From the NCBI GenBank assembly GCA_913061465.1, contig CAJXSU010000001.1:84717-148716 (forward strand): 64,000 bases of DNA. Reading direction: 5' to 3'. The translations under genes were made by a program, and so were the position numbers. The notes beneath the pieces are model-generated. The model was not told where the DNA came from and did no database searches. It saw nothing but the letters and a program-made list of their open reading frames with translations. Positions 1 to 64,000 of the stretch are shown one piece after another. How positions within the stretch are numbered: the stretch's first letter is position 1; each line of letters starts with the position of its first letter. The stretch is from an uncultured Flavobacterium sp. (GTDB lineage: Bacteria > Bacteroidota > Bacteroidia > Flavobacteriales > Flavobacteriaceae).

Positions 1-60
1 ATGAATGAATTTTTGTTGTATAATTCATAAATTTGCAACTTATTTATAAGCCTTTTTAGG

Positions 61-3000
61 ATGAAAAAAATATTCGATATTTTTTACTCTACACGATTAA
101 CTGCAGTGCTTTTTATCGTGTACTCTGTAGCCATGGGAGTTGCTACTTTTATTGAAAATGACTATGGGACTCAAACAGCTAAGGCAATAGTTTATAATGC
201 TTGGTGGTTTGAAGCTATTATGGTATTTTTCATTATCAATTTTTTTGGTAATATTTTTCGATATCGATTGTTAAGAAAAGAAAAATGGCCTGTCTTACTA
301 TTTCATGTATCATTTCTGCTAATTTTAATTGGAGCAGGTATTACAAGGTATATAGGATACGAAGGCTTAATGCTTATCAATGAGGGAGAAACTACACAAG
401 AATTCCTATCTGAAACCACTTATGTAAATTTAGTAGTAGACAATAATGAAGTACAAAAAACATTTCATAAATCTACCCTATTCTCAGCCAAGGGAGATAA
501 TAGCTGGAGTTTAGATGAAGAATTTAAAGATCAGGTTTTCTCTGTTAAATTATCAAAATACATTCCATGGGCAGAAGAAAAATTTTCAGAGAATGAAACT
601 GGAGAAGAATTTTTATTTATAGTTGAATCTAGCAGTGGATCGAGACATGAGCATTACATAAAAAAAGGAGAATTACAAAATATTCATGGTGTTTTAGTCG
701 GTTTTGAAGCTCCAAACAACTCCGGTTCTATCAACTTATTCAGAGAAGATGGGGTCTTGAAAATTCAGACGCTAAACGATGGGAGTTGGATGCGCATGGC
801 CGATAGAGCTGAGGGAACAATTGTTAAAGACAGTATTCAAGATTTTCAACTCAGGTCTTTATATAGAATTGGTGAACTACCATTTGTAATTCCTGAACCT
901 GTCAAGAAAGGAGAGTTAAAAACAGTAAGAGGTGCTAAAAAAGATGACACAAAACTAGATGCATTACTATTAGACATAACAGTAGACGAAGAAACCAAAA
1001 AAATTGAAATATATGGTGGTAAATATGCTCCTCAAAGACCTACTCAATTTTCTTTGAATGGATTAAATTTCAGAATAGATTATGGCCCTCAAATGCTAAA
1101 AACACCTTTTGAGATTAAACTAAATGATTTTCAATTAGATAAATATCCAGGATCAGAGAGTGCATCCGCTTTTTCTAGTGAAGTAACTTTAATAGATACT
1201 GATGAAACATTTGATTATAAAATTTATATGAATCACATATTAGATCACAAAGGCTTCAAGTTTTTTCAAGCCAGTTATGATCTCTCTGGTGAAGTAGAAC
1301 AAACTCATCTTTCTGTCAATCATGATTTTTGGGGAACTCTAATCAGCTATATTGGCTATTCTTTATTATACATTGGAATGATTTCTATTCTCTTTGCCCC
1401 AGGAACACGGTTTGATAGCTTAAAGAAAACATTGAAAAAAATTAAAAAGAAAAAAGCAGCGCTTACGCTATTTATTGGACTTTTTATAAGTATTAATGGA
1501 ATTGCTCAAACTCAAAAAAATCATTTAACTAAAATATCTGATCAACAAATTGATTCTGTATTAAAAGCCAACTTGATTGATTTAAAGCATGCTGATGAGT
1601 TTAATACGCTCATTATTCAAGACATTGGTGGACGTATGAAACCGGCACATACTTTTGCCTCTGAATTGGTTCGAAAAGTATTTCATAATGATGATTTTAA
1701 TGGAATAGAACCTAGCCAAGTCTTTCTATCTATCATAGAAAATTCAAACCTTTGGTTTAACGTTCCTTTTATTTATCTAGAAAAAGGAAATACCGAAATT
1801 AGAGAAATTATAGGGGTTGAAAAAAATGTTACCCATGCAGCTCTTGCCGATTTTTATGAGGGTACTGAATCAAAAATTAGTGAATATGTTTTAGAGGCGC
1901 AGAAAAAAAATGTTCAAAACAAATTTGAAAAAGATATCATTAAAATTGATAGAAGAATCTATTTATTTTCTCAAGCACTAAGTCTTAGTGTGTTACGAAT
2001 ATATCCTAAATTAAATGATGAAAATAATAAATGGGTTTCCTACCCTGAGGGATCTAGAGCTAACTACATCGGAAAAGATTCTTTATTTGTTAGACAATCT
2101 TTACCCATTTATATTCGGTTATTACAAGATGCAAAAAGAACTAATAATTATACAGAGGCTAATAAACTACTCACAGGAATAAAAAAATTCCAACAAAATT
2201 ATGGTAAGGATGTATATCCTAATAAGAAAAAGATAGATTTAGAAATCACCTATAATAAATTGCAGATTTTTAAGAGATTAGCGAAGTATTATGGGTTTAC
2301 AAGTGTTTTTCTAATCTTCTTTGTGATTCTTCAAATTTTTAATGACAAAAAATGGATTGGACAGGTTGTGAAATTTTTGATTGGAATAACCATTCTTTTA
2401 TTTGGTTTGCATGTATTAGGGTTGATAAGTCGCTGGTATATTAGTGGAAATGCTCCATGGAGTAATGCTTACGAGTCTATTATTTATGTTGCTTGGGCTA
2501 CTATCCTATTTGGTCTAGCCTTTGGAAGAAAATCATCATTAACTATTGCAGCAACTACTTTCTTAACTGCTGTTATTTTAGCATTCGCACATCAAAACTG
2601 GTTAGATCCAGAAATTGCAAATCTTCAACCCGTATTAAATTCTTGGTGGTTGTTAGTTCATGTTTCTATTATTGTTGCAAGCTATGGTCCATTTTCTTTA
2701 GGAATGATATTAGGAATTGTAGCTTTATTCTTAACTATTTTCACTACTGAAAAGAATAAGAAAAAAATGGATTTGAATATTAAAGAAATTACCACCATAA
2801 ACGAAATGGCAATTACTATCGGTTTAATTATGTTAACCATAGGAAATTTCCTTGGAGGTATGTGGGCCAATGAAAGTTGGGGACGCTATTGGGGGTGGGA
2901 TCCAAAAGAAACTTGGGCATTAGTGTCCATTATGGTATATGCGTTTGTATTACACATGAGATTGATACCTGGTTTAAGGAGCAGATATACTTTTAATCTT

Positions 3001-3189
3001 TGGTCAATTTTAGCTTATGGAGCTATAATGATGACCTACTTTGGAGTAAATTTCTATTTATCTGGATTGCATTCCTATGCAAGTGGCGATCAAGTAATTA
3101 CACCTAATTCAGTATTTTATTCTGTAAGCTTCATTGGTATATTGGGAGTATTTGCATGGTTTAAACATAGAAAGTTTTACAAAAAATAA
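61..3189 (+). CDS. ccsBA: Cytochrome c biogenesis protein, ResB (CcsB)-CcsA fusion
   Basis: 1042-aa ORF; N-terminal ResB-like membrane segments, C-terminal CcsA motif WGRYWGWDPKETWAL and multiple TM segments. Confidence 0.92.
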   Translation: MKKIFDIFYSTRLTAVLFIVYSVAMGVATFIENDYGTQTAKAIVYNAWWFEAIMVFFIINFFGNIFRYRLLRKEKWPVLLFHVSFLLILIGAGITRYIGYEGLMLINEGETTQEFLSETTYVNLVVDNNEVQKTFHKSTLFSAKGDNSWSLDEEFKDQVFSVKLSKYIPWAEEKFSENETGEEFLFIVESSSGSRHEHYIKKGELQNIHGVLVGFEAPNNSGSINLFREDGVLKIQTLNDGSWMRMADRAEGTIVKDSIQDFQLRSLYRIGELPFVIPEPVKKGELKTVRGAKKDDTKLDALLLDITVDEETKKIEIYGGKYAPQRPTQFSLNGLNFRIDYGPQMLKTPFEIKLNDFQLDKYPGSESASAFSSEVTLIDTDETFDYKIYMNHILDHKGFKFFQASYDLSGEVEQTHLSVNHDFWGTLISYIGYSLLYIGMISILFAPGTRFDSLKKTLKKIKKKKAALTLFIGLFISINGIAQTQKNHLTKISDQQIDSVLKANLIDLKHADEFNTLIIQDIGGRMKPAHTFASELVRKVFHNDDFNGIEPSQVFLSIIENSNLWFNVPFIYLEKGNTEIREIIGVEKNVTHAALADFYEGTESKISEYVLEAQKKNVQNKFEKDIIKIDRRIYLFSQALSLSVLRIYPKLNDENNKWVSYPEGSRANYIGKDSLFVRQSLPIYIRLLQDAKRTNNYTEANKLLTGIKKFQQNYGKDVYPNKKKIDLEITYNKLQIFKRLAKYYGFTSVFLIFFVILQIFNDKKWIGQVVKFLIGITILLFGLHVLGLISRWYISGNAPWSNAYESIIYVAWATILFGLAFGRKSSLTIAATTFLTAVILAFAHQNWLDPEIANLQPVLNSWWLLVHVSIIVASYGPFSLGMILGIVALFLTIFTTEKNKKKMDLNIKEITTINEMAITIGLIMLTIGNFLGGMWANESWGRYWGWDPKETWALVSIMVYAFVLHMRLIPGLRSRYTFNLWSILAYGAIMMTYFGVNFYLSGLHSYASGDQVITPNSVFYSVSFIGILGVFAWFKHRKFYKK

Positions 3190-3227
3190 AAGAATAGTGT
3201 ACTTTAGTACTCACAAAAAAAGAATAT

Positions 3228-3743
3228 ATGTTTCATAAAAATATAAAATTAGCTTTAGCCTTTTTAACCATAGTTTGGTCTGTTTTTGAATTTTGGCAAG
3301 GTCACATTGGTAATGGTATCGCTATCTTATTCCTTACAGGAATGTTTATCTTATTATATTTTAAAAATGAATTTATTTTATTATCATTTTTACAATTAAG
3401 AAAACAAAATTTCCCAGCTGCACAAAAGTGGTTGACTTATATAAAGAACCCAAGTACTGCACTCACACAAAAACAAGAAGGTTACTACAATTACTTACAC
3501 GGAATCATGCTCTCTCAAACAAACATGACGCAAGCTGAAAAGTATTTAAGAAAAGCTGTTAGATTAGGTTTGGCTATGGACCATGATTTGGCAATGGCAA
3601 AATTACAATTAGCGGGTATTGCTATGACAAAAAGAAGAAAGCGTGAGGCAACTACACTAATGGCTGAAGCAAAGAAACTTGACAAACACGGCATGCTGAA
3701 AGAGCAAATGCAAATGATGAAACAACAGATGAAGAAAATTTAA
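3228..3743 (+). CDS. Small membrane protein with TPR-like repeats
   Basis: 171-aa ORF, two N-terminal hydrophobic segments then helical repeat (AEKYLRKAVRLGLA..). Confidence 0.7.
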   Translation: MFHKNIKLALAFLTIVWSVFEFWQGHIGNGIAILFLTGMFILLYFKNEFILLSFLQLRKQNFPAAQKWLTYIKNPSTALTQKQEGYYNYLHGIMLSQTNMTQAEKYLRKAVRLGLAMDHDLAMAKLQLAGIAMTKRRKREATTLMAEAKKLDKHGMLKEQMQMMKQQMKKI

Positions 3744-3757
3744 TCTTCACTAAATTT

Positions 3758-3786
3758 AAACTCCTGAATCTTCAGGAGTTTTTTTT
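3758..3786 (+). terminator. Rho-independent terminator
   Basis: aaactcctgaatcttcaggagtttttttt: inverted repeat followed by a T-run directly after the 3228-3743 CDS. Confidence 0.85.
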
Positions 3787-3801
3787 ACATTAGAATTTAA
3801 A

Positions 3802-5466
3802 TTATTTGATTCTGGTTAAAGTTAAATCTGGATTATACTTAATAATATAAATACCTTTATTAGAGGAAGTATTAAATAAACTCTTGCTATACTCAAACTT
3901 ACTCTCTAATCTGAAGGATATACCATCCTTAAAAGTCTCTTTTAGTTTTTTTCCGGAGGCTAGTCGAATTCCAATATCGAATAGGATATCAAAACCCTTA
4001 GTAGCGTAATAAGATGGATAGGCATAATTTTTCTTCAAATACTGACTGTGAAACAGTTGAATCTCAGGTGAATTTTTATCAGTAAAAGTATCACTGGTAT
4101 ATGTAAAACCCAGCTTAGCCAATTTATTATTATCTATTTTATCAAATTGAGAAGATTTAAAAATTCCAAAAACCTTAATCACAGTATCTTCAGGTAAAAT
4201 TTGCATTTCTGGCTCGTCACTTTCTTTATCATTTTTTTTATCTTCTTCACCCTCTTCTTCCTCAAGTTCTTCAACTGGCAGACTGATCAAACTATTAATT
4301 ACATCAGATGAAATAACTCGTTTATCAGTAGCTAAAATTACCCAATTACCCACATCAGGTTTTAAAGCATTAATAATATAATCTTTCCTAATGTATCCTT
4401 GGTTAGGATATATGATTAGCGCCTCGTTTATAGAATCATGTTGTAATAGTTTGGATTTAATTAAATCACTATTTCGAATGGAAGTGGCTGAACTGTCACC
4501 AATAATTAAAATATTTTCATTTGCATAATTTGCAAGAACATGATCTATTAGAGCTTTTTGATGAACCTCTCTATCTGCAAAAGTTTTAATTATTTTTGAA
4601 GAAGAAAAACGAGTTTGATTTTTTGAATACACTGGAAAAACAACAGGAATACCTGATCTATTGGCAACCTTGGGAACTTCTTCAGAATATAATGGACCTA
4701 TAATTGCATCAATATTATCAAAATCTGTAACCGCTAATATTGAATCTAATTTAGTGTCTTTTCTTCCAGTATCAAAAACAGAAAGTTCTATATCTATTCC
4801 AAGTTTTTTAAGTGAATCTATGGCTACAGAAGCACCCAAATAAATATCTGTAGTAATATTAACTAACCTATTTGTTTTGAAAATATCTTTAGGATCTATG
4901 GTATCATATTCAATAGCTCTAAAAGGAAGCATCATAGCTAATTTAACAACGGCGTTTTCTTGGATAGTATCTCTATACAATACAAGTAAATCTTCATCCT
5001 CAATTGGTTTTATTTTTAATAACATATCAAATTGGAGCCCATGCGAATCTATTGAGGGATTTAATTGGTTTAATTGATCTTTTGAAACATTGTAAGCCCG
5101 AGTTAAATTATAAAAAGTATCGCCCTTTTCAACTTTATGAAGAATAAAATCGTTTATTATTTCTTCTTCATCATTAGGTATCTCTTCTGAAACGATTATT
5201 GAATTATTATTTTCAACAGAAATGGCAGTCTCCTCAATTTGCTGATACTCGTTATTAGGAATAATAATTAATGTTTCAGGAACTGGTTTTCTGCCTATAT
5301 CTGGGTTTAAAATTAATAAATCTTTAGTTTTAATCCCTAAACGTTTTGCAATGCCTTTTATGGTTTCACCTTTTTTGACGGTATAGGAAATATATTTTTT
5401 TTGTTGACCACAAGAAGATGCAATCACTACAAAAAATAAGATAATAAAGATTTTAAATTTTCTCAT
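3802..5466 (-). CDS. LysM-domain lipoprotein with periplasmic-binding (amino-acid ABC substrate-like) domain
   Basis: Two LysM-like segments (YTVKKGETIKGIAKRLGI; HKVEKGDTFYNLTRAYNV), lipobox-like IASSC. ORF track start at 5514 overlaps guaA; the ATG of MRKFKIFIILFF at 5466 is preferred. Confidence 0.82.
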   Translation of the reverse strand: MRKFKIFIILFFVVIASSCGQQKKYISYTVKKGETIKGIAKRLGIKTKDLLILNPDIGRKPVPETLIIIPNNEYQQIEETAISVENNNSIIVSEEIPNDEEEIINDFILHKVEKGDTFYNLTRAYNVSKDQLNQLNPSIDSHGLQFDMLLKIKPIEDEDLLVLYRDTIQENAVVKLAMMLPFRAIEYDTIDPKDIFKTNRLVNITTDIYLGASVAIDSLKKLGIDIELSVFDTGRKDTKLDSILAVTDFDNIDAIIGPLYSEEVPKVANRSGIPVVFPVYSKNQTRFSSSKIIKTFADREVHQKALIDHVLANYANENILIIGDSSATSIRNSDLIKSKLLQHDSINEALIIYPNQGYIRKDYIINALKPDVGNWVILATDKRVISSDVINSLISLPVEELEEEEGEEDKKNDKESDEPEMQILPEDTVIKVFGIFKSSQFDKIDNNKLAKLGFTYTSDTFTDKNSPEIQLFHSQYLKKNYAYPSYYATKGFDILFDIGIRLASGKKLKETFKDGISFRLESKFEYSKSLFNTSSNKGIYIIKYNPDLTLTRIK

Positions 5467-5470
5467 AAGT

Positions 5471-7006
5471 TTACTCCCATTCAATTGTTGCTGGTGGTTT
5501 TGAACTGATGTCATAAACTACTCTGTTCACACCTTTTACTTTATTTATAATCTGATTTGATGTCTTTTGTAAAAATTCATAGGGTAAATTAACCCAATCA
5601 GCTGTCATCCCATCAGTACTTTCTACAGCTCTTAACGCAACTACTTTTTCATAAGTTCTCTCGTCTCCCATAACCCCAACAGAATTTATAGGTAATAATA
5701 TTGCGCCAGCTTGCCATACTTTATCATATAAACCACTCTCTTTTAATCCATCAATAAAAATAGCGTCAACCTCTTGAAGAATAGCTACTTTTTCTGGGGT
5801 GATGTCTCCCAATATTCTAATCGCTAATCCTGGACCGGGAAAAGGGTGTCTTCCCAATAACTCAGGATCAATTCCCATAGAAGCTCCTACTCTTCTTACC
5901 TCATCTTTAAAAATCATTCGCAAAGGTTCCACAATTTTTAATTTCATAAAATCTGGCAACCCTCCTACATTATGATGGCTTTTAATGGTTGCTGATGGAC
6001 CTCCATTTACAGATACTGATTCTATAACATCCGGATAAATAGTTCCTTGCGCTAACCATTTTACATTTTCTATTTTATGAGCTTCATCATCAAAAACTTC
6101 AATAAAGGCATTTCCAATAGCTTTCCTTTTTTTCTCTGGATCAGATAATCCTTTTAAAGCAGTCAAAAAACGTGCCGATGCATCTACACCTTTAACGTTT
6201 AATCCCATGCCTTCGTATTGATTGAGTACACTTTCAAACTCATTTTTTCTCAATAATCCATTATTCACAAAAATACAATACAGATTTTTACCAATGGCTT
6301 TGTGTAATAAAACTGCTGCTACAGAGGAATCTACACCACCTGATAATCCTAAAACTACCTTATCGTCTCCTACTGTTTCCTTTATTTTGGCTACTGTTGT
6401 TTCTACAAATGAATTTGGAGTCCAAGTTTGTGCTACACCTGCAATTTTTACTAAAAAGTTTTCAAGTAATTGCTTACCATCAGAAGAATGATAGACCTCA
6501 GGGTGAAACTGAATTGCAAAAGTATCTTCACCATCAATTCTAAAAGCTGCATTCTTTACATCTGACGTACTTGCCAAATGAACTGCATTTGTTGGTAATG
6601 TTTTAATTGTGTCTGAATGGCTCATCCAAACTTGACTTCCTTCAGAGATTTCAGAGAAAAATATTTCATTGTCTTTGATAAAAGACAAATTGGCTCTTCC
6701 ATATTCTCTTGTATTTGAGGGTGCTACTTCACCTCCAGAAAAATGTGCTAAATATTGTGCTCCATAACAAACCGCTAGCATTGGTTTTTTTCCTCTAATT
6801 TCTGACAAATCAGGATGAGGTGCTTGATCAGATCTAACAGAGGATGGACTTCCTGATAAGATAACTGCTTTGAATTCACTAGCGTTTGCGGGTTGTTTGT
6901 TGTAAGGGTGAATTTCACAATAAATATTCAACTCTCTTACTCTTCTCGCAATTAATTGAGTGTATTGCGATCCAAAATCTAAAATAAGTACCTGGTGTTG
7001 TTGCAT
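5471..7006 (-). CDS. guaA: GMP synthase (glutamine-hydrolysing)
   Basis: GATase ([19 protein letters not shown]) and ATP-PPase [10 protein letters not shown] motifs, C-terminal [11 protein letters not shown] at 7006 preferred over the upstream TTG at 7012. Confidence 0.97.
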
Positions 7007-7065
7007 GTGCAAAAATAGTACTTCAATTTATAAATAAAAGCTTTGTGTTTATAAAATTTCACAAA

Positions 7066-8130
7066 TTAATACCGATAGACTATTGCATTTATGTTCATAC
7101 CAGCTCCAACTGATGCCAAAATGATGATATCACCTTTTTCAATAGATTGGTTTTCTAGATTACCTTTTATTACTAAATCTAATAATGTAGGTACAGTGGC
7201 CACAGAACTATTTCCTAATTTATGAATACTCATTGGCATAACTCCCTCAGGCACTGGTGTTTTATACAACCTGAAAAAACGTTTAATGATGGCTTCATCC
7301 ATCTTTTCATTAGCTTGATGAATAAATATTTTCTTAACATCACTAATATCAATTCCAGTCTTATCCAAAGCCGTTTTCATAGCCGCAGGTACATGATTTA
7401 AAGCAAATTCATAAATCTTTCTTCCATGCATTTTTATGTAACGAACATCAGGATCTTCTTGAGTTTGGTATGATTTTCCAAAAAACAAATGATAGGCCTC
7501 TTCTTCACTAAAAGTTTGTGAAGCATGACTTAAAATTCCAGCATCTTGGCCATTATTTTTTTCAACGATACATGCTCCTGCTCCATCACTATAAATCATT
7601 GAATCTCTATCGTATTTGTCTACTACTCTAGATAAAGTTTCTGCTCCAATAACTAATATTTTTTTTGCAATTCCTGCCTTTATGAATGCTTGAGCTTGAA
7701 TAACACCTTCTACCCAACCAGGACAACCAAATAAAATGTCATAAGCAACACAATTAGGGTTTTTAATACCCAACCTATACTTTACTCTTGTGGCTAAACT
7801 TGGTAATAAATCACTTTGTATCGCTGTAGATTTAACATCTCCAAAATTATGAGCCAAAATAATATAATCTAATTCCTCTGGATTAATAGCTGCATCTTCA
7901 ATCGCTTTTTGAGCTGCGAAAAAACCTAAGTCTGAGGTATTGTATTTAGATGGTGCATATCTTCTTTCAACGATTCCTGTGATGGCTTTAAATTTTTCAA
8001 TAATAACTTCGTTTTCATTTGGTATTTCTGTACCATCAGCATTCAAAAAAAAATTTTCTAAAAACTGTTTATTTTCTTTTTTAATTTCTGGAATATAAGA
8101 TCCAGTTCCTGTTATGGTTGAAGATATCAT
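7066..8130 (-). CDS. 3-oxoacyl-ACP synthase III family protein
   Basis: 354 aa; KAS III-like FGCPGWVEGV active-site region, IHQAN and GNSSVATVP motifs. Confidence 0.88.
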   Translation of the reverse strand: MISSTITGTGSYIPEIKKENKQFLENFFLNADGTEIPNENEVIIEKFKAITGIVERRYAPSKYNTSDLGFFAAQKAIEDAAINPEELDYIILAHNFGDVKSTAIQSDLLPSLATRVKYRLGIKNPNCVAYDILFGCPGWVEGVIQAQAFIKAGIAKKILVIGAETLSRVVDKYDRDSMIYSDGAGACIVEKNNGQDAGILSHASQTFSEEEAYHLFFGKSYQTQEDPDVRYIKMHGRKIYEFALNHVPAAMKTALDKTGIDISDVKKIFIHQANEKMDEAIIKRFFRLYKTPVPEGVMPMSIHKLGNSSVATVPTLLDLVIKGNLENQSIEKGDIIILASVGAGMNINAIVYRY

Positions 8131-8240
8131 GAAGTTTAAATTATTTCAAATACAAAGAAACTAATTATTAATTGCTTATAACTTTTAATTGGAGTAGTTT
8201 TTACGATGTTCAAACATCACTACTCTATTTTATTCTAAAA

Positions 8241-8723
8241 TTACAGATATGAACTATCAAATGAAAAAGGCAATAAGGATGCAATAGAATTAGCTTTCAC
8301 AACGTTACCTATTTCACCCATAAACAAAATTTCCATATCCTCTTTTTGATTAACTTCATACTCCAGTAAGGTTTGTCTACATGCTCCACAGGGACCAACT
8401 GGCTTATCTAGTTGTTTGTTTGAGGAGACAGCTGTAATGGCAATTTTTTTTACTTTTTTATTTGGATATGAAGAACCTGCTTTCCAAATCGCCACGCGCT
8501 CAGCACACATGCCAGAGGGGTAAGCTGCATTTTCTTGATTATTTCCTATGATGATAGTGTCATCCTCCATTAGAAGTGCTGCACCAACGCTGAACCCAGA
8601 GTAAGGAGCATAGGCATTCCTTGAAGCCTTTATAGCGGCTTGCATTAAATTTTTGTCAACATCAGATAACTCATTAATATCTTGAAATAGAAAAGCCGAA
8701 GTTCCTGTATTAATTTCCTTCAT
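8241..8723 (-). CDS. cdd: Cytidine deaminase
   Basis: 160 aa; CAERVAI and PCGACRQ zinc motifs. Confidence 0.95.
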   Translation of the reverse strand: MKEINTGTSAFLFQDINELSDVDKNLMQAAIKASRNAYAPYSGFSVGAALLMEDDTIIIGNNQENAAYPSGMCAERVAIWKAGSSYPNKKVKKIAITAVSSNKQLDKPVGPCGACRQTLLEYEVNQKEDMEILFMGEIGNVVKANSIASLLPFSFDSSYL

Positions 8724-8755
8724 AAATTATATGTTATATTAAGAATGGATTGATC

Positions 8756-9865
8756 TTAATAATCATAATAGATTTCTCCTAAATCAAAGGATAAAGAAAA
8801 ACGAAGCGAGTTTTCTAATGGATTATTTACATCAGAAGAATTAATTAAATACGATAAGTCTACATTCAAAGCATTCGTTTTAAATCCAGCTCCCATAGTG
8901 AAAAATTTTCTATTTCCTTTATTTTCACTTTCATGAAAGTATCCTAAACGTAGGGCAAAGGCATCATTATAAAGATATTCTGCACCTAGAGCATAAGTAA
9001 CTTCTTCTAACTCTTCACTAAAACCTCCCTCTGCATCACCAAATGAGCTAAAAATACCTGATATAAATCCTTTTTCTTGATCAGAACCATCTTCTTGTGG
9101 AGATGGGACTAAAAGTTTTGTAAACTCTGTGTTTATACTTAAGGTATTATATGCATCTAAAATAAAGTCAAATCCTCCACCAAATTTTAAATTTGCTGGT
9201 ATAAAATCCTCTTCTCCGGGAACATAAGATACTTTTGGACCAATATTAGCAATATTAAAACCAATTCTATAACGTCCATCAAAATTTCCATAATTTTTCT
9301 CGTAGGATTGATAATAACCAGAAACATCTACAGCAAACGAGTTAATAGGTTGTAGGGTTGAATTTGTTCCTGTGAAGGCTAAATTGGATCTAAAGTAACG
9401 ACCACTAACCCCCATAGAAAACGTTTCACTCAATTTTAATGCGTAGGTTCCTGAAAGTGCAAATTCATTCGGGTTAATAGTACCTGTTGGATTTCCAACA
9501 TTATCAGTTAAATCTACTTGACCCAAAGAAAAATATCTAAATTCGGTTCCCCATGCAGCGTTTTCATTAATTCTTTTGATGTATGAGGCACTCCCAATAA
9601 AAATATCATCAGTTAAATTTCTTAACCATGGAGAGTAATTGATTCCGATCATCACTTCTTGCCCACTAAATGCAATTTTAGATGGATTGTGAAACAGAGA
9701 GCTTGCATCTGCTGATGTAGATACCCCAACATCACCCATTGCTCCTGCCCTAGCATCAGGTATAATTAATAAAAATGGTGTTGCTGTTGTAATGCCTCCG
9801 TTTTGTGCTGAAACTCCAATATTACTTAAAATACAAATAATTAATACTATCCCTATTTTTCTCAT
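8756..9865 (-). CDS. porV: Type IX secretion outer-membrane protein PorV (LptO)
   Basis: 369 aa; FLLIIPDARAGAMGDVGVSTSADASSLFHNPSKIAF; adjacent to porU. Confidence 0.92.
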   Translation of the reverse strand: MRKIGIVLIICILSNIGVSAQNGGITTATPFLLIIPDARAGAMGDVGVSTSADASSLFHNPSKIAFSGQEVMIGINYSPWLRNLTDDIFIGSASYIKRINENAAWGTEFRYFSLGQVDLTDNVGNPTGTINPNEFALSGTYALKLSETFSMGVSGRYFRSNLAFTGTNSTLQPINSFAVDVSGYYQSYEKNYGNFDGRYRIGFNIANIGPKVSYVPGEEDFIPANLKFGGGFDFILDAYNTLSINTEFTKLLVPSPQEDGSDQEKGFISGIFSSFGDAEGGFSEELEEVTYALGAEYLYNDAFALRLGYFHESENKGNRKFFTMGAGFKTNALNVDLSYLINSSDVNNPLENSLRFSLSFDLGEIYYDY

Positions 9866-9910
9866 GTCTTTGATTTACTTTTCTTATTAAAACGTAAATA
9901 TCGTAATAAA

Positions 9911-12900
9911 TTATAATATGACTAGCTTTTCATACTTTTCTGACGATATATTACTTGTTGTTGATGTTACTTTTAATTTATAAATATAAACTCCTTTTCC
10001 TAACTTATTTCCAAAATCATCTAAACCATTCCATGAAATATTTCTAGATAAATTACCTGTTGTTTGAACCAACTGATTAATAGTTTTTACTAATTTTCCT
10101 GAAACTGTAAAAATTTGAACCTGAACTTCAAGAGGTTCGTTGGGTTTGTTGTGGTTAAACCAAAACTCGGTATAATTTACAAATGGATTAGGATAATTTA
10201 AAACATTATCTAAGGTTACACTATTATCACTAACAACTACAAAATTCAGCATTGCTTCTGAAGAATTGTTGTAGGTATCCCAAGCCTTGAGTTTAAGGGT
10301 ATGAGGACCTACAGATAAATTTCGTAGTCGATAAACTACCTTACCCCGAGTAAAGTCATCTAATTCTGTTTGATAAAAGTCATTTAAGATTATTGGATTA
10401 GATTCATCTCCATCTAAAACTCCAACAATATCATGATCTACAGCAGTAATTGAGGTATTAATACCGCTCAAATCAAATAATTTTGCAATTAAATTTGGTG
10501 ACGCATTCGTGTTTGCTCCATCTAAAAAAGATTCATCATTCATAAATAATTGAATTTCAGGACCAACTGTATCTTCTGGAGCATTCTCATTAATACCGCC
10601 TACAATTACATCGGCATTGTAACCTGCTTTATCAAGTATTTGATCAGTAGCATAAAAACTTAACTTTCCTTTTCCATAAGCAATTTTCACATCTCTTGGT
10701 ACTATAAATTCGAAATTAAAATTTCCATTTTCTACAGTTGCCAATCCTCTAAATAGTTTACTTTCTTGAGAATCAAAAACTTCAACAACACCAAAATTAT
10801 CATTATCTAAGGTTGATTTATCAATAGGCTTATCATATACAGTAGTAGATAAACTACCATTAAAATCAGTTAAAACAGTGTTCAAATTATCAGTAACAAC
10901 CCCTTCAAAACGAACTTTAGATAAGGCTTTGAGCGTATCTATTGATTGAGTAATGTCTACACCATTCATTTTTGTGATTTTAATATTTGGCTTAGGAATT
11001 GCTAATTTTTTAACAGGATCTCCAAAATAATAAATAAAAAACTTTTGCTCCCTATTGTAATTATTTTTTGTTTTCACCAAAGATTCTGCTATGGTTAAAT
11101 CTTCATCATTAAATTCTAATAAAGTAGCAATTAGTCTTTTATTGAAGGCTTGACCGGTACTGATAAAAACCTCTCTTGTGGTTGAAATCATAGAAACTGC
11201 GCCTCCGGAGGCATTCCAAAATACATTTTCTCCAGCTGAAATTCTTATCGGATTATCAAATCTTGAAAACTCACATGTAATAGTTATGAAAAGCGGTAAG
11301 GTGTTTTCATTATTAAGTCCTTTAACTTGAGGGATGTCAAAAAATCTTTCTGATGCAAAACCATCTTCACCACCGTGTCCAAAATAATCAAAAACTAGAG
11401 TACCTGATTCTATAGCTGTTGTAATTGCCTCTTTTACATCTGGATAGCGTTCTCCTCCTGAAGAGTTTTGTTGCACATAGGCATCTGCATATATTTTATT
11501 GATATTAAAAATTGGTTTAATGGCTTTAATATCATCAGCAATGGTCTCTACTCCACGTTGTATAGGTTGATCAGAAAGAACGTCAATATCATCGGCTAGT
11601 AAAGTTATTGAATTTCTCCAATCTCCAAATGAATCAACATTATAATCTCTTAAGATTTTATCCACTACATCTTTTGCCTGTTGCTGAGAAGAAACAGGGA
11701 TTCTTCCGGTTGCAATTTCCATGGTATGTGCTCCAGACATTGTTCCCTCAGATTCTTCAAGCATCCCAAAAAAATCATCTGTAACATATGATTCTGCTAA
11801 ACTGTAACTGTCAGTTGCGAGGTAAACTGGAACAATATTATTGTTTCCAATAATTCTATCTTTATAATCATAGGATGCATCTCCAAAAAAACAAACATAT
11901 TTCAATTGATCATCATCTGTTGAATTTAATTCGTAAACATGTTTGATAAAATCTCTAATTCCTGTAATATCTCTACTACCAGAGGAGAATTCATTATAAA
12001 TCTCATCTAAATTAACAACTTTTGCTGTTAATCCTGAGTTTTCTATATGATAGTCTACTATTCTCTGAGCTTGTGATTCAAATTCATCGGTGGTAATTAG
12101 TAGGTAGTTGATATCTTTTATTGCATGTACATTTTGATTTTTAATTTTAGAGTTGGATAGGATTTCTGGGGTGTAATAATCATCTTGATGCACTACAATA
12201 TATTCTTGCAACACTCCAGAATTTGCTTTAAAAGAAAAAGGTCCTGAAGTTGATTCATTATTTATATTAGTTGCATTGATTGGGTCTGTTACATCCCAAA
12301 TCTGAAATATATTTTGTGAATTTTGAATCTGATATTCGACTATTCCTGCTGTATTTGCAGCTTCAAAACTTCGAAAAGAAAACTGAAAATCGTTTGCTGT
12401 TAATTCTTTTTTTCCTGATACTTCAATATAATCTAAATAAGCCCTTGCCGATGGATTTCCACCATTATTGTAATTTAAATTAAACTCAATAGTAGAAGAT
12501 GAAATTAATTGATTTGCACTCTGTGTTCTTTCTGATGCTAGATCACCAGAACTTGTACTCGCACTAAAATTGAGATTAAAAAGATCTTGAGAGTTTACCT
12601 TAACTTGCATTGAAGAAGTTAATTCAGATACAGCCACTGCTCTAACTTTTATGTTTACGGGCTCAGTTATCACTATATTTGGGAATGGTATTTCAAGTGA
12701 TAACTCATTATCTACACTAAAATCTTCTCCAAGCCATTTTTTACCCGCGGCAAAAAGATTAATAGTTTCCTTTTCATAAAAAACGTAATCATTAAAGGTA
12801 GTAATCTGAGTGCTAGCAGAACCAATAACAGGAGAAGAATTTTGTATTCTCTTTCCATCATCTTCATTAATGGTCATAAAATAATAAGATTTGTCTGAGT

Positions 12901-13309
12901 ATATATTTTGTATATGATTTACCGTTCCTTGAGCGGGATTTACTTCCCAGCTGTGGGGTCCTTTGGCATAAAATAGAATGTAATCATTAGAATCAAAAGA
13001 ATTATCTTCTTCACCCTCAATGAAAATAGCATTCTCTTGCAAATCATCATACCTAAAATCTGCATTTAATTCGGGGAGTAATTGACCTCCGTTTCCATAA
13101 ATATGAATTTTTTTTGGATTTAAGTTATTTGTTGAAATTCCTAGCTGTTGTAAAAAAGATTTATCAATTTTAAAAACTCCTGTAGTGTCTGTTGCAAACT
13201 TATACCAATTCCCATTGGCTAATACTGAGTTTGTAACTTGTCCGTAACCTACAACGGAACATAAAATGAATAAAATCTTTAAAATTATATGTTTTTTCAA
13301 TGCAATCAT
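9911..13309 (-). CDS. porU: Type IX secretion sortase PorU (C25 peptidase family)
   Basis: 1132 aa; FDYFGHGGEDGF and TITCEFSRFDNP regions; C-terminal T9SS sorting domain (..GVYIYKLKVTSTTSNISSEKYEKLVIL). Confidence 0.93.
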   Translation of the reverse strand: MIALKKHIILKILFILCSVVGYGQVTNSVLANGNWYKFATDTTGVFKIDKSFLQQLGISTNNLNPKKIHIYGNGGQLLPELNADFRYDDLQENAIFIEGEEDNSFDSNDYILFYAKGPHSWEVNPAQGTVNHIQNIYSDKSYYFMTINEDDGKRIQNSSPVIGSASTQITTFNDYVFYEKETINLFAAGKKWLGEDFSVDNELSLEIPFPNIVITEPVNIKVRAVAVSELTSSMQVKVNSQDLFNLNFSASTSSGDLASERTQSANQLISSSTIEFNLNYNNGGNPSARAYLDYIEVSGKKELTANDFQFSFRSFEAANTAGIVEYQIQNSQNIFQIWDVTDPINATNINNESTSGPFSFKANSGVLQEYIVVHQDDYYTPEILSNSKIKNQNVHAIKDINYLLITTDEFESQAQRIVDYHIENSGLTAKVVNLDEIYNEFSSGSRDITGIRDFIKHVYELNSTDDDQLKYVCFFGDASYDYKDRIIGNNNIVPVYLATDSYSLAESYVTDDFFGMLEESEGTMSGAHTMEIATGRIPVSSQQQAKDVVDKILRDYNVDSFGDWRNSITLLADDIDVLSDQPIQRGVETIADDIKAIKPIFNINKIYADAYVQQNSSGGERYPDVKEAITTAIESGTLVFDYFGHGGEDGFASERFFDIPQVKGLNNENTLPLFITITCEFSRFDNPIRISAGENVFWNASGGAVSMISTTREVFISTGQAFNKRLIATLLEFNDEDLTIAESLVKTKNNYNREQKFFIYYFGDPVKKLAIPKPNIKITKMNGVDITQSIDTLKALSKVRFEGVVTDNLNTVLTDFNGSLSTTVYDKPIDKSTLDNDNFGVVEVFDSQESKLFRGLATVENGNFNFEFIVPRDVKIAYGKGKLSFYATDQILDKAGYNADVIVGGINENAPEDTVGPEIQLFMNDESFLDGANTNASPNLIAKLFDLSGINTSITAVDHDIVGVLDGDESNPIILNDFYQTELDDFTRGKVVYRLRNLSVGPHTLKLKAWDTYNNSSEAMLNFVVVSDNSVTLDNVLNYPNPFVNYTEFWFNHNKPNEPLEVQVQIFTVSGKLVKTINQLVQTTGNLSRNISWNGLDDFGNKLGKGVYIYKLKVTSTTSNISSEKYEKLVIL

Positions 13310-13502
13310 TCTTCAAAGAACGCAAATAATATGGATATATTTTGTGTTAAAAATTGTTAAATCATAATATAAGAAAAAGTGTTGCGTTATCTTTATAACA
13401 TTAACAATTTACAATCATATAAATTTATAAAACATCTTGTATGAAAATAATTTTATTGTAAATTGCCAAAAAAAATTAGAATCCTAATATTTTATATTAT
13501 AT

Positions 13503-15176
13503 ATGAAGAACTATTCTAGAATAACCCTTCTTTTACTCAGTAGTATTTTACTATACAATTGTAATTCGACCAATAAAAGTACATCTTCGTTAACAGGTTG
13601 GAATTTTAACGATCCTAAATTTGGTAGTTATATCAAAGGAACTTCATTTCAAGGTCAGAAAACACCTGATGGAATGGTTGGAATTGAAGGAGGTTCATTT
13701 GTTATGGGGCAAGTGCAAGACGATGTAATGTTCGATTGGAATACTACACCTCAAAAAATGCACGTACGATCATTTTATTTGGACGAAACAGAAGTAACGA
13801 ACTCTGAGTATTTATTATACCTTCAGGTAACTAAAGAAGTATTTCCTCCAGAAGAAGAAAAATATAAAAATATTTATGCTTCAGCACTACCTGATACGCT
13901 TGTTTGGAGAAGCAGTTTAGGAAATACCGAACTCTTATCTGAAAGTTATCTGAGACATCCTGCATATTCTGATTATCCTGTTGTAGGCGTGAGTTGGTTG
14001 CAAGCTGTTCAATATTGTAAGTGGAGAACAAGTGCTGTAAATCTTAAAAATTTAATAGACAAGGGGGTTTTATCTAATGTATTAGCAAATGATACCATAC
14101 GAAACTTTTTTGACACCGATTTATATTTAGAAAATCCTTATAAATTATTTGATGGTGATTCTACTGTATATAAGAGAGGTTTACCTGATAATAAATTAAG
14201 AAAGAGAGGAGCACCGAGACCAGAAAAAGGTACATTTACTGGAAGACAAGTAACTTCTCTTGATGGAATTTTATCACAAAAATTCAGATTGCCTACTGAA
14301 GTTGAATGGGAATACGCTGCTAAAGCAAATACTGAAAACAGAGAATACAATAACATTAGAGGTAGAAAGAAATTTGCTTGGGATGGTAAGTATACTAGAG
14401 AGAAATCAAACCGATACAAAGGAAGTCAGTTAGCAAACTTTAAACAAAGTAAAGGAAACTACAGTGGTTTATCTGGATGGTCTGAAGATGGATCAGACAT
14501 ACCTATTTCTGTAAGATCTTATCCACCTAATGGATATGGCCTTTATGACATGTCTGGAAACGTGGCAGAATGGGTTGCTGATGTATACCGACCTATCATA
14601 GACAGTGAGGCCAATGATTTTAATTTCTATAGAGGTAATAACTTCAGAAAAAAATTAATAGATTCAACTGGTCAAGTAGTAATTATTGGTGAATCTAATC
14701 AAGCAATGGTTTCTTATGATACATTACCTAATGGAAAAGTGGTAGTTTCTAATTTACCTGGTGAAATTAAATATGTACCTGTGACGATGAATGATGTCTT
14801 CATGAGAACCAACTATTCTGTTTCTGATAATACAGATAAGAATGATGGTGATAAATTATCAAATCGTTTATTTGATTTAGAGGATGATCAATTTACCAAC
14901 AAATCAAGAATGTATAATTCTCCAATCAATGCTAAAGACGAAAATACAGGTAAACTTGATAAATATGATATCAAAAAGAGAACTACGTTAATTAGTAATA
15001 AAACCAGAGTTCATAAAGGAGGGTCTTGGCAAGACAGAGAGTATTGGCTAGATCCAGCTCAAAGAAGATATTTACCTGAGTATATGTCTACAAATTACAT
15101 TGGTTTTAGATGTGCTACTGACGTCATGGGTAACCTAAATAGTGGAAAAAGAACCGCAAGAAACCCATCAAGATAA
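13503..15176 (+). CDS. gldJ: Gliding motility lipoprotein GldJ (SUMF1/FGE-like domain)
   Basis: 557 aa; lipoprotein signal LLLSSILLYNC, FGE-like motifs (GMVGIEGGSFVMGQ, GSWQDREYWLDPAQRRY, IGFRCA); divergent from porU. Confidence 0.93.
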   Translation: MKNYSRITLLLLSSILLYNCNSTNKSTSSLTGWNFNDPKFGSYIKGTSFQGQKTPDGMVGIEGGSFVMGQVQDDVMFDWNTTPQKMHVRSFYLDETEVTNSEYLLYLQVTKEVFPPEEEKYKNIYASALPDTLVWRSSLGNTELLSESYLRHPAYSDYPVVGVSWLQAVQYCKWRTSAVNLKNLIDKGVLSNVLANDTIRNFFDTDLYLENPYKLFDGDSTVYKRGLPDNKLRKRGAPRPEKGTFTGRQVTSLDGILSQKFRLPTEVEWEYAAKANTENREYNNIRGRKKFAWDGKYTREKSNRYKGSQLANFKQSKGNYSGLSGWSEDGSDIPISVRSYPPNGYGLYDMSGNVAEWVADVYRPIIDSEANDFNFYRGNNFRKKLIDSTGQVVIIGESNQAMVSYDTLPNGKVVVSNLPGEIKYVPVTMNDVFMRTNYSVSDNTDKNDGDKLSNRLFDLEDDQFTNKSRMYNSPINAKDENTGKLDKYDIKKRTTLISNKTRVHKGGSWQDREYWLDPAQRRYLPEYMSTNYIGFRCATDVMGNLNSGKRTARNPSR

Positions 15177-15194
15177 ATCAACACAAAAAATTAT

Positions 15195-15232
15195 AAATCC
15201 TCATTGAATTCTACTCAATGAGGATTTTTTTT
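15195..15232 (+). terminator. Rho-independent terminator after gldJ
   Basis: aaatcctcattga-attctac-tcaatgaggattttttttt. Confidence 0.87.
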
Positions 15233-15243
15233 TATATTTAAGC

Positions 15244-16497
15244 ATGAATATTGAAGCGTTATATCAAATTTATTCAAGTAACTATCTTATCACCACTGAT
15301 ACCAGAGCTATTAAGAGAGGTGCTATTTTCTTTTCGCTTAAAGGTGATCATTTTAATGGAAATAAATTTGCAGAAAAAGCCATTCAAAAAGGTGCTAAAT
15401 ATGCTGTAATTGATGATATTAATTATCAAATTAAAGGAAAAACTATTTTAGTAAACAATGTTTTAGAAACCCTTCAGAAACTAGCAAATTATCATCGTAG
15501 ACAACTTAATATTCCTATTCTAGGTATTACTGGTAGCAATGGAAAAACCACAACAAAAGAACTCATTCATGCTGTTTTAAAAACCCAATTTAATACTGGA
15601 GCAACAAAAGGGAATCTAAATAATCATATCGGCGTACCGTTAACACTTTTATCATTTACCAATGAAACTGAGATTGGAATTGTAGAAATGGGTGCAAATC
15701 ATCAAAAAGAGATAGAATTCTTATGCTCTATTTGTGAGCCTGATGTTGGTTATATTACAAATTTTGGTAAAGCACATCTAGAGGGTTTTGGAGGAATTGA
15801 AGGAGTGATTAAAGGAAAATCAGAATTGTATACCTACCTTAAAAGTAATAATAAAATAGCTTTTGTAGATGCTAATGATGCCAAACAATTAGAATTGACC
15901 AACACTATGGAGAGAATTTCATTAAACTCTTCTATTAGCATCTCTTCTACTCAGCCCTTATTAGCTCTAAACTACAACAATGAAATTATTGATACACAAC
16001 TCATTGGAATCTATAATTTAAATAACCTTAAGGCTGCCATTTCAATTGGAGAATACTATAACATCTCTAAAAAAAACATAATTACAGGGATCAGTAATTA
16101 CAAACCAACAAATAATAGGTCTCAGGTTATAGAAAAGAAAACGAATACTGTTGTAATGGATGCCTACAATGCAAATCCTACAAGTACGCGTTTAGCGCTA
16201 GAAAATTTCAAGGCAATAAATCATAAAAATAAAATTGTGATTTTGGGTGATATGTTTGAATTAGGAGAAGATACTGAACATGAACATCAAAATATCGTTA
16301 ATCTTTGTGATACACTAGGTTTTAACCGATGTGTTTTTGTTGGTCAACATTACAGTAAAACCTCGGCAGTAGAAAAACACTTGACTCTAGAGTCTTTAAT
16401 AAAAAGTATCACCGATACTCCTTTAGAAAAAAGTTATATTCTTATTAAAGGATCAAGAGGGATGTTTCTTGAACAACTTTTGGAGTATATTAATTAA
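15244..16497 (+). CDS. murF: UDP-N-acetylmuramoyl-tripeptide--D-alanyl-D-alanine ligase
   Basis: 417 aa; GITGSNGKTTTKEL P-loop, MDAYNANPTS. Confidence 0.94.
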   Translation: MNIEALYQIYSSNYLITTDTRAIKRGAIFFSLKGDHFNGNKFAEKAIQKGAKYAVIDDINYQIKGKTILVNNVLETLQKLANYHRRQLNIPILGITGSNGKTTTKELIHAVLKTQFNTGATKGNLNNHIGVPLTLLSFTNETEIGIVEMGANHQKEIEFLCSICEPDVGYITNFGKAHLEGFGGIEGVIKGKSELYTYLKSNNKIAFVDANDAKQLELTNTMERISLNSSISISSTQPLLALNYNNEIIDTQLIGIYNLNNLKAAISIGEYYNISKKNIITGISNYKPTNNRSQVIEKKTNTVVMDAYNANPTSTRLALENFKAINHKNKIVILGDMFELGEDTEHEHQNIVNLCDTLGFNRCVFVGQHYSKTSAVEKHLTLESLIKSITDTPLEKSYILIKGSRGMFLEQLLEYIN

Positions 16498-17341
16498 TAT
16501 GCTGTTTATGGTATTCTAGTAAATTATCTATGGGTCTTTGAATAACCCCTGATATTTTAAGTCCATTCTTTTCGGCAACATCATCTAATATTTCTTTAAA
16601 GTAATGCGCAATAGAGCCTATAAAATAAATGGGCATGTCCTCGGATGGGTTATACGGTAAGATTCTATACTTGAAGAATTTTTCAAATCCCTTTTTCATT
16701 AATCTTCTGACATATTTCTCATCTTTAAAATCAAACATAAACTTTGCAAAAGAAGCTAAATACATATTAGGATTTGGCGCTCTATATATGTTTGTCTTAA
16801 TAGTGTCTGCATCAAGTACATAATCAGCTTCAAATCTGTCCACCATATATTTAGGCATCATTCCATAAAAATAGTCTCTAATTAATCTTTTACCAAAATA
16901 ATTACCACTGGCTTCATCCATTAAAACATACCCCAAAGAAGGGACTTGCATTTGCATATTTTGACCATCGTAATAACAACTATTAGACCCTGTTCCTAAA
17001 ATACAAACTAAAGCAGGTTTTTTTCCTGAGGCTGCATATACAGCAGCTAACATGTCCTCTTCTACAGCTATAGCAGCATTTGTAAAGATGGCTTGCATTA
17101 CATCTTTTAAGACAGCACATGCATTAGGAGTTCCACAACCAGCACCATAAAAATAAACTTGACTCACCTCATCTTTAACATTAATGAGTTGAAACATATT
17201 CACAATTCTGTTGGTTAATTCTTCTGAAGAAATTACTGCTGGATTTAATCCCAAAGTTCTTACTCTAAAAAGTTCATTTTTGTTGGCATCTAAAGCAATC
17301 CAATCGGCTTTTGTTGAGCCACCATCAGCAATTAATATCAT
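16490..17341 (-). CDS. BadF/BadG-family ATPase, N-acetylglucosamine kinase-like
   Basis: 283 aa; ADGGSTKADWIA, CILGTGSNSC; convergent with murF with an 8-bp overlap. Confidence 0.85.
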   Translation of the reverse strand: MILIADGGSTKADWIALDANKNELFRVRTLGLNPAVISSEELTNRIVNMFQLINVKDEVSQVYFYGAGCGTPNACAVLKDVMQAIFTNAAIAVEEDMLAAVYAASGKKPALVCILGTGSNSCYYDGQNMQMQVPSLGYVLMDEASGNYFGKRLIRDYFYGMMPKYMVDRFEADYVLDADTIKTNIYRAPNPNMYLASFAKFMFDFKDEKYVRRLMKKGFEKFFKYRILPYNPSEDMPIYFIGSIAHYFKEILDDVAEKNGLKISGVIQRPIDNLLEYHKQHIN

Positions 17342-17362
17342 CGGTTATTTTTATAGATTTCC

Positions 17363-17370
17363 CAAATATA
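17363..17370 (-). promoter_or_regulatory. Candidate Bacteroidota -7 box (TAnnTTTG) for the kinase gene
   Basis: Minus-strand TATATTTG about 22 nt upstream of the start; no clear -33 box. Confidence 0.35.
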
Positions 17371-17550
17371 TTACAACCCTTTTGGTTACACAACAGCAAC
17401 CAAAAACTCAATCGTTTTCGTTCTTGTATCATTATAATTAATTTAATCCTTTTAATAAAATGTACAATAATTTTTATTTAAAACTTCACAAGCAAACCTA
17501 ATACTACTTTTAAAAATATTTAAAAACTTCAATACCTAGAGAATATATTG

Positions 17551-17558
17551 TAATTTTG
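17551..17558 (+). promoter_or_regulatory. Candidate Bacteroidota -7 box (TAnnTTTG) for the CpsB-like gene
   Basis: TAATTTTG about 17 nt upstream of the ATG at 17576. Confidence 0.35.
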
Positions 17559-17575
17559 AAAAAACTTAAAAGTTA

Positions 17576-18307
17576 ATGTTCAGTTTTTTCAAAAAACATC
17601 AAAAACCTTTATTTGAAGAACTTTGTGATATTCACAACCATTTGTTGCCGGGTATAGATGACGGCAGCAAAGATGTAGACACATCAACTAAAATGCTAAA
17701 TGCCTACCATGAACTAGGGATTAAAAGTGTTATTCCTACACCACACATTTATAAAGAATTGTACCCTAATACTCCAACAACCGTAAAAGACGCATTTAAG
17801 CTTTTAAAACAATATAAAGTTCCTGAAAATAGGACAAAAGTTAACTCCTATGCTGCTGAGTATATGGTAGATGAGGTTTTTATGAAAAATCTTGAGCAAG
17901 CTTCACCATTATTGCTCTTAAATGATACTTATATTTTAGTAGAAATTAATTTTTTTGGCCAAACTACGATGTTGAAATCAGCTTGTTTTAACTTATGTCA
18001 AAAAAATATCACTCCAATACTGGCCCATCCAGAACGCTATCATCTGATCAAAGACATTTCTGAGTATCAAAATTTAAAAAATCAAGGGTTCTACTTTCAA
18101 TTAAATGCCTTATCGCTTCTAGGACAATATGGACCAGAAGTAAAACAAAAAGCAGAAAAATTACTGAGGGAAGGGTTGTATGATTTTGTAGCTACTGATG
18201 CCCATAGTGTTCATGATCTAATAAAACTTAAAAACTTAAGCCTTTCTAAAAAGCAAGGGGTTCAATGGGAATCGATTCGAGAATTTCAACTGAAATTATT
18301 TTCCTAA
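17576..18307 (+). CDS. CpsB/CapC-type PHP protein-tyrosine phosphatase
   Basis: 243 aa; DIHNHLLPGIDDGSKD, LAHPERY, ATDAHS; next to a BY-kinase. Confidence 0.92.
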   Translation: MFSFFKKHQKPLFEELCDIHNHLLPGIDDGSKDVDTSTKMLNAYHELGIKSVIPTPHIYKELYPNTPTTVKDAFKLLKQYKVPENRTKVNSYAAEYMVDEVFMKNLEQASPLLLLNDTYILVEINFFGQTTMLKSACFNLCQKNITPILAHPERYHLIKDISEYQNLKNQGFYFQLNALSLLGQYGPEVKQKAEKLLREGLYDFVATDAHSVHDLIKLKNLSLSKKQGVQWESIREFQLKLFS

Positions 18308-18321
18308 GAAAATAACATTCA

Positions 18322-18350
18322 TAAAAAACCACCGATCTGCGGTGGTTTTT
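18322..18350. terminator. Terminator between convergent CpsB-like and Wzc-like genes
   Basis: aaaaaccaccg-atctg-cggtggttttttt; A-run and T-run on the two sides allow bidirectional use. Confidence 0.82.
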
Positions 18351-18380
18351 TTATATCAATACTATTAATTATAAATTTCA

Positions 18381-20723
18381 TTATTCTTCATCTTTACCAT
18401 ATCCATAGCCATAACCATAGTTATACTTGTAGGTGTAGCTATAACGGTATTTGTAGCTGTATCGATATCCATAGCCATAGCCAGAAGAAGATGCAGAAGC
18501 AATAAGACCGTTCAATACCATTCCAAAAGGCGGCATATTTTCTCGACTATGCATTTCTTTGATAAATGGAAATATATTCTTATCAGAGTATTGAGCTCTT
18601 GTCACATAAACCACCAAGTCACACAAAGATAATAATGGTGTGGTATCACTCACTAGCAATAAAGGTGCACTGTCAATAATAATAAGATCATAACTAGATT
18701 TAAGAATTTCTAACAATTCCTTCATTCGAGTACGCATCAACAATTCTGAGGGGTTTGGAGGAATAGCTCCAGACAATAAATAATCAATTTCATCAATCGA
18801 TTTTCCTTTTACTATCAACTTATCTAAATCATTATAGTTCACATCATTTAAAAAGGTAGAAAGCCCTAAATTTCCACGTTCGATACCCAAAATCGTATGC
18901 ACCTGAGGATTTCGTAAATCGGCTCCTATTAAAATTACTTTTTTGCCCAGTGCGTTATAGCTTTGCGCAATATTATAGGATACGAATGATTTACCCTCTC
19001 CTTTTATCGTAGAGGTAGCAATGATGACTTGAGGTTTATTTTGATTGAGTGAAAAACTCATACTCGATCGAATCACACGAATAGATTCTGCAATAATTCC
19101 TCGATCATCGTTTTCAGAAGAATAATTTTCATCAAAAGGCACCTCACCCAAAATAGTAAGACTTGGTAACCCTTTTTCTAGATCTTCTCGAGTATTGATT
19201 TTTGTGTCTAAGGTTTTTAATAAATAAAGAATAACTATTGGTATCATTAAACTCATAATTAAACCACCAAGATAAATAGTATTTTTGTTTGGTGAAATTG
19301 GAGTATTATTGGATATTCCGTAACTTAAAACTTTTAAGTTTGGTAATACAGACACATAGCTAATTGAAGCTTCCTCTTTTCGTTGAGATAAGAATACAAG
19401 GAGGTCCTCAGCAAACTTAAATTCTCTAGCAAAAGTTCTTATAACATATCCTTTCTCAGGAAGACTAGAAACTTTACCCATAGATACTTTGTTTACTTTT
19501 TGATAATTAGACAAAGAAACTTTCAAGTTTTTAATGTAGAGTTCAATACCATCAAGATTTGCCTTTCTAAGCCTATTTAATTTTTTATTTATGTTTAGGA
19601 CAAGTTGGCTGTTTATAGTTGTGCTAATTAATAAATTATTACGATCAACAACAAGTTTGTTGTAAGAATCTAATAATTGATTAACATTAGCATCAACGAT
19701 ACCTATATTAGCAGGTAAAATTTCAAAATTTTGTTGAGATTTTAATTGTTCTAGCAGAGAGGTTGCTATTTCTAATTGAATTTTTAATTCAAAAACAGCT
19801 TTATTTTCTAAAACAATGTTTGATAAGGTATTTGAAGTTTGAATTTCAGTATCATAAATACTATTTTTTATTTGATATTCAATCGTTTTTTTAGAAATAG
19901 AATCTATGGAGTTTTTGAGTATACCTAAACGCTTATTAATAAAAATAATAGAAGCATTGGATAGTTGGCGTTGATCAGCGACTCTATCCGCTGTAATCAC
20001 TTCAATTAAAGTATTTAATGAAGCATTGTTACGATTTATATTGGTGCCTGAAATACTCAAATTAATGATTTCTCCATTTTTCGAACTTACTTCAGCGCCT
20101 AATCTACTTTTTAGAATTGTTGTTGCATTGTTTAGAGAAGTTCTTGTGATTAAGTATTTCCTAGAATCTATAAAAAAACTAGAATCAATTATTTTAAAAT
20201 TAAAAAAATCATTTTCTAATTGTTTATTTTTATTAAATTTAAAATCTAAATTATCATTTGAAATATGAATTGATTCCTCAGAAATTTCCAACTCCCATCG
20301 TTGCATTAAATTTGGATTATTAAAAGTAATTTCAAATGGTAAATTTTTATATTTTAAGTTAGACTTAACTTTTCCAATTTGTAATACGCTAGTTTGAAGA
20401 TCTAATTTTTTTACAACCTGACTTAAGATATGATGAGATTTGATTACGGCAATATCATTTTCTACGTTTATTCGAGTTCCAAAAAGAGATGTCACCTCAT
20501 TAGATAGGAAAGAGCTAGAAGCATCAGATTTAGTAATTTGTATTTGAGCATTACTTGTGTAAATATTTGGTGTATAACGAAGGTAAGTATAGGAACCAGC
20601 TAATGCCATAATTATTGTTAATAAAAACCAGGGCCAAAAAAATATGTAATAAGAAATTTCTTTTTTAAGATTTAAACCATCTTCTTCTTGATTTAAAAAA
20701 TTTTCAAAATTATTATTTTTCAT
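18381..20723 (-). CDS. wzc: Polysaccharide co-polymerase / tyrosine autokinase (Wzc-like BY-kinase)
   Basis: 780 aa; Wzz domain, Walker A STIKGEGKSFVSYN, Tyr-rich C-terminus. Confidence 0.93.
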   Translation of the reverse strand: MKNNNFENFLNQEEDGLNLKKEISYYIFFWPWFLLTIIMALAGSYTYLRYTPNIYTSNAQIQITKSDASSSFLSNEVTSLFGTRINVENDIAVIKSHHILSQVVKKLDLQTSVLQIGKVKSNLKYKNLPFEITFNNPNLMQRWELEISEESIHISNDNLDFKFNKNKQLENDFFNFKIIDSSFFIDSRKYLITRTSLNNATTILKSRLGAEVSSKNGEIINLSISGTNINRNNASLNTLIEVITADRVADQRQLSNASIIFINKRLGILKNSIDSISKKTIEYQIKNSIYDTEIQTSNTLSNIVLENKAVFELKIQLEIATSLLEQLKSQQNFEILPANIGIVDANVNQLLDSYNKLVVDRNNLLISTTINSQLVLNINKKLNRLRKANLDGIELYIKNLKVSLSNYQKVNKVSMGKVSSLPEKGYVIRTFAREFKFAEDLLVFLSQRKEEASISYVSVLPNLKVLSYGISNNTPISPNKNTIYLGGLIMSLMIPIVILYLLKTLDTKINTREDLEKGLPSLTILGEVPFDENYSSENDDRGIIAESIRVIRSSMSFSLNQNKPQVIIATSTIKGEGKSFVSYNIAQSYNALGKKVILIGADLRNPQVHTILGIERGNLGLSTFLNDVNYNDLDKLIVKGKSIDEIDYLLSGAIPPNPSELLMRTRMKELLEILKSSYDLIIIDSAPLLLVSDTTPLLSLCDLVVYVTRAQYSDKNIFPFIKEMHSRENMPPFGMVLNGLIASASSSGYGYGYRYSYKYRYSYTYKYNYGYGYGYGKDEE
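18396..18482 (-). repeat. Alternating Tyr-X tail coding repeat in Wzc
   Basis: Encodes GYGYGYRYSYKYRYSYTYKYNYGYGYGYG (14 Tyr in 29 aa). Confidence 0.9.
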
Positions 20724-20725
20724 AA

Positions 20726-21493
20726 TTATTTAATAAGGATTATTGTACTTAGAAGAATACTAGCTATACTTAAGAATGTAGAAATGTTTCCAATCAATCC
20801 GGCACTTGTAACTTTTTTTAAGTTAGGGTTTACAATTATTACATCATTGGGTTGAATATATTGGTAAGAGCTAATTAAAAAACTTGAACTGGTTAAATCA
20901 AGTTTTGTCGTTGTTCTTTGTCCATCAGATTCTCTTATTAGTACAACATCAATACGATTTCCATCTATAGTCAAATCACCAGCTAAACCTATTGCCTGTA
21001 AAAGGCTAATATTTTTTTCAGTAAATGTGTACGTTCCTGGTCGATTTACCTCACCTAAAATTGTCACCTTTGAATTCAATAAACGAACCGTTACATTGGG
21101 ATTAATTAAATGACCCTCAGATTTTAAAATTTCTTTCAAATATTTTTCTAAATCTATAATAGTTTTTCCTTCAACAGAAATTTCTCCTAGGATAGGAAAG
21201 TTAATAGTTTTTTTTGGAGACACAAGATATCCACTAATTTGCAACAACTGTAAATTATTCCCAAACCCATTGGAAATAGAGCTCCTGTTGAAAGGAATCG
21301 AAGCGTTCATCTCTAGAGAAGTGACATCAATTTTTAAAATATCATTTTCTTGTAAAATATTTTGAGAAGAAATTACTTGACTATTATTGTAGTTTTGAAT
21401 ATCTTGTAAATATAGAAGTTCTTTTTTTGATACACATGAACTAAAAAAAAATAAGGATCCTATTAATATTAGAAAAAAATTGTGACGATTCAT
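20726..21493 (-). CDS. wza: Polysaccharide export outer-membrane lipoprotein (Wza-like)
   Basis: 255 aa; lipoprotein signal (FFFSSC), SLBB segment VTILGEVNRPGTYTF. Confidence 0.92.
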   Translation of the reverse strand: MNRHNFFLILIGSLFFFSSCVSKKELLYLQDIQNYNNSQVISSQNILQENDILKIDVTSLEMNASIPFNRSSISNGFGNNLQLLQISGYLVSPKKTINFPILGEISVEGKTIIDLEKYLKEILKSEGHLINPNVTVRLLNSKVTILGEVNRPGTYTFTEKNISLLQAIGLAGDLTIDGNRIDVVLIRESDGQRTTTKLDLTSSSFLISSYQYIQPNDVIIVNPNLKKVTSAGLIGNISTFLSIASILLSTIILIK

Positions 21494-21537
21494 GAGTTTA
21501 TTTTTTAATTTGAATATTTAATGTCTAAAATCAAACA

Positions 21538-21545
21538 CAAAATTA
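21538..21545 (-). promoter_or_regulatory. Candidate -7 box (TAnnTTTG) for wza
   Basis: Minus-strand TAATTTTG about 45 nt upstream of the wza start; -33 box not evident. Confidence 0.3.
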
Positions 21546-21807
21546 GTGATATTAAACTAATTTTTTTATTAGCATAATGTTTTTTTTTGTTTAGATACAT
21601 TTCATTTATTTGGCTTTATTAAAATACTTTACAAAAAAATTACTTATTGAATAATTACTGAATTTTGTTGTAAAAAAGGGCACTAATTCGTTTGAATTTT
21701 TAGATAATTAGGTAAAATAAAAAAATAATTTTTTTATTAAAAAAACGAATATTTAAGTATTAATACTAAATAATATTTTTTTTATAGTTTATAGTTTGGA
21801 GTTTTGT

Positions 21808-22941
21808 TTAACTACTTCTTTTATTTTTTATCAAAATATTATAAAGTGATTTAAAAAAGTAAATAAAGTCAGTGTAATAAGGTCTTTTTTTGTATGCTTT
21901 TAAATACTTTATTTCTGAAGCCATAATTTCTTCTAAAGTTGTTGGCATATCTACATAAAATGGTGGTATTAAACCTGGCTTTGTTTTTGTTCTTAATATT
22001 TGAAGCTCCTTTGTATATAAAGAGTAGTAGTGTTCACTCAATGGTCTTACGCCTACTAGTTTCATTTCTCCCTTAAAAAAATTAATAAACATTGGTAACT
22101 CATCAATCCAAAATTTTCTGAAGATTCTACCTTCAGGTGAAATCCTAAAATCGTTTTTTATTTTACCTCCTTCTTTTAATTGATTCTTGTTGTAAACATA
22201 CTCCTGAAGATACTCAGAAAAAGGGTGCATTGTTCTTAACTTATATACTTTAAATATTTTACCATTTTTCCCAATTCTATTTAAACTTATTATTGGAGCA
22301 TAAGTTGGGTTATTGTCATAGCATGGGTCTTTGACTTTTTTTGCTACGAAAAAAAGAGAATGATTTATTGATATTTCGTCAATTATTTCAAAACCACACG
22401 AATACAGCCTACCGAACGTTTCTGCTCTTGAAATCACCCTTCCTCTACCATTGGTTAGATAGAAATATATTTTTTTTAAAATTGGGAGCTTTGGTACTAC
22501 TCTAGAAAAAATATAATCAATAAAGTATAATAATTTATTAAGTATTGGAGGGTATTTATTTAATATGGCAGATCTTCTGTTTGGGTAAGTTACAACCTTA
22601 CCAAGATATAAACCGGATTTTGGAAGAATTATATTAACAGTTTCAAAAAATTTATTTATGTAACGAATGTCGTTAACTTTTTTCAAATTAAGTATTGAGG
22701 AGAACTTACCAAATACTAACTTTTCTAAATTAATTTGATCTGAATTAGACGTTAAGTAATTATTGCTTGAAAGGTCAAAATAAAGCTTAATAAACTTTAA
22801 CAACCTGGGATTACTGGCAATTTCGCTTTTAGCTATATTGGAAGCAAAGTTATTTTGTGTTTCTATTTCTTTTGATACACTTTTAGTAGGTTTTGACTTA
22901 AAAATTAAATCTTGATCATTCTGAATCAGTAATACATCCAT
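21808..22941 (-). CDS. Sugar transferase (polyprenyl-phosphate glycosyl-1-phosphate transferase type) with divergent N-terminus
   Basis: C-terminal KVYKLRTM..RISPEGRIFRKFWIDELPMFINFFKGEMKLVGVRPLS. Confidence 0.85.
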   Translation of the reverse strand: MDVLLIQNDQDLIFKSKPTKSVSKEIETQNNFASNIAKSEIASNPRLLKFIKLYFDLSSNNYLTSNSDQINLEKLVFGKFSSILNLKKVNDIRYINKFFETVNIILPKSGLYLGKVVTYPNRRSAILNKYPPILNKLLYFIDYIFSRVVPKLPILKKIYFYLTNGRGRVISRAETFGRLYSCGFEIIDEISINHSLFFVAKKVKDPCYDNNPTYAPIISLNRIGKNGKIFKVYKLRTMHPFSEYLQEYVYNKNQLKEGGKIKNDFRISPEGRIFRKFWIDELPMFINFFKGEMKLVGVRPLSEHYYSLYTKELQILRTKTKPGLIPPFYVDMPTTLEEIMASEIKYLKAYKKRPYYTDFIYFFKSLYNILIKNKRSS

Positions 22942-23164
22942 AGTTTAGGGAACTATAATTAATAATCAAATATACACAATTAATCGTAATGAATATTTTT
23001 ATTTAAAACTCATAAACAAAATCAATCAATGAATTGATGAGATGACTCAATTACTGCTATAAAAACTGAAGCAATAATTTCTTTATAATACTCTTAAAAA
23101 TATCAAAAAAACTTATTCTTTACACAAACCAATGTTAATAATTACAATCTAGGGATAGGCACTC

Positions 23165-23290
23165 TCCCCTTTTGATTAAAATATTATAAAGTGGCTATAA
23201 AGTAAAAAAATTCAGTTTGATATAGTCTTTTTTCACAAGCTAAGTTTAACAAAGCATCAAATAACTTGGAATATGAGGAGATACATGTAT
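23165..23290 (-). pseudogene. Degenerate fragment of a sugar-transferase C-terminus
   Basis: Translates to ..LACEKRLYQTEFFYFIATL* then (frameshift) YNILI-like, resembling the adjacent gene's KAYKKRPYYTDFIYFFKSLYNILIK; 16-bp identity aaaatattataaagtg at 23178-23193 and 21833-21848. Confidence 0.65.
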
Positions 23291-23325
23291 GAAATTAAAA
23301 TTTAAAAAAAATAAGTTTTTATTTA

Positions 23326-24096
23326 TTAATTTCTCAAAATCATTTTTTTTTTAATTTCATTTTTAATCGTTTGCAATATTAACTCTTTAAACCAGGGAAT
23401 ACCTCCTTCAGACCACCTTTGAGGATGCATGGTAAACATTATTTTATTTGGTAATTGGTTATTATTTAATGCTGAAATTATATCATCGGTTGAATGATAT
23501 ACCAAGTCTTGTTTGATCCAATTCATCTGTTGTGAAACTTTATCACGAACAGATGTTTTCCAACCATCCCATCGACGACCAGTATCGGTAAGGTAAAATA
23601 CCTCATCAAAATTAACATCGTAATAAGGTTCTCCAATAATGTCTAAACTTCTGTAATCGTATTTGTTCCAAATTTCTTTATTATCAAATTTTGAACGAGG
23701 GCTCCCATGCATACAAATGGTTTTCACCTCTACCAGCTTCCGAAGTTTATCTAAATGATATCTAAAATCATCCCAAGCCTTATCAACATCTCCATTACTA
23801 GTATCCATATTTTCGTAATGATAACCTACTTCATGACCTAATGCTTCAATTTCCTTTATAATATCTTCGTCCCAAGATTCTGGCACTGCCCTAAAATAAT
23901 AAGTTCCTTTAATCCCCAAATTTGATTGAATTTTGGCAAATCGCAATGAATTTTGGGGTAATAAATCTACATCATGCCTTAGTATCACGGCTTTTTCACT
24001 TGACTGTTCCAAATAGTCTCTAAATGTATCAAATTTATATTTGGAAGATATCAATTGTTTTAATAAGCTAATGTAAGTTTCTATTGTAAAATCCAT
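23326..24096 (-). CDS. Polysaccharide deacetylase-like protein
   Basis: 256 aa; VILRHDVDLLPQNSLRFA, GHEVGYHYE, MHPQRW. Confidence 0.78.
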   Translation of the reverse strand: MDFTIETYISLLKQLISSKYKFDTFRDYLEQSSEKAVILRHDVDLLPQNSLRFAKIQSNLGIKGTYYFRAVPESWDEDIIKEIEALGHEVGYHYENMDTSNGDVDKAWDDFRYHLDKLRKLVEVKTICMHGSPRSKFDNKEIWNKYDYRSLDIIGEPYYDVNFDEVFYLTDTGRRWDGWKTSVRDKVSQQMNWIKQDLVYHSTDDIISALNNNQLPNKIMFTMHPQRWSEGGIPWFKELILQTIKNEIKKKMILRN

Positions 24097-25118
24097 TAAT
24101 TTATTAATAATTTAGATAGTTTTTCAGAAAGGTAATATCCAATTGCTTTGTGCCCCATATGATTCCAATGACCCTTAGTATTTGTAACTACCCAATAATA
24201 TGGGTCAATCCCTTTTTGTTTTAAAACGGTTAATGTATCTCTTAAACTAACAAAAGGAATCTTATTCTTTTCTAAACCGAACATAAACTCTTTAGATAAT
24301 TGATTATTTCCTCTGTTTACCACAATAGTATTTGAAGAAAAATTGTCTTGAATTGCAAAAGCCAATGGAGGTAGTTGTTTTGTAATATTATTAGATATTG
24401 GTGGTTCTTTAAAGTTTACATAAAATTTACCTAACATTTTAGGCCAAAACTTACCAGCCAAAATTAATTTTCTTGCACTGTTCAACATTTGCATCGTTAT
24501 TGAATTTTGAGTAAGCAACTTTGTTTTATTATATGTCTGTAAATATTTTTGTGGAAACAAATCATTTGTGACAATTAATTCGTTATCTCTAAAGATAACC
24601 TTAGGTACTAACAAATCTGTCTGTTTACAAATTAAATCATTTGAGCTTAAAAAATAGAGTATTAGATCCGGCTTGAATTGATTAACAAAATTTTGCTGAT
24701 ACGCAAACATATCGGCTAAATCAAAGCCACTACGTCCAAAATTTAATACTTCTACTGATTCATCAAAGTTTTTAGATAGTTGTTTTTCCATTATTGAAAT
24801 AAACTGGTCTCGCCTAAATACTTGAAAACTTTCAACATAAGAATCTCCTAGTATTGCAATCCTAAAGACTCCTGTTTTCTTTTCAATTGAACAATCTGGG
24901 CCTAAAATGGAATTATTATTATACTGTCCCATAGAAAAACCTTCATTAAAAAGGGTGAAATTCATATTAGTTCTTTTTATTCTGCCAATGTGTGAATCAA
25001 AGTCAGTTGTAGAAAATGTTTCAATTTCAGCTTTTTGGATAAATAATTCAAGAAGAACTAAGCTTAATGCTATAGCAAAAATAAAACCAATGAATAACTT
25101 TAATATTTTAAAAATCAT
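24096..25118 (-). CDS. SGNH-hydrolase-like protein (possible acetyl-transfer partner of MBOAT)
   Basis: 340 aa; ILGDSYVESFQV block, HWNHMGHKAIGYYL; adjacent to MBOAT. Confidence 0.72.
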   Translation of the reverse strand: MIFKILKLFIGFIFAIALSLVLLELFIQKAEIETFSTTDFDSHIGRIKRTNMNFTLFNEGFSMGQYNNNSILGPDCSIEKKTGVFRIAILGDSYVESFQVFRRDQFISIMEKQLSKNFDESVEVLNFGRSGFDLADMFAYQQNFVNQFKPDLILYFLSSNDLICKQTDLLVPKVIFRDNELIVTNDLFPQKYLQTYNKTKLLTQNSITMQMLNSARKLILAGKFWPKMLGKFYVNFKEPPISNNITKQLPPLAFAIQDNFSSNTIVVNRGNNQLSKEFMFGLEKNKIPFVSLRDTLTVLKQKGIDPYYWVVTNTKGHWNHMGHKAIGYYLSEKLSKLLIN

Positions 25119-26548
25119 TAGAACTGAAAATAAATAAATGGTAATGCTTCATTCTGAAACATAAATAAACAACTAGCTAATAACATTACAACTAAAATAC
25201 CCATAACAATACCTTTATTTTTAATTGTTAAAATAAAGGTATGACGTTTTGTATAATATTCGAAAATATCAAATAATATCATAACAAAAGTAAATGATAT
25301 AGTTATAATAAAAAATTTCATAGTAAAAGCACTAGATTCCCAATAAATCATTTTCATTATAAAAGTTGTAGCCGTTGAAAAATCTGGTGATCTAAAAAAG
25401 AGCCAAGCAAATAGAACTAGAAAAAAAGTTAGACTAACATTAAACAGGTATTTGAATAAACTTAATAAACCTGAATATCTATAACCATATTTCACTTTTT
25501 TCTTATCCGACACTAATTTATGAATCACTAAATAAACACCATGTAAAGCACCCCATATAATAAAATTCCAACTAGCCCCGTGCCACAAACCACCTAAAAG
25601 CATTGTTATCATTAAATTTATATAGGTTCTTTTCATACCCTTTCTGTTTCCACCTAAAGAGATATATAAATAATCTTTTAGCCAAGAAGATAGAGAAATG
25701 TGCCAACGACGCCAAAACTCTGTAATATTTTGTGACAAATAAGGCTGTTCAAAATTCTTCATTAGTTCAATTCCCAAAAGCTTAGCTGTTCCTCTTGCAA
25801 TACTAGTATAACCAGAGAAATCAGCGTAAATTTGTATTGAGAATAACACTAAAGCTGCTAATAATTCTGGTGATTTATAAATATCTGGTTGTGAAAAAAT
25901 ATTATCTACAATTCTACCTGCAGCATCGCCAATCATTACTTTTTTAAATAAGCCTGTTATAATGAGCACTACACCTTTTTCTATCTGAGATTTGCTTGGC
26001 ATTGGCCGTTTTACAATTTGAGGTAAAAGGTTTGTTGCGCGCTCTATAGGTCCTGCAACCAATTGTGGAAAGAAGGAAACAAATACAGCAAAATCAATAA
26101 ACTTTTTTGTAGGAGTCAATCTGCCTCTATAAATATCTATAGTATAGGACATTGTTTGAAATGTATAAAAAGAAATCCCAACAGGAAGGATTATATTCAA
26201 GTGCAAATAGTCTAAATTTCCTCCAAAAATAGAAGCTAAAGGAGCAAAGGATTCAACAAAGAAACCATAATATTTAAAAACTGCCAGGATACCTAAGTTG
26301 CTAAACATACTTAGCAAAAGCCATCTTTTCTGATTTTTTAACTCTTGACATTTATATAATTTCTGCCCAACTGTAAAGTCAATAATTGTAGATATTGCTA
26401 GTAATGCCGTAAAACGATAATCCCAATAGCCATAGAAGACATAACTTGCTAAGACCAAAACCAAGTTTTTCATCTTGCTAGGTGTAATGTAGTATATTGG
26501 TAATACTAAAGCTAGAAAAATAAAAAATATAAATGAGTTAAAGAGCAT
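25118..26548 (-). CDS. MBOAT O-acyltransferase, AlgI-like
   Basis: 476 aa; EFWRRWHISLSSWLKDYLYISLGGNRKG and LGGLWHGASWNFIIWGALHG. Confidence 0.93.
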   Translation of the reverse strand: MLFNSFIFFIFLALVLPIYYITPSKMKNLVLVLASYVFYGYWDYRFTALLAISTIIDFTVGQKLYKCQELKNQKRWLLLSMFSNLGILAVFKYYGFFVESFAPLASIFGGNLDYLHLNIILPVGISFYTFQTMSYTIDIYRGRLTPTKKFIDFAVFVSFFPQLVAGPIERATNLLPQIVKRPMPSKSQIEKGVVLIITGLFKKVMIGDAAGRIVDNIFSQPDIYKSPELLAALVLFSIQIYADFSGYTSIARGTAKLLGIELMKNFEQPYLSQNITEFWRRWHISLSSWLKDYLYISLGGNRKGMKRTYINLMITMLLGGLWHGASWNFIIWGALHGVYLVIHKLVSDKKKVKYGYRYSGLLSLFKYLFNVSLTFFLVLFAWLFFRSPDFSTATTFIMKMIYWESSAFTMKFFIITISFTFVMILFDIFEYYTKRHTFILTIKNKGIVMGILVVMLLASCLFMFQNEALPFIYFQF

Positions 26549-26812
26549 TATGTTTTTTATTAAAAAATTATTTTCATATTTTTCATTAAATTATGTGTAT
26601 ATAAATTCTTAAAAGCACCTTGGATTAACCAAACGCAAAAAATAATTAAATTAATTATACCTGGCTATATTTTTTGTTGTACCGTATTCCATCTTTTCTG
26701 TTTTTTTTTAATTTTAACTATTCAAATACTATAATAGATTTTGTTCGGCTTTATTTTTAGATTACGAATATCTAAAAAAGTAATTTATAATAATCTCTAG
26801 GTGACTATGAAA

Positions 26813-27952
26813 TTAAGAATTTCCTATTAGCGTTTCACAAATAAATTCAGCAGCTTTTCCATCTCCAAATATTTTTGGAAATTCAGATTGCTCCATATTG
26901 ATTAGATTGTCAAAAGCAGTAAGTATTTTCTTATAATCTGCAGAAACGAGTTTTGCCTTACCAGTCTCAAGAATCTCTATCCATTCTGTTTCCGGTCGTA
27001 AAACAATACAAGGTTTATTGAAAAAATATGATTCCTTTTGTACACCGCCGGAATCGGTGATAATTAAGGATGAATTTTTCTCTAACTGAATCATATCCAA
27101 GAATGAAACAGGTGGAATTAGAAATAGGTTTTTAGATTCATTAATCTTCCTTAACAACTTCTTATGTTCAGAAGATTGAAGCATTTTTTCAGTTCTGGGG
27201 TGTATGGGCAAGACAACTTTTAACTGTTTGGAGATTGTTATGAGTGCGTCAAAAATAGATGTGAGATTCTCAGGTATATCTGTATTATGATCCCGATGAA
27301 TAGTTGCAAGTACATATTCACTTGTGGCTAAACCGTTTTCAACTAATATATTTGATTTCTTTGAAGCTAAATCAACAAAGTGCAAAGAATTATCATACAT
27401 GATATCTCCGCAATGAAAAACTCCAGAATTATCTGGAGAGAAAGGTGCTTTATTAGCTGAGTTAAACCCCTCATTTACTAAATTCTGAAAACCAGATTTC
27501 GTGGGAGAAAATAGTAAAGAGGAAAGATGATCACAAACAATACGATTTATTTCCTCTGGCATTTTTCGGTTATAAGAGCGAAGCCCAGCTTCTACATGTA
27601 CAATATGTATATTTAATTTAGATGCTGCAATGGCACCAGATAGAGTAGAATTTGTATCTCCATATAATAGCAAATAATCTGGTTTTTCTTTTAATAATAA
27701 TTCTTCTATGCCCTCAATCATACGAGCCGTTTGCTCGCCGTGTAAACCAGAACCAATATTTAAATTATACGAAGGTTTAGGAATCCCTAATTCCTCAAAG
27801 AAAACATTTGACATATTATCATCATAATGTTGCCCCGTATGCACAATGAATTCCTTTATTTTTCCTGAAAACTCTTTTGAAATTGCACGACTTATTGCTG
27901 CGGCTTTTATTATTTGTGGACGTGCACCAATAATTGTAAGAATTTTGATCAT
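26813..27952 (-). CDS. Non-hydrolysing UDP-sugar 2-epimerase, WbpI-like (WecB family)
   Basis: 379 aa; TIIGARPQIIKAAA, HVEAGLRSYNRKMPEEINR, SGGVQKESYFFNKPCIVLRPETEWIE. Confidence 0.85.
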   Translation of the reverse strand: MIKILTIIGARPQIIKAAAISRAISKEFSGKIKEFIVHTGQHYDDNMSNVFFEELGIPKPSYNLNIGSGLHGEQTARMIEGIEELLLKEKPDYLLLYGDTNSTLSGAIAASKLNIHIVHVEAGLRSYNRKMPEEINRIVCDHLSSLLFSPTKSGFQNLVNEGFNSANKAPFSPDNSGVFHCGDIMYDNSLHFVDLASKKSNILVENGLATSEYVLATIHRDHNTDIPENLTSIFDALITISKQLKVVLPIHPRTEKMLQSSEHKKLLRKINESKNLFLIPPVSFLDMIQLEKNSSLIITDSGGVQKESYFFNKPCIVLRPETEWIEILETGKAKLVSADYKKILTAFDNLINMEQSEFPKIFGDGKAAEFICETLIGNS

Positions 27953-27954
27953 AT

Positions 27955-29055
27955 TTATTTAAAATTGTTTTGATAATCTGGATTTTCATTCATAATCTTT
28001 TTACTATCGGGATAATTCTCTATGAACCATACCATAAAAGCTGTTACATCAATTTTATCATTTAACAAAGTATCTCTCCTAGATTTAAAATCTTTTACTG
28101 AATTATTGTTATTAATAATTTCATCTACAGCATTTAGAAGATCTTGAGGCTTTTCCGAGTTGACCCCTATACTCAACTTATACTTCTTTTCAATTTCTTC
28201 TAAAACACTTATTTTTCCAACGAAATCGCTAAAACGGATATTAGGAGTGCCAAGCATTGCAGATTCAACAGCCATACTTTGACTATCTCCAATATATAAG
28301 TCTGCGAAATATAAATAATGATGGATATCCTGTTTATTTCCTTTAAACTCGTATTCTTTTAACTCTTCTGGCAAATCCCTTTCAGATGAAATCAATACCA
28401 TCCCCCTTATAGTAAGCTTATCCACTATTTGTTTTGCCAATGAATTTGTAATTCCTTTAGCATTAATATCATGGTATGCCTGTAGATTTGCGAATCTCAA
28501 TATGAAATATCTTTCGCCTACAGGTATGCTTACTTTTCTCCGATCTGCTTTGAATTGATTGGGATGTAAATATGCCAATTTCTGAAAACCATTATAATTT
28601 ACCGTCTTTCTATTCCAAATACTATTATTCACTCCTTTTGGAGCCATTATAGTACTAAAAAAAGGATAGCAAGTTAATGCTCCTATATACATTGGTAAAG
28701 ATAAATCTACGTCATCTTCGCCAAAAAATAATGAGGGAACCTTGACAAAAGGCCCAATATGACCAATTTCAGGAGAAGTGCCAATCATTAAATCTGGTTT
28801 AAATTTTTTTGCAATTTTGAGAAGCTTTTTATCTCTCTGAAATACAGAGTTAACTATAGCAAATAATTTTTTTTTTCGGTAGCCCTCTGATAATTGGACA
28901 AAAGAATAATCTTTGACTAACTCCTTAAGTATATCCTTATCTTTTATTGATATTAATATTCTATGTCCTTTACCTCCCAATATTTGAATAATATGTTTAA
29001 ACAAATGAAAATGGGCAGGATGATTTAGTTGAAACAGGAACCCTTTTCTATGCAT
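27955..29055 (-). CDS. DUF354-family protein
   Basis: 366 aa; FQLNHPAHFHLFKHII.. and GDSQSMAVESAMLGTPNIR. Confidence 0.8.
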   Translation of the reverse strand: MHRKGFLFQLNHPAHFHLFKHIIQILGGKGHRILISIKDKDILKELVKDYSFVQLSEGYRKKKLFAIVNSVFQRDKKLLKIAKKFKPDLMIGTSPEIGHIGPFVKVPSLFFGEDDVDLSLPMYIGALTCYPFFSTIMAPKGVNNSIWNRKTVNYNGFQKLAYLHPNQFKADRRKVSIPVGERYFILRFANLQAYHDINAKGITNSLAKQIVDKLTIRGMVLISSERDLPEELKEYEFKGNKQDIHHYLYFADLYIGDSQSMAVESAMLGTPNIRFSDFVGKISVLEEIEKKYKLSIGVNSEKPQDLLNAVDEIINNNNSVKDFKSRRDTLLNDKIDVTAFMVWFIENYPDSKKIMNENPDYQNNFK

Positions 29056-30172
29056 ATTTATTTACAATTTTAGCCATTTTTCTTATAGATTTTTTACTCA
29101 CCCCTTGGTGAATTGGTAATGTTATAACCTGCTTTACAATTACCTCTGTATTTACGCAATTTCCCGGCTCATAACCAAAATCCAAAGCCCATGAAAGCGA
29201 TTTTGAGAAGTGTTTCCCGGGCTCAATATTATTAAGTAAAAGTTCATTAAATAGTTGATCTCTTCTTTTTATAAGAATTGGAAAAGCATAGAAATTTGGC
29301 TCATCATCTATGTTTTTTCTTGCGGCTTTAATATTACAGTTCAATAACGAATATAAATAATTAGCATTTATCTTTTGTTTAGAAATCGTTTTCTCAAAAT
29401 TCAAAGAATTTGCATCAAATACACGCTTCACCCATTTTGCAGATAAACTTTCTTTGAAACTAAATTTATCAACGAAATCTAACTTCGAGTCTAATTTCTT
29501 TCCTAAACTATAAGTGATGGCACCATAAATCGGTGATTTCATTAGTATTGTAAATAGTAACGTTTTAATAAAACTTACAGAAGCCGGCAAAAAACCATAT
29601 GAATTCAATTTCTTATACTCTTCTTCAAAAAAAGGGAACATCTCCTTCTTATTTATTATACAGAAACCTCCAGCCCCAATTGAGGGAAACTTTGCTAACC
29701 CAGTAGAAAATATTGCAGCGTCTGCCCAATTTCCTATATTAATATCATTACTTTTAGATAAGAATGAATGAGCAGCATCTTCAATAATAATCTTTTTCCC
29801 AATAATATTTTTGATTTTATCCATCTGCTCAGGAAAACCAAAAGTATGTGTAATAATTAAGGAGTCTATATCTCCTGCTTTACACTTCAAATCTTCCAAA
29901 TCCATTTGAAAATTGAAATCAACATCAATAAATACAGGCGTATGCCCAGCTTTTACGATTGCTTGAAAAACGGTATGGCAAGTATAAACCTGGACCCCTA
30001 TCTTTAAAGACTCATTAGAAATCGAAGACAAAAGTAATCGTAATCCTGTTCGAGCTGAATTCAAATTAACACCGACGTTCACAAAATCTATCGATGATGT
30101 ACTTGATCCAAATTTAAAATATGACCACAAAGGTAATGTGTAGTAAAATCGTGGAGTTAATTTGTAATTCAT
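29048..30172 (-). CDS. DegT/DnrJ/EryC1-family PLP aminotransferase
   Basis: 374 aa; IIEDAAHSF, FSTGLAKFPSIGAGGF (Lys retained). Confidence 0.83.
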   Translation of the reverse strand: MNYKLTPRFYYTLPLWSYFKFGSSTSSIDFVNVGVNLNSARTGLRLLLSSISNESLKIGVQVYTCHTVFQAIVKAGHTPVFIDVDFNFQMDLEDLKCKAGDIDSLIITHTFGFPEQMDKIKNIIGKKIIIEDAAHSFLSKSNDINIGNWADAAIFSTGLAKFPSIGAGGFCIINKKEMFPFFEEEYKKLNSYGFLPASVSFIKTLLFTILMKSPIYGAITYSLGKKLDSKLDFVDKFSFKESLSAKWVKRVFDANSLNFEKTISKQKINANYLYSLLNCNIKAARKNIDDEPNFYAFPILIKRRDQLFNELLLNNIEPGKHFSKSLSWALDFGYEPGNCVNTEVIVKQVITLPIHQGVSKKSIRKMAKIVNKYA

Positions 30173-30912
30173 TAATAATATCTTTTTCCTCCTCTAAAAA
30201 ATAGCCTTATATCAGAGGACGTTGGCCTAGAGTAATAACCACCTTTAACCTCTTTTTGTTTTTTAGGGATAACTTCCTTTTTATTAATTCTATTTAGAAG
30301 CAATGGCAGATTAATCGTTATTTTATCTGAAATCATTGTCATAACTTCATTTATGCTATTTGATAAAATAGGCAACTTATATTGTTCATAAATAGCACCA
30401 GTATCAATCCCAACATCTACTTTGTGTATCGTAACCCCAATTTCTGTTTCGTTATTTAAAAGTGCCCAAAAAACGGGCTGTACACCTTTGTAATAAGGTA
30501 AATAACTAGGGTGAATATTTATCATTTCACCTTTTAGCACGTATTTTTTGGGAATTATACGATTAAAATAAACAAGGATTGAAATATAATTGGAATCATT
30601 AGCTAGGCTTAAACAATGATTAAAAGAATCGCCTGTATAGATAGGAGTTTCTTCTATCAATTTATGATACTCCTTTAAAGCAGTTTTATTCTTACCACTA
30701 TTATTATTGAAGTATTTTTGAAAAGAAATCCTCAGTAAATTATCAAATCCATATTTCAATAATCTTTGCACCTTTTTGTATAAGCCATTATCCCCACCTT
30801 GTGGTTTACTAATATATATCCCTTTTATTGTTATATTTCTCTCCTTTATTAGAGAATTCATTATCTCAGTATTCCAACAGTTTAAACCTGTAGTAAAAAT
30901 AAATATATTCAT
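30172..30912 (-). CDS. Formyltransferase-fold protein (sugar N-formyltransferase candidate)
   Basis: 246 aa; INIHPSYLPYYKGVQPVFWALLNNETEIGVTIHKVDVGIDTGAIY. Confidence 0.85.
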   Translation of the reverse strand: MNIFIFTTGLNCWNTEIMNSLIKERNITIKGIYISKPQGGDNGLYKKVQRLLKYGFDNLLRISFQKYFNNNSGKNKTALKEYHKLIEETPIYTGDSFNHCLSLANDSNYISILVYFNRIIPKKYVLKGEMINIHPSYLPYYKGVQPVFWALLNNETEIGVTIHKVDVGIDTGAIYEQYKLPILSNSINEVMTMISDKITINLPLLLNRINKKEVIPKKQKEVKGGYYSRPTSSDIRLFFRGGKRYY

Positions 30913-31913
30913 TATTTCATATACTTATATAATTTCAAACCTATCTCACCAATTTTCATAAAAGACTTCTTATGTACTTTCTCAAATCTCCCAAACTCTT
31001 CTAATACTCCACCAAATTTCAATTTATGATCACGCACACCATAAGGAACGTTTGGTTGCCCTGCTCCTCCAAAATCAAAATATTTAAAACCATTTTGGCT
31101 ACCCCATTCCATTACTTTCCAAGGTAAAAAATCATTAGGATATTTATTTAGGTGCTTCTCAGAAGCACCGGCATACCAATCATAAATCATATCGCCAAAA
31201 CACAAAACCAAACGACATCCAATGATCTCATCATTTGAAATAGCCACAAATGTTTTAAGTATGTTTTGCTCACTTAATTGACGATTGCTTTCTGTAAACA
31301 AACTTTTATTAGGCATGGGCAATTTCACCCGACTGTAAGTAGAAACTACCAAATCATAGGCCTTAATAAATTCCTTTTCACTTAAAATTTCTCGAAAATC
31401 AACTTCTGCTCGTTCAGCTCTGCGTATATTTTTCCTTCGCCCTTTATGTAAGGCTGCAAATTGCACATCTATAGGATTATCCAATTTATGTATAATATCA
31501 AGGTGAGCTTCATAAGAGAATCCATTTTTATTAAAGATCTCTTTTTCACGTTGTGAATATACACTTAGATTCCTAAACTGAGAATATATTGCTTTGTTAT
31601 ATATAAATTTACTATATGTCTTTAATAATTCATCTAAAATAGATAATTCATTATTTGGATAGATTGGCTTTCCTCTAATTATAGAACGGGAAGAAAAACG
31701 ACCTAAAAAACCACTGTGTTCCTTTTGTATAACAGCTAATAGACTAGCTATTATTTCTCCTTTATCATTTTCAATTATGGTAAAGAAAGGTTTGTAATTT
31801 TTTGTTTTCTTCCAGACTTGAAACATTTCTATTGATTGAAATATAGAACAATTATCAATGTGCAATAAATCCCTATTTAACTTTAGTTTATTTGTTATTA
31901 TTTTACAAACCAT
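30912..31913 (-). CDS. FemAB/GNAT-like acyltransferase
   Basis: 333 aa; LHKGRRKNIRRAERAEV, YDWYAGASEKHLNKYPNDFLPWKVMEWG. Confidence 0.8.
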   Translation of the reverse strand: MVCKIITNKLKLNRDLLHIDNCSIFQSIEMFQVWKKTKNYKPFFTIIENDKGEIIASLLAVIQKEHSGFLGRFSSRSIIRGKPIYPNNELSILDELLKTYSKFIYNKAIYSQFRNLSVYSQREKEIFNKNGFSYEAHLDIIHKLDNPIDVQFAALHKGRRKNIRRAERAEVDFREILSEKEFIKAYDLVVSTYSRVKLPMPNKSLFTESNRQLSEQNILKTFVAISNDEIIGCRLVLCFGDMIYDWYAGASEKHLNKYPNDFLPWKVMEWGSQNGFKYFDFGGAGQPNVPYGVRDHKLKFGGVLEEFGRFEKVHKKSFMKIGEIGLKLYKYMK

Positions 31914-31922
31914 ATGGAATTT

Positions 31923-32843
31923 TTATTTATTTATCACATTATCATATATATCAATAATGCGGCATGCAATTTTATTTGCATTAAGGTATTCAATATCTTT
32001 ACGACCAGTTGTATCATTAGATGTCAGTGCTAAACTTAATTTTTCTGCTAATTCATATTTATCAAAAGAGGTCACATAACACCCTTTTGTTCTAGATACT
32101 ACTTCTGAAATATCACCTACATTAGTCGCAACAATTGGTCTATTACAAGCCATAGCTTCTTTAATCACATTAGGACTTCCTTCCCATAAGCTAGTTAATA
32201 AAACTACATCTGCCGCATTATAATATAAAGGCATATCTGTATTTGGTACACCTTTTAAAAAATGAACTACTATATTAGTTTCATCAATTATCGATATCGC
32301 TTCCTTAGCTAATTTATAATTCTTTTCTAATCTTTCTGGATTAGCTGCAAATAAGATATTTATTTTAGTATTATTCCAGCCTAACTGTTCTTGACAATCT
32401 TTTTTATCTAATGGTTTAAAACGATTAAAATTAACTCCATTGGGAAGCACTTTAACTTTTTGAAGGCCAAGGGATTCTTTCATGTCCTGAGATTTTAAAA
32501 TAGTTGCACTCCAAACAAGCTTCACAAATAATTTAATCCAAATTTTGAAAAATGACTTTGCTTTAACATCACTTCCCATTAAAGAAATAACTAAAGGTTT
32601 TGCTCCAGACAATGTTGCAACAAAGGCAGAGAGAGAATAATGTGCATGAACCACATCGTAAGTTTTCGCCTTTAACTTCTTCCTTAGTGGCATTACATTA
32701 CTTAAATACCCTTTTAAACCTTTACCCTTTATCTTGTAATATTCAATTATTACTCCTTGCTCCTTTAATGACTCTCCTTGATTATAAGTTATGGGTGAAA
32801 TTCCAATCTTAGAGTTTCCTGATGAAATAAATAAGACTTTCAT
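31923..32843 (-). CDS. Glycosyltransferase, GT4-like
   Basis: 306 aa; LLTSLWEGSPNVIKEAMACNRPIVATNVGD. Confidence 0.9.
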   Translation of the reverse strand: MKVLFISSGNSKIGISPITYNQGESLKEQGVIIEYYKIKGKGLKGYLSNVMPLRKKLKAKTYDVVHAHYSLSAFVATLSGAKPLVISLMGSDVKAKSFFKIWIKLFVKLVWSATILKSQDMKESLGLQKVKVLPNGVNFNRFKPLDKKDCQEQLGWNNTKINILFAANPERLEKNYKLAKEAISIIDETNIVVHFLKGVPNTDMPLYYNAADVVLLTSLWEGSPNVIKEAMACNRPIVATNVGDISEVVSRTKGCYVTSFDKYELAEKLSLALTSNDTTGRKDIEYLNANKIACRIIDIYDNVINK

Positions 32844-34205
32844 TTACAACAAATTGCTTATAATATAACTATACTTTCCACTTTTTGATATAGGTAATGT
32901 CTTCATTTCTATTATTATTACCTTATTCAAAAATCTTAAAAAAGCTTTTTGTATTTTTTCTTTTATCTCATGATTAACCCTCCCTGTAGACTCAATTCTA
33001 AACTCTATTTCACCCGCTGTGTCTTGATAAATCTGAAATCTTTGAAATTCACTCGTAAAGACATTTAATTCATATAATATATCTGTAAAAAATACTCCAT
33101 GAACTTTATTACCATTTTTTAGCACTACCGTATCTATTGAACGACCCTCAATAGATTTCATAAGTGGTTGATTAATACCACATCTACATTTTTTGTCAGA
33201 TAAAGTAGCCATATCTCCATTTTCAAACCTAATAAAAGGCATAACTAAATTATCTAAATCTGTAGCAACAACCCGTCCATAACTATTGTAAATCGGCAAA
33301 TCACTATTATCTAAGATTTCACAAATTACGTGCTCTTGATTTACGTGAAGACCATTATGTACAGAACACTCATAGGAAATAGCTGAAACTTCTCCACAGC
33401 CATATTGATCAAATACTGGAACACCAAATATTTTCTTTATATATTCCCGATTATGAGGCAACAGTGATTCAGTGGTAGTTGAAATAGCCTTTATTGAATT
33501 AAAATGATAATTCTTTTGTTCAACAAATTGAGCAAATTGAATTATCGCAGACAAATATCCTTTTAACAATACAGGCTTTGATTTTTTTATTCTATTTACG
33601 TACATTAACATATTTTCGTCTCTCATTTCAAAAGTATTCAACACAATCTCATTTTGAATAATTTGTTGAAATTTCGAAATCATTTGTCTCTTCAAAGAAG
33701 TTGACAAAACAGTTCTTGCTCCCCATAATGATGCAACAGTGTCAAAATAGTTTATACCCATCCATTCATACCATCGATAATATGATGCCCAAGTAAAAGT
33801 TCTATTATAGGAATCTTTATAAACTCTTACAGGAACCCCAGTAGTACCACCAGTTTTTCCTATTTTAACTTTAAAATCACTAAACTTACGTGAAACCATG
33901 TTGTTACCCTGCTCACGGAGAATCTCTTTAGTTAAAATTGGTATCTTATTTATATCGGAATGCGTTTTAATATCAGAAGAAGACAACCTTATTTTGTTAA
34001 ACAACTCCTCATAATAAGGAACATTGTTTTTTGAATAATCAATTAATTTTTTAAGCTTTTTTAGTTGATATTCATTAATTCTATCTTCATCCCAATACTG
34101 GCTTTCTTCTAAAAAAGTAAGTGTTTTTAGTATGTTTGTCCCTTTTATTTTATCCTGTAGTGGGAAGCCTAAATACTTAGCTATTTTTTTTCTTATTTCG
34201 GACAT
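32844..34205 (-). CDS. Adenylate-forming CapK/PaaK-like protein
   Basis: 453 aa; KIGKTGGTTGVPVRVYKD, DQYGCGEVSAISYEC. Confidence 0.85.
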   Translation of the reverse strand: MSEIRKKIAKYLGFPLQDKIKGTNILKTLTFLEESQYWDEDRINEYQLKKLKKLIDYSKNNVPYYEELFNKIRLSSSDIKTHSDINKIPILTKEILREQGNNMVSRKFSDFKVKIGKTGGTTGVPVRVYKDSYNRTFTWASYYRWYEWMGINYFDTVASLWGARTVLSTSLKRQMISKFQQIIQNEIVLNTFEMRDENMLMYVNRIKKSKPVLLKGYLSAIIQFAQFVEQKNYHFNSIKAISTTTESLLPHNREYIKKIFGVPVFDQYGCGEVSAISYECSVHNGLHVNQEHVICEILDNSDLPIYNSYGRVVATDLDNLVMPFIRFENGDMATLSDKKCRCGINQPLMKSIEGRSIDTVVLKNGNKVHGVFFTDILYELNVFTSEFQRFQIYQDTAGEIEFRIESTGRVNHEIKEKIQKAFLRFLNKVIIIEMKTLPISKSGKYSYIISNLL

Positions 34206-34206
34206 T

Positions 34207-35352
34207 TTATTTGTAAGAATTTCTTTGTAAGAGTTTTTTGTTCAAATTACCGTTTACATCTTTAAACATCTGAATATACTTATTAATGACATATTGCATA
34301 TCAAATTCTGCTTTCTTAAATTCATCGATATTTCTCAACATCTTCTCTTTCTCTATATCACCCAACAAAAGGGCTTTTTCCATAACACCAACCAAACTAT
34401 TTTCATCTTCATTTTCAAATATAAAACCTGTTTTATTGTGCTCAACATACTCTACAAAACCTTCTTCACTAGAAACTATAGGAATTATATCATAATTATA
34501 AGCTCTTAATAAAGGTCCACTTTGAGTTACCTCACGATAAGGAGCTATAAAATAATCAGCTTCTGCAAATAAATCTGGTAATTCTTCTTTAGTAATAAAA
34601 CGGATTTTTAAATCAAAAACACTTTGTTCATCAATTAATGGTTGATATTCTTCTTTCCACACCTTAGTATTTCCAGCAATAGTCACCTTGAAACCTTGGT
34701 GTTTATTGGCTAAAATATTTGCTGCTTTGATAAGAATATCTACCCCTTTATAATAGAAAACGCGGCCAAAAAATAAGAAATTCACCTTATCATTAGGCTC
34801 TCTTTTTTGATGTTGATGTAAATCTTTATCCACTAGAAATAAACGAATAGCAAAGCTTTTCTTTTTAGGGTACTCCTTTTTAAATAGTTTATTTTGAGTA
34901 TGGGAAAAGAATTGAAAGTACTTAAAAAAACTAACCTGAACATAACGGTAGAACTTTTCACTAAATTTAAAAGTCCCTGCCGAACGTTGATGTAATTTAA
35001 AATCCATAATGGCTATAATCACTTTCTTATTTCCTAAAAGCAACCGACTTAACAAAGCAAAATATGGACTCCCAAAAGTCTCTATATAAATAACATCAGC
35101 TTTGAATTTTTTAATTTTACTAATTAATTTTATATCCTTTTTAAATCTATAAAAACTACGTGCCCGATGATTCCTAGAATCATCAATTATATGATTAATT
35201 TTATGCTGTTCGCAAAAATCTGATACCTCTGTTATTGAATAATTTCCATTAGGTTTATATGGCATTACAAAAAATAAATTTACATGCTGATTCAACTCTT
35301 CTAGAATTTCCTTTTCCCTAACCCAAGAAGTTGACATAAAACAAACTTTCAT
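34207..35352 (-). CDS. Glycosyltransferase, GT4-like
   Basis: 381 aa; NFLFFGRVFYYKGVDILIKAANIL, YFIAPYREVTQSGPLLRAYNYDIIPIVS. Confidence 0.88.
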   Translation of the reverse strand: MKVCFMSTSWVREKEILEELNQHVNLFFVMPYKPNGNYSITEVSDFCEQHKINHIIDDSRNHRARSFYRFKKDIKLISKIKKFKADVIYIETFGSPYFALLSRLLLGNKKVIIAIMDFKLHQRSAGTFKFSEKFYRYVQVSFFKYFQFFSHTQNKLFKKEYPKKKSFAIRLFLVDKDLHQHQKREPNDKVNFLFFGRVFYYKGVDILIKAANILANKHQGFKVTIAGNTKVWKEEYQPLIDEQSVFDLKIRFITKEELPDLFAEADYFIAPYREVTQSGPLLRAYNYDIIPIVSSEEGFVEYVEHNKTGFIFENEDENSLVGVMEKALLLGDIEKEKMLRNIDEFKKAEFDMQYVINKYIQMFKDVNGNLNKKLLQRNSYK

Positions 35353-35353
35353 A

Positions 35354-36655
35354 CTACCAATTTAATCCATTATAATTGTTATGATACTCCAACTCCTTAA
35401 TTCTTGAAAAATCAATTATAATTTTATTTGAAGGAATTTGAATATTTTTAATTTCTTCGGTGCTGTTTGGAATAACAATCACTTCACTTTGTTCAATTAA
35501 TTCATTCATTGTGTCAACTAAAAGATTAGAAATATGTGGTAGTTTTTCCTCTATAAAGCTTTTATTTGCGCCAACTAATTTAGAAAGACTCACATTTTTA
35601 TCATATACACTAACATCCTTTCCTTTTCCTAATAAACGTTCAATCAACTCTACTGAAGGACTATAGCGCAAATCATCTGTACCTGCTTTAAAACTTATGG
35701 ATAAAAACCCTATTTTGTGCTTTCCTGTTTCTATAATTTTATTTAAAGCCATATTTTTCTGAACATTATTACTTTTTTCAATAGACTGTATAACAGGAGA
35801 AACTAAATAATGGTCATGTGCTAACGTTTGTAAGGCTTTTAAATCTTTTGGTAAACAAGACCCACCATAAGCAAAACCAGGCCTGAAGTAATAGGTGGAA
35901 ATATTTAATTGCTTATCCATACCAAAAACACGCATCACTTCATGAGAGTCTATATTTAATTTCTGGCAAATATTACCCACTTCATTCGCAAAAGTGATTT
36001 TTAATGCATGGAAGGAATTATTTATATATTTTATTATCTCTGCAACTTTAATATCTACTTTTTCTATTGGTCCACTGACCTTTGAATAGATCTCTGCAAT
36101 TACAGATAAAGCACGGTCATTATCTCCACCCAAAACAGTAACAGGAGGATTATAGTAATCTGCCACAGCTGTTCCTTCTCTTAAAAACTCTGGATTAGAA
36201 ATAACTGAAAACCCTACATTTCTTTTTTTCAACGAATATTCTTCTATAATTTCACCTACTTTTTTATTCGTACCTGGCATAACAGTAGAACGAATTACTG
36301 CAATATGAAAGCCTTCTTTATTCTTAATTGACTGACCTATTTGTTTTGCTGTATCATAGATGAAGTCTAAGTTAAGATGTCCAGAATCTGTGGAGGGAGT
36401 CCCTACACAAATAATACTCACATCAGAATTTTCTACGGCACTTTTATAATTTTTGGTGGCACTAATATTGCCTTTTTTATTTTGCTCAGCTATGATAGAA
36501 TCAATATCTTTTTCAATGATGGTTGGTTTCCCTTGATTTATTAAATCGATTTTAGCGTCCATTATGTCAACGCCAATAACATTATGTCCATTTTGTGCCA
36601 AACAGCCAAGACTTACGCAACCAACATAGCCTAATCCAAATATGCTAATATTCAT
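35354..36655 (-). CDS. Nucleotide-sugar 6-dehydrogenase, AlgD (GDP-mannose dehydrogenase)-like
   Basis: 433 aa; ISIFGLGYVGCVSLGCLAQNGHNVIGVD, FRPGFAYGGSCLPKDLKAL, LSISFKAGTDDLRYSPSVELIERLLGKG. Confidence 0.83.
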   Translation of the reverse strand: MNISIFGLGYVGCVSLGCLAQNGHNVIGVDIMDAKIDLINQGKPTIIEKDIDSIIAEQNKKGNISATKNYKSAVENSDVSIICVGTPSTDSGHLNLDFIYDTAKQIGQSIKNKEGFHIAVIRSTVMPGTNKKVGEIIEEYSLKKRNVGFSVISNPEFLREGTAVADYYNPPVTVLGGDNDRALSVIAEIYSKVSGPIEKVDIKVAEIIKYINNSFHALKITFANEVGNICQKLNIDSHEVMRVFGMDKQLNISTYYFRPGFAYGGSCLPKDLKALQTLAHDHYLVSPVIQSIEKSNNVQKNMALNKIIETGKHKIGFLSISFKAGTDDLRYSPSVELIERLLGKGKDVSVYDKNVSLSKLVGANKSFIEEKLPHISNLLVDTMNELIEQSEVIVIPNSTEEIKNIQIPSNKIIIDFSRIKELEYHNNYNGLNW

Positions 36656-36663
36656 AAAAATTT

Positions 36664-37602
36664 TTATTTTAATATTTGAGTAATTGTTATTCGTTTATTT
36701 TTAACACCCCATTTCAATGCAGATAAAAAACCAGACCATGATTTAATTACGTATACGAATTTAAAGCGCATTATATTCTTTATGGTTTGTACAATAAGGT
36801 TTTTTCGTTTCATCTTGAAATAATACTTATAATTATTATAATTACGATGCATCATATGCACTATCAATGGGTTTCGAAAATCATAATAAGACTTGAATGC
36901 TGATTTTTTCCCAATAGACATACTTTCTTTATGCCAAAGTTTAGCTTTGGGAGAGAAATATATTTTAAACCCAGCCTTTTTAGCTCGTAGTTGCCATTCA
37001 AAATCCTCACCTTGAAAAGCAAATTCCGTATTGTAACCATGTGTAGTTTTATAAAGTTCACGACTCACTAGCCAAAAGACATCATCACACCATGGAATTT
37101 CAACTTCATCATCAAATTGACCATTATCAATTTCTTTAAACCCTCTATCTAAACCACGCAAATTTCTTTCATCAAATTTTCTGCCACATGTCTGAAAAGT
37201 ATTAGGCTCTTCATAGTAATATACCTTACCTACAACAAAACCCACTTTTGTATTATTAAGGGCTGTAGCCACTGTAGAAGAGATCAACTTATCGTCAACC
37301 TTCACATCATTATTGGTAATTAAAACATAATCTGATTTTTTTTCTGTAAAAGCATATTTTAATCCAAAATTAAATCCTCCTGAATATTTTAAATTCACCT
37401 CACTACGTAATAATTTAACACTTGGCCACTTATTTGCAACGTACTCTTTAGTCCCATCTGAAGAACCATTATCAATAACAACGACTTCAAAATTAACATA
37501 ATCATTTGCTAAATAACTTGAAATAGAATCATCCAACAATTTTTTACCATTATAGGATAGGATAAGTACAGTAACAAATGGACTACTTGACATTTTCTTC
37601 AT
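36664..37602 (-). CDS. Glycosyltransferase family 2
   Basis: 312 aa; VTVLILSYNGKKLLDDSISSYL..EVVVIDNGSSDGTKEYV. Confidence 0.92.
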   Translation of the reverse strand: MKKMSSSPFVTVLILSYNGKKLLDDSISSYLANDYVNFEVVVIDNGSSDGTKEYVANKWPSVKLLRSEVNLKYSGGFNFGLKYAFTEKKSDYVLITNNDVKVDDKLISSTVATALNNTKVGFVVGKVYYYEEPNTFQTCGRKFDERNLRGLDRGFKEIDNGQFDDEVEIPWCDDVFWLVSRELYKTTHGYNTEFAFQGEDFEWQLRAKKAGFKIYFSPKAKLWHKESMSIGKKSAFKSYYDFRNPLIVHMMHRNYNNYKYYFKMKRKNLIVQTIKNIMRFKFVYVIKSWSGFLSALKWGVKNKRITITQILK

Positions 37603-38974
37603 GTATCTGATTTATACTAATTAAACTATTTAATCTGGTCATTACACCAAACATTATTCCTACATATATAAATAACTCTTTGGTACCAGCGGCAGGTCCA
37701 ATAAAATGAAACCAATTAGGATATGATAGTAGATGTGTTAAAAAAAACAAGCTTAAGGAGATAAAAATAATAAAAGGAGCAACAAGACTCTTGTTATTCA
37801 TAATTATATGTTTTTGTCTTTTTATTCTTTTTAACGTTTTGAATAAAGTTTTATAAAATAAATAATAAAAAGGTAAAAAAAGTACTAAACCCAAAACTCC
37901 ATACATAGCAGTGGTGGAAAGAAAAATATAATCAGCCCCCTCAATCCCATATTCTGTTTTCACATTATCCTCGTTTGTTGAATACCATTCATTCATATAA
38001 CCCGTACCAAGCAGAAAATTATCTTGAAATAATTTAACTGTTGCTATCTGCCCTGATAATTCCATTCGTTTTTTTGTTGTTCCATAAGTATTCTTATCTG
38101 ATGCAAAAGCAGACATAACACCTTTTTGAATCGCTTCGGTATAACGCGGTAGGCTTAAGGACAGTATCAAAAAACCAAAAAACCCTATTACTAAGAATTT
38201 CCCTTTTGCTAAAATCGTTTTATTAAATAGATATCTACTCAATAGTTCACCTAATATAAAAGACAATATCATGTAGAAGTAATATCTTCGTGTTAAGGAT
38301 AAAACATAAATCAACAACACAGATATTGTACCGAAAATCAATAATTTCCGAAATTGAGAGTAATAATATGCTGGTATAATGAGTAATGTTGCAAATAGGT
38401 ACAAACCTAACTGTAAGAAATCAGAACCAGCCATAGATACTCTATCAACATCAACATAACCTCTACTAAAAGTATTGATAGAGATTATATTAATCCCCAA
38501 GAATTGAGTTATTAATAATAAAATAGTAATTAGAGTAGAGAGTTTTAAAAAAAGTTTAAGAAACAAAACTGTACCTCTATGTAAAATGAAATAATACGTT
38601 GGAATACAGAGTAACCAATTTAAATAATAAAAACGCGATTTAATCAATCTCGATTTTAATGATATAACAGAATAATCATCGTTAAAAACTAAAAACCATA
38701 GTATATAATAAAAAACAAACCAAAAAAACAAAATCGTCAATAGCTTTTTAAACAAAGTGTCTCTTAAAACAATCCTAAACCCCTTCCCATTAGATGCCAA
38801 AAGAAAAACGACGAAAACACCTACAAAAGAGAATAGGTTTGCAATTCTAATGTTCAAGCCCAAACTAGTAATAATACCACCAGTATCGGTTAAAAAGAAA
38901 ATCAATAACCAAAATAAATAATCTATTCGGGACTTATATTCAGGCAACATCAAATCTTTATAGAATCGCACCAT
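37583..38974 (-). CDS. O-antigen polymerase/ligase-like membrane protein (Wzy candidate)
   Basis: 463 aa, many TM segments; central loop ending in LLGTGYMNEWYS; only such protein in the locus. Confidence 0.72.
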   Translation of the reverse strand: MVRFYKDLMLPEYKSRIDYLFWLLIFFLTDTGGIITSLGLNIRIANLFSFVGVFVVFLLASNGKGFRIVLRDTLFKKLLTILFFWFVFYYILWFLVFNDDYSVISLKSRLIKSRFYYLNWLLCIPTYYFILHRGTVLFLKLFLKLSTLITILLLITQFLGINIISINTFSRGYVDVDRVSMAGSDFLQLGLYLFATLLIIPAYYYSQFRKLLIFGTISVLLIYVLSLTRRYYFYMILSFILGELLSRYLFNKTILAKGKFLVIGFFGFLILSLSLPRYTEAIQKGVMSAFASDKNTYGTTKKRMELSGQIATVKLFQDNFLLGTGYMNEWYSTNEDNVKTEYGIEGADYIFLSTTAMYGVLGLVLFLPFYYLFYKTLFKTLKRIKRQKHIIMNNKSLVAPFIIFISLSLFFLTHLLSYPNWFHFIGPAAGTKELFIYVGIMFGVMTRLNSLISINQIHEENVK

Positions 38975-38975
38975 C

Positions 38976-40034
38976 CTATTTATTTATTTTATCTAAATAA
39001 ACATTCCATTCCCCAATATCAGTCCAACTACCTTCACTAACTGGAAAAACACCAACTTTTCCTTTTCTTTTCATTATATTTTCAATTAAATGAGTAATAT
39101 GAAAAAAATTATTTTCAGGTATTTCTTTAAGCAAATGAGGTTCTAGTATATACATGCCCGAATTTATTTGAAATGTAAGTTCGGGTTTTTCAATTAACTC
39201 GGTTAACCCCCCTTTAGCTCCAGTTTTGATAGTACCATAAGGAATTGAATAATGCTTTAAAGCAGATACTATAGTAAGTTCATTCTTGTTTTCTTGATGA
39301 TATTTTAATATTTCTGAATAATCCTCGTCAATAATAATATCGCAATTGCTAACAAAAAAGGTGGTGTCAATTTTATCTTTTATTAAAAATAAACTACCGG
39401 CTGTTCCAAGGGGTTTTTCCTCTTGAAAATAGCTCAATTGATAAGTATTATTTTTTAATTGTTCAAAATAATGCTTTATGGTTTCAGCTTTATAATTTAC
39501 AGATAAATAAAAATCACTACACCCTACATCTACAAAGCGGTTCATTATCTCTTCTGCAATAGTTTTATCTCCAAGGGGTATTAAAGGTTTGGGAATCACA
39601 TTTGTAAGCGGTTTTAATCTTGTGCCTTTACCGCCTGCCATAATAACAACAGGTAAATTCAATTTGGATTTTGAAATTTTCTCATTTTTATCAAATACAT
39701 CCTCCCAAAATAAAATCTCTACAAGGTTATTATTTTGATCAACAACCGGCATACACTCAATGCGATTTTCACGCATTATCTCCTTTATAGAAGACTGACT
39801 TTCGCCTTGTTTAGCAACTCTTGTTTTTTCTCTCAATATATTTTTAACTGGAGAACCTAAAGGAACATTTTCTAAAATGGCTCTTTGAATATCTCCCACA
39901 CTCAATACATTTATAAACTTTTCAGCATCAAAAACAAGCAATAGTTTCTTGTCGATTTTGTCCATTTGTTTAAGGGCAGATAGCAAGTCTTCATCAATAT
40001 CTATTTTTCTTTTTTCAACTTTCCCTTCTAACAT
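38976..40034 (-). CDS. CBS-domain plus sugar nucleotidyltransferase (PtmE-like)
   Basis: 352 aa; CBS-like N-terminus, LPVVIMAGGKGTRLKPLTNVIPKPLIPLGDK. Confidence 0.88.
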   Translation of the reverse strand: MLEGKVEKRKIDIDEDLLSALKQMDKIDKKLLLVFDAEKFINVLSVGDIQRAILENVPLGSPVKNILREKTRVAKQGESQSSIKEIMRENRIECMPVVDQNNNLVEILFWEDVFDKNEKISKSKLNLPVVIMAGGKGTRLKPLTNVIPKPLIPLGDKTIAEEIMNRFVDVGCSDFYLSVNYKAETIKHYFEQLKNNTYQLSYFQEEKPLGTAGSLFLIKDKIDTTFFVSNCDIIIDEDYSEILKYHQENKNELTIVSALKHYSIPYGTIKTGAKGGLTELIEKPELTFQINSGMYILEPHLLKEIPENNFFHITHLIENIMKRKGKVGVFPVSEGSWTDIGEWNVYLDKINK

Positions 40035-40672
40035 TAATTTATTTTTTTAGCAGGATTCCCTATATAAATGCCTCTCTCAATAACATCTTTTACTACAACA
40101 GATCCTGCACCAATAATAGTTTTAGATGTGATATTTACATTATTTCTAATGATACTACTACTGCCAATAAGACAATTTTCACCAATCATTACCTCACCAT
40201 TGAGTATTGCATTTGTAGAAATGTGAGTATGATTTTTAATAACACAGTCATGCTCTATTAATGACTTATTATTAATAATACAATTTTGTCCAATACTTGC
40301 ATCTGTATTTACAATTGCATTATGCATTATGATTGTTCCTTTCCTAACTTTAGCGTGTTTAGACACATAAGCATTTGGAGAAATAATCACTGGGAGATCA
40401 CCCTTATTATTACTCACTAAATTAAATAACCCTTCTCTTAGCATTGAATCACCCATATGCCCAATAGTAATCAGAAAGTTATAACCAGCCTTTATATAGT
40501 TAATTATTTCACTATCATTTCCAATTACCTCATAACCTAAAATTGTTTTACCTAACTCAGAAGGTAAATCAATAATTCCTTTTATTTGATATTTATCCTC
40601 TTGTTCAATCACATCGATACATGATTTGCAATGACCACCGCCTCCAATAAGTATTATTTCTTTTTTGTGCAT
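40034..40672 (-). CDS. NeuD/PglD/LegH-type sugar O/N-acetyltransferase (left-handed beta helix)
   Basis: HKKEIILIGGGGHCKSCIDVIE, hexapeptide repeats, VVVKDVIERGIYIGNPAKKI; ATG at 40672 preferred over the GTG at 40687. Confidence 0.87.
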   Translation of the reverse strand: MHKKEIILIGGGGHCKSCIDVIEQEDKYQIKGIIDLPSELGKTILGYEVIGNDSEIINYIKAGYNFLITIGHMGDSMLREGLFNLVSNNKGDLPVIISPNAYVSKHAKVRKGTIIMHNAIVNTDASIGQNCIINNKSLIEHDCVIKNHTHISTNAILNGEVMIGENCLIGSSSIIRNNVNITSKTIIGAGSVVVKDVIERGIYIGNPAKKIN

Positions 40673-40676
40673 ATTT

Positions 40677-41834
40677 TTAAATAACACTACTCGTAATATT
40701 AACTAATCTATCAACCAACCACTCAGAATTTGATAAATCTCCCTTTTGACAATCTTTGAACATGGGCAATTTATTCATCAATTCCCAAATAGGACGTGTC
40801 ATGATTCCAACTTCATTGGTTTGTTCTAAAAATTCATCTCTTTCCTTTCTATCCTTCAATATAAGTGCATTAAGCCAATAATTGGCCTCCGTATTCTTTT
40901 TTTCACTAACAAATTCGATACCTGAGTCTTTAAAAAAGATTTCATATTTCTTCGCTAATTCTCTTTTTCTTTTTATAAAATCTGGTAATTGCTCCATTTG
41001 TGCCACTCCTAAAGCAGCTGCTAAATTAGTTAGCCGATAATTGTATCCAATTACATCATGTATATATTCCCATTTATGGGGTTGTTTTGCTGTTGTGGTA
41101 ATGTGTTTTGCTTTTTTAGCTAATTCTTTATCATTGGTAAGCAGCATACCTCCTCCACCTGTTGTAATTGTTTTATTTCCATTAAAACTCAACGTTCCAA
41201 ATAACCCAAAGGTTCCAGTATGTTTTCCTCTATAGGTACTCCCTAGGCTTTCTGCTGCATCTTCAATTAAGGAAATATTATATTCATCGCAAATTATTTT
41301 TATTTCGTCTATTCTACAAGGATGCCCAAAAGTGTGCATCGGTATACATGCGGAAATTTGTTTCCCTGTTTCTTTATTAATTGTTTCCCGTTGATTTGTG
41401 GTTTTGTTGAATCGTTTTATCGTTGATTGTTTTAACCATTCTTTTAATGATTGAGGTGATAAACCCATGGTATTTCTATCTACATCAATAAAAATGGGTT
41501 TTGCCCCCGTATAAGAAATTGCATTAGCGGTAGCAACAAAAGTAAGTGGTTGAGTAATGACCTCGTCATTTTCTTTTACACCCGATAACAGTAAAGCTAT
41601 ATGTAGAGCAGCAGTTCCATTTACGGTCGCAACAGCATATTTTGAGCCTGTATACTCTGCCATCATCTCCTCAAACTGTGTAACGTATTTCCCAACACTT
41701 GAAACAAAGGTTGAATCTATACACTCCATTAGATACTTCTTCTCATTACCTCCAAAGATAGGTTCATGAAGTGGGATAAAACCTATTGGTTTATTATAAA
41801 CTTTTCGAATGAATTTTATTGTTTCTTGGTGCAT
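40677..41834 (-). CDS. LegC-family PLP aminotransferase
   Basis: 385 aa; FIPLHEPIFGGNEKKYLMECIDSTFVSSVGKYVTQFEE, SFNGNKTITTGGGGM. Confidence 0.88.
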   Translation of the reverse strand: MHQETIKFIRKVYNKPIGFIPLHEPIFGGNEKKYLMECIDSTFVSSVGKYVTQFEEMMAEYTGSKYAVATVNGTAALHIALLLSGVKENDEVITQPLTFVATANAISYTGAKPIFIDVDRNTMGLSPQSLKEWLKQSTIKRFNKTTNQRETINKETGKQISACIPMHTFGHPCRIDEIKIICDEYNISLIEDAAESLGSTYRGKHTGTFGLFGTLSFNGNKTITTGGGGMLLTNDKELAKKAKHITTTAKQPHKWEYIHDVIGYNYRLTNLAAALGVAQMEQLPDFIKRKRELAKKYEIFFKDSGIEFVSEKKNTEANYWLNALILKDRKERDEFLEQTNEVGIMTRPIWELMNKLPMFKDCQKGDLSNSEWLVDRLVNITSSVI

Positions 41835-41946
41835 TATATCTAATATAGGTAGCTTAAGTTTTTAATTTGGAGAAGTAAAAGTTAGATTATCAAATCTACT
41901 TATTTTTTTCTCGCAAAGCTTTGCTCCGGTTGTTACTTTTATTATT

Positions 41947-43149
41947 TTACATTTTAGCATCCAAATACTTCCCGACTTCTTTATGTCCAAAATTTGGAAT
42001 CATTTTAAAGAATAAATCAACTATTTGTTGTTTATCCCATTGTTTGTCAATTTTTAACTTTGCAATCGTATTTTCAAACAGCTTCAATTTGTTGTCTTCA
42101 ATATGAAGATCGTTTTTAACAATTCCAAGGTTTTCAAAACGATCCATATTTAAAGTTTCCTTATCAGTAAAAAACTCTTCAAAATCCTTTTCTCCTGTGG
42201 TATCACTTTTTGTAAATAAGCAAGGCCATTTTTTGCTATTAGTGATTGTTAATTTATTATTAGCGTGGCCTATAAAAAAACTACGTGCTTCTTCTTCTGT
42301 TTTAAAAAGAACAGGATTTAATCCTTTTTCTTTTAAATATCTCACTGCAATTTCAGAAAAAGTAGTTAAATGTAAATTTTCATTAAGTTTAGGAAAATAA
42401 ATATCTCGATTTTCACCAAAGATGCAAGACATTAAACAAAGCTCACCCGCCTCTTTTGGTATCACAAAATATCTTTTGACATCGTTAGGAGCAACAATAG
42501 GTTGGTTTTTTTCAAGCCGATTATTAAAACCATGCAATAAAGAACCATCTGAAAATGCCACATTGGCAAACCGCGCCATCGAAACATTTATTTCTTTGCT
42601 TCTTCGATTTACAAACATTTCCATAATACGTTTGGAAGCGCCCATCATATTTACTGGATTGGCTGCTTTATCTGTTGAAACACAAAAATATTTTTTAACA
42701 CCATTTTCAATTGCCTGTTGAAGAGTTTTATCGGTGTTAAAAATATTAGTATCAATCATACGCATTAAAGTGAAAGGATCTTTTTCACTTCTCACATGTT
42801 TTAAAGCGGAAAGATTTAATACATAATCGTATTGTCCATCAACTTTCCAGAAAGCATCATATTCTATTGAACCAACATCAAGGGCAAATGTCTGAAAATC
42901 ACCACTGATATATCCAAAAGAACTTCTAATATCTCGTACTAGTTCCACCAGATTATTTTCAGAAATATCAACCACATGAATCTTTAGAGGATTTCTTTTA
43001 AAAATCTCTTTAGTTACTGCTTGTCCTATAGAACCTGCTCCCCCGATTACCAAAAATTTAGAGTTAGAAACTATTTGTTCTAATTCTACTCTATGATTTT
43101 GGATATCTTTGCTGAAGAGTTCTTTGCTTCTTCCTATTAAGTTTAGCAT
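41947..43149 (-). CDS. NDP-N-acetylhexosamine 4,6-dehydratase (Polysacc_synt_2; LegB/PglF-like)
   Basis: 400 aa; VIGGAGSIGQAVTKEIF, SALKHVRSEKDPFTLMRMIDTNI, STDKAANPVNMMGASKRIME. Confidence 0.87.
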   Translation of the reverse strand: MLNLIGRSKELFSKDIQNHRVELEQIVSNSKFLVIGGAGSIGQAVTKEIFKRNPLKIHVVDISENNLVELVRDIRSSFGYISGDFQTFALDVGSIEYDAFWKVDGQYDYVLNLSALKHVRSEKDPFTLMRMIDTNIFNTDKTLQQAIENGVKKYFCVSTDKAANPVNMMGASKRIMEMFVNRRSKEINVSMARFANVAFSDGSLLHGFNNRLEKNQPIVAPNDVKRYFVIPKEAGELCLMSCIFGENRDIYFPKLNENLHLTTFSEIAVRYLKEKGLNPVLFKTEEEARSFFIGHANNKLTITNSKKWPCLFTKSDTTGEKDFEEFFTDKETLNMDRFENLGIVKNDLHIEDNKLKLFENTIAKLKIDKQWDKQQIVDLFFKMIPNFGHKEVGKYLDAKM

Positions 43150-43155
43150 TTCGTA

Positions 43156-44445
43156 TTATAAAATTTGTTGTGATTGAATCGCACCAGTAAATATTTGATC
43201 CCACTTTTCTATTCTATTATTCCAATCAAATAATTCTTTAACTTTATTGACATCAATTTTATTTATTTTTTTGTCATTTATTGCATACTCCATAGCTTGC
43301 TTCCATTTCTTGTAACCAATTGATGGTACAATAAAGCCGCAATCATTTTCTTTTAGTACTTCTGCCGCAAGTCCCGCATCTGTTGTAATTATCTGATTTC
43401 CCATTAGCATGGCATAAAAAGTAGACATTGGTCCAGCATTAATAATGCTAGTCATAAAAAACGTATCTGTTGCAGAATATAATAATTTGAGTTTTTCCTC
43501 ATCAATATATCCCAAAAATGTAACCTTATCTTCTAAATTGTATTTCTTAATCAATCTATTTAATAATAGACCATATTTTTCAGGCCCCTGAGATGTGAAA
43601 AAACAATGAAATTTTTTATATTTTAATTGATTGATAACATTTAATGCTTCATGAATTTGATATTCAGGAACCAATCGAGATGAAAATAAAAAGATATGAC
43701 CTTTGTTTTCTATATTTAATTCTTTTTTTGCTTCATTTGAAGATATACTAGGCTTCCAAAACTCTAAATCTGCTCCAAAAGTATTGAAATTCACTTTGCA
43801 AGAAAATTTTTCCTTTATTTCAGGAATAAAAGCTTTATGGGCTAACATTAAACTTTTAATGTGCATCATAAATTGTAGTTGTTGCCTGCCTTTAATAAAA
43901 TCATGCAACATCCTTACTGGGTTAATTGAAAATTTAAATTTTCCTAATAAAACTTGAGAATATAAAAAATGGTTAAAGTGGATCGCCACCCTATCGGAAA
44001 ATTTCTCTTGTATATTTAACCCAAAAGCATTTCTACTAGCGGGTAGAACAATTAAGTATTCTGTATTATGTGGTTTATTATTTATGTAATTATTGAGATA
44101 ATCAATCATCTCCGGAGAAAATATAAAGTCCGTTTTATTTAATCCGCTCCATAATTTAATGTTTTTAACAGGAAATGATTTTGTTAACAAACCATTATTA
44201 AAAGTATGAGCATATACTTTATCTGCTCTTACATCGGGACGCCAAACTTCCCAAGTATAATGATCGAATTTATCCAGTACTTTATTGCCAAACTGAAAAG
44301 CCCAATCCTCTTGCCAAACACCAATTTTTTCATTTTTAGGATTATACCAAACATGAGCCGCCCTGTCTAAAGAGTTATTCTCCTTAATATAGCCAAATTT
44401 TGGACTAAAGGTCTTAATATATATAACATGATACTTTTTACTCAT
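43156..44445 (-). CDS. Glycosyltransferase, GT4-like
   Basis: 429 aa; FLFSSRLVPEYQIHEALNVINQL, MTSIINAGPMSTFYAMLMGNQIITTDAGLAAEV. Confidence 0.82.
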   Translation of the reverse strand: MSKKYHVIYIKTFSPKFGYIKENNSLDRAAHVWYNPKNEKIGVWQEDWAFQFGNKVLDKFDHYTWEVWRPDVRADKVYAHTFNNGLLTKSFPVKNIKLWSGLNKTDFIFSPEMIDYLNNYINNKPHNTEYLIVLPASRNAFGLNIQEKFSDRVAIHFNHFLYSQVLLGKFKFSINPVRMLHDFIKGRQQLQFMMHIKSLMLAHKAFIPEIKEKFSCKVNFNTFGADLEFWKPSISSNEAKKELNIENKGHIFLFSSRLVPEYQIHEALNVINQLKYKKFHCFFTSQGPEKYGLLLNRLIKKYNLEDKVTFLGYIDEEKLKLLYSATDTFFMTSIINAGPMSTFYAMLMGNQIITTDAGLAAEVLKENDCGFIVPSIGYKKWKQAMEYAINDKKINKIDVNKVKELFDWNNRIEKWDQIFTGAIQSQQIL

Positions 44446-45925
44446 TCATTTCCTTTTTAATATACTTATAAGTCAATTTTGGATTAACTATTTCGATTAA
44501 TTCATACACTTGTTTTTTTGTAATTAAATTTACCGAAAATAAAATACCGAATACAATTATTAAAAAAATTGGAGGAAATAAAACCCACCAATACATTGTA
44601 ATATCTTTTAAAAAAGGTACAACTAAATAAGATGTTAAAACCATAATAAATATAACCAAATAGGTTAATAAAACTCGATAGTCAAAATTAACTTCCCCAG
44701 TCCGTATTGACGCCAAAATAACTAATATATTATGGAAAACATTTACAGCTAACAGATTTATTGCCAAACCAATAGCTCCAAGCCCTAAATATTCTGTTGA
44801 GACAAAATAAATAACACTAATAATGTAGAAGATGAATTTTGCCAATTTTAACCAGAAATTCATATAAAACTTACCCATTCCGCTTAATATATTACCATAA
44901 GGCATCCCAACAATTGTAATATAAGATGCATAAATCAGAAATATAAAGGGAGTAATACTATTTTGATATTTATCTCCTAAAACAGCCAGTAATAGTGGTT
45001 CAGCAATAATACCAAGTAAACAAATGAATGGAAGAATAAAACTTGCTATAAAGGTTTGAAATTTATTAATTTTAACATTAAGATTTTCCCAGTTATTTTC
45101 TTTTATATATCGAGAAAATAATGGGAAAAATACGGTACCCATTGTATTGCCCAGAATAAGAATCATTCCTCCTAAAGAAAAAGCTGCAGCAAAATACCCT
45201 AATTCAGTAGAATTTGTATAATGTTGAAGAATTAATCTATCTGAATAACCAATAAGTGAGTTTAGTATAACTATTAAAGAAATAGGAATTGCAATTTTAA
45301 GATGGTTTTTAGCCAATTCTTTCCTATACTTCCCATAAGGTAAAGAGCGAAAAAGATTAATTGCTATGGGTAAAACTATTATACCTGTCAATAAATTCCA
45401 ACCAACCAAACCCACCGCATTGAAACCTAATAGAACCACAACTATTTTTCCTAGTTGAAATAATATGCCTCGTACTATCTTTGGTAAATTTGCCTTAGCT
45501 TGTTTTAGTTGACCTGTAAAAGTAGAATCATTAAACTGTATTAGCTTAGTTATTACCATTGCGAAAAGCGTTATGATAATTACTTGTTCATGAATGCTAC
45601 TTTCGAACTGATAATTTAAAATATATTTCTGAACAGCAAACCATATTAAAACTGTAAAAAGAAAAATAATTATAGCTATTATCTGTAATCTTGAATAGGT
45701 GGCCAAACTATCCCCAATATCTTTACCTTCGGATATTAATTTAATATTACCTGTTCCAAATAAACCCGTAATAAACCCGAAGATCCCAACATAAGCAGTA
45801 GCGTAAGCAATCGTACCTAGCACTTCCGGCCCAGCAACCCTTGCCACCACAATTCCTGAAATTAACCCCAATATTCTCAATGACATATTAGAGCCAAACT
45901 GGACTAAAAATTTTTGCTTAAGCAT
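44438..45925 (-). CDS. wzx: Wzx-like oligosaccharide flippase
   Basis: 495 aa polytopic; QFGSNMSLRILGLISGIVVARVAGPEVLGTIAYA. Confidence 0.88.
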   Translation of the reverse strand: MLKQKFLVQFGSNMSLRILGLISGIVVARVAGPEVLGTIAYATAYVGIFGFITGLFGTGNIKLISEGKDIGDSLATYSRLQIIAIIIFLFTVLIWFAVQKYILNYQFESSIHEQVIIITLFAMVITKLIQFNDSTFTGQLKQAKANLPKIVRGILFQLGKIVVVLLGFNAVGLVGWNLLTGIIVLPIAINLFRSLPYGKYRKELAKNHLKIAIPISLIVILNSLIGYSDRLILQHYTNSTELGYFAAAFSLGGMILILGNTMGTVFFPLFSRYIKENNWENLNVKINKFQTFIASFILPFICLLGIIAEPLLLAVLGDKYQNSITPFIFLIYASYITIVGMPYGNILSGMGKFYMNFWLKLAKFIFYIISVIYFVSTEYLGLGAIGLAINLLAVNVFHNILVILASIRTGEVNFDYRVLLTYLVIFIMVLTSYLVVPFLKDITMYWWVLFPPIFLIIVFGILFSVNLITKKQVYELIEIVNPKLTYKYIKKEMNE

Positions 45926-46844
45926 TAAATCTCACTTTACTAATGAAATCATTTTGAATTTCGTTGATAAGAAAATGAATATTACCAGCTGTATGAGGAG
46001 TAATAATCAAATTTGGCAATTTCCAGAGTTGTGACCATCTAGACAAGGGTTCTTTTTCGAACACATCAAGCGCGGCGGCTTTGATTTGATTATTTTTCAA
46101 AGCCTTATATAATGCATTTTCATTAATAATTTCACCTCTTGCAATATTAATAATCATTGTTTCTCCACCCATAGCCAATAGCTTCTCTTCATCAATAAAA
46201 TGACAAGTATCAGTGCGTAATGGCAATGCAACAATAATAATCTCACTATCTGTTAAAAATTGATTTAGTTGATCTTTTAAATACCATTTGTTTATAGACT
46301 TATCTTTTCCTTTATTATTGGAATATCCCAAAACATTACATCCAATATTCTGAAATATTTCAGCAATTGCTGTCCCATTATTACCTATACCAAGTATTCC
46401 AATATTATAATCTCGAATGGATCTTATGTTTGCTTCAAAAAAAGCGGCTTGGTCCCATTTTCTTTTTTTTTGATTTAATATAGCGCTAGGAAATTCACGT
46501 ATAAGAGATAATGCCATTAGAAGTGAATGTTCTGCAATAATACTACTAGCAATACCCTTAGATGTCTCTAAATTAAACTCTTTTGGTATGTTATATTTAT
46601 CAAGATAATTAATGTTGCTAATACCTAGATATAAAAGTTCTAAATGCTTTACCAATTCAAATTCAGGAAAATTAAAAGAAAAACAATAATCAGCCTGAGG
46701 CAATTTCACCAATAAACTTTTTGTGTCCGAAACGAATTGAACTAAAAAATTATCTTCGTAATTACCCTCAAAATTTTCCTCAAATCTCTTTAACCAACTT
46801 TCTCTGGTGAAACGATCGTTGGTTTGAATAACAATATTTTTCAT
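45918..46844 (-). CDS. D-isomer-specific 2-hydroxyacid dehydrogenase
   Basis: 308 aa; GILGIGNNGTAIAEIF, NIARGEIINENAL, LDVFEKEPL, TPHTAGN. Confidence 0.9.
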   Translation of the reverse strand: MKNIVIQTNDRFTRESWLKRFEENFEGNYEDNFLVQFVSDTKSLLVKLPQADYCFSFNFPEFELVKHLELLYLGISNINYLDKYNIPKEFNLETSKGIASSIIAEHSLLMALSLIREFPSAILNQKKRKWDQAAFFEANIRSIRDYNIGILGIGNNGTAIAEIFQNIGCNVLGYSNNKGKDKSINKWYLKDQLNQFLTDSEIIIVALPLRTDTCHFIDEEKLLAMGGETMIINIARGEIINENALYKALKNNQIKAAALDVFEKEPLSRWSQLWKLPNLIITPHTAGNIHFLINEIQNDFISKVRFNA

Positions 46845-48040
46845 TAATTTCTTAATTTGTTTCTAAAAGCCAATGCATTAACTAAAATTTGTCTTTTGAG
46901 AATACGATAAACTATATTAAAATCATCAAAATGGAAAAAAGCAATGGTTTTATCCCCTTTAATATCACTAAGCCATCCCCTAAAAGTTAACTCATTTACC
47001 TTTCTGTATTGTTGGAACGATTTATAACTTGAAAACAGATTTAAATATTTTTTTCCGTAATCAAACCTATAAATATTCTCAGGGTTCTGACCAGTTGCAC
47101 ATAAATAATCCATTAATGGAAAATTCATTCCACATAAATCTGCCAAAGCATTTTGTTGCCAGTATCTTGAATTAATTTCTATTAGCTTAGTTTTCCCATC
47201 TCGTTCATCATACTTAAATTCTGCACTTCCAACACCTATATAGTTTATAGAATTAAATAGTTTTGTTCCTATTTGTTTAAGTTTTTCATCCTTTATACTC
47301 TGAGCACAAGTAGCTATACCAAAATGTATGGGATTTTGATGAATCTTTTTTAATGTAAATGCTAGTTTTGTATTTCCCTTTTTATCAATAAACACACTTA
47401 TCTTAGTGTTTTTATCATCTGAACTCTTTATTATTTCTTGCACTATAACAGGAACTTCCAGTTTTTTTAATAAATCTAACTTTTTAATAAGTTGTTCTTC
47501 ATTATCAATTACAAATCCTTTTTTAGAACCACTTACTTTAATCCTCCATATATTAACGTCTCTGGCTTTAATAAAAACAGGATAAGTGAGTTCGCTTATT
47601 TGATTTTCAATGGGTTTACTTATGTCTGTAAAAACAGTTTTCGGCACATCAATATTGGCTTTTAATGCCATTTTATATTGAATGTATTTGTCTTGAATAT
47701 CTATTATTAATTTTTTATTAGATAGATTATGTAAAAAATATTTATCGAAGAATTCTTGATTCCTAGCATATAACATTAAATATACATCTGAAGCAATAAA
47801 AACAACTGGTTTCTTAGCTAAAGTATTACAAAAATCGCTTAATTCTTGTAAGGCAATTTCATCATTCTCTTGTGGATGTGTAAACACCTTTCCTTCAATA
47901 TATCTTGAATAGTATCCAATTTCTTTAGCATAAGAAACTCCATAAACTTTAACACCAAGTTTTCCCAAGCTTCGTCCTATTGCCAAACCCGTTTCAGATA
48001 GACCAAAAACTATAGCAGGATTCTCATACTTATTTCTCAT
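46844..48040 (-). CDS. ATP-grasp family ligase
   Basis: NPAIVFGLSETGLAIGRSLG, YPVFIKARDVN, KLIEINSRYWQQ; internal ATG at 48040 preferred because the ORF track start (48091) overlaps the upstream CDS by 62 bp. Confidence 0.83.
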   Translation of the reverse strand: MRNKYENPAIVFGLSETGLAIGRSLGKLGVKVYGVSYAKEIGYYSRYIEGKVFTHPQENDEIALQELSDFCNTLAKKPVVFIASDVYLMLYARNQEFFDKYFLHNLSNKKLIIDIQDKYIQYKMALKANIDVPKTVFTDISKPIENQISELTYPVFIKARDVNIWRIKVSGSKKGFVIDNEEQLIKKLDLLKKLEVPVIVQEIIKSSDDKNTKISVFIDKKGNTKLAFTLKKIHQNPIHFGIATCAQSIKDEKLKQIGTKLFNSINYIGVGSAEFKYDERDGKTKLIEINSRYWQQNALADLCGMNFPLMDYLCATGQNPENIYRFDYGKKYLNLFSSYKSFQQYRKVNELTFRGWLSDIKGDKTIAFFHFDDFNIVYRILKRQILVNALAFRNKLRN

Positions 48041-49166
48041 GTAGACCTTCAGCTGTTTTTCTGTCTCTCCAAATTGGTTTAACATTTTCATTTGACAAGC
48101 TTACATTTATCTTTGGCTTTTTCAAACAATCAGGACAAACATTCTTATTAAACCCGAAATCTTCAAATAATGGATCTGTATTATATTCTTCTGTGCAAAA
48201 AGAGCAAGTCCTTTTCTCAACAACAGATAGCCTCCTAGGATTGAAAGAATACTCTTCCTTAAATGATACAATTCTGTCCTTTAAATAATGAACTGAATTA
48301 CTTTCATTTTCACAATTCTCACATATTGGAACATCATATTTATCAAGAGAATTTAGTTTTGCACTTCTATCACCACACAAAAAACAGTGCATTATTTCAT
48401 GTATTTTTACAGAAATAGTTATTGATTGTGAACCAAATGTCTTTAAGAACGACTTATCGACTCTACTGGCAATTCTATTATATATGTCATTGCTTGAAAC
48501 ATTATGCGATTTATTTTTTCCAAAAAACTCGGTGAATGTAAATAAAAAAGCAGCACCAATATGTTTTGTGACCTTCATTTCAGAGGCTTCAACTAGTGAT
48601 TTTAGTTTTGTGGGAGAATAATAGTATTGAAAAAAAGGTGGTCTAATAATTTTCTTGCGTAATATCTTTTTAACCGTATTCTTAATCCTCTTTTTGGTAC
48701 TTCCACGCATAACATTCCAAGAATTGTTAGGCGTTGTAATTATAGCAACTCCTCCTGGTCGTAATGCCCTATACATTTCATCCATCGCTTCCTTAGGACC
48801 TTCAATAAAATGTTCCATTACCCCAAACGACAAATAGCCACTCAATGAATTATCTTCATAAGGCATCTGCTTAATATCCCCTTCAACAAAAGGTAAATTA
48901 AACCCATTTTTTTTTTGCCATTCCTTAAGGAAAAGAATTGTTTCCTTAGAAAAATCTAATCCTATTGTGTTTATCCCAAGTCGACTCAAATAGAAATTGA
49001 ATTTCCCCAAACCACATCCAGCCTCTAGTACATCTCCAAAACGTGGGGTATATTTTAATATATATGGCCTTAGACCATAGTAATCCCACATGTCTATTTC
49101 AACTTCTATCTTACTATTTTCCCATAAATCAGTCCATACTTTTTTTTCTTGTCCTATTGTCTCCAA
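48030..49166 (-). CDS. Class I SAM methyltransferase with C-terminal Cys-rich (zinc-ribbon-like) region
   Basis: 378 aa; DVLEAGCGLGKFNFYLSRLG, ALRPGGVAIITTPN; tail with CFLC, CENC, CSFC, CPDC. Confidence 0.87.
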   Translation of the reverse strand: METIGQEKKVWTDLWENSKIEVEIDMWDYYGLRPYILKYTPRFGDVLEAGCGLGKFNFYLSRLGINTIGLDFSKETILFLKEWQKKNGFNLPFVEGDIKQMPYEDNSLSGYLSFGVMEHFIEGPKEAMDEMYRALRPGGVAIITTPNNSWNVMRGSTKKRIKNTVKKILRKKIIRPPFFQYYYSPTKLKSLVEASEMKVTKHIGAAFLFTFTEFFGKNKSHNVSSNDIYNRIASRVDKSFLKTFGSQSITISVKIHEIMHCFLCGDRSAKLNSLDKYDVPICENCENESNSVHYLKDRIVSFKEEYSFNPRRLSVVEKRTCSFCTEEYNTDPLFEDFGFNKNVCPDCLKKPKINVSLSNENVKPIWRDRKTAEGLHEK

Positions 49167-49174
49167 AATTAGAA

Positions 49175-50299
49175 TTAAAATTTATTTAAATATTTTAAAA
49201 TATAACTTAACTCCTCATCCGTCAATTCAGCATGTAACGGTAACGTAATAAATGTATCGACTTCTTTTTCAATAAATTCACAATCCTTGGCATAAGGCTT
49301 AAATAAAGGCTGTAAACTTAAAGGAGTATAATGACAACCTGTTGCTATACCTTTAGATTTTAAGTATATCATTAAATCATCACGTTTTTCAGCACGTATT
49401 CCAAACATTTGGTAACAATAGTTTTCTGGCTCAAAGGGCACTAAAGGCTCAATTCCATCGATATCTTTTATACCATCTAAATACATTCTAATTATTTCTG
49501 CCCTACGTGCATTAAACTTTGGGAGTTTTTTTAATTGTGCTAACCCAATTGCAGCAGCAAGGTCATTCATATTATATTTATAACCCAAGACGTTAAGTTC
49601 ATAAAACCAATGCAAAGCATCTTTATTAGCATCTGTATAAGCTTGGGCAGTTTTCCAATTGTCTTTATCAATACCTACCCAACGCATGGCCTTCACATCC
49701 TTGAATAATTCGGGTTGGTTAGTAACCATCATCCCACCGTCCCCGGTTGTCATTAGTTTTTTCTCTTCAAATGAATAACACCCTATATCACCCCAGGTAC
49801 CCAACACTTTTCCTTTGTAAATTGCGCCAGCAGTATGTGCGCAATCCTCAATCACTGCTAATCCTTTTTCCTCAGCCCAAGGCATTAATTCTTCCATCGG
49901 TACTGGATGTCCTGCAAAATGTACTGGCATTACAGCAACTACATCATCTGTATATTTTCTTTTCATATCATTCAAATCCATACCTAAGGTAACAGGGTCA
50001 GAATCAACAAAAACTGGTATTAATCGATTGTACAAAGCTGCACTTGCAGTTGATGAAAATGTTAATGAGGGAACCAAAACTTTTGATCCCTCTGGGAATT
50101 TAAAGGCAGCCAAAGCCAAATGTAATGCAGCAGTAGCCGAATTTACTCCTATTGCTATTTTACATCCAACAAACTTGGCCCATTGTTTTTCAAATTCATT
50201 TACATTGGGTCCTAAACCAACCCATGAGCGGTCCATAGCTTCTTTTATGTTTTGTAATTCTTCATCTCCAAAGGAGGGTTTGAAAAGTCTGATGTTCAT
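49175..50299 (-). CDS. DegT/DnrJ/EryC1-family PLP aminotransferase
   Basis: 374 aa; CYSFEEKKLMTTGDGGM (Lys retained), AVIEDCAHTAGAIYKGK. Confidence 0.92.
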   Translation of the reverse strand: MNIRLFKPSFGDEELQNIKEAMDRSWVGLGPNVNEFEKQWAKFVGCKIAIGVNSATAALHLALAAFKFPEGSKVLVPSLTFSSTASAALYNRLIPVFVDSDPVTLGMDLNDMKRKYTDDVVAVMPVHFAGHPVPMEELMPWAEEKGLAVIEDCAHTAGAIYKGKVLGTWGDIGCYSFEEKKLMTTGDGGMMVTNQPELFKDVKAMRWVGIDKDNWKTAQAYTDANKDALHWFYELNVLGYKYNMNDLAAAIGLAQLKKLPKFNARRAEIIRMYLDGIKDIDGIEPLVPFEPENYCYQMFGIRAEKRDDLMIYLKSKGIATGCHYTPLSLQPLFKPYAKDCEFIEKEVDTFITLPLHAELTDEELSYILKYLNKF

Positions 50300-50302
50300 T
50301 GT

Positions 50303-50866
50303 TTATTTGTTTGAAATGTGTTTATACTCCGTTATAAATTGTTTTAATGTCATATTTTTTTCATCCTTAGCAGATAGAATAGGTTTATCAGTTGGCCAAT
50401 TAATCCGAATTGTTTTATCATTCCATAAAAGTCCTCTTTCATTCTCCTTAGAGTAAAAATTGTCAACCTTGTATACTACCTCACTTACTTCTGTTAAAGT
50501 ACAAAACCCATGGGCGAATCCTCGTGGGATAAATATCATTTTTTTATTATCTGCACTAAGCTCAATACTATCAAATTGTCCGAACGTTTCGGAATCCTCT
50601 CTTAAATCAACAAATACATCTAATACTGAACCGTTAACACAACGCACCATCTTAGATTCTGAAAATGGGGGAAGTTGAAAGTGTAACCCTCTAATAATGC
50701 CTTTTTCTTCAGATCTAGAATGGTTTTCTTGTACCCAGTTTCTATCAAGTCCTTTTTCTTTGAAAATAGAATCATCAAAGGTTCTCATAAAAAAACCTCT
50801 GCTATCGTTACGAGGGGCTAATATAATTTCGAAAACGCCTCTTATATCTCTTTCTTTAAATATCAT
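50303..50866 (-). CDS. RfbC-like cupin epimerase (dTDP-4-dehydrorhamnose 3,5-epimerase family)
   Basis: 187 aa; DSRGFFMRTFDD, QENHSRSEEKGIIRGLHFQLPP, IPRGFAHGFCTL. Confidence 0.9.
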   Translation of the reverse strand: MIFKERDIRGVFEIILAPRNDSRGFFMRTFDDSIFKEKGLDRNWVQENHSRSEEKGIIRGLHFQLPPFSESKMVRCVNGSVLDVFVDLREDSETFGQFDSIELSADNKKMIFIPRGFAHGFCTLTEVSEVVYKVDNFYSKENERGLLWNDKTIRINWPTDKPILSAKDEKNMTLKQFITEYKHISNK

Positions 50867-51944
50867 TTTGTGTATTCCAGTAGTTAGAATAATTTTCTAT
50901 TTGCTCTGTGCATAGATTAAAAACATCCTCTGTTTTATACCTCTTGTACCAATCAACGGTGAAGGCTATTGTCTGATCTAAATCAAACAATGGATTCCAA
51001 CCAAGTTTATTTTTGGCCTTTGTTATATCTAAAGAAAGCAACTTAGCCTCATGCAATTTTTCTTTATCTGAAATGTCATTCCATTCCCCTTTTCCATAAT
51101 TAACTATTGTTTTATTCAACAGCTCTTCTACCGAAACTATATTTTCTTTCTCAGGTCCAAAATTCCAAGCTTCATCGAACTTTTTTTCACTAATCATCTT
51201 GGCACCAAGCAATAAGTAGCCCCCTAGAGGCTCTAAAACATGCTGCCAAGGGCGAGTTGCATGTGGATTTCGAATTTCAATTGTCTCTTCTTTTTCGATA
51301 GCATTTATAATATCCACTATAATTCTAAATGGAGCCCAATCTCCACCACCAATTACATTGCCGGCTCTAGCAGAGGCTATCTTTTTTTCTGAATCTTGAA
51401 AAAAAGAACGTCTGTAAGAACTAATTACAAGCTCTGAGGCACCTTTACTAGCACTATATGGGTCATACCCACCCATAGGATCTGTTTCCTTATAACTATA
51501 ATCTTTCTCAATGTTTTCATAACATTTATCTGTTGTTATAAAAACACCCGTTTGTAAACTCGCAGACTTTCTAAAAGCTTCAAGTAAATTAACAGTACCT
51601 ATTACGTTTGTCTCGAAAGTATAAACAGGATCGTCGTAACTATCTAAGACTATTGGTTGGGCTGCTAAATGAAACAATATCTCCGGTTTTTCAATTTCAA
51701 TAATTTCTTCAATTATAGATAATTCTCGTATGTCAGCTCTGTAATCTCTTATTTTTTTTTCAATTTTGGATAATACAAAATTATCCTTTTCAGATTTAGG
51801 ATCTAGAGATATTCCAACTACATCTGCACCTAAATTATGTAACCAAATAGAAAGCCAAGAACCTTTAAAGCCAGTGTGACCAGTAATTAAAACTTTTTTT
51901 CCTTTATAAGTTTGTAAAAGAGAATTTATTTCCAAACTTTCCAT
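50856..51944 (-). CDS. rfbG: CDP-glucose 4,6-dehydratase
   Basis: 362 aa; YKGKKVLITGHTGFKGSWLSIWLHNLGADVVGISL, NPHATRPWQHVLEPLGGYLLL. Confidence 0.95.
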   Translation of the reverse strand: MESLEINSLLQTYKGKKVLITGHTGFKGSWLSIWLHNLGADVVGISLDPKSEKDNFVLSKIEKKIRDYRADIRELSIIEEIIEIEKPEILFHLAAQPIVLDSYDDPVYTFETNVIGTVNLLEAFRKSASLQTGVFITTDKCYENIEKDYSYKETDPMGGYDPYSASKGASELVISSYRRSFFQDSEKKIASARAGNVIGGGDWAPFRIIVDIINAIEKEETIEIRNPHATRPWQHVLEPLGGYLLLGAKMISEKKFDEAWNFGPEKENIVSVEELLNKTIVNYGKGEWNDISDKEKLHEAKLLSLDITKAKNKLGWNPLFDLDQTIAFTVDWYKRYKTEDVFNLCTEQIENYSNYWNTQNDI

Positions 51945-52696
51945 TTTGCTTCATTATTATTCCAAATCTTATTCAGATGATTAACATCTCTCACAGTATC
52001 AGCACACTCCCAAAAACCCTCATGCTTAAATGTCATAACTTCACTTTTTTTCGCTAGTTCCTCTAAGGGCCCAATTTCAAAGTCACAGTTTACGTCTGAG
52101 GTTAAACTATTGAGCATATCTTTATTAAAAACCATGTAACCACCATTGATCAAACCTTTGCTTGTTTGTGGTTTTTCCTCAAAAGAAAGTACCAGTCCAT
52201 TTTCTTCAAGTACCTCACCAAACATAGACGGAGGTTTTACACCAGTTATAGTAACTAATTTACCATGGTTTTTATGAAATTTAACAAGATTATTAATGTC
52301 AATATTAGCTACACCATCTCCATAAGTCAACATATTTACATCGTCTAAATACTTTTCTAGTCTCTTAATTCGACCTCCTTTAAGAGTTTCTAAACCGGTG
52401 TCAACCAACGTAACTTTCCATTCATCAGAGACTCCATTGTAATATGTGATTTCCCCGTTAGCAGTATTTATAGTAAAATCATTATTATAACTCTGTAACT
52501 TTAAAAAATAATCTTTGATTACATTAGCCTTATAACCAAGTGCAATCACAAATTCCTTGTAGCCGTAATGAGCATATGATTTCATAATGTGCCATATTAT
52601 GGGCCTACCACCTACTTCTACCATTGGTTTTGGGATTAATTCTGTGACACTACCTAATCTTGAACCGTAACCTCCTGCTAAAATTATTACTTTCAT
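51926..52696 (-). CDS. rfbF: Glucose-1-phosphate cytidylyltransferase
   Basis: 256 aa; MKVIILAGGYGSRLGSVTELIPKPMVEVGGRPIIWHIMKSYAHYG, LVDTGLETLKGGRIKR. Confidence 0.95.
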   Translation of the reverse strand: MKVIILAGGYGSRLGSVTELIPKPMVEVGGRPIIWHIMKSYAHYGYKEFVIALGYKANVIKDYFLKLQSYNNDFTINTANGEITYYNGVSDEWKVTLVDTGLETLKGGRIKRLEKYLDDVNMLTYGDGVANIDINNLVKFHKNHGKLVTITGVKPPSMFGEVLEENGLVLSFEEKPQTSKGLINGGYMVFNKDMLNSLTSDVNCDFEIGPLEELAKKSEVMTFKHEGFWECADTVRDVNHLNKIWNNNEAKWKVWK

Positions 52697-52740
52697 ATTT
52701 ACAATACTTATTAATTAAAACTATATTCTATTTGGATAAT

Positions 52741-53709
52741 TTATTTTTTAAAAGGATGCTTAGTTAAAGGAAATTTAGCAAATGGATGATACTCTCCTTT
52801 TAAACCAATAGGATTTGAATTTCTAATATCATGAACAATTTCAATAGCCTGTCTAGCATCTTCTATACCATATCCATTTCCTTCTAATACTCCTCTATAC
52901 ACTTTTGTGTGTAAGTCTGAAAAACCAACACTAAATTCTAACTCTTCACCTTCAATGGTAATTGATCTATAGGTTCTTTGTCCTTTCGCTTTTATTTCTT
53001 GAGGTAATAAGTCATAATTAATTGACAAAAACCAACGAACTCTAGCTCTTTCAAACTCTAAATATCCAGAAGCTCTATCGTGGGATTGAACATGTACATC
53101 ATTTCTTTTCACACTTCCAAAAATCCAGGAAAGCATGTCATAGAAATGAACACCAATATTTGTTGCGATACCTCCAGACTTACTTTGATCACCTTTCCAC
53201 GAGGTGTAATACCAATTACCACGAGATGTTAGATACGTTAAATCTATTTCAAATACTTTGTCCTTTGGCGCAGAGTCTACCTTTGCTTTTAAATCTATAA
53301 TACTTTGATGTAGACGTAATTGTAAAATATTCCAAACACGTTGATCTGATTCTTTTTCCATTTTTTGGAGCGCATCCAGATTCCAAGGATTTGTAACTAG
53401 CGGTTTTTCACAAATTGCATCAGCTCCTCTTCTTAAAGCCATTCTTATATGAGCATCATGTAAGTAATTTGGTGTACAAATGCTCACATAATCTAACTCA
53501 ATACCTTTGTCATATTTTAGTTTTTCAATATGCCTATCAAATCGTTCAGTTTCCACAAAAAAAGCTGCATCTGGGAAATAACTGTCCATAATACCAACAC
53601 TATCAAAACGATCGAGTGCTGCTAATAAATTGCTATCTGTATCCTTTATTGCTTTTAAGTGTCTTGGAGCTATGTAACCAGAAGCTCCGATAAGTGCAAA
53701 ATTCTTCAT
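52741..53709 (-). CDS. Gfo/Idh/MocA oxidoreductase, WbpB-like
   Basis: 322 aa; FALIGASGYIAPRHLKAIKDTDSNLLAALDRFDSVGIMDSYFP, ICEKPLVTNPWNLD. Confidence 0.87.
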   Translation of the reverse strand: MKNFALIGASGYIAPRHLKAIKDTDSNLLAALDRFDSVGIMDSYFPDAAFFVETERFDRHIEKLKYDKGIELDYVSICTPNYLHDAHIRMALRRGADAICEKPLVTNPWNLDALQKMEKESDQRVWNILQLRLHQSIIDLKAKVDSAPKDKVFEIDLTYLTSRGNWYYTSWKGDQSKSGGIATNIGVHFYDMLSWIFGSVKRNDVHVQSHDRASGYLEFERARVRWFLSINYDLLPQEIKAKGQRTYRSITIEGEELEFSVGFSDLHTKVYRGVLEGNGYGIEDARQAIEIVHDIRNSNPIGLKGEYHPFAKFPLTKHPFKK

Positions 53710-54291
53710 CTATTTAATTCTTTTTACTCTATTATTTTCTATTAAATATTCTTGATTACTTTCAAAACAAGTGGCAATTCCCTTTTCATTAAAATCTAAT
53801 CGATGTCCGTATTCACTTACCCATCCAATGTGTTGAGATGGATTTCCAACTACTAATGAATAATCCAGCACTTCTTTAGTTACCACAGCACCAGCTCCTA
53901 TAAATGAAAATTTTCCAATATCATTTCCACAAACAATCGTAGCATTAGCTCCAATGCTAGCTCCTTTTTTAACTATTGTAGTCATATAATCATTTCTACG
54001 ATTTACGGCACTTCTGGGGTTTATAACATTTGTAAATACCATCGATGGGCCCAAAAAAACATCATCTTCACATACTACCCCAGTGTATATAGATACATTA
54101 TTTTGTACTTTAGTGTTGCTACCTAAAATTACATCAGGAGAAATAACAACATTTTGACCTATATTGCAATTTTCTCCCACCACACTATTAGCCATTAAAT
54201 GAGAAAAATGCCAAATTTTAGTATTCTTACCGATTAGACAACCCTTATCAATTATAGCTGTTTCATGGGAGAAATATTTTTTTTCTTTCAT
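53710..54291 (-). CDS. Hexapeptide acetyltransferase, WbpD-like
   Basis: 193 aa; left-handed beta-helix repeats, PRSAVNRRNDYMTTIVKKGASIGANATIVCG. Confidence 0.9.
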   Translation of the reverse strand: MKEKKYFSHETAIIDKGCLIGKNTKIWHFSHLMANSVVGENCNIGQNVVISPDVILGSNTKVQNNVSIYTGVVCEDDVFLGPSMVFTNVINPRSAVNRRNDYMTTIVKKGASIGANATIVCGNDIGKFSFIGAGAVVTKEVLDYSLVVGNPSQHIGWVSEYGHRLDFNEKGIATCFESNQEYLIENNRVKRIK

Positions 54292-54300
54292 ATTACAAAA

Positions 54301-55584
54301 TTAAAGTGTTCTATCAACTAAAGAAGTTGGCAGAATATTTTTCACATCGTAAATCACAGACTTATCTTTTAATAAAAGTGAAAAATCTAAATTCATGAAT
54401 TTATTGTGAGCAACTGTTAAAACAATGGCGTCAAATTTGGTATCAGGTATTTTTTTTGATGACATCATTCCATATTCATGCATTACTTCTTCTTCATTAG
54501 CCCAAGGATCATGAATTGTGATATTTGTTCCATAATCTTTTAAAGCATTTATAAGATCTACTACTTTAGTATTTCTTACATCTGGACAATTTTCTTTAAA
54601 GGTAATTCCTAAAACTAGAACTTTAGATCCATTTACAGGGATGTCTTTCTTAATCATACACTTTACAATCTCAGAGGCCACATAATCTCCCATACCGTCG
54701 TTTAATCTTCGGCCAGCTAAAATAATTTCAGGATGGTAACCATACTCTTGGGCTTTTTGAGCCAAATAATAAGGATCCACCCCTATACAGTGCCCACCAA
54801 CCAAACCTGGCTTAAAAGGCAAGAAATTCCACTTTGTTCCGGCAGCTTCCAACACATCATGAGTGTTGATATCCATTAAATTAAATATCTTGGCAAGTTC
54901 ATTTACAAAAGCGATGTTTATATCCCGTTGAGAGTTTTCAATTACTTTTGAAGCTTCCGCTACTTTTATGGTTGGAGCCAAATACGTACCTGCTGTAATT
55001 ACAGATTTGTATAAATCATTTACCTTTTCTCCAACTTCAAGAGTTGATCCTGAGGTGACTTTTAATATTTTCTCAACCGTATGCTCTTTATCTCCTGGAT
55101 TAATTCTCTCTGGTGAATATCCTGCATAAAAATCTTTATTAAATTTTAACCCAGAAACTTTTTCTAGAACTGGCACACAATCTTCCTCTGTAGCTCCTGG
55201 ATACACTGTAGATTCATAAATTACAATATCTCCCTTTTTTAAGACTTCGCCAACGGTTTCACTCGCCTTTATAAGCGGCAATAAAATAGGTCTATTATTT
55301 TTATCAACAGGTGTTGGAACGGTTACAATGTAGTAATTACAATCTTTAATTTTATCTAACTGATTGGTGCAAAACAGTCCAATTTCATCAGAATCTTCAA
55401 CAATAAGTACAGATTGTAATATTTCATTATCCACCTCTAAGGTAGAATCAACCCCGGACATTAACTCTGAAACTCTATCGGTATTAATATCAAAACCAAC
55501 TACTGAATATTTTGTAGCAAACAATCTTGCCAAAGGCAAACCTACATATCCTAATCCTATAATTGCTATTTTGTCTTTTTTCAT
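54301..55584 (-). CDS. UDP-N-acetylhexosamine 6-dehydrogenase, TviB/WbpO-like
   Basis: 427 aa; [56 protein letters not shown]. Confidence 0.92.
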
Positions 55585-55590
55585 ATTTAT

Positions 55591-56574
55591 TTATAAATTT
55601 TTCCAATACCATTTTACAGCTTCTTTCAAACCTTGTTGAAGCGTAAACTGAGGGTTATAATTTAAATTTTCTTTTGCTTTAACTATACTTGCATGTGAAT
55701 GAGGGATGTCACCTGCTCTATTTGGGCCGTATATAACTTCAACGCTTGAAATTTTTGAATCAAACTCAGATAAATACTCTTTTAAATAGTTCATTAAATC
55801 ATTCAATGTATTACGATCTCCATAGGCTACATTATAGATAGTATTAATTGCTTTTTCGTTAGTTGTGACTAGGCTTAATAAATTTGCTTGTATCACATTA
55901 TCAATGTAGGTGAAATCTCTTGAATAATTTCCGTCACCATTAATAACTGGAGATTCCACTTTCATTAACTGGCTAACAAATTTTGGAATTACTGCTGCAT
56001 AGGCTCCGTTAGGATCTTGCTTTCTACCAAATACGTTAAAGTATCGAAGACCAATGGTTTCTAAACCATAAGTTTTTGAAAAAACATCTGCATAGAGTTC
56101 GTTTACATATTTTGTAATAGCATAAGGTGATAAAGGTTTCCCGACAACATCCTCAACTTTCGGCATTGATTCTGAGTCTCCATAGGTTGAAGAACTAGCT
56201 GCAAACACGAATCTTTTCACCCCATTATCTCTTGAAGCTACTAACATATTTAAAAAACCACTCACATTCACATCATTGGAGGTAATGGGATCTTTAATGG
56301 ATCTAGGAACCGAACCTAATGCCGCTTGATGCAAAACATAATCTATATCTTTGGTCGCTTTTAAACAAGCCTCTAAATTTCTGATATCTCCCTCAATTAA
56401 AGTAAAATTAGGGTCTTCAAGAAATTCTGCTATATTATCTCTTTTACCAGTAACAAAATTATCAAGACAAACTACTTTATTATCTTTATTAAGAAGTGCT
56501 TCACATAAATTTGAGCCAATAAATCCAGCACCACCTGTGATTAAAACTCTTTTTTTAGTAAAATTTATTTCCAT
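55591..56574 (-). CDS. UDP-N-acetylglucosamine 4-epimerase, WbpP/TviC-like
   Basis: 327 aa; VLITGGAGFIGSNLCEALL, LRYFNVFGRKQDPNGAYAAVIPKF. Confidence 0.92.
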   Translation of the reverse strand: MEINFTKKRVLITGGAGFIGSNLCEALLNKDNKVVCLDNFVTGKRDNIAEFLEDPNFTLIEGDIRNLEACLKATKDIDYVLHQAALGSVPRSIKDPITSNDVNVSGFLNMLVASRDNGVKRFVFAASSSTYGDSESMPKVEDVVGKPLSPYAITKYVNELYADVFSKTYGLETIGLRYFNVFGRKQDPNGAYAAVIPKFVSQLMKVESPVINGDGNYSRDFTYIDNVIQANLLSLVTTNEKAINTIYNVAYGDRNTLNDLMNYLKEYLSEFDSKISSVEVIYGPNRAGDIPHSHASIVKAKENLNYNPQFTLQQGLKEAVKWYWKNL

Positions 56575-56602
56575 TTAAATATGTATTGCTGTGGTTTATA
56601 GT

Positions 56603-57733
56603 TTATTTATTAAAAAACTCTTTTATTTTTTGTGTGATGAATTCTTGGGATGAATTTTCAATTTCAGTATGAATAGGAAGCGAAAAAACTGTATTACATA
56701 ATTCTTCAACATTAGTTATTGTAAAATCACTAGTTACATAGTTACTAAATGCTTCTTGTTTATAAAGTGGTACTGGATAATATATCATGACAGGAATATT
56801 ATTTTCCTTTAAAAAATCAATTAAAGAATTTCTTAATTCAGGTAAAATCTTTAATGTATATTGGTGAAATACATGTGTTGAATTGTGCTGTCTTTTTGGT
56901 ATTGATAACTCTGAAATTTCTGAAAAACTTTCATCATAATATTTGGCCATTTTATTTCTTGAAGAAGAATAGCTATCTAAATGGTTTAATTTGATATTTA
57001 AGATTGCAGCTTGAATGGAATCTAATCTAGAATTACACCCTGTGACTTTATGATAATATTTCACCTCTTGACCATGATTCGCAATCATTTTAAGATTTTT
57101 GGCAATTTCAACATCATTTGTAAACATTGCACCCCCGTCACCATAGCAGCCTAGATTTTTCGATGGAAAAAAAGAAGTAGTACCTATATGACCAATAGTC
57201 CCTGTATTTTTTTCGATCCCATCACTAAACGTATATTTGGCTCCTATTGCTTGTGCATTATCTTCAATTACATATAAGCCAAACTCATCAGCTAAATTCA
57301 TAATCCCTTCCATATCACAAGATTGCCCGTAAAGATGAACGGGTACAATTGCCTTTGTTTTACTAGTTATAAGTGGCTTAATTATCTCCGCTGTAATATT
57401 AAAAGTATCAGGGTCTACATCTGACATAACAGGGGTTAATCCTAAAAGAGAAATAACTTCCGCAGTTGCTACATAGGTAAAAGAGGGGCAAATTACTTCA
57501 TCACCTGGCTTTAAAGACAATGCCATGAGTGCGATTTGGAGTGCATCAGTTCCGTTGGCGCAAGGAATTACATGTTTAACTCCAAGGTACTCCTCCAATG
57601 ATTTAGAAAACTCTTTTACAATTGGGCCATTAATAAAACCCGTTGATTCAATGGTTTGAATCACAGCAGTATCAATTTGATCTTTTATCTTGTTATATTG
57701 ACCTTTGAGGTCTACCATTTGAATATTATTCAC
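56603..57733 (-). CDS. DegT-family aminotransferase, WbpE-like
   Basis: 376 aa; MVDLKGQYNKIKDQIDTAV, TSFFPSKNLGCYGDGGAMFT. Confidence 0.9.
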   Translation of the reverse strand: MNNIQMVDLKGQYNKIKDQIDTAVIQTIESTGFINGPIVKEFSKSLEEYLGVKHVIPCANGTDALQIALMALSLKPGDEVICPSFTYVATAEVISLLGLTPVMSDVDPDTFNITAEIIKPLITSKTKAIVPVHLYGQSCDMEGIMNLADEFGLYVIEDNAQAIGAKYTFSDGIEKNTGTIGHIGTTSFFPSKNLGCYGDGGAMFTNDVEIAKNLKMIANHGQEVKYYHKVTGCNSRLDSIQAAILNIKLNHLDSYSSSRNKMAKYYDESFSEISELSIPKRQHNSTHVFHQYTLKILPELRNSLIDFLKENNIPVMIYYPVPLYKQEAFSNYVTSDFTITNVEELCNTVFSLPIHTEIENSSQEFITQKIKEFFNK

Positions 57734-57779
57734 TCTTAACTTTTTTATTTTTCTCGACTACCACAGGTAGTCTATTTTA

Positions 57780-59102
57780 TTATTTACCAATTCTATAATA
57801 TTCAAAACCTTTATTCTCCAGATCATAAGCTATATATTGATTACGTCCATCAAAAATAACAGGTGTTTTTAGTTGTGCATTTACTTCCTCAAAATTAGGC
57901 GAACGAAACTCTTTCCATTCTGTAAGTAACACTAATGCATCTGAGTCTTTTAAAACTTCATACTTCGAGGTCATATAGGTTATGTTTTCAATCCCCTTGA
58001 GGTAGTGCTCTTTAGCTTGATGAATAGCTTTCGGATCATAGGCTTTTATTTTTGCACCTCGCTTCACCAATTCTTTAATTGTATCAATTGATGGTGCTTC
58101 TCGCATGTCATCGGTTCCTGGCTTAAAGGCCAAGCCCCAAATACCAAAAGAAAAATCGGTTAGATCTTCTCCAAAACGGGCTATAATTTTCTGGGCGATG
58201 ACTAATTTCTGTTCATTATTTACTTTTTCTACTGCTGTAATTAATTCTGCAGTATAATTGTTATTTTCAGCTATTTTAGTCAGTGCTTTTACATCTTTTG
58301 GAAAACAAGCCCCTCCATATCCAACACCAGGATAAATAAAACTATAACCTATACGTTGATCTGAACCAATTCCGATGCGTACTTGATTGGCATCGGCCCC
58401 TACTTTCTCACAAATATTGGCAATTTCATTCATAAAAGATATTTTTGTAGCCAGCATTGCATTAGCAGCATACTTCGTCATTTCAGCAGAACGGATATCC
58501 ATAGTAATAAAACGGTCATGAGATCTAAAAAAAGGACTATAGATTTCCCTCATTTTCTTAAAAGAAGCCTCAGAATCAGCACCTATAACTACTCTGTCAG
58601 GTTTCATAAAATCATTAATCGCAGCACCCTCCTTTAAAAACTCAGGATTTGAAACCACATCAAATTCTAAATCAGAATTTCTTAGTTCTAACTCTTTTTG
58701 AATGGTTGCTTTTACTTTATCTGCAGTTCCAACAGGTACAGTAGATTTATCTACGACCACCAACTCTTTCACCATGGTTTCTCCAATGGATTTAGCAACT
58801 GCTAGCACATATTGTAAATCTGCAGAACCGTCATCACCCATAGGCGTACCCACCGCAATAAAAACAATTTCAGCGTCGCTAACGGCTTCTCCTAAATTTG
58901 TTGTAAAAAGTAAGTTCTTGTTTTTAACATTTTTTAGAACCATCTGTTCCAAACCAGGTTCAAAAATAGAAATGATACCTTGATTTAGTTTTTCAATCTT
59001 GACTGGATCTATGTCTACGCAGATCACTTTGTTTCCCATTTCCGAAAAGCAAGCTCCTGAGACGAGCCCAACGTAACCAGATCCAATAACTGTAATATTC
59101 AT
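57780..59102 (-). CDS. ugd: UDP-glucose 6-dehydrogenase
   Basis: 440 aa; MNITVIGSGYVGLVSGACFSEMGNKVICVDID, GVGYGGACFPKDVKALT. Confidence 0.93.
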   Translation of the reverse strand: MNITVIGSGYVGLVSGACFSEMGNKVICVDIDPVKIEKLNQGIISIFEPGLEQMVLKNVKNKNLLFTTNLGEAVSDAEIVFIAVGTPMGDDGSADLQYVLAVAKSIGETMVKELVVVDKSTVPVGTADKVKATIQKELELRNSDLEFDVVSNPEFLKEGAAINDFMKPDRVVIGADSEASFKKMREIYSPFFRSHDRFITMDIRSAEMTKYAANAMLATKISFMNEIANICEKVGADANQVRIGIGSDQRIGYSFIYPGVGYGGACFPKDVKALTKIAENNNYTAELITAVEKVNNEQKLVIAQKIIARFGEDLTDFSFGIWGLAFKPGTDDMREAPSIDTIKELVKRGAKIKAYDPKAIHQAKEHYLKGIENITYMTSKYEVLKDSDALVLLTEWKEFRSPNFEEVNAQLKTPVIFDGRNQYIAYDLENKGFEYYRIGK

Positions 59103-59137
59103 ATATTATAACTTACAGAAAAATAGTTTTTATTAAC

Positions 59138-59623
59138 TTATCTTCCAAAATCATCTTGTACTCTAATAATATCCTCTTCATCTGAGGGAATTTTATCTGT
59201 ATGTTGCCAAATTTCAGCAACTACAGCATAATCATCCAATCCAATAAGGCGATGTCTTACACCTTGATTAAGTTTTAATTGACTTCCAACAGCATACACT
59301 TTCATTTCAGTTTCAATATCTGTTTCACTTTGCACCACACCAACTTTACCTTGATACACCTGCCAAATTTCAGCACGTCTGTTGTGATACTGCCATGATA
59401 ACTTCACCTGAGGTTTTACCATTAAAATTTTTGGACTCAACTTGCCATCAATTTTAAGGGTATTAATATCTATTCCATCAAAAAAATGATTCGAAAAGTC
59501 TTGGGCTTGACTTTCATCAATATAATAAAATGCACCCCAAGGTCTTTGTAAATCAGCATCAATAATGGTAAAGCCTAAACCATGAAGTTCATGTTCTATT
59601 TTCTTATAAAATTTTACAGACAT
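59138..59623 (-). CDS. Cupin-domain protein (phosphomannose-isomerase-like)
   Basis: 161 aa; RPWGAFYYIDES, KLSWQYHNRRAEIWQVYQGKVGVV, GVRHRLIGLDDYAVVAEIWQH. Confidence 0.78.
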   Translation of the reverse strand: MSVKFYKKIEHELHGLGFTIIDADLQRPWGAFYYIDESQAQDFSNHFFDGIDINTLKIDGKLSPKILMVKPQVKLSWQYHNRRAEIWQVYQGKVGVVQSETDIETEMKVYAVGSQLKLNQGVRHRLIGLDDYAVVAEIWQHTDKIPSDEEDIIRVQDDFGR

Positions 59624-59643
59624 ATTTACTTATTTTTAGCCAT

Positions 59644-59657
59644 AAAGTTTAAACTTT
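59644..59657. repeat. 14-bp perfect palindrome
   Basis: AAAGTTTAAACTTT in the antiterminator-cupin intergenic gap. Confidence 0.9.
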
Positions 59658-59670
59658 TTAAACGGCTTCG

Positions 59671-59692
59671 CCATCACTACTCACAGTAATGG
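59671..59692 (-). repeat. Hairpin in the antiterminator-cupin gap
   Basis: Minus-strand CCATTACT-GTGAGT-AGTGATGG (one G-T pair). Confidence 0.7.
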
Positions 59693-59722
59693 TTATTTCT
59701 TATCATAAAAAATTTCAATTGA

Positions 59723-60199
59723 TTAACTCAATTGAAACGAAACAATAGCCCCAAGCTTTTTAAGCTGAGCGATACAATTTTTCCCTTTTTGGGAAAGTAA
59801 AATGGCCTCCTGCTCTAATAAGGGCACTTTAACGGTATCCCCAATTTTAAGCTCATTATCATTAATCTGTAGTGTATTGTTTTGGTAGCATTGCATGGCA
59901 ACAACCTCGGCATTAGATACCACAGCGCGCTTCCCTTGCTCAAATAAATACCTGACCACTCCGGGAATATCAAAAACTACATTTGGATCTTTATTTTCTA
60001 AATTAACCAACACCATGGAAGGAAGTAAAGCAATAGTCATCTTTTTCTTTCGATCAGACCATTGCCGAGTTACTATTTTGGTTGGCGTATATGCATCGAT
60101 ACCGAATGATATTAAACGTTCTAAAACTTTTAATTCATGTCTAGGTTTCGTGAACAAAACAAACCACTTTATAGGGATTATATTAGCTGTTTTTTCCAT
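59723..60199 (-). CDS. UpxY-family NusG-like transcription antiterminator
   Basis: 158 aa; KWFVLFTKPRHELKVLERLISFGIDAYTPTKIVTRQWSDRKKK, MVLVNLE, IPGVVRYLFEQGK. Confidence 0.93.
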   Translation of the reverse strand: MEKTANIIPIKWFVLFTKPRHELKVLERLISFGIDAYTPTKIVTRQWSDRKKKMTIALLPSMVLVNLENKDPNVVFDIPGVVRYLFEQGKRAVVSNAEVVAMQCYQNNTLQINDNELKIGDTVKVPLLEQEAILLSQKGKNCIAQLKKLGAIVSFQLS

Positions 60200-60283
60200 T
60201 AATTATGAAAATTAACTTTTAAATATATTTTTTAAGACTATTGCAGTTTCAAAAATTCATATTAATATGTGCTAATTTCGCTG

Positions 60284-60291
60284 CAAATATA
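60284..60291 (-). promoter_or_regulatory. Candidate -7 box (TAnnTTTG) for the antiterminator-led operon
   Basis: Minus-strand TATATTTG about 85 nt upstream of the antiterminator start, in a 300-bp non-coding gap. Confidence 0.45.
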
Positions 60292-60505
60292 ATTATTTAA
60301 CTCTTAAAGAGAGCTAATATTTAACTGATATTAATATAAAAATACGGAATAATAATTAAAGACTTGTTAATGATAGAAGTACTCCATTCTGAATTTAATA
60401 ATTCTTGGGTTTTTATCGATGAAAAGGCTGCTTAAAAAATTGATTTTTATGAATTATAAACAAAGTTTATGGAAACCGAGAAGAAGAATAAAAAATTAGA
60501 TGTAT

Positions 60506-61054
60506 TTAAAATAAATCAGCGTTTTTAAACAACACTTGATTTGCATCTTTAGCGGAGACTTTAATATCTTTTGGATTTAACTTCCAGTCAATGGCTAAGC
60601 TCTTATCATCAAATGCAATACCACGTTCAGATGCTTGGCAGTAATAATTATCAACCTTATATGCTAAAACAGCTTCATTACTTAGCACTACAAATCCATG
60701 AGCAAAACCTTTTGGAATGAGAATTTGCTTTTTATTTTCCTCAGACAATTCAATAGCTATATGCTTCCCAAAAGTTGGGGAATCTTTACGAAGATCTACG
60801 GAAACATCTAAAACAGCCCCTTGAAGTACTCGAACCAGTTTGGTTTGTGCATAAGGGGTTAACTGATAATGTAAACCTCTCAATACACCATAAGATGATT
60901 TCGATTCATTCTCTTGACAAAAATTGACAGAATATCCTAAAAACTCCTCTAATTTATCCTGTCTGAAAGTTTCAGAAAAGTACCCTCGCTCATCAGAGAA
61001 AATTTTTGGCTGACATAAAATTAATTCAGGTATTTCTAATCTGGTAAAATTCAT
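60506..61054 (-). CDS. rfbC: dTDP-4-dehydrorhamnose 3,5-epimerase
   Basis: 182 aa; DERGYFSETFRQD, QENESKSSYGVLRGLHYQL, IPKGFAHGFVVLS. Confidence 0.95.
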   Translation of the reverse strand: MNFTRLEIPELILCQPKIFSDERGYFSETFRQDKLEEFLGYSVNFCQENESKSSYGVLRGLHYQLTPYAQTKLVRVLQGAVLDVSVDLRKDSPTFGKHIAIELSEENKKQILIPKGFAHGFVVLSNEAVLAYKVDNYYCQASERGIAFDDKSLAIDWKLNPKDIKVSAKDANQVLFKNADLF

Positions 61055-61055
61055 T

Positions 61056-61934
61056 TTATATTTCTTTTGCCCGTTGAATTAAATATTGACCGTATTCATT
61101 TTTTATGAATGGTTCTGCGATCAGTAAAAGCTGTTCTTTTGTAATGTACCCCATTTGGTATGAAATCTCCTCTAAACAAGCTACTTTTAAACCTTGCCGA
61201 TTTTCTATAGTTTGAATAAAATTAGAGGCCTCTAATAAAGACTCATGAGTACCGGTATCTAACCATGCAAAACCACGACCCATAACTTCCACTTTTAAAT
61301 TTCCTTGATTTAAATACACTTGATTTACCTCTGTAATTTCGAGCTCACCACGCTGACTCGGTTTAATTTTTTTAGCAATATTGATCACAGTGTTTGGATA
61401 AAAGTAAAGTCCAATAACTGCATAGTTACTTTTTGGATTTTTTGGTTTTTCTTCAATACTCATAGCTTCTCCATATTCATCAAAGTTTACCACTCCATAA
61501 TGTTCTGGATCTTTTACATAATAACCAAAAATCGTAGCCTTCCCATTATCTTTTAGATGATTTAACGATTTTGATAATAGATTTATAAGTCCCTGACCAT
61601 GAAAAATATTATCGCCTAGCACCAAACAAACATCGTCATCTTGAATAAAGTCTTCTGCTAAAATAAATGCCTGTGCCAATCCGTCTGGTGAAGGTTGCTC
61701 TTTATAATGAAACTCAATTCCCAACTCTTCACCATTACCCATAAGTCTTTTAAAATTAGGTAAATCTGTAGGCGTAGAAATGATCAAAATTTCTTTAATC
61801 CCAGCCAACATTAACACTGAAATTGGATAATAAATCATGGGTTTATCGTAAATAGGTAGCAATTGCTTTGATGTCCCTTTGGTGATGGGATACAATCGAG
61901 TACCTGAGCCTCCTGCTAATACAATTCCTTTCAT
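61056..61934 (-). CDS. rfbA: Glucose-1-phosphate thymidylyltransferase
   Basis: 292 aa; [46 protein letters not shown]. Confidence 0.97.
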
Positions 61935-61937
61935 GGC

Positions 61938-62981
61938 CTATTTGTATTGAGATTTATAATAATTTTGATAGCTTCCTGAAGTTACATTTTCTAACCAGTC
62001 TTTACTGTTTAAATACCAATCAATAGTTTTGGACAACCCCTCCTCAATCGTAACCGACGGACGCCAACCTAATGCTCTATTAAGTTTTGAAGCATCAATA
62101 GCATAACGTAAATCATGACCAGGTCTATCTTTTACGAAAGTAATCAACTTTTCGCTAGTCCCTAATTTTCGTTTGAGTTTTTTATCTACTTGTTGGCAGA
62201 GTAATTTCACTAAATCTATGTTTTTATATTCATTAAAACCTCCAACATTATAGGTTTCTGAATCTTTCCCTTTGTGAAATATCAAATCAATAGCACTAGC
62301 ATGATCAATAACATATAACCAATCTCTAGTGTAATTTCCATCACCATATATAGGCAAAGACTTGTTATTCAATATATTGTTAATACACAAAGGAATGAGT
62401 TTTTCAGGAAATTGATAGGGCCCATAATTGTTTGAACAATTCGAAATTACATAAGGCATATCATAAGTTTCTCCATAAGCTCTCACAAAATGATCTGAGC
62501 TGGCCTTAGAAGCTGCATAGGGCGAGTTTGGGTTGAAAGCAGTGGTCTCTTTAAATAAATCTGATTCTCCCAAAGAACCATAAACTTCATCTGTACTTAT
62601 ATGATAAAAACGCTTTTCATCCCAATTATTTTTACATATTGATTTGAAGGCATTTAGTAGATTTATAGTTCCTAAAATATTAGTTTTAGCAAACATAAGA
62701 GGATTTGAAATCGATCGATCTACATGGGATTCTGCTGCTAAATGAATAACAGCATCAAATTTATAGGTGTTAAAAATTGAATTGATGTACTTTTCATCAG
62801 TGATATCTCCCTGCAAAAAAGTATAATTCTCCTTAGCTTCTATATCTTTTAAATTTTCTAAATTTCCTGCATAGGTTAGGGCGTCTAAATTATAGATAAG
62901 ATACTCTGGATACTTATTTACCAATCGTCTGATAACATGAGATCCAATAAAACCAGCTCCTCCTGTAACAAGTATTTTCAT
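61938..62981 (-). CDS. rfbB: dTDP-glucose 4,6-dehydratase
   Basis: 347 aa; ILVTGGAGFIGSHVIRRL, HISTDEVYGSLG, YAASKASSDHFVRAY, KDRPGHDLRYAID. Confidence 0.97.
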   Translation of the reverse strand: MKILVTGGAGFIGSHVIRRLVNKYPEYLIYNLDALTYAGNLENLKDIEAKENYTFLQGDITDEKYINSIFNTYKFDAVIHLAAESHVDRSISNPLMFAKTNILGTINLLNAFKSICKNNWDEKRFYHISTDEVYGSLGESDLFKETTAFNPNSPYAASKASSDHFVRAYGETYDMPYVISNCSNNYGPYQFPEKLIPLCINNILNNKSLPIYGDGNYTRDWLYVIDHASAIDLIFHKGKDSETYNVGGFNEYKNIDLVKLLCQQVDKKLKRKLGTSEKLITFVKDRPGHDLRYAIDASKLNRALGWRPSVTIEEGLSKTIDWYLNSKDWLENVTSGSYQNYYKSQYK

Positions 62982-62996
62982 TGAATCTATTTTATA

Positions 62997-63419
62997 TTAT
63001 TTATTTAACAACCAAGATGAAGATTGAATTTTATCCCCTAGGCCATCTATTAATTGAATCCCTAATTCTTTACATATCGGTGCTTCAGGAATCGAATTAT
63101 TGTCTTGATCTCCTCCATTAGCAAAACCTAAATCATAGTCTTGACCAAAGTCTTCAAAAATAGTGCGAATAGATTCGCATACGGTTCTGTCTTTGTCTAC
63201 AGAAATAATAGCTTTATCAACAGCTTTTATATTTTGAACGATAAACAAACGTTCTGATTCTTGCTGAAACTCTTTAGAGCCTTTTAACATTCTTTGATGA
63301 TCACTATTTACAATCACAAAAAGTTCATCAGCTAAGGCTTTTGCATTGTTGAAATATTCTAAATGCCCCTTATGAATAGGATTAAAATATCCCGAGACAA
63401 TAATACCTTTTTTTTTCAT
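62997..63419 (-). CDS. Cytidylyltransferase-fold nucleotidyltransferase
   Basis: 140 aa; IIVSGYFNPIHKGHLEYF (HxGH motif). Confidence 0.85.
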   Translation of the reverse strand: MKKKGIIVSGYFNPIHKGHLEYFNNAKALADELFVIVNSDHQRMLKGSKEFQQESERLFIVQNIKAVDKAIISVDKDRTVCESIRTIFEDFGQDYDLGFANGGDQDNNSIPEAPICKELGIQLIDGLGDKIQSSSWLLNK

Positions 63420-63617
63420 TTAAAATTTTTATTTTCTACAAATAAAATAAATATTATTTATTTAAACTATAATAAAATTGATAAGCAAATTACGATAAAA
63501 TAGTTCGTAAAGTATAGAATTAGTGTGAATTAATTCTTAATTAAGCCTTATGAGAGTTTGTTTAAAAACAAAAAAACTGATGAAATTCATTAAGATAACA
63601 TTGTTATGAAGGTAGTA

Positions 63618-63634
63618 AGGGATTAGATATCCCT
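63618..63634. repeat. REP-like small palindrome, copy 1
   Basis: AGGGAT-TAGAT-ATCCCT. Confidence 0.7.
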
Positions 63635-63690
63635 AGTTTACCCCATTTTAAAATAGCAAAAGTTAGTTAGCTCCGCTAAACCCTTTTTTA

Positions 63691-63731
63691 ATTCAAGACT
63701 TTAAACAAATAAATTTGCAACAGTCTTGAAT
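63691..63731. repeat. Inverted repeat, 10-bp perfect arms
   Basis: attcaagact (63691-63700) / agtcttgaat (63722-63731). Confidence 0.85.
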
Positions 63732-63733
63732 GA

Positions 63734-63763
63734 AAAAAGTCTTACATTTCTGCAAGACTTTTT
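63734..63763. terminator. Bidirectional terminator-like hairpin
   Basis: aaaaagtctt-acatttctgc-aagacttttt. Confidence 0.75.
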
Positions 63764-63775
63764 ACTCTCATCTGA

Positions 63776-63790
63776 GGGCAATGAGGGATT
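63776..63790 (-). repeat. 15-bp direct repeat of the tRNA-Val 3' end
   Basis: gggcaatgagggatt is identical at 63776-63790 and inside the tRNA at 63939-63953. Confidence 0.85.
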
Positions 63791-63800
63791 GCAGATCCCT
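63784..63800. repeat. REP-like small palindrome, copy 2
   Basis: AGGGAT-TGCAG-ATCCCT; same arms and loop length as copy 1. Confidence 0.7.
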
Positions 63801-63848
63801 GATCGAAACCACGGATGCAAATACAATCCTATGCACTCCGTGTATGCA

Positions 63849-63903
63849 TTTTTTGTTTATAACAAAGACTGAAATAAATTCCTACTTTGTTGTAAACAAA
63901 AAA
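63849..63903. repeat. Inverted repeat, 19-bp arms with one mismatch
   Basis: TTTTTTGTTTATAACAAAG (63849-63867) / CTTTGTTGTAAACAAAAAA (63885-63903). Confidence 0.8.
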
Positions 63904-63927
63904 TCCTGATGAAAATTCATCAGGATT
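63898..63927 (-). terminator. Rho-independent terminator of the tRNA transcript
   Basis: Minus-strand AATCCTGATGAATTTTCATCAGGATTTTTTG just downstream of the tRNA 3' end. Confidence 0.87.
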
Positions 63928-63937
63928 GTGAGTGATG

Positions 63938-64000
63938 TGGGCAATGAGGGATTCGAACCCCCGACCCCTTGGGTGTAAACCAAGTGCTCTGAACCAACTG
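63938..64000 (-). tRNA. tRNA-Val (anticodon TAC), 5' part beyond the window
   Basis: Minus strand: CTTGG-TTTACAC-CCAAG anticodon arm, GGGGG-TTCGAAT-CCCTC T-arm, ATTGCCC acceptor 3' strand then A; CCA not encoded. Confidence 0.93.

Follow-up and report, generated by a model that had tools for sequence, protein, structure and literature searches.

The window, i.e. the whole stretch of 64,000 nucleotides analysed here, carries at positions 45918-52696 a nearly gapless run of seven genes, all on the minus strand, in the order RfbF-RfbG-RfbC-DegT-methyltransferase-ATP-grasp-dehydrogenase. The earlier note had described these genes in this order, followed by Wzx, and all of the ORFs are indeed present:

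51926-52696, minus strand: RfbF, glucose-1-phosphate cytidylyltransferase (TIGR02623)
50856-51944, minus strand: RfbG, CDP-glucose 4,6-dehydratase (TIGR02622)
50303-50866, minus strand: RfbC/RmlC-like 3,5-epimerase, candidate CDP-4-keto-6-deoxyglucose epimerase (TIGR01221)
49175-50299, minus strand: DegT/DnrJ/EryC1/StrS PLP aminotransferase, candidate CDP-4-keto-hexose C4 aminotransferase (PF01041)
48030-49166, minus strand: class I SAM-dependent methyltransferase, TTG start (PF08241)
46844-48091, minus strand: ATP-grasp ligase, candidate amide ligase for a CDP-4-amino sugar (PF02786)
45918-46844, minus strand: D-2-hydroxyacid dehydrogenase, candidate acyl-group source (PF02826)
44438-45925, minus strand: Wzx flippase, same transcription unit (PF13440/PF01943); a homologue lies downstream of the dehydrogenase in locus L052 (Roseivirga sp. 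UBA6061)
43156-44445, minus strand: GT4 glycosyltransferase, possible user of the CDP sugar (PF00534)

Neighbouring genes overlap by 19 nt (RfbF/RfbG), 11 nt (RfbG/RfbC), 1 nt (ATP-grasp/dehydrogenase) and 8 nt (dehydrogenase/Wzx), or are separated by 3 nt (RfbC/DegT) and 8 nt (DegT/methyltransferase). The ATP-grasp gene probably starts at 48040 rather than 48091, as the L052 homologue starts there too. Between positions 43000 and 60500, promoter-like and terminator-like sites show no excess over shuffled expectation.

Both RfbF (310 bits with TIGR02623, cut-off 300) and RfbG (478 bits with TIGR02622, cut-off 278) score above equivalog cut-offs, and RfbG contains TDK...YSASK, in agreement with the motif [ST]DKxnYx3K of CDP-Glc dehydratases (PMC8987622), which together place them in the CDP-glucose pathway. 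The RfbC-like protein reaches 202 bits with TIGR01221 (cut-off 156) and its His62, Tyr132, Tyr138 and Asp168 are retained in 69 to 71 of 71 homologues, as expected for an RmlC-type 3,5-epimerase. TIGR01221 is a model named after a dTDP enzyme (dTDP-4-dehydrorhamnose 3,5-epimerase). It is the second RmlC of this genome, and the other one is encoded in the same window (approximately 60518-61051); because the dTDP-rhamnose region thus has its own RmlC, the RfbC-like protein is spare.

The fourth protein is a DegT/DnrJ/EryC1/StrS sugar aminotransferase (322 bits with PF01041, cut-off 19.8) which has kept its PLP lysine, K181 aligning with K188 of ArnB chain 1mdo_A. In enzymes of the RfbH/E1 type, a histidine replaces this lysine and an RfbI-type reductase acts as partner. 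The protein obtains only 140 bits with the RfbH model (cut-off 423) and is therefore not an RfbH/E1 3-dehydrase, as the earlier note had maintained; nor does any protein of this 84%-complete genome exceed the RfbH cut-off. Its best-scoring NCBIfam transaminase models are of the PseC, ArnB, LegC and WecE type, which are C4 enzymes, but the named cut-offs are not reached (PseC 261 bits against 424, ArnB 228 against 631, WecE 160 against 435). On sequence, it is a subfamily separate from PseC, ArnB and WecE, marked by a SFEEKK-x-[MIL]-TTGDGG motif found in 78 of 78 aligned homologues, and we infer C4 amination of a CDP-4-keto sugar as its candidate activity.

A search with this DegT protein returned 80 loci, to which a sampled genome added one (81), and 59 of them include enough flanking sequence to be informative; a plasmid search gave no matches at the limits used. 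DegT is adjoined by RfbC in 58, by RfbF in 51 and by RfbG in 45 of the 59 informative loci, some DegT loci having another SDR protein instead of RfbG. Loci with the four-gene core are distributed among several phyla and occur in isolates, including Rhodopirellula, Pseudoalteromonas, Paenibacillus, Clostridium, Nafulsella and Caenispirillum. Two loci from Desulfobacterales and Thermoanaerobaculia MAGs (L100 and L102) show 79-80% identity and might represent misbinned Bacteroidota contigs; they were left out as evidence of spread. The genes for conversion of CDP-glucose to the 4-keto-6-deoxy sugar, RmlC-type epimerisation and PLP transamination, the steps the earlier note had proposed, thus travel together in most of the 80 loci, whereas almost all genomes lack the full set of seven; the lack of co-occurrence that would speak against the earlier proposal is seen for the seven genes together but not for the core four. 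CDP-linked 4-amino sugars are not named in the freely accessible literature searched, and the four-gene route to a CDP-4-amino-deoxy sugar is widespread and apparently undescribed.

Nine loci (L062, L063, L065, L068, L069, L073, L080, L086 and L087) provide support for C4 as the aminated carbon. They carry RfbH and an RfbI-like flavin reductase between RfbC and DegT (in L062, the one locus checked, RfbH scores 731 bits against the cut-off of 423), and their DegT proteins form a single clade nested within the family. As C3 would be deoxygenated in these loci, DegT could only aminate C4.

From the gene content, order, motifs and co-occurrence observed, we infer all substrates and products of the following pathway. 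RfbF would supply CDP-glucose and RfbG CDP-4-keto-6-deoxyglucose; the RmlC-type enzyme would invert C5 (and probably C3) to give an L-series 4-keto sugar, and DegT would transaminate C4, yielding CDP-4-amino-4,6-dideoxy-L-mannose (L-perosamine) or an epimer. A CDP-4-amino-4,6-dideoxyhexose is the most likely core product, probably L-configured. The dehydrogenase would convert a 2-oxo acid into a D-2-hydroxy acid (candidates: lactate, glycerate, malate or 2-hydroxyglutarate), the carboxylate of which the ATP-grasp enzyme would activate as an acyl phosphate and link as an amide to the 4-amine. That the unit leads, by these steps, to a CDP-4-amino-4,6-dideoxyhexose which carries an N-acyl group and is destined for a Wzx-dependent surface polysaccharide is the reading we favour, if by a modest degree. 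Homologues of the GT4 gene directly follow Wzx in L052, L062, L069, L080 and L086.

Acylation appears to be the variable part of these clusters, as 47 of the 59 informative loci have an acyl- or formyltransferase candidate nearby (NeuD/PglD-type acetyltransferase, GNAT, formyltransferase, FemAB-like or hexapeptide transferase), and the ATP-grasp enzyme would fill the slot of the N-acetyl-, formyl- or FemAB-type transferases of sister clusters. In L034, the hexapeptide transferase which follows the methyltransferase scores highest with O-acetyltransferases, which counts against the reading we favour. Formyltransferase and FemAB-like genes also occur in our window (30172-31913), but were rejected as the acylating enzymes, being at least 14 kb away and weakly similar to those adjoining DegT elsewhere.

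The methyltransferase (72 bits with PF08241, cut-off 21) has a C-terminal domain with four CxxC pairs, likely zinc-binding; some homologues retain the pairs, while others have lost part of them. The predicted structure of the protein (pLDDT 77) matches generic class I methyltransferases only. It follows DegT in eight other loci, seven of which have no ATP-grasp gene, so that the earlier suggestion that it methylates the acyl group lacks support. It would instead act on the sugar or the finished glycan, independently of the choice of acyl group.

The ATP-grasp protein matches PF02786 weakly (26 bits, cut-off 19.8), yet its domain and metal-binding E and E-x-N place it, as a putative member, among the ATP-grasp carboxylate-amine ligases, the EFK and E-x-N motifs being retained in the L052 homologue; it falls outside the PRK12767 carbamoyl-phosphate synthase-like family (best 63 bits, cut-off 218). 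Because family scores are weak and the structure predicted from the two sequences available has a pLDDT of 45, its substrate is unconstrained. The dehydrogenase (162 bits with PF02826, cut-off 25) has the Arg/Glu/His catalytic residues of D-2-hydroxyacid dehydrogenases, both here and in L052, and is not a VanH (107 bits, cut-off 540). The pair accompanies the CDP core in only one other of the 80 loci, L052, which reads RfbF-RfbG-RfbC-DegT-methyltransferase-ATP-grasp-dehydrogenase-GT2-Wzx-GT4, with protein identities for the seven genes in order of 76, 55, 65, 73, 46, 45 and 36%. Of 198 Roseivirga-family genomes, one encodes the ligase, and the viral contigs scanned contain no further ligase sequences; a plasmid search with the dehydrogenase gave no matches at the limits used, and no substrate was suggested by PDB sequence searches with the ligase, dehydrogenase and methyltransferase proteins. 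PIG-L or polysaccharide deacetylase (de-N-acetylase) genes often lie next to relatives of the ligase, although this is weak evidence as polysaccharide deacetylase genes are common in polysaccharide clusters. Other relatives adjoin a ComA and phosphatase pair, predicted to make sulfolactate, which is a 2-hydroxy acid. The earlier proposal that the ligase amide-links a D-2-hydroxy acid is thus plausible but thin, its relatives lying near amine-exposing enzymes and the pair recurring in a single genome, and ligase and dehydrogenase probably attach a 2-hydroxy acid to the amine of the 4-amino sugar.

Alternatively, the pair might serve a different residue while the core still makes a CDP-4-amino sugar; examples are an amide of a hexuronic acid (from the neighbouring genes at 52741-59102) and the amino sugar derived from LegC (40034-43149). 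The same cluster holds TviB-like and UDP-glucose dehydrogenases, a WbpD-like acetyltransferase, a Gfo/Idh oxidoreductase and a LegC aminotransferase (562 bits, cut-off 420), and PF02786-type ATP-grasp enzymes have no specificity for sugar amines. However, L052 keeps the DegT-methyltransferase-ATP-grasp-dehydrogenase order with no match to the uronic-acid genes of the window within 21 kb, and a uronic-acid amide needs an amine, whereas a D-2-hydroxyacid dehydrogenase supplies an acid. We consider this alternative unlikely, though a real contender. Amination of C3 after a ketoisomerase, giving a CDP-3-amino-3,6-dideoxyhexose, is improbable: C3 transaminases exist among DegT proteins (QdtB 167 bits against 196 for ArnB), but the operon shows no recognisable ketoisomerase (the cupin encoded at 59138-59623 matches the mannose-6-phosphate isomerase domain PF01050), the top transaminase models are C4 enzymes, and RfbH with the RfbI-like reductase would remove the C3 oxygen in the nine loci above. 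We give equally little credence to RfbC and DegT acting on a dTDP- or UDP-sugar beside an incidental RfbF/RfbG, which the name of the epimerase model and the SDR replacing RfbG at some loci would suggest; linkage to RfbF, RfbG and RfbC in the informative loci, the separate RmlC of the dTDP-rhamnose region and a biochemically known CDP 3,5-epimerase (PMC12369002) all oppose it. Finally, polysaccharide clusters are mosaics and all seven genes rarely occur together, but chance shuffling of genes with no common product is very improbable given a core linked across several phyla and a seven-gene order common to a distant genome.

To our knowledge, the known CDP-activated deoxysugars are the 3,6-dideoxyhexoses and, since 2025, the 6-deoxy-furanoses of C. 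jejuni. We tentatively propose, with slightly less than even confidence, an undescribed multi-phylum CDP branch in which the RfbF-RfbG-RfbC-DegT core leads to CDP-L-perosamine or an epimer, RfbH and the RfbI-like reductase extend it to 4-amino-3,4,6-trideoxy sugars, and acyl modules are exchangeable, one of them being an ATP-grasp and dehydrogenase pair which draws on free 2-hydroxy acids rather than acyl-CoA. If true, a conserved CDP-4-amino branch would be an added nucleotide-sugar class and a testable source of L-perosamine, SFEEKKxMTTGDGG beside RfbF, RfbG and RfbC would serve as an annotation marker, and ATP-grasp ligases could acylate sugar amines from free hydroxy acids.

Among known systems, VanH/VanA (D-lactate dehydrogenase and ATP-grasp ligase) shows the same enzyme pairing, but the ATP-grasp family differs and VanH models match our dehydrogenase only generically. 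The CDP-3,6-dideoxyhexose pathway of Salmonella and Yersinia (RfbF, RfbG, RfbH, RfbI) shares CDP-glucose, the 4,6-dehydratase and the 4-keto intermediate, whereas the window has no RfbH or RfbI and a Lys-type transaminase takes the place of C3 deoxygenation. The earlier note had set its branch apart from the RfbH route, but RfbH-free routes from CDP-4-keto-6-deoxyglucose, to CDP-fucofuranose and CDP-6-deoxy-altrofuranose, have already been published for Campylobacter jejuni HS:41 (PMC12369002). That system likewise uses a cytidylyltransferase, a CDP-glucose 4,6-dehydratase and a CDP-4-keto-6-deoxyglucose 3,5-epimerase, but it finishes with C4 reduction and ring contraction (PMC12369002), whereas C4 amination and acylation are proposed here. 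The dTDP-, UDP- and GDP-4-amino-4,6-dideoxy sugar pathways (WecE, PseC and Per type) resemble ours in their 4-keto sugar, DegT transaminase and exchangeable N-acyl step (PglD-type), but here the carrier is CDP, and ATP-grasp and dehydrogenase replace an acyl-CoA-dependent transferase. L-Perosamine (4-amino-4,6-dideoxy-L-mannose), a possible product here, occurs in Aeromonas O6 O-antigens, for which a text search of the source found no gene pathway (PMC6562859). In the passages covered of the sources on Flavobacterium psychrophilum and Flexibacter maritimus, no ATP-grasp acylation route was found; in F. psychrophilum the sugar is UDP-derived Qui2NAc4N, the acyl genes are ketoacyl synthases and pglD homologues, and the R-group genes vary between strains (PMC6519341, PMC3210612). 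Both O-polysaccharides bear hydroxy-acyl amides on a 4-amino sugar, as proposed here (PMC6519341, PMC3210612), the 4-amino sugar of the marine Bacteroidota member F. maritimus being N-acylated with 2-hydroxyglutarate (PMC3210612).

The seven genes described in the earlier note (window positions 45918-52696) are arranged as stated, lying on the minus strand in the order RfbF, RfbG, RfbC, DegT aminotransferase (49175..50299), methyltransferase (48030..49166), ATP-grasp ligase (46844..48091) and D-2-hydroxyacid dehydrogenase. Wzx and a GT4 gene come next, all within a long polysaccharide cluster. Because neighbouring ORFs overlap or sit a few bases apart, and promoter- or terminator-like sites show no excess over shuffled expectation, the run is likely one transcription unit. 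RfbF, RfbG and RfbC score above the curated equivalog cut-offs. DegT exceeds the threshold of PF01041 and of none of the named transaminase models, and the sole family model passed by the ATP-grasp protein, weakly, is PF02786. Other amino-sugar genes are present in the window:

38976-43149: LegC-type aminotransferase (562 bits, cut-off 420), NeuD-like transferase, CBS-domain nucleotidyltransferase, FnlA/PseB-like dehydratase
52741-59102: TviB-like and UDP-glucose dehydrogenases, GalE-like, WbpD-like, Gfo/Idh, further DegT

We read the former as a second amino-sugar pathway, and the latter is probably a diamino-uronic acid pathway. Positions 23326-34205 hold deacetylase-like, UDP-GlcNAc 2-epimerase, DUF354, divergent DegT, formyltransferase, FemAB-like and CapK-like genes; relatives of the deacetylase-like and FemAB-like genes also occur in loci L066 and L071.

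In the seven-gene run, DegT carries SFEEKKLMTTGDGG, a motif kept in 78 of 78 aligned homologues, and its Lys181 aligns with Lys188 of ArnB (chain 1mdo_A), the PLP-carrying residue of that enzyme. The RfbH (3-dehydrase) model gives it 140 bits against a cut-off of 423, whereas the true RfbH of locus L062, with SFYPAHHITMGEGG in the corresponding stretch, reaches 731 bits; no protein of the window's genome, which is 84% complete, passes this model. By these sequence features DegT is a transaminase and not a 3-dehydrase, which upholds the earlier description of a lysine-retaining enzyme.

A scan of genome contigs with DegT found 113 relatives, the closest being from Bacteroidota, and 80 loci were kept; one locus from a sampled genome brought these to 81, with sufficient flank in 59. 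RfbC is present in 58 of the 59, RfbF in 51 and RfbG in 45, other SDR proteins often occupying the RfbG place where it is missing. The core reading of the earlier note, in which the CDP-4-keto sugar is epimerised and transaminated, is well supported by this co-occurrence. Hosts include isolates of Rhodopirellula, Pseudoalteromonas, Paenibacillus, Clostridium, Neobacillus, Nafulsella and Caenispirillum, plus many MAGs. At E < 1e-100, DegT occurs in one other genome among 396 in the sampled phylum and is absent from the same-genus and same-family genomes listed, as expected for an accessory polysaccharide locus. In five variant loci (L032, L046, L044, L055 and L081), RfbF, RfbC and DegT are joined by an SDR other than RfbG and by a nucleotide-sugar 6-dehydrogenase; this set might form a route to a CDP-linked 4-amino-4-deoxy-pentose, by analogy with UDP-Ara4N.

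Nine loci (L062, L063, L065, L068, L069, L073, L080, L086 and L087) bear on the aminated carbon, as they carry RfbH-like and RfbI-like flavin reductase genes between RfbC and DegT (RfbH identity confirmed by model for L062):

L062, 6068-9878: RfbH and RfbI-like reductase by DegT

As the oxygen at C3 is lost through the action of RfbH and its reductase (PMC8987622), a DegT following this pair is restricted to the C4 keto group, and the predicted product is a CDP-4-amino-3,4,6-trideoxyhexose. Together with the single clade formed by the nine DegTs within the family, and a ketoisomerase missing from the window operon, these loci make C4 the likely amination site in the window too. RfbC keeps His62, Tyr132, Tyr138 and Asp168, and a CDP-4-keto-6-deoxyglucose 3,5-epimerase was biochemically shown in C. 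jejuni HS:41 (PMC12369002), so the sugar is likely L-configured; L-perosamine, the talo epimer and an altro form are candidates among which sequence alone does not discriminate. A second RmlC in the genome's dTDP-rhamnose region argues that the window RfbC is a dedicated CDP enzyme.

In other loci, NeuD/PglD-type acetyltransferases (those of L040 and L061 exceed the TIGR03570 cut-off), GNAT, formyltransferase, FemAB-like or hexapeptide transferases lie after DegT, or just before it in Paenibacillus. At least one such candidate occurs in 47 of the 59 loci, an upper figure since some may be O-acetyltransferases or unrelated. None lies next to the window DegT, which is followed instead by methyltransferase, ATP-grasp and dehydrogenase. 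Co-occurrence holds for the core in most loci, but the last three recur as a set only in L052 (Roseivirga sp. UBA6061), whose gene order matches that of the window except for a GT2 inserted ahead of Wzx. Identities to the window are 76% (RfbF), 55% (RfbG), 65% (RfbC), 73% (DegT), 46% (methyltransferase), 45% (ATP-grasp), 36% (dehydrogenase) and 33% (Wzx). Housekeeping GuaA is 71% identical between the two genomes, so they are not closely related, and within the Roseivirga family one genome out of 198 was found to carry the ligase. On these two genomes and on gene context, the proposed acylation by a hydroxy acid is plausible.

Methylation of the acyl group, also proposed, is unsupported: the methyltransferase also comes after DegT in eight further loci, of which seven lack ATP-grasp, and a sugar hydroxyl, amine or acyl group are candidate substrates. 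Full-length alignment of nine sequences places four CxxC pairs in the tail of the window protein, the Cys-rich tail noted earlier, and of L056, L076, L084 and L103; they are lost in part or whole in L034, L045, L052 and L053, a pattern suggesting that the cysteines are probably structural.

Ligase homologues elsewhere lie in other runs, the first of these on Priestia megaterium plasmids and in Cytobacillus:

L112 (Priestia megaterium pBM600), 10043-14237; also L113, L120: PIG-L deacetylase, GT4, ATP-grasp, kinase
L115, 7147-9647; L119, 6601-9106: ComA-type sulfolactate synthase, histidine phosphatase, ATP-grasp in a row

Spore-coat genes lie near the Priestia run, and L112, L113 and L120 may represent a spore-surface glycan or small-molecule pathway. 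In L115, and in L119, judged alike by eye (Pfam checked for L115 only), synthase and phosphatase precede the ligase, and sulfolactate may be ligated to a glycan. In L118, L134, L135, L137, L140, L141 and L143, loci from genomes sampled in the class and phylum of the window, polysaccharide deacetylase genes adjoin the ligase or lie within a few genes of it, an adjacency of limited weight as deacetylases are common in such clusters. These contexts are consistent with acylation of a freed sugar amine, by a 2-hydroxy acid in one case.

The literature searched, limited in coverage, yielded no mention of a CDP-4-amino sugar. Aeromonas O6 is known to contain L-perosamine (PMC6562859); a search of that paper's text returned no nucleotide-sugar pathway. 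Amide-linked R-malic acid was reported for Flavobacterium psychrophilum in a review passage (PMC3210612), but the 4-amide was later assigned as 3,5-dihydroxyhexanoyl (PMC6519341), leaving Flexibacter maritimus alone as precedent: its 4-amino sugar bears, according to the same passage, a 4-[(S)-2-hydroxyglutar-5-ylamido] group, there also termed R-2-hydroxyglutaric acid (PMC3210612).
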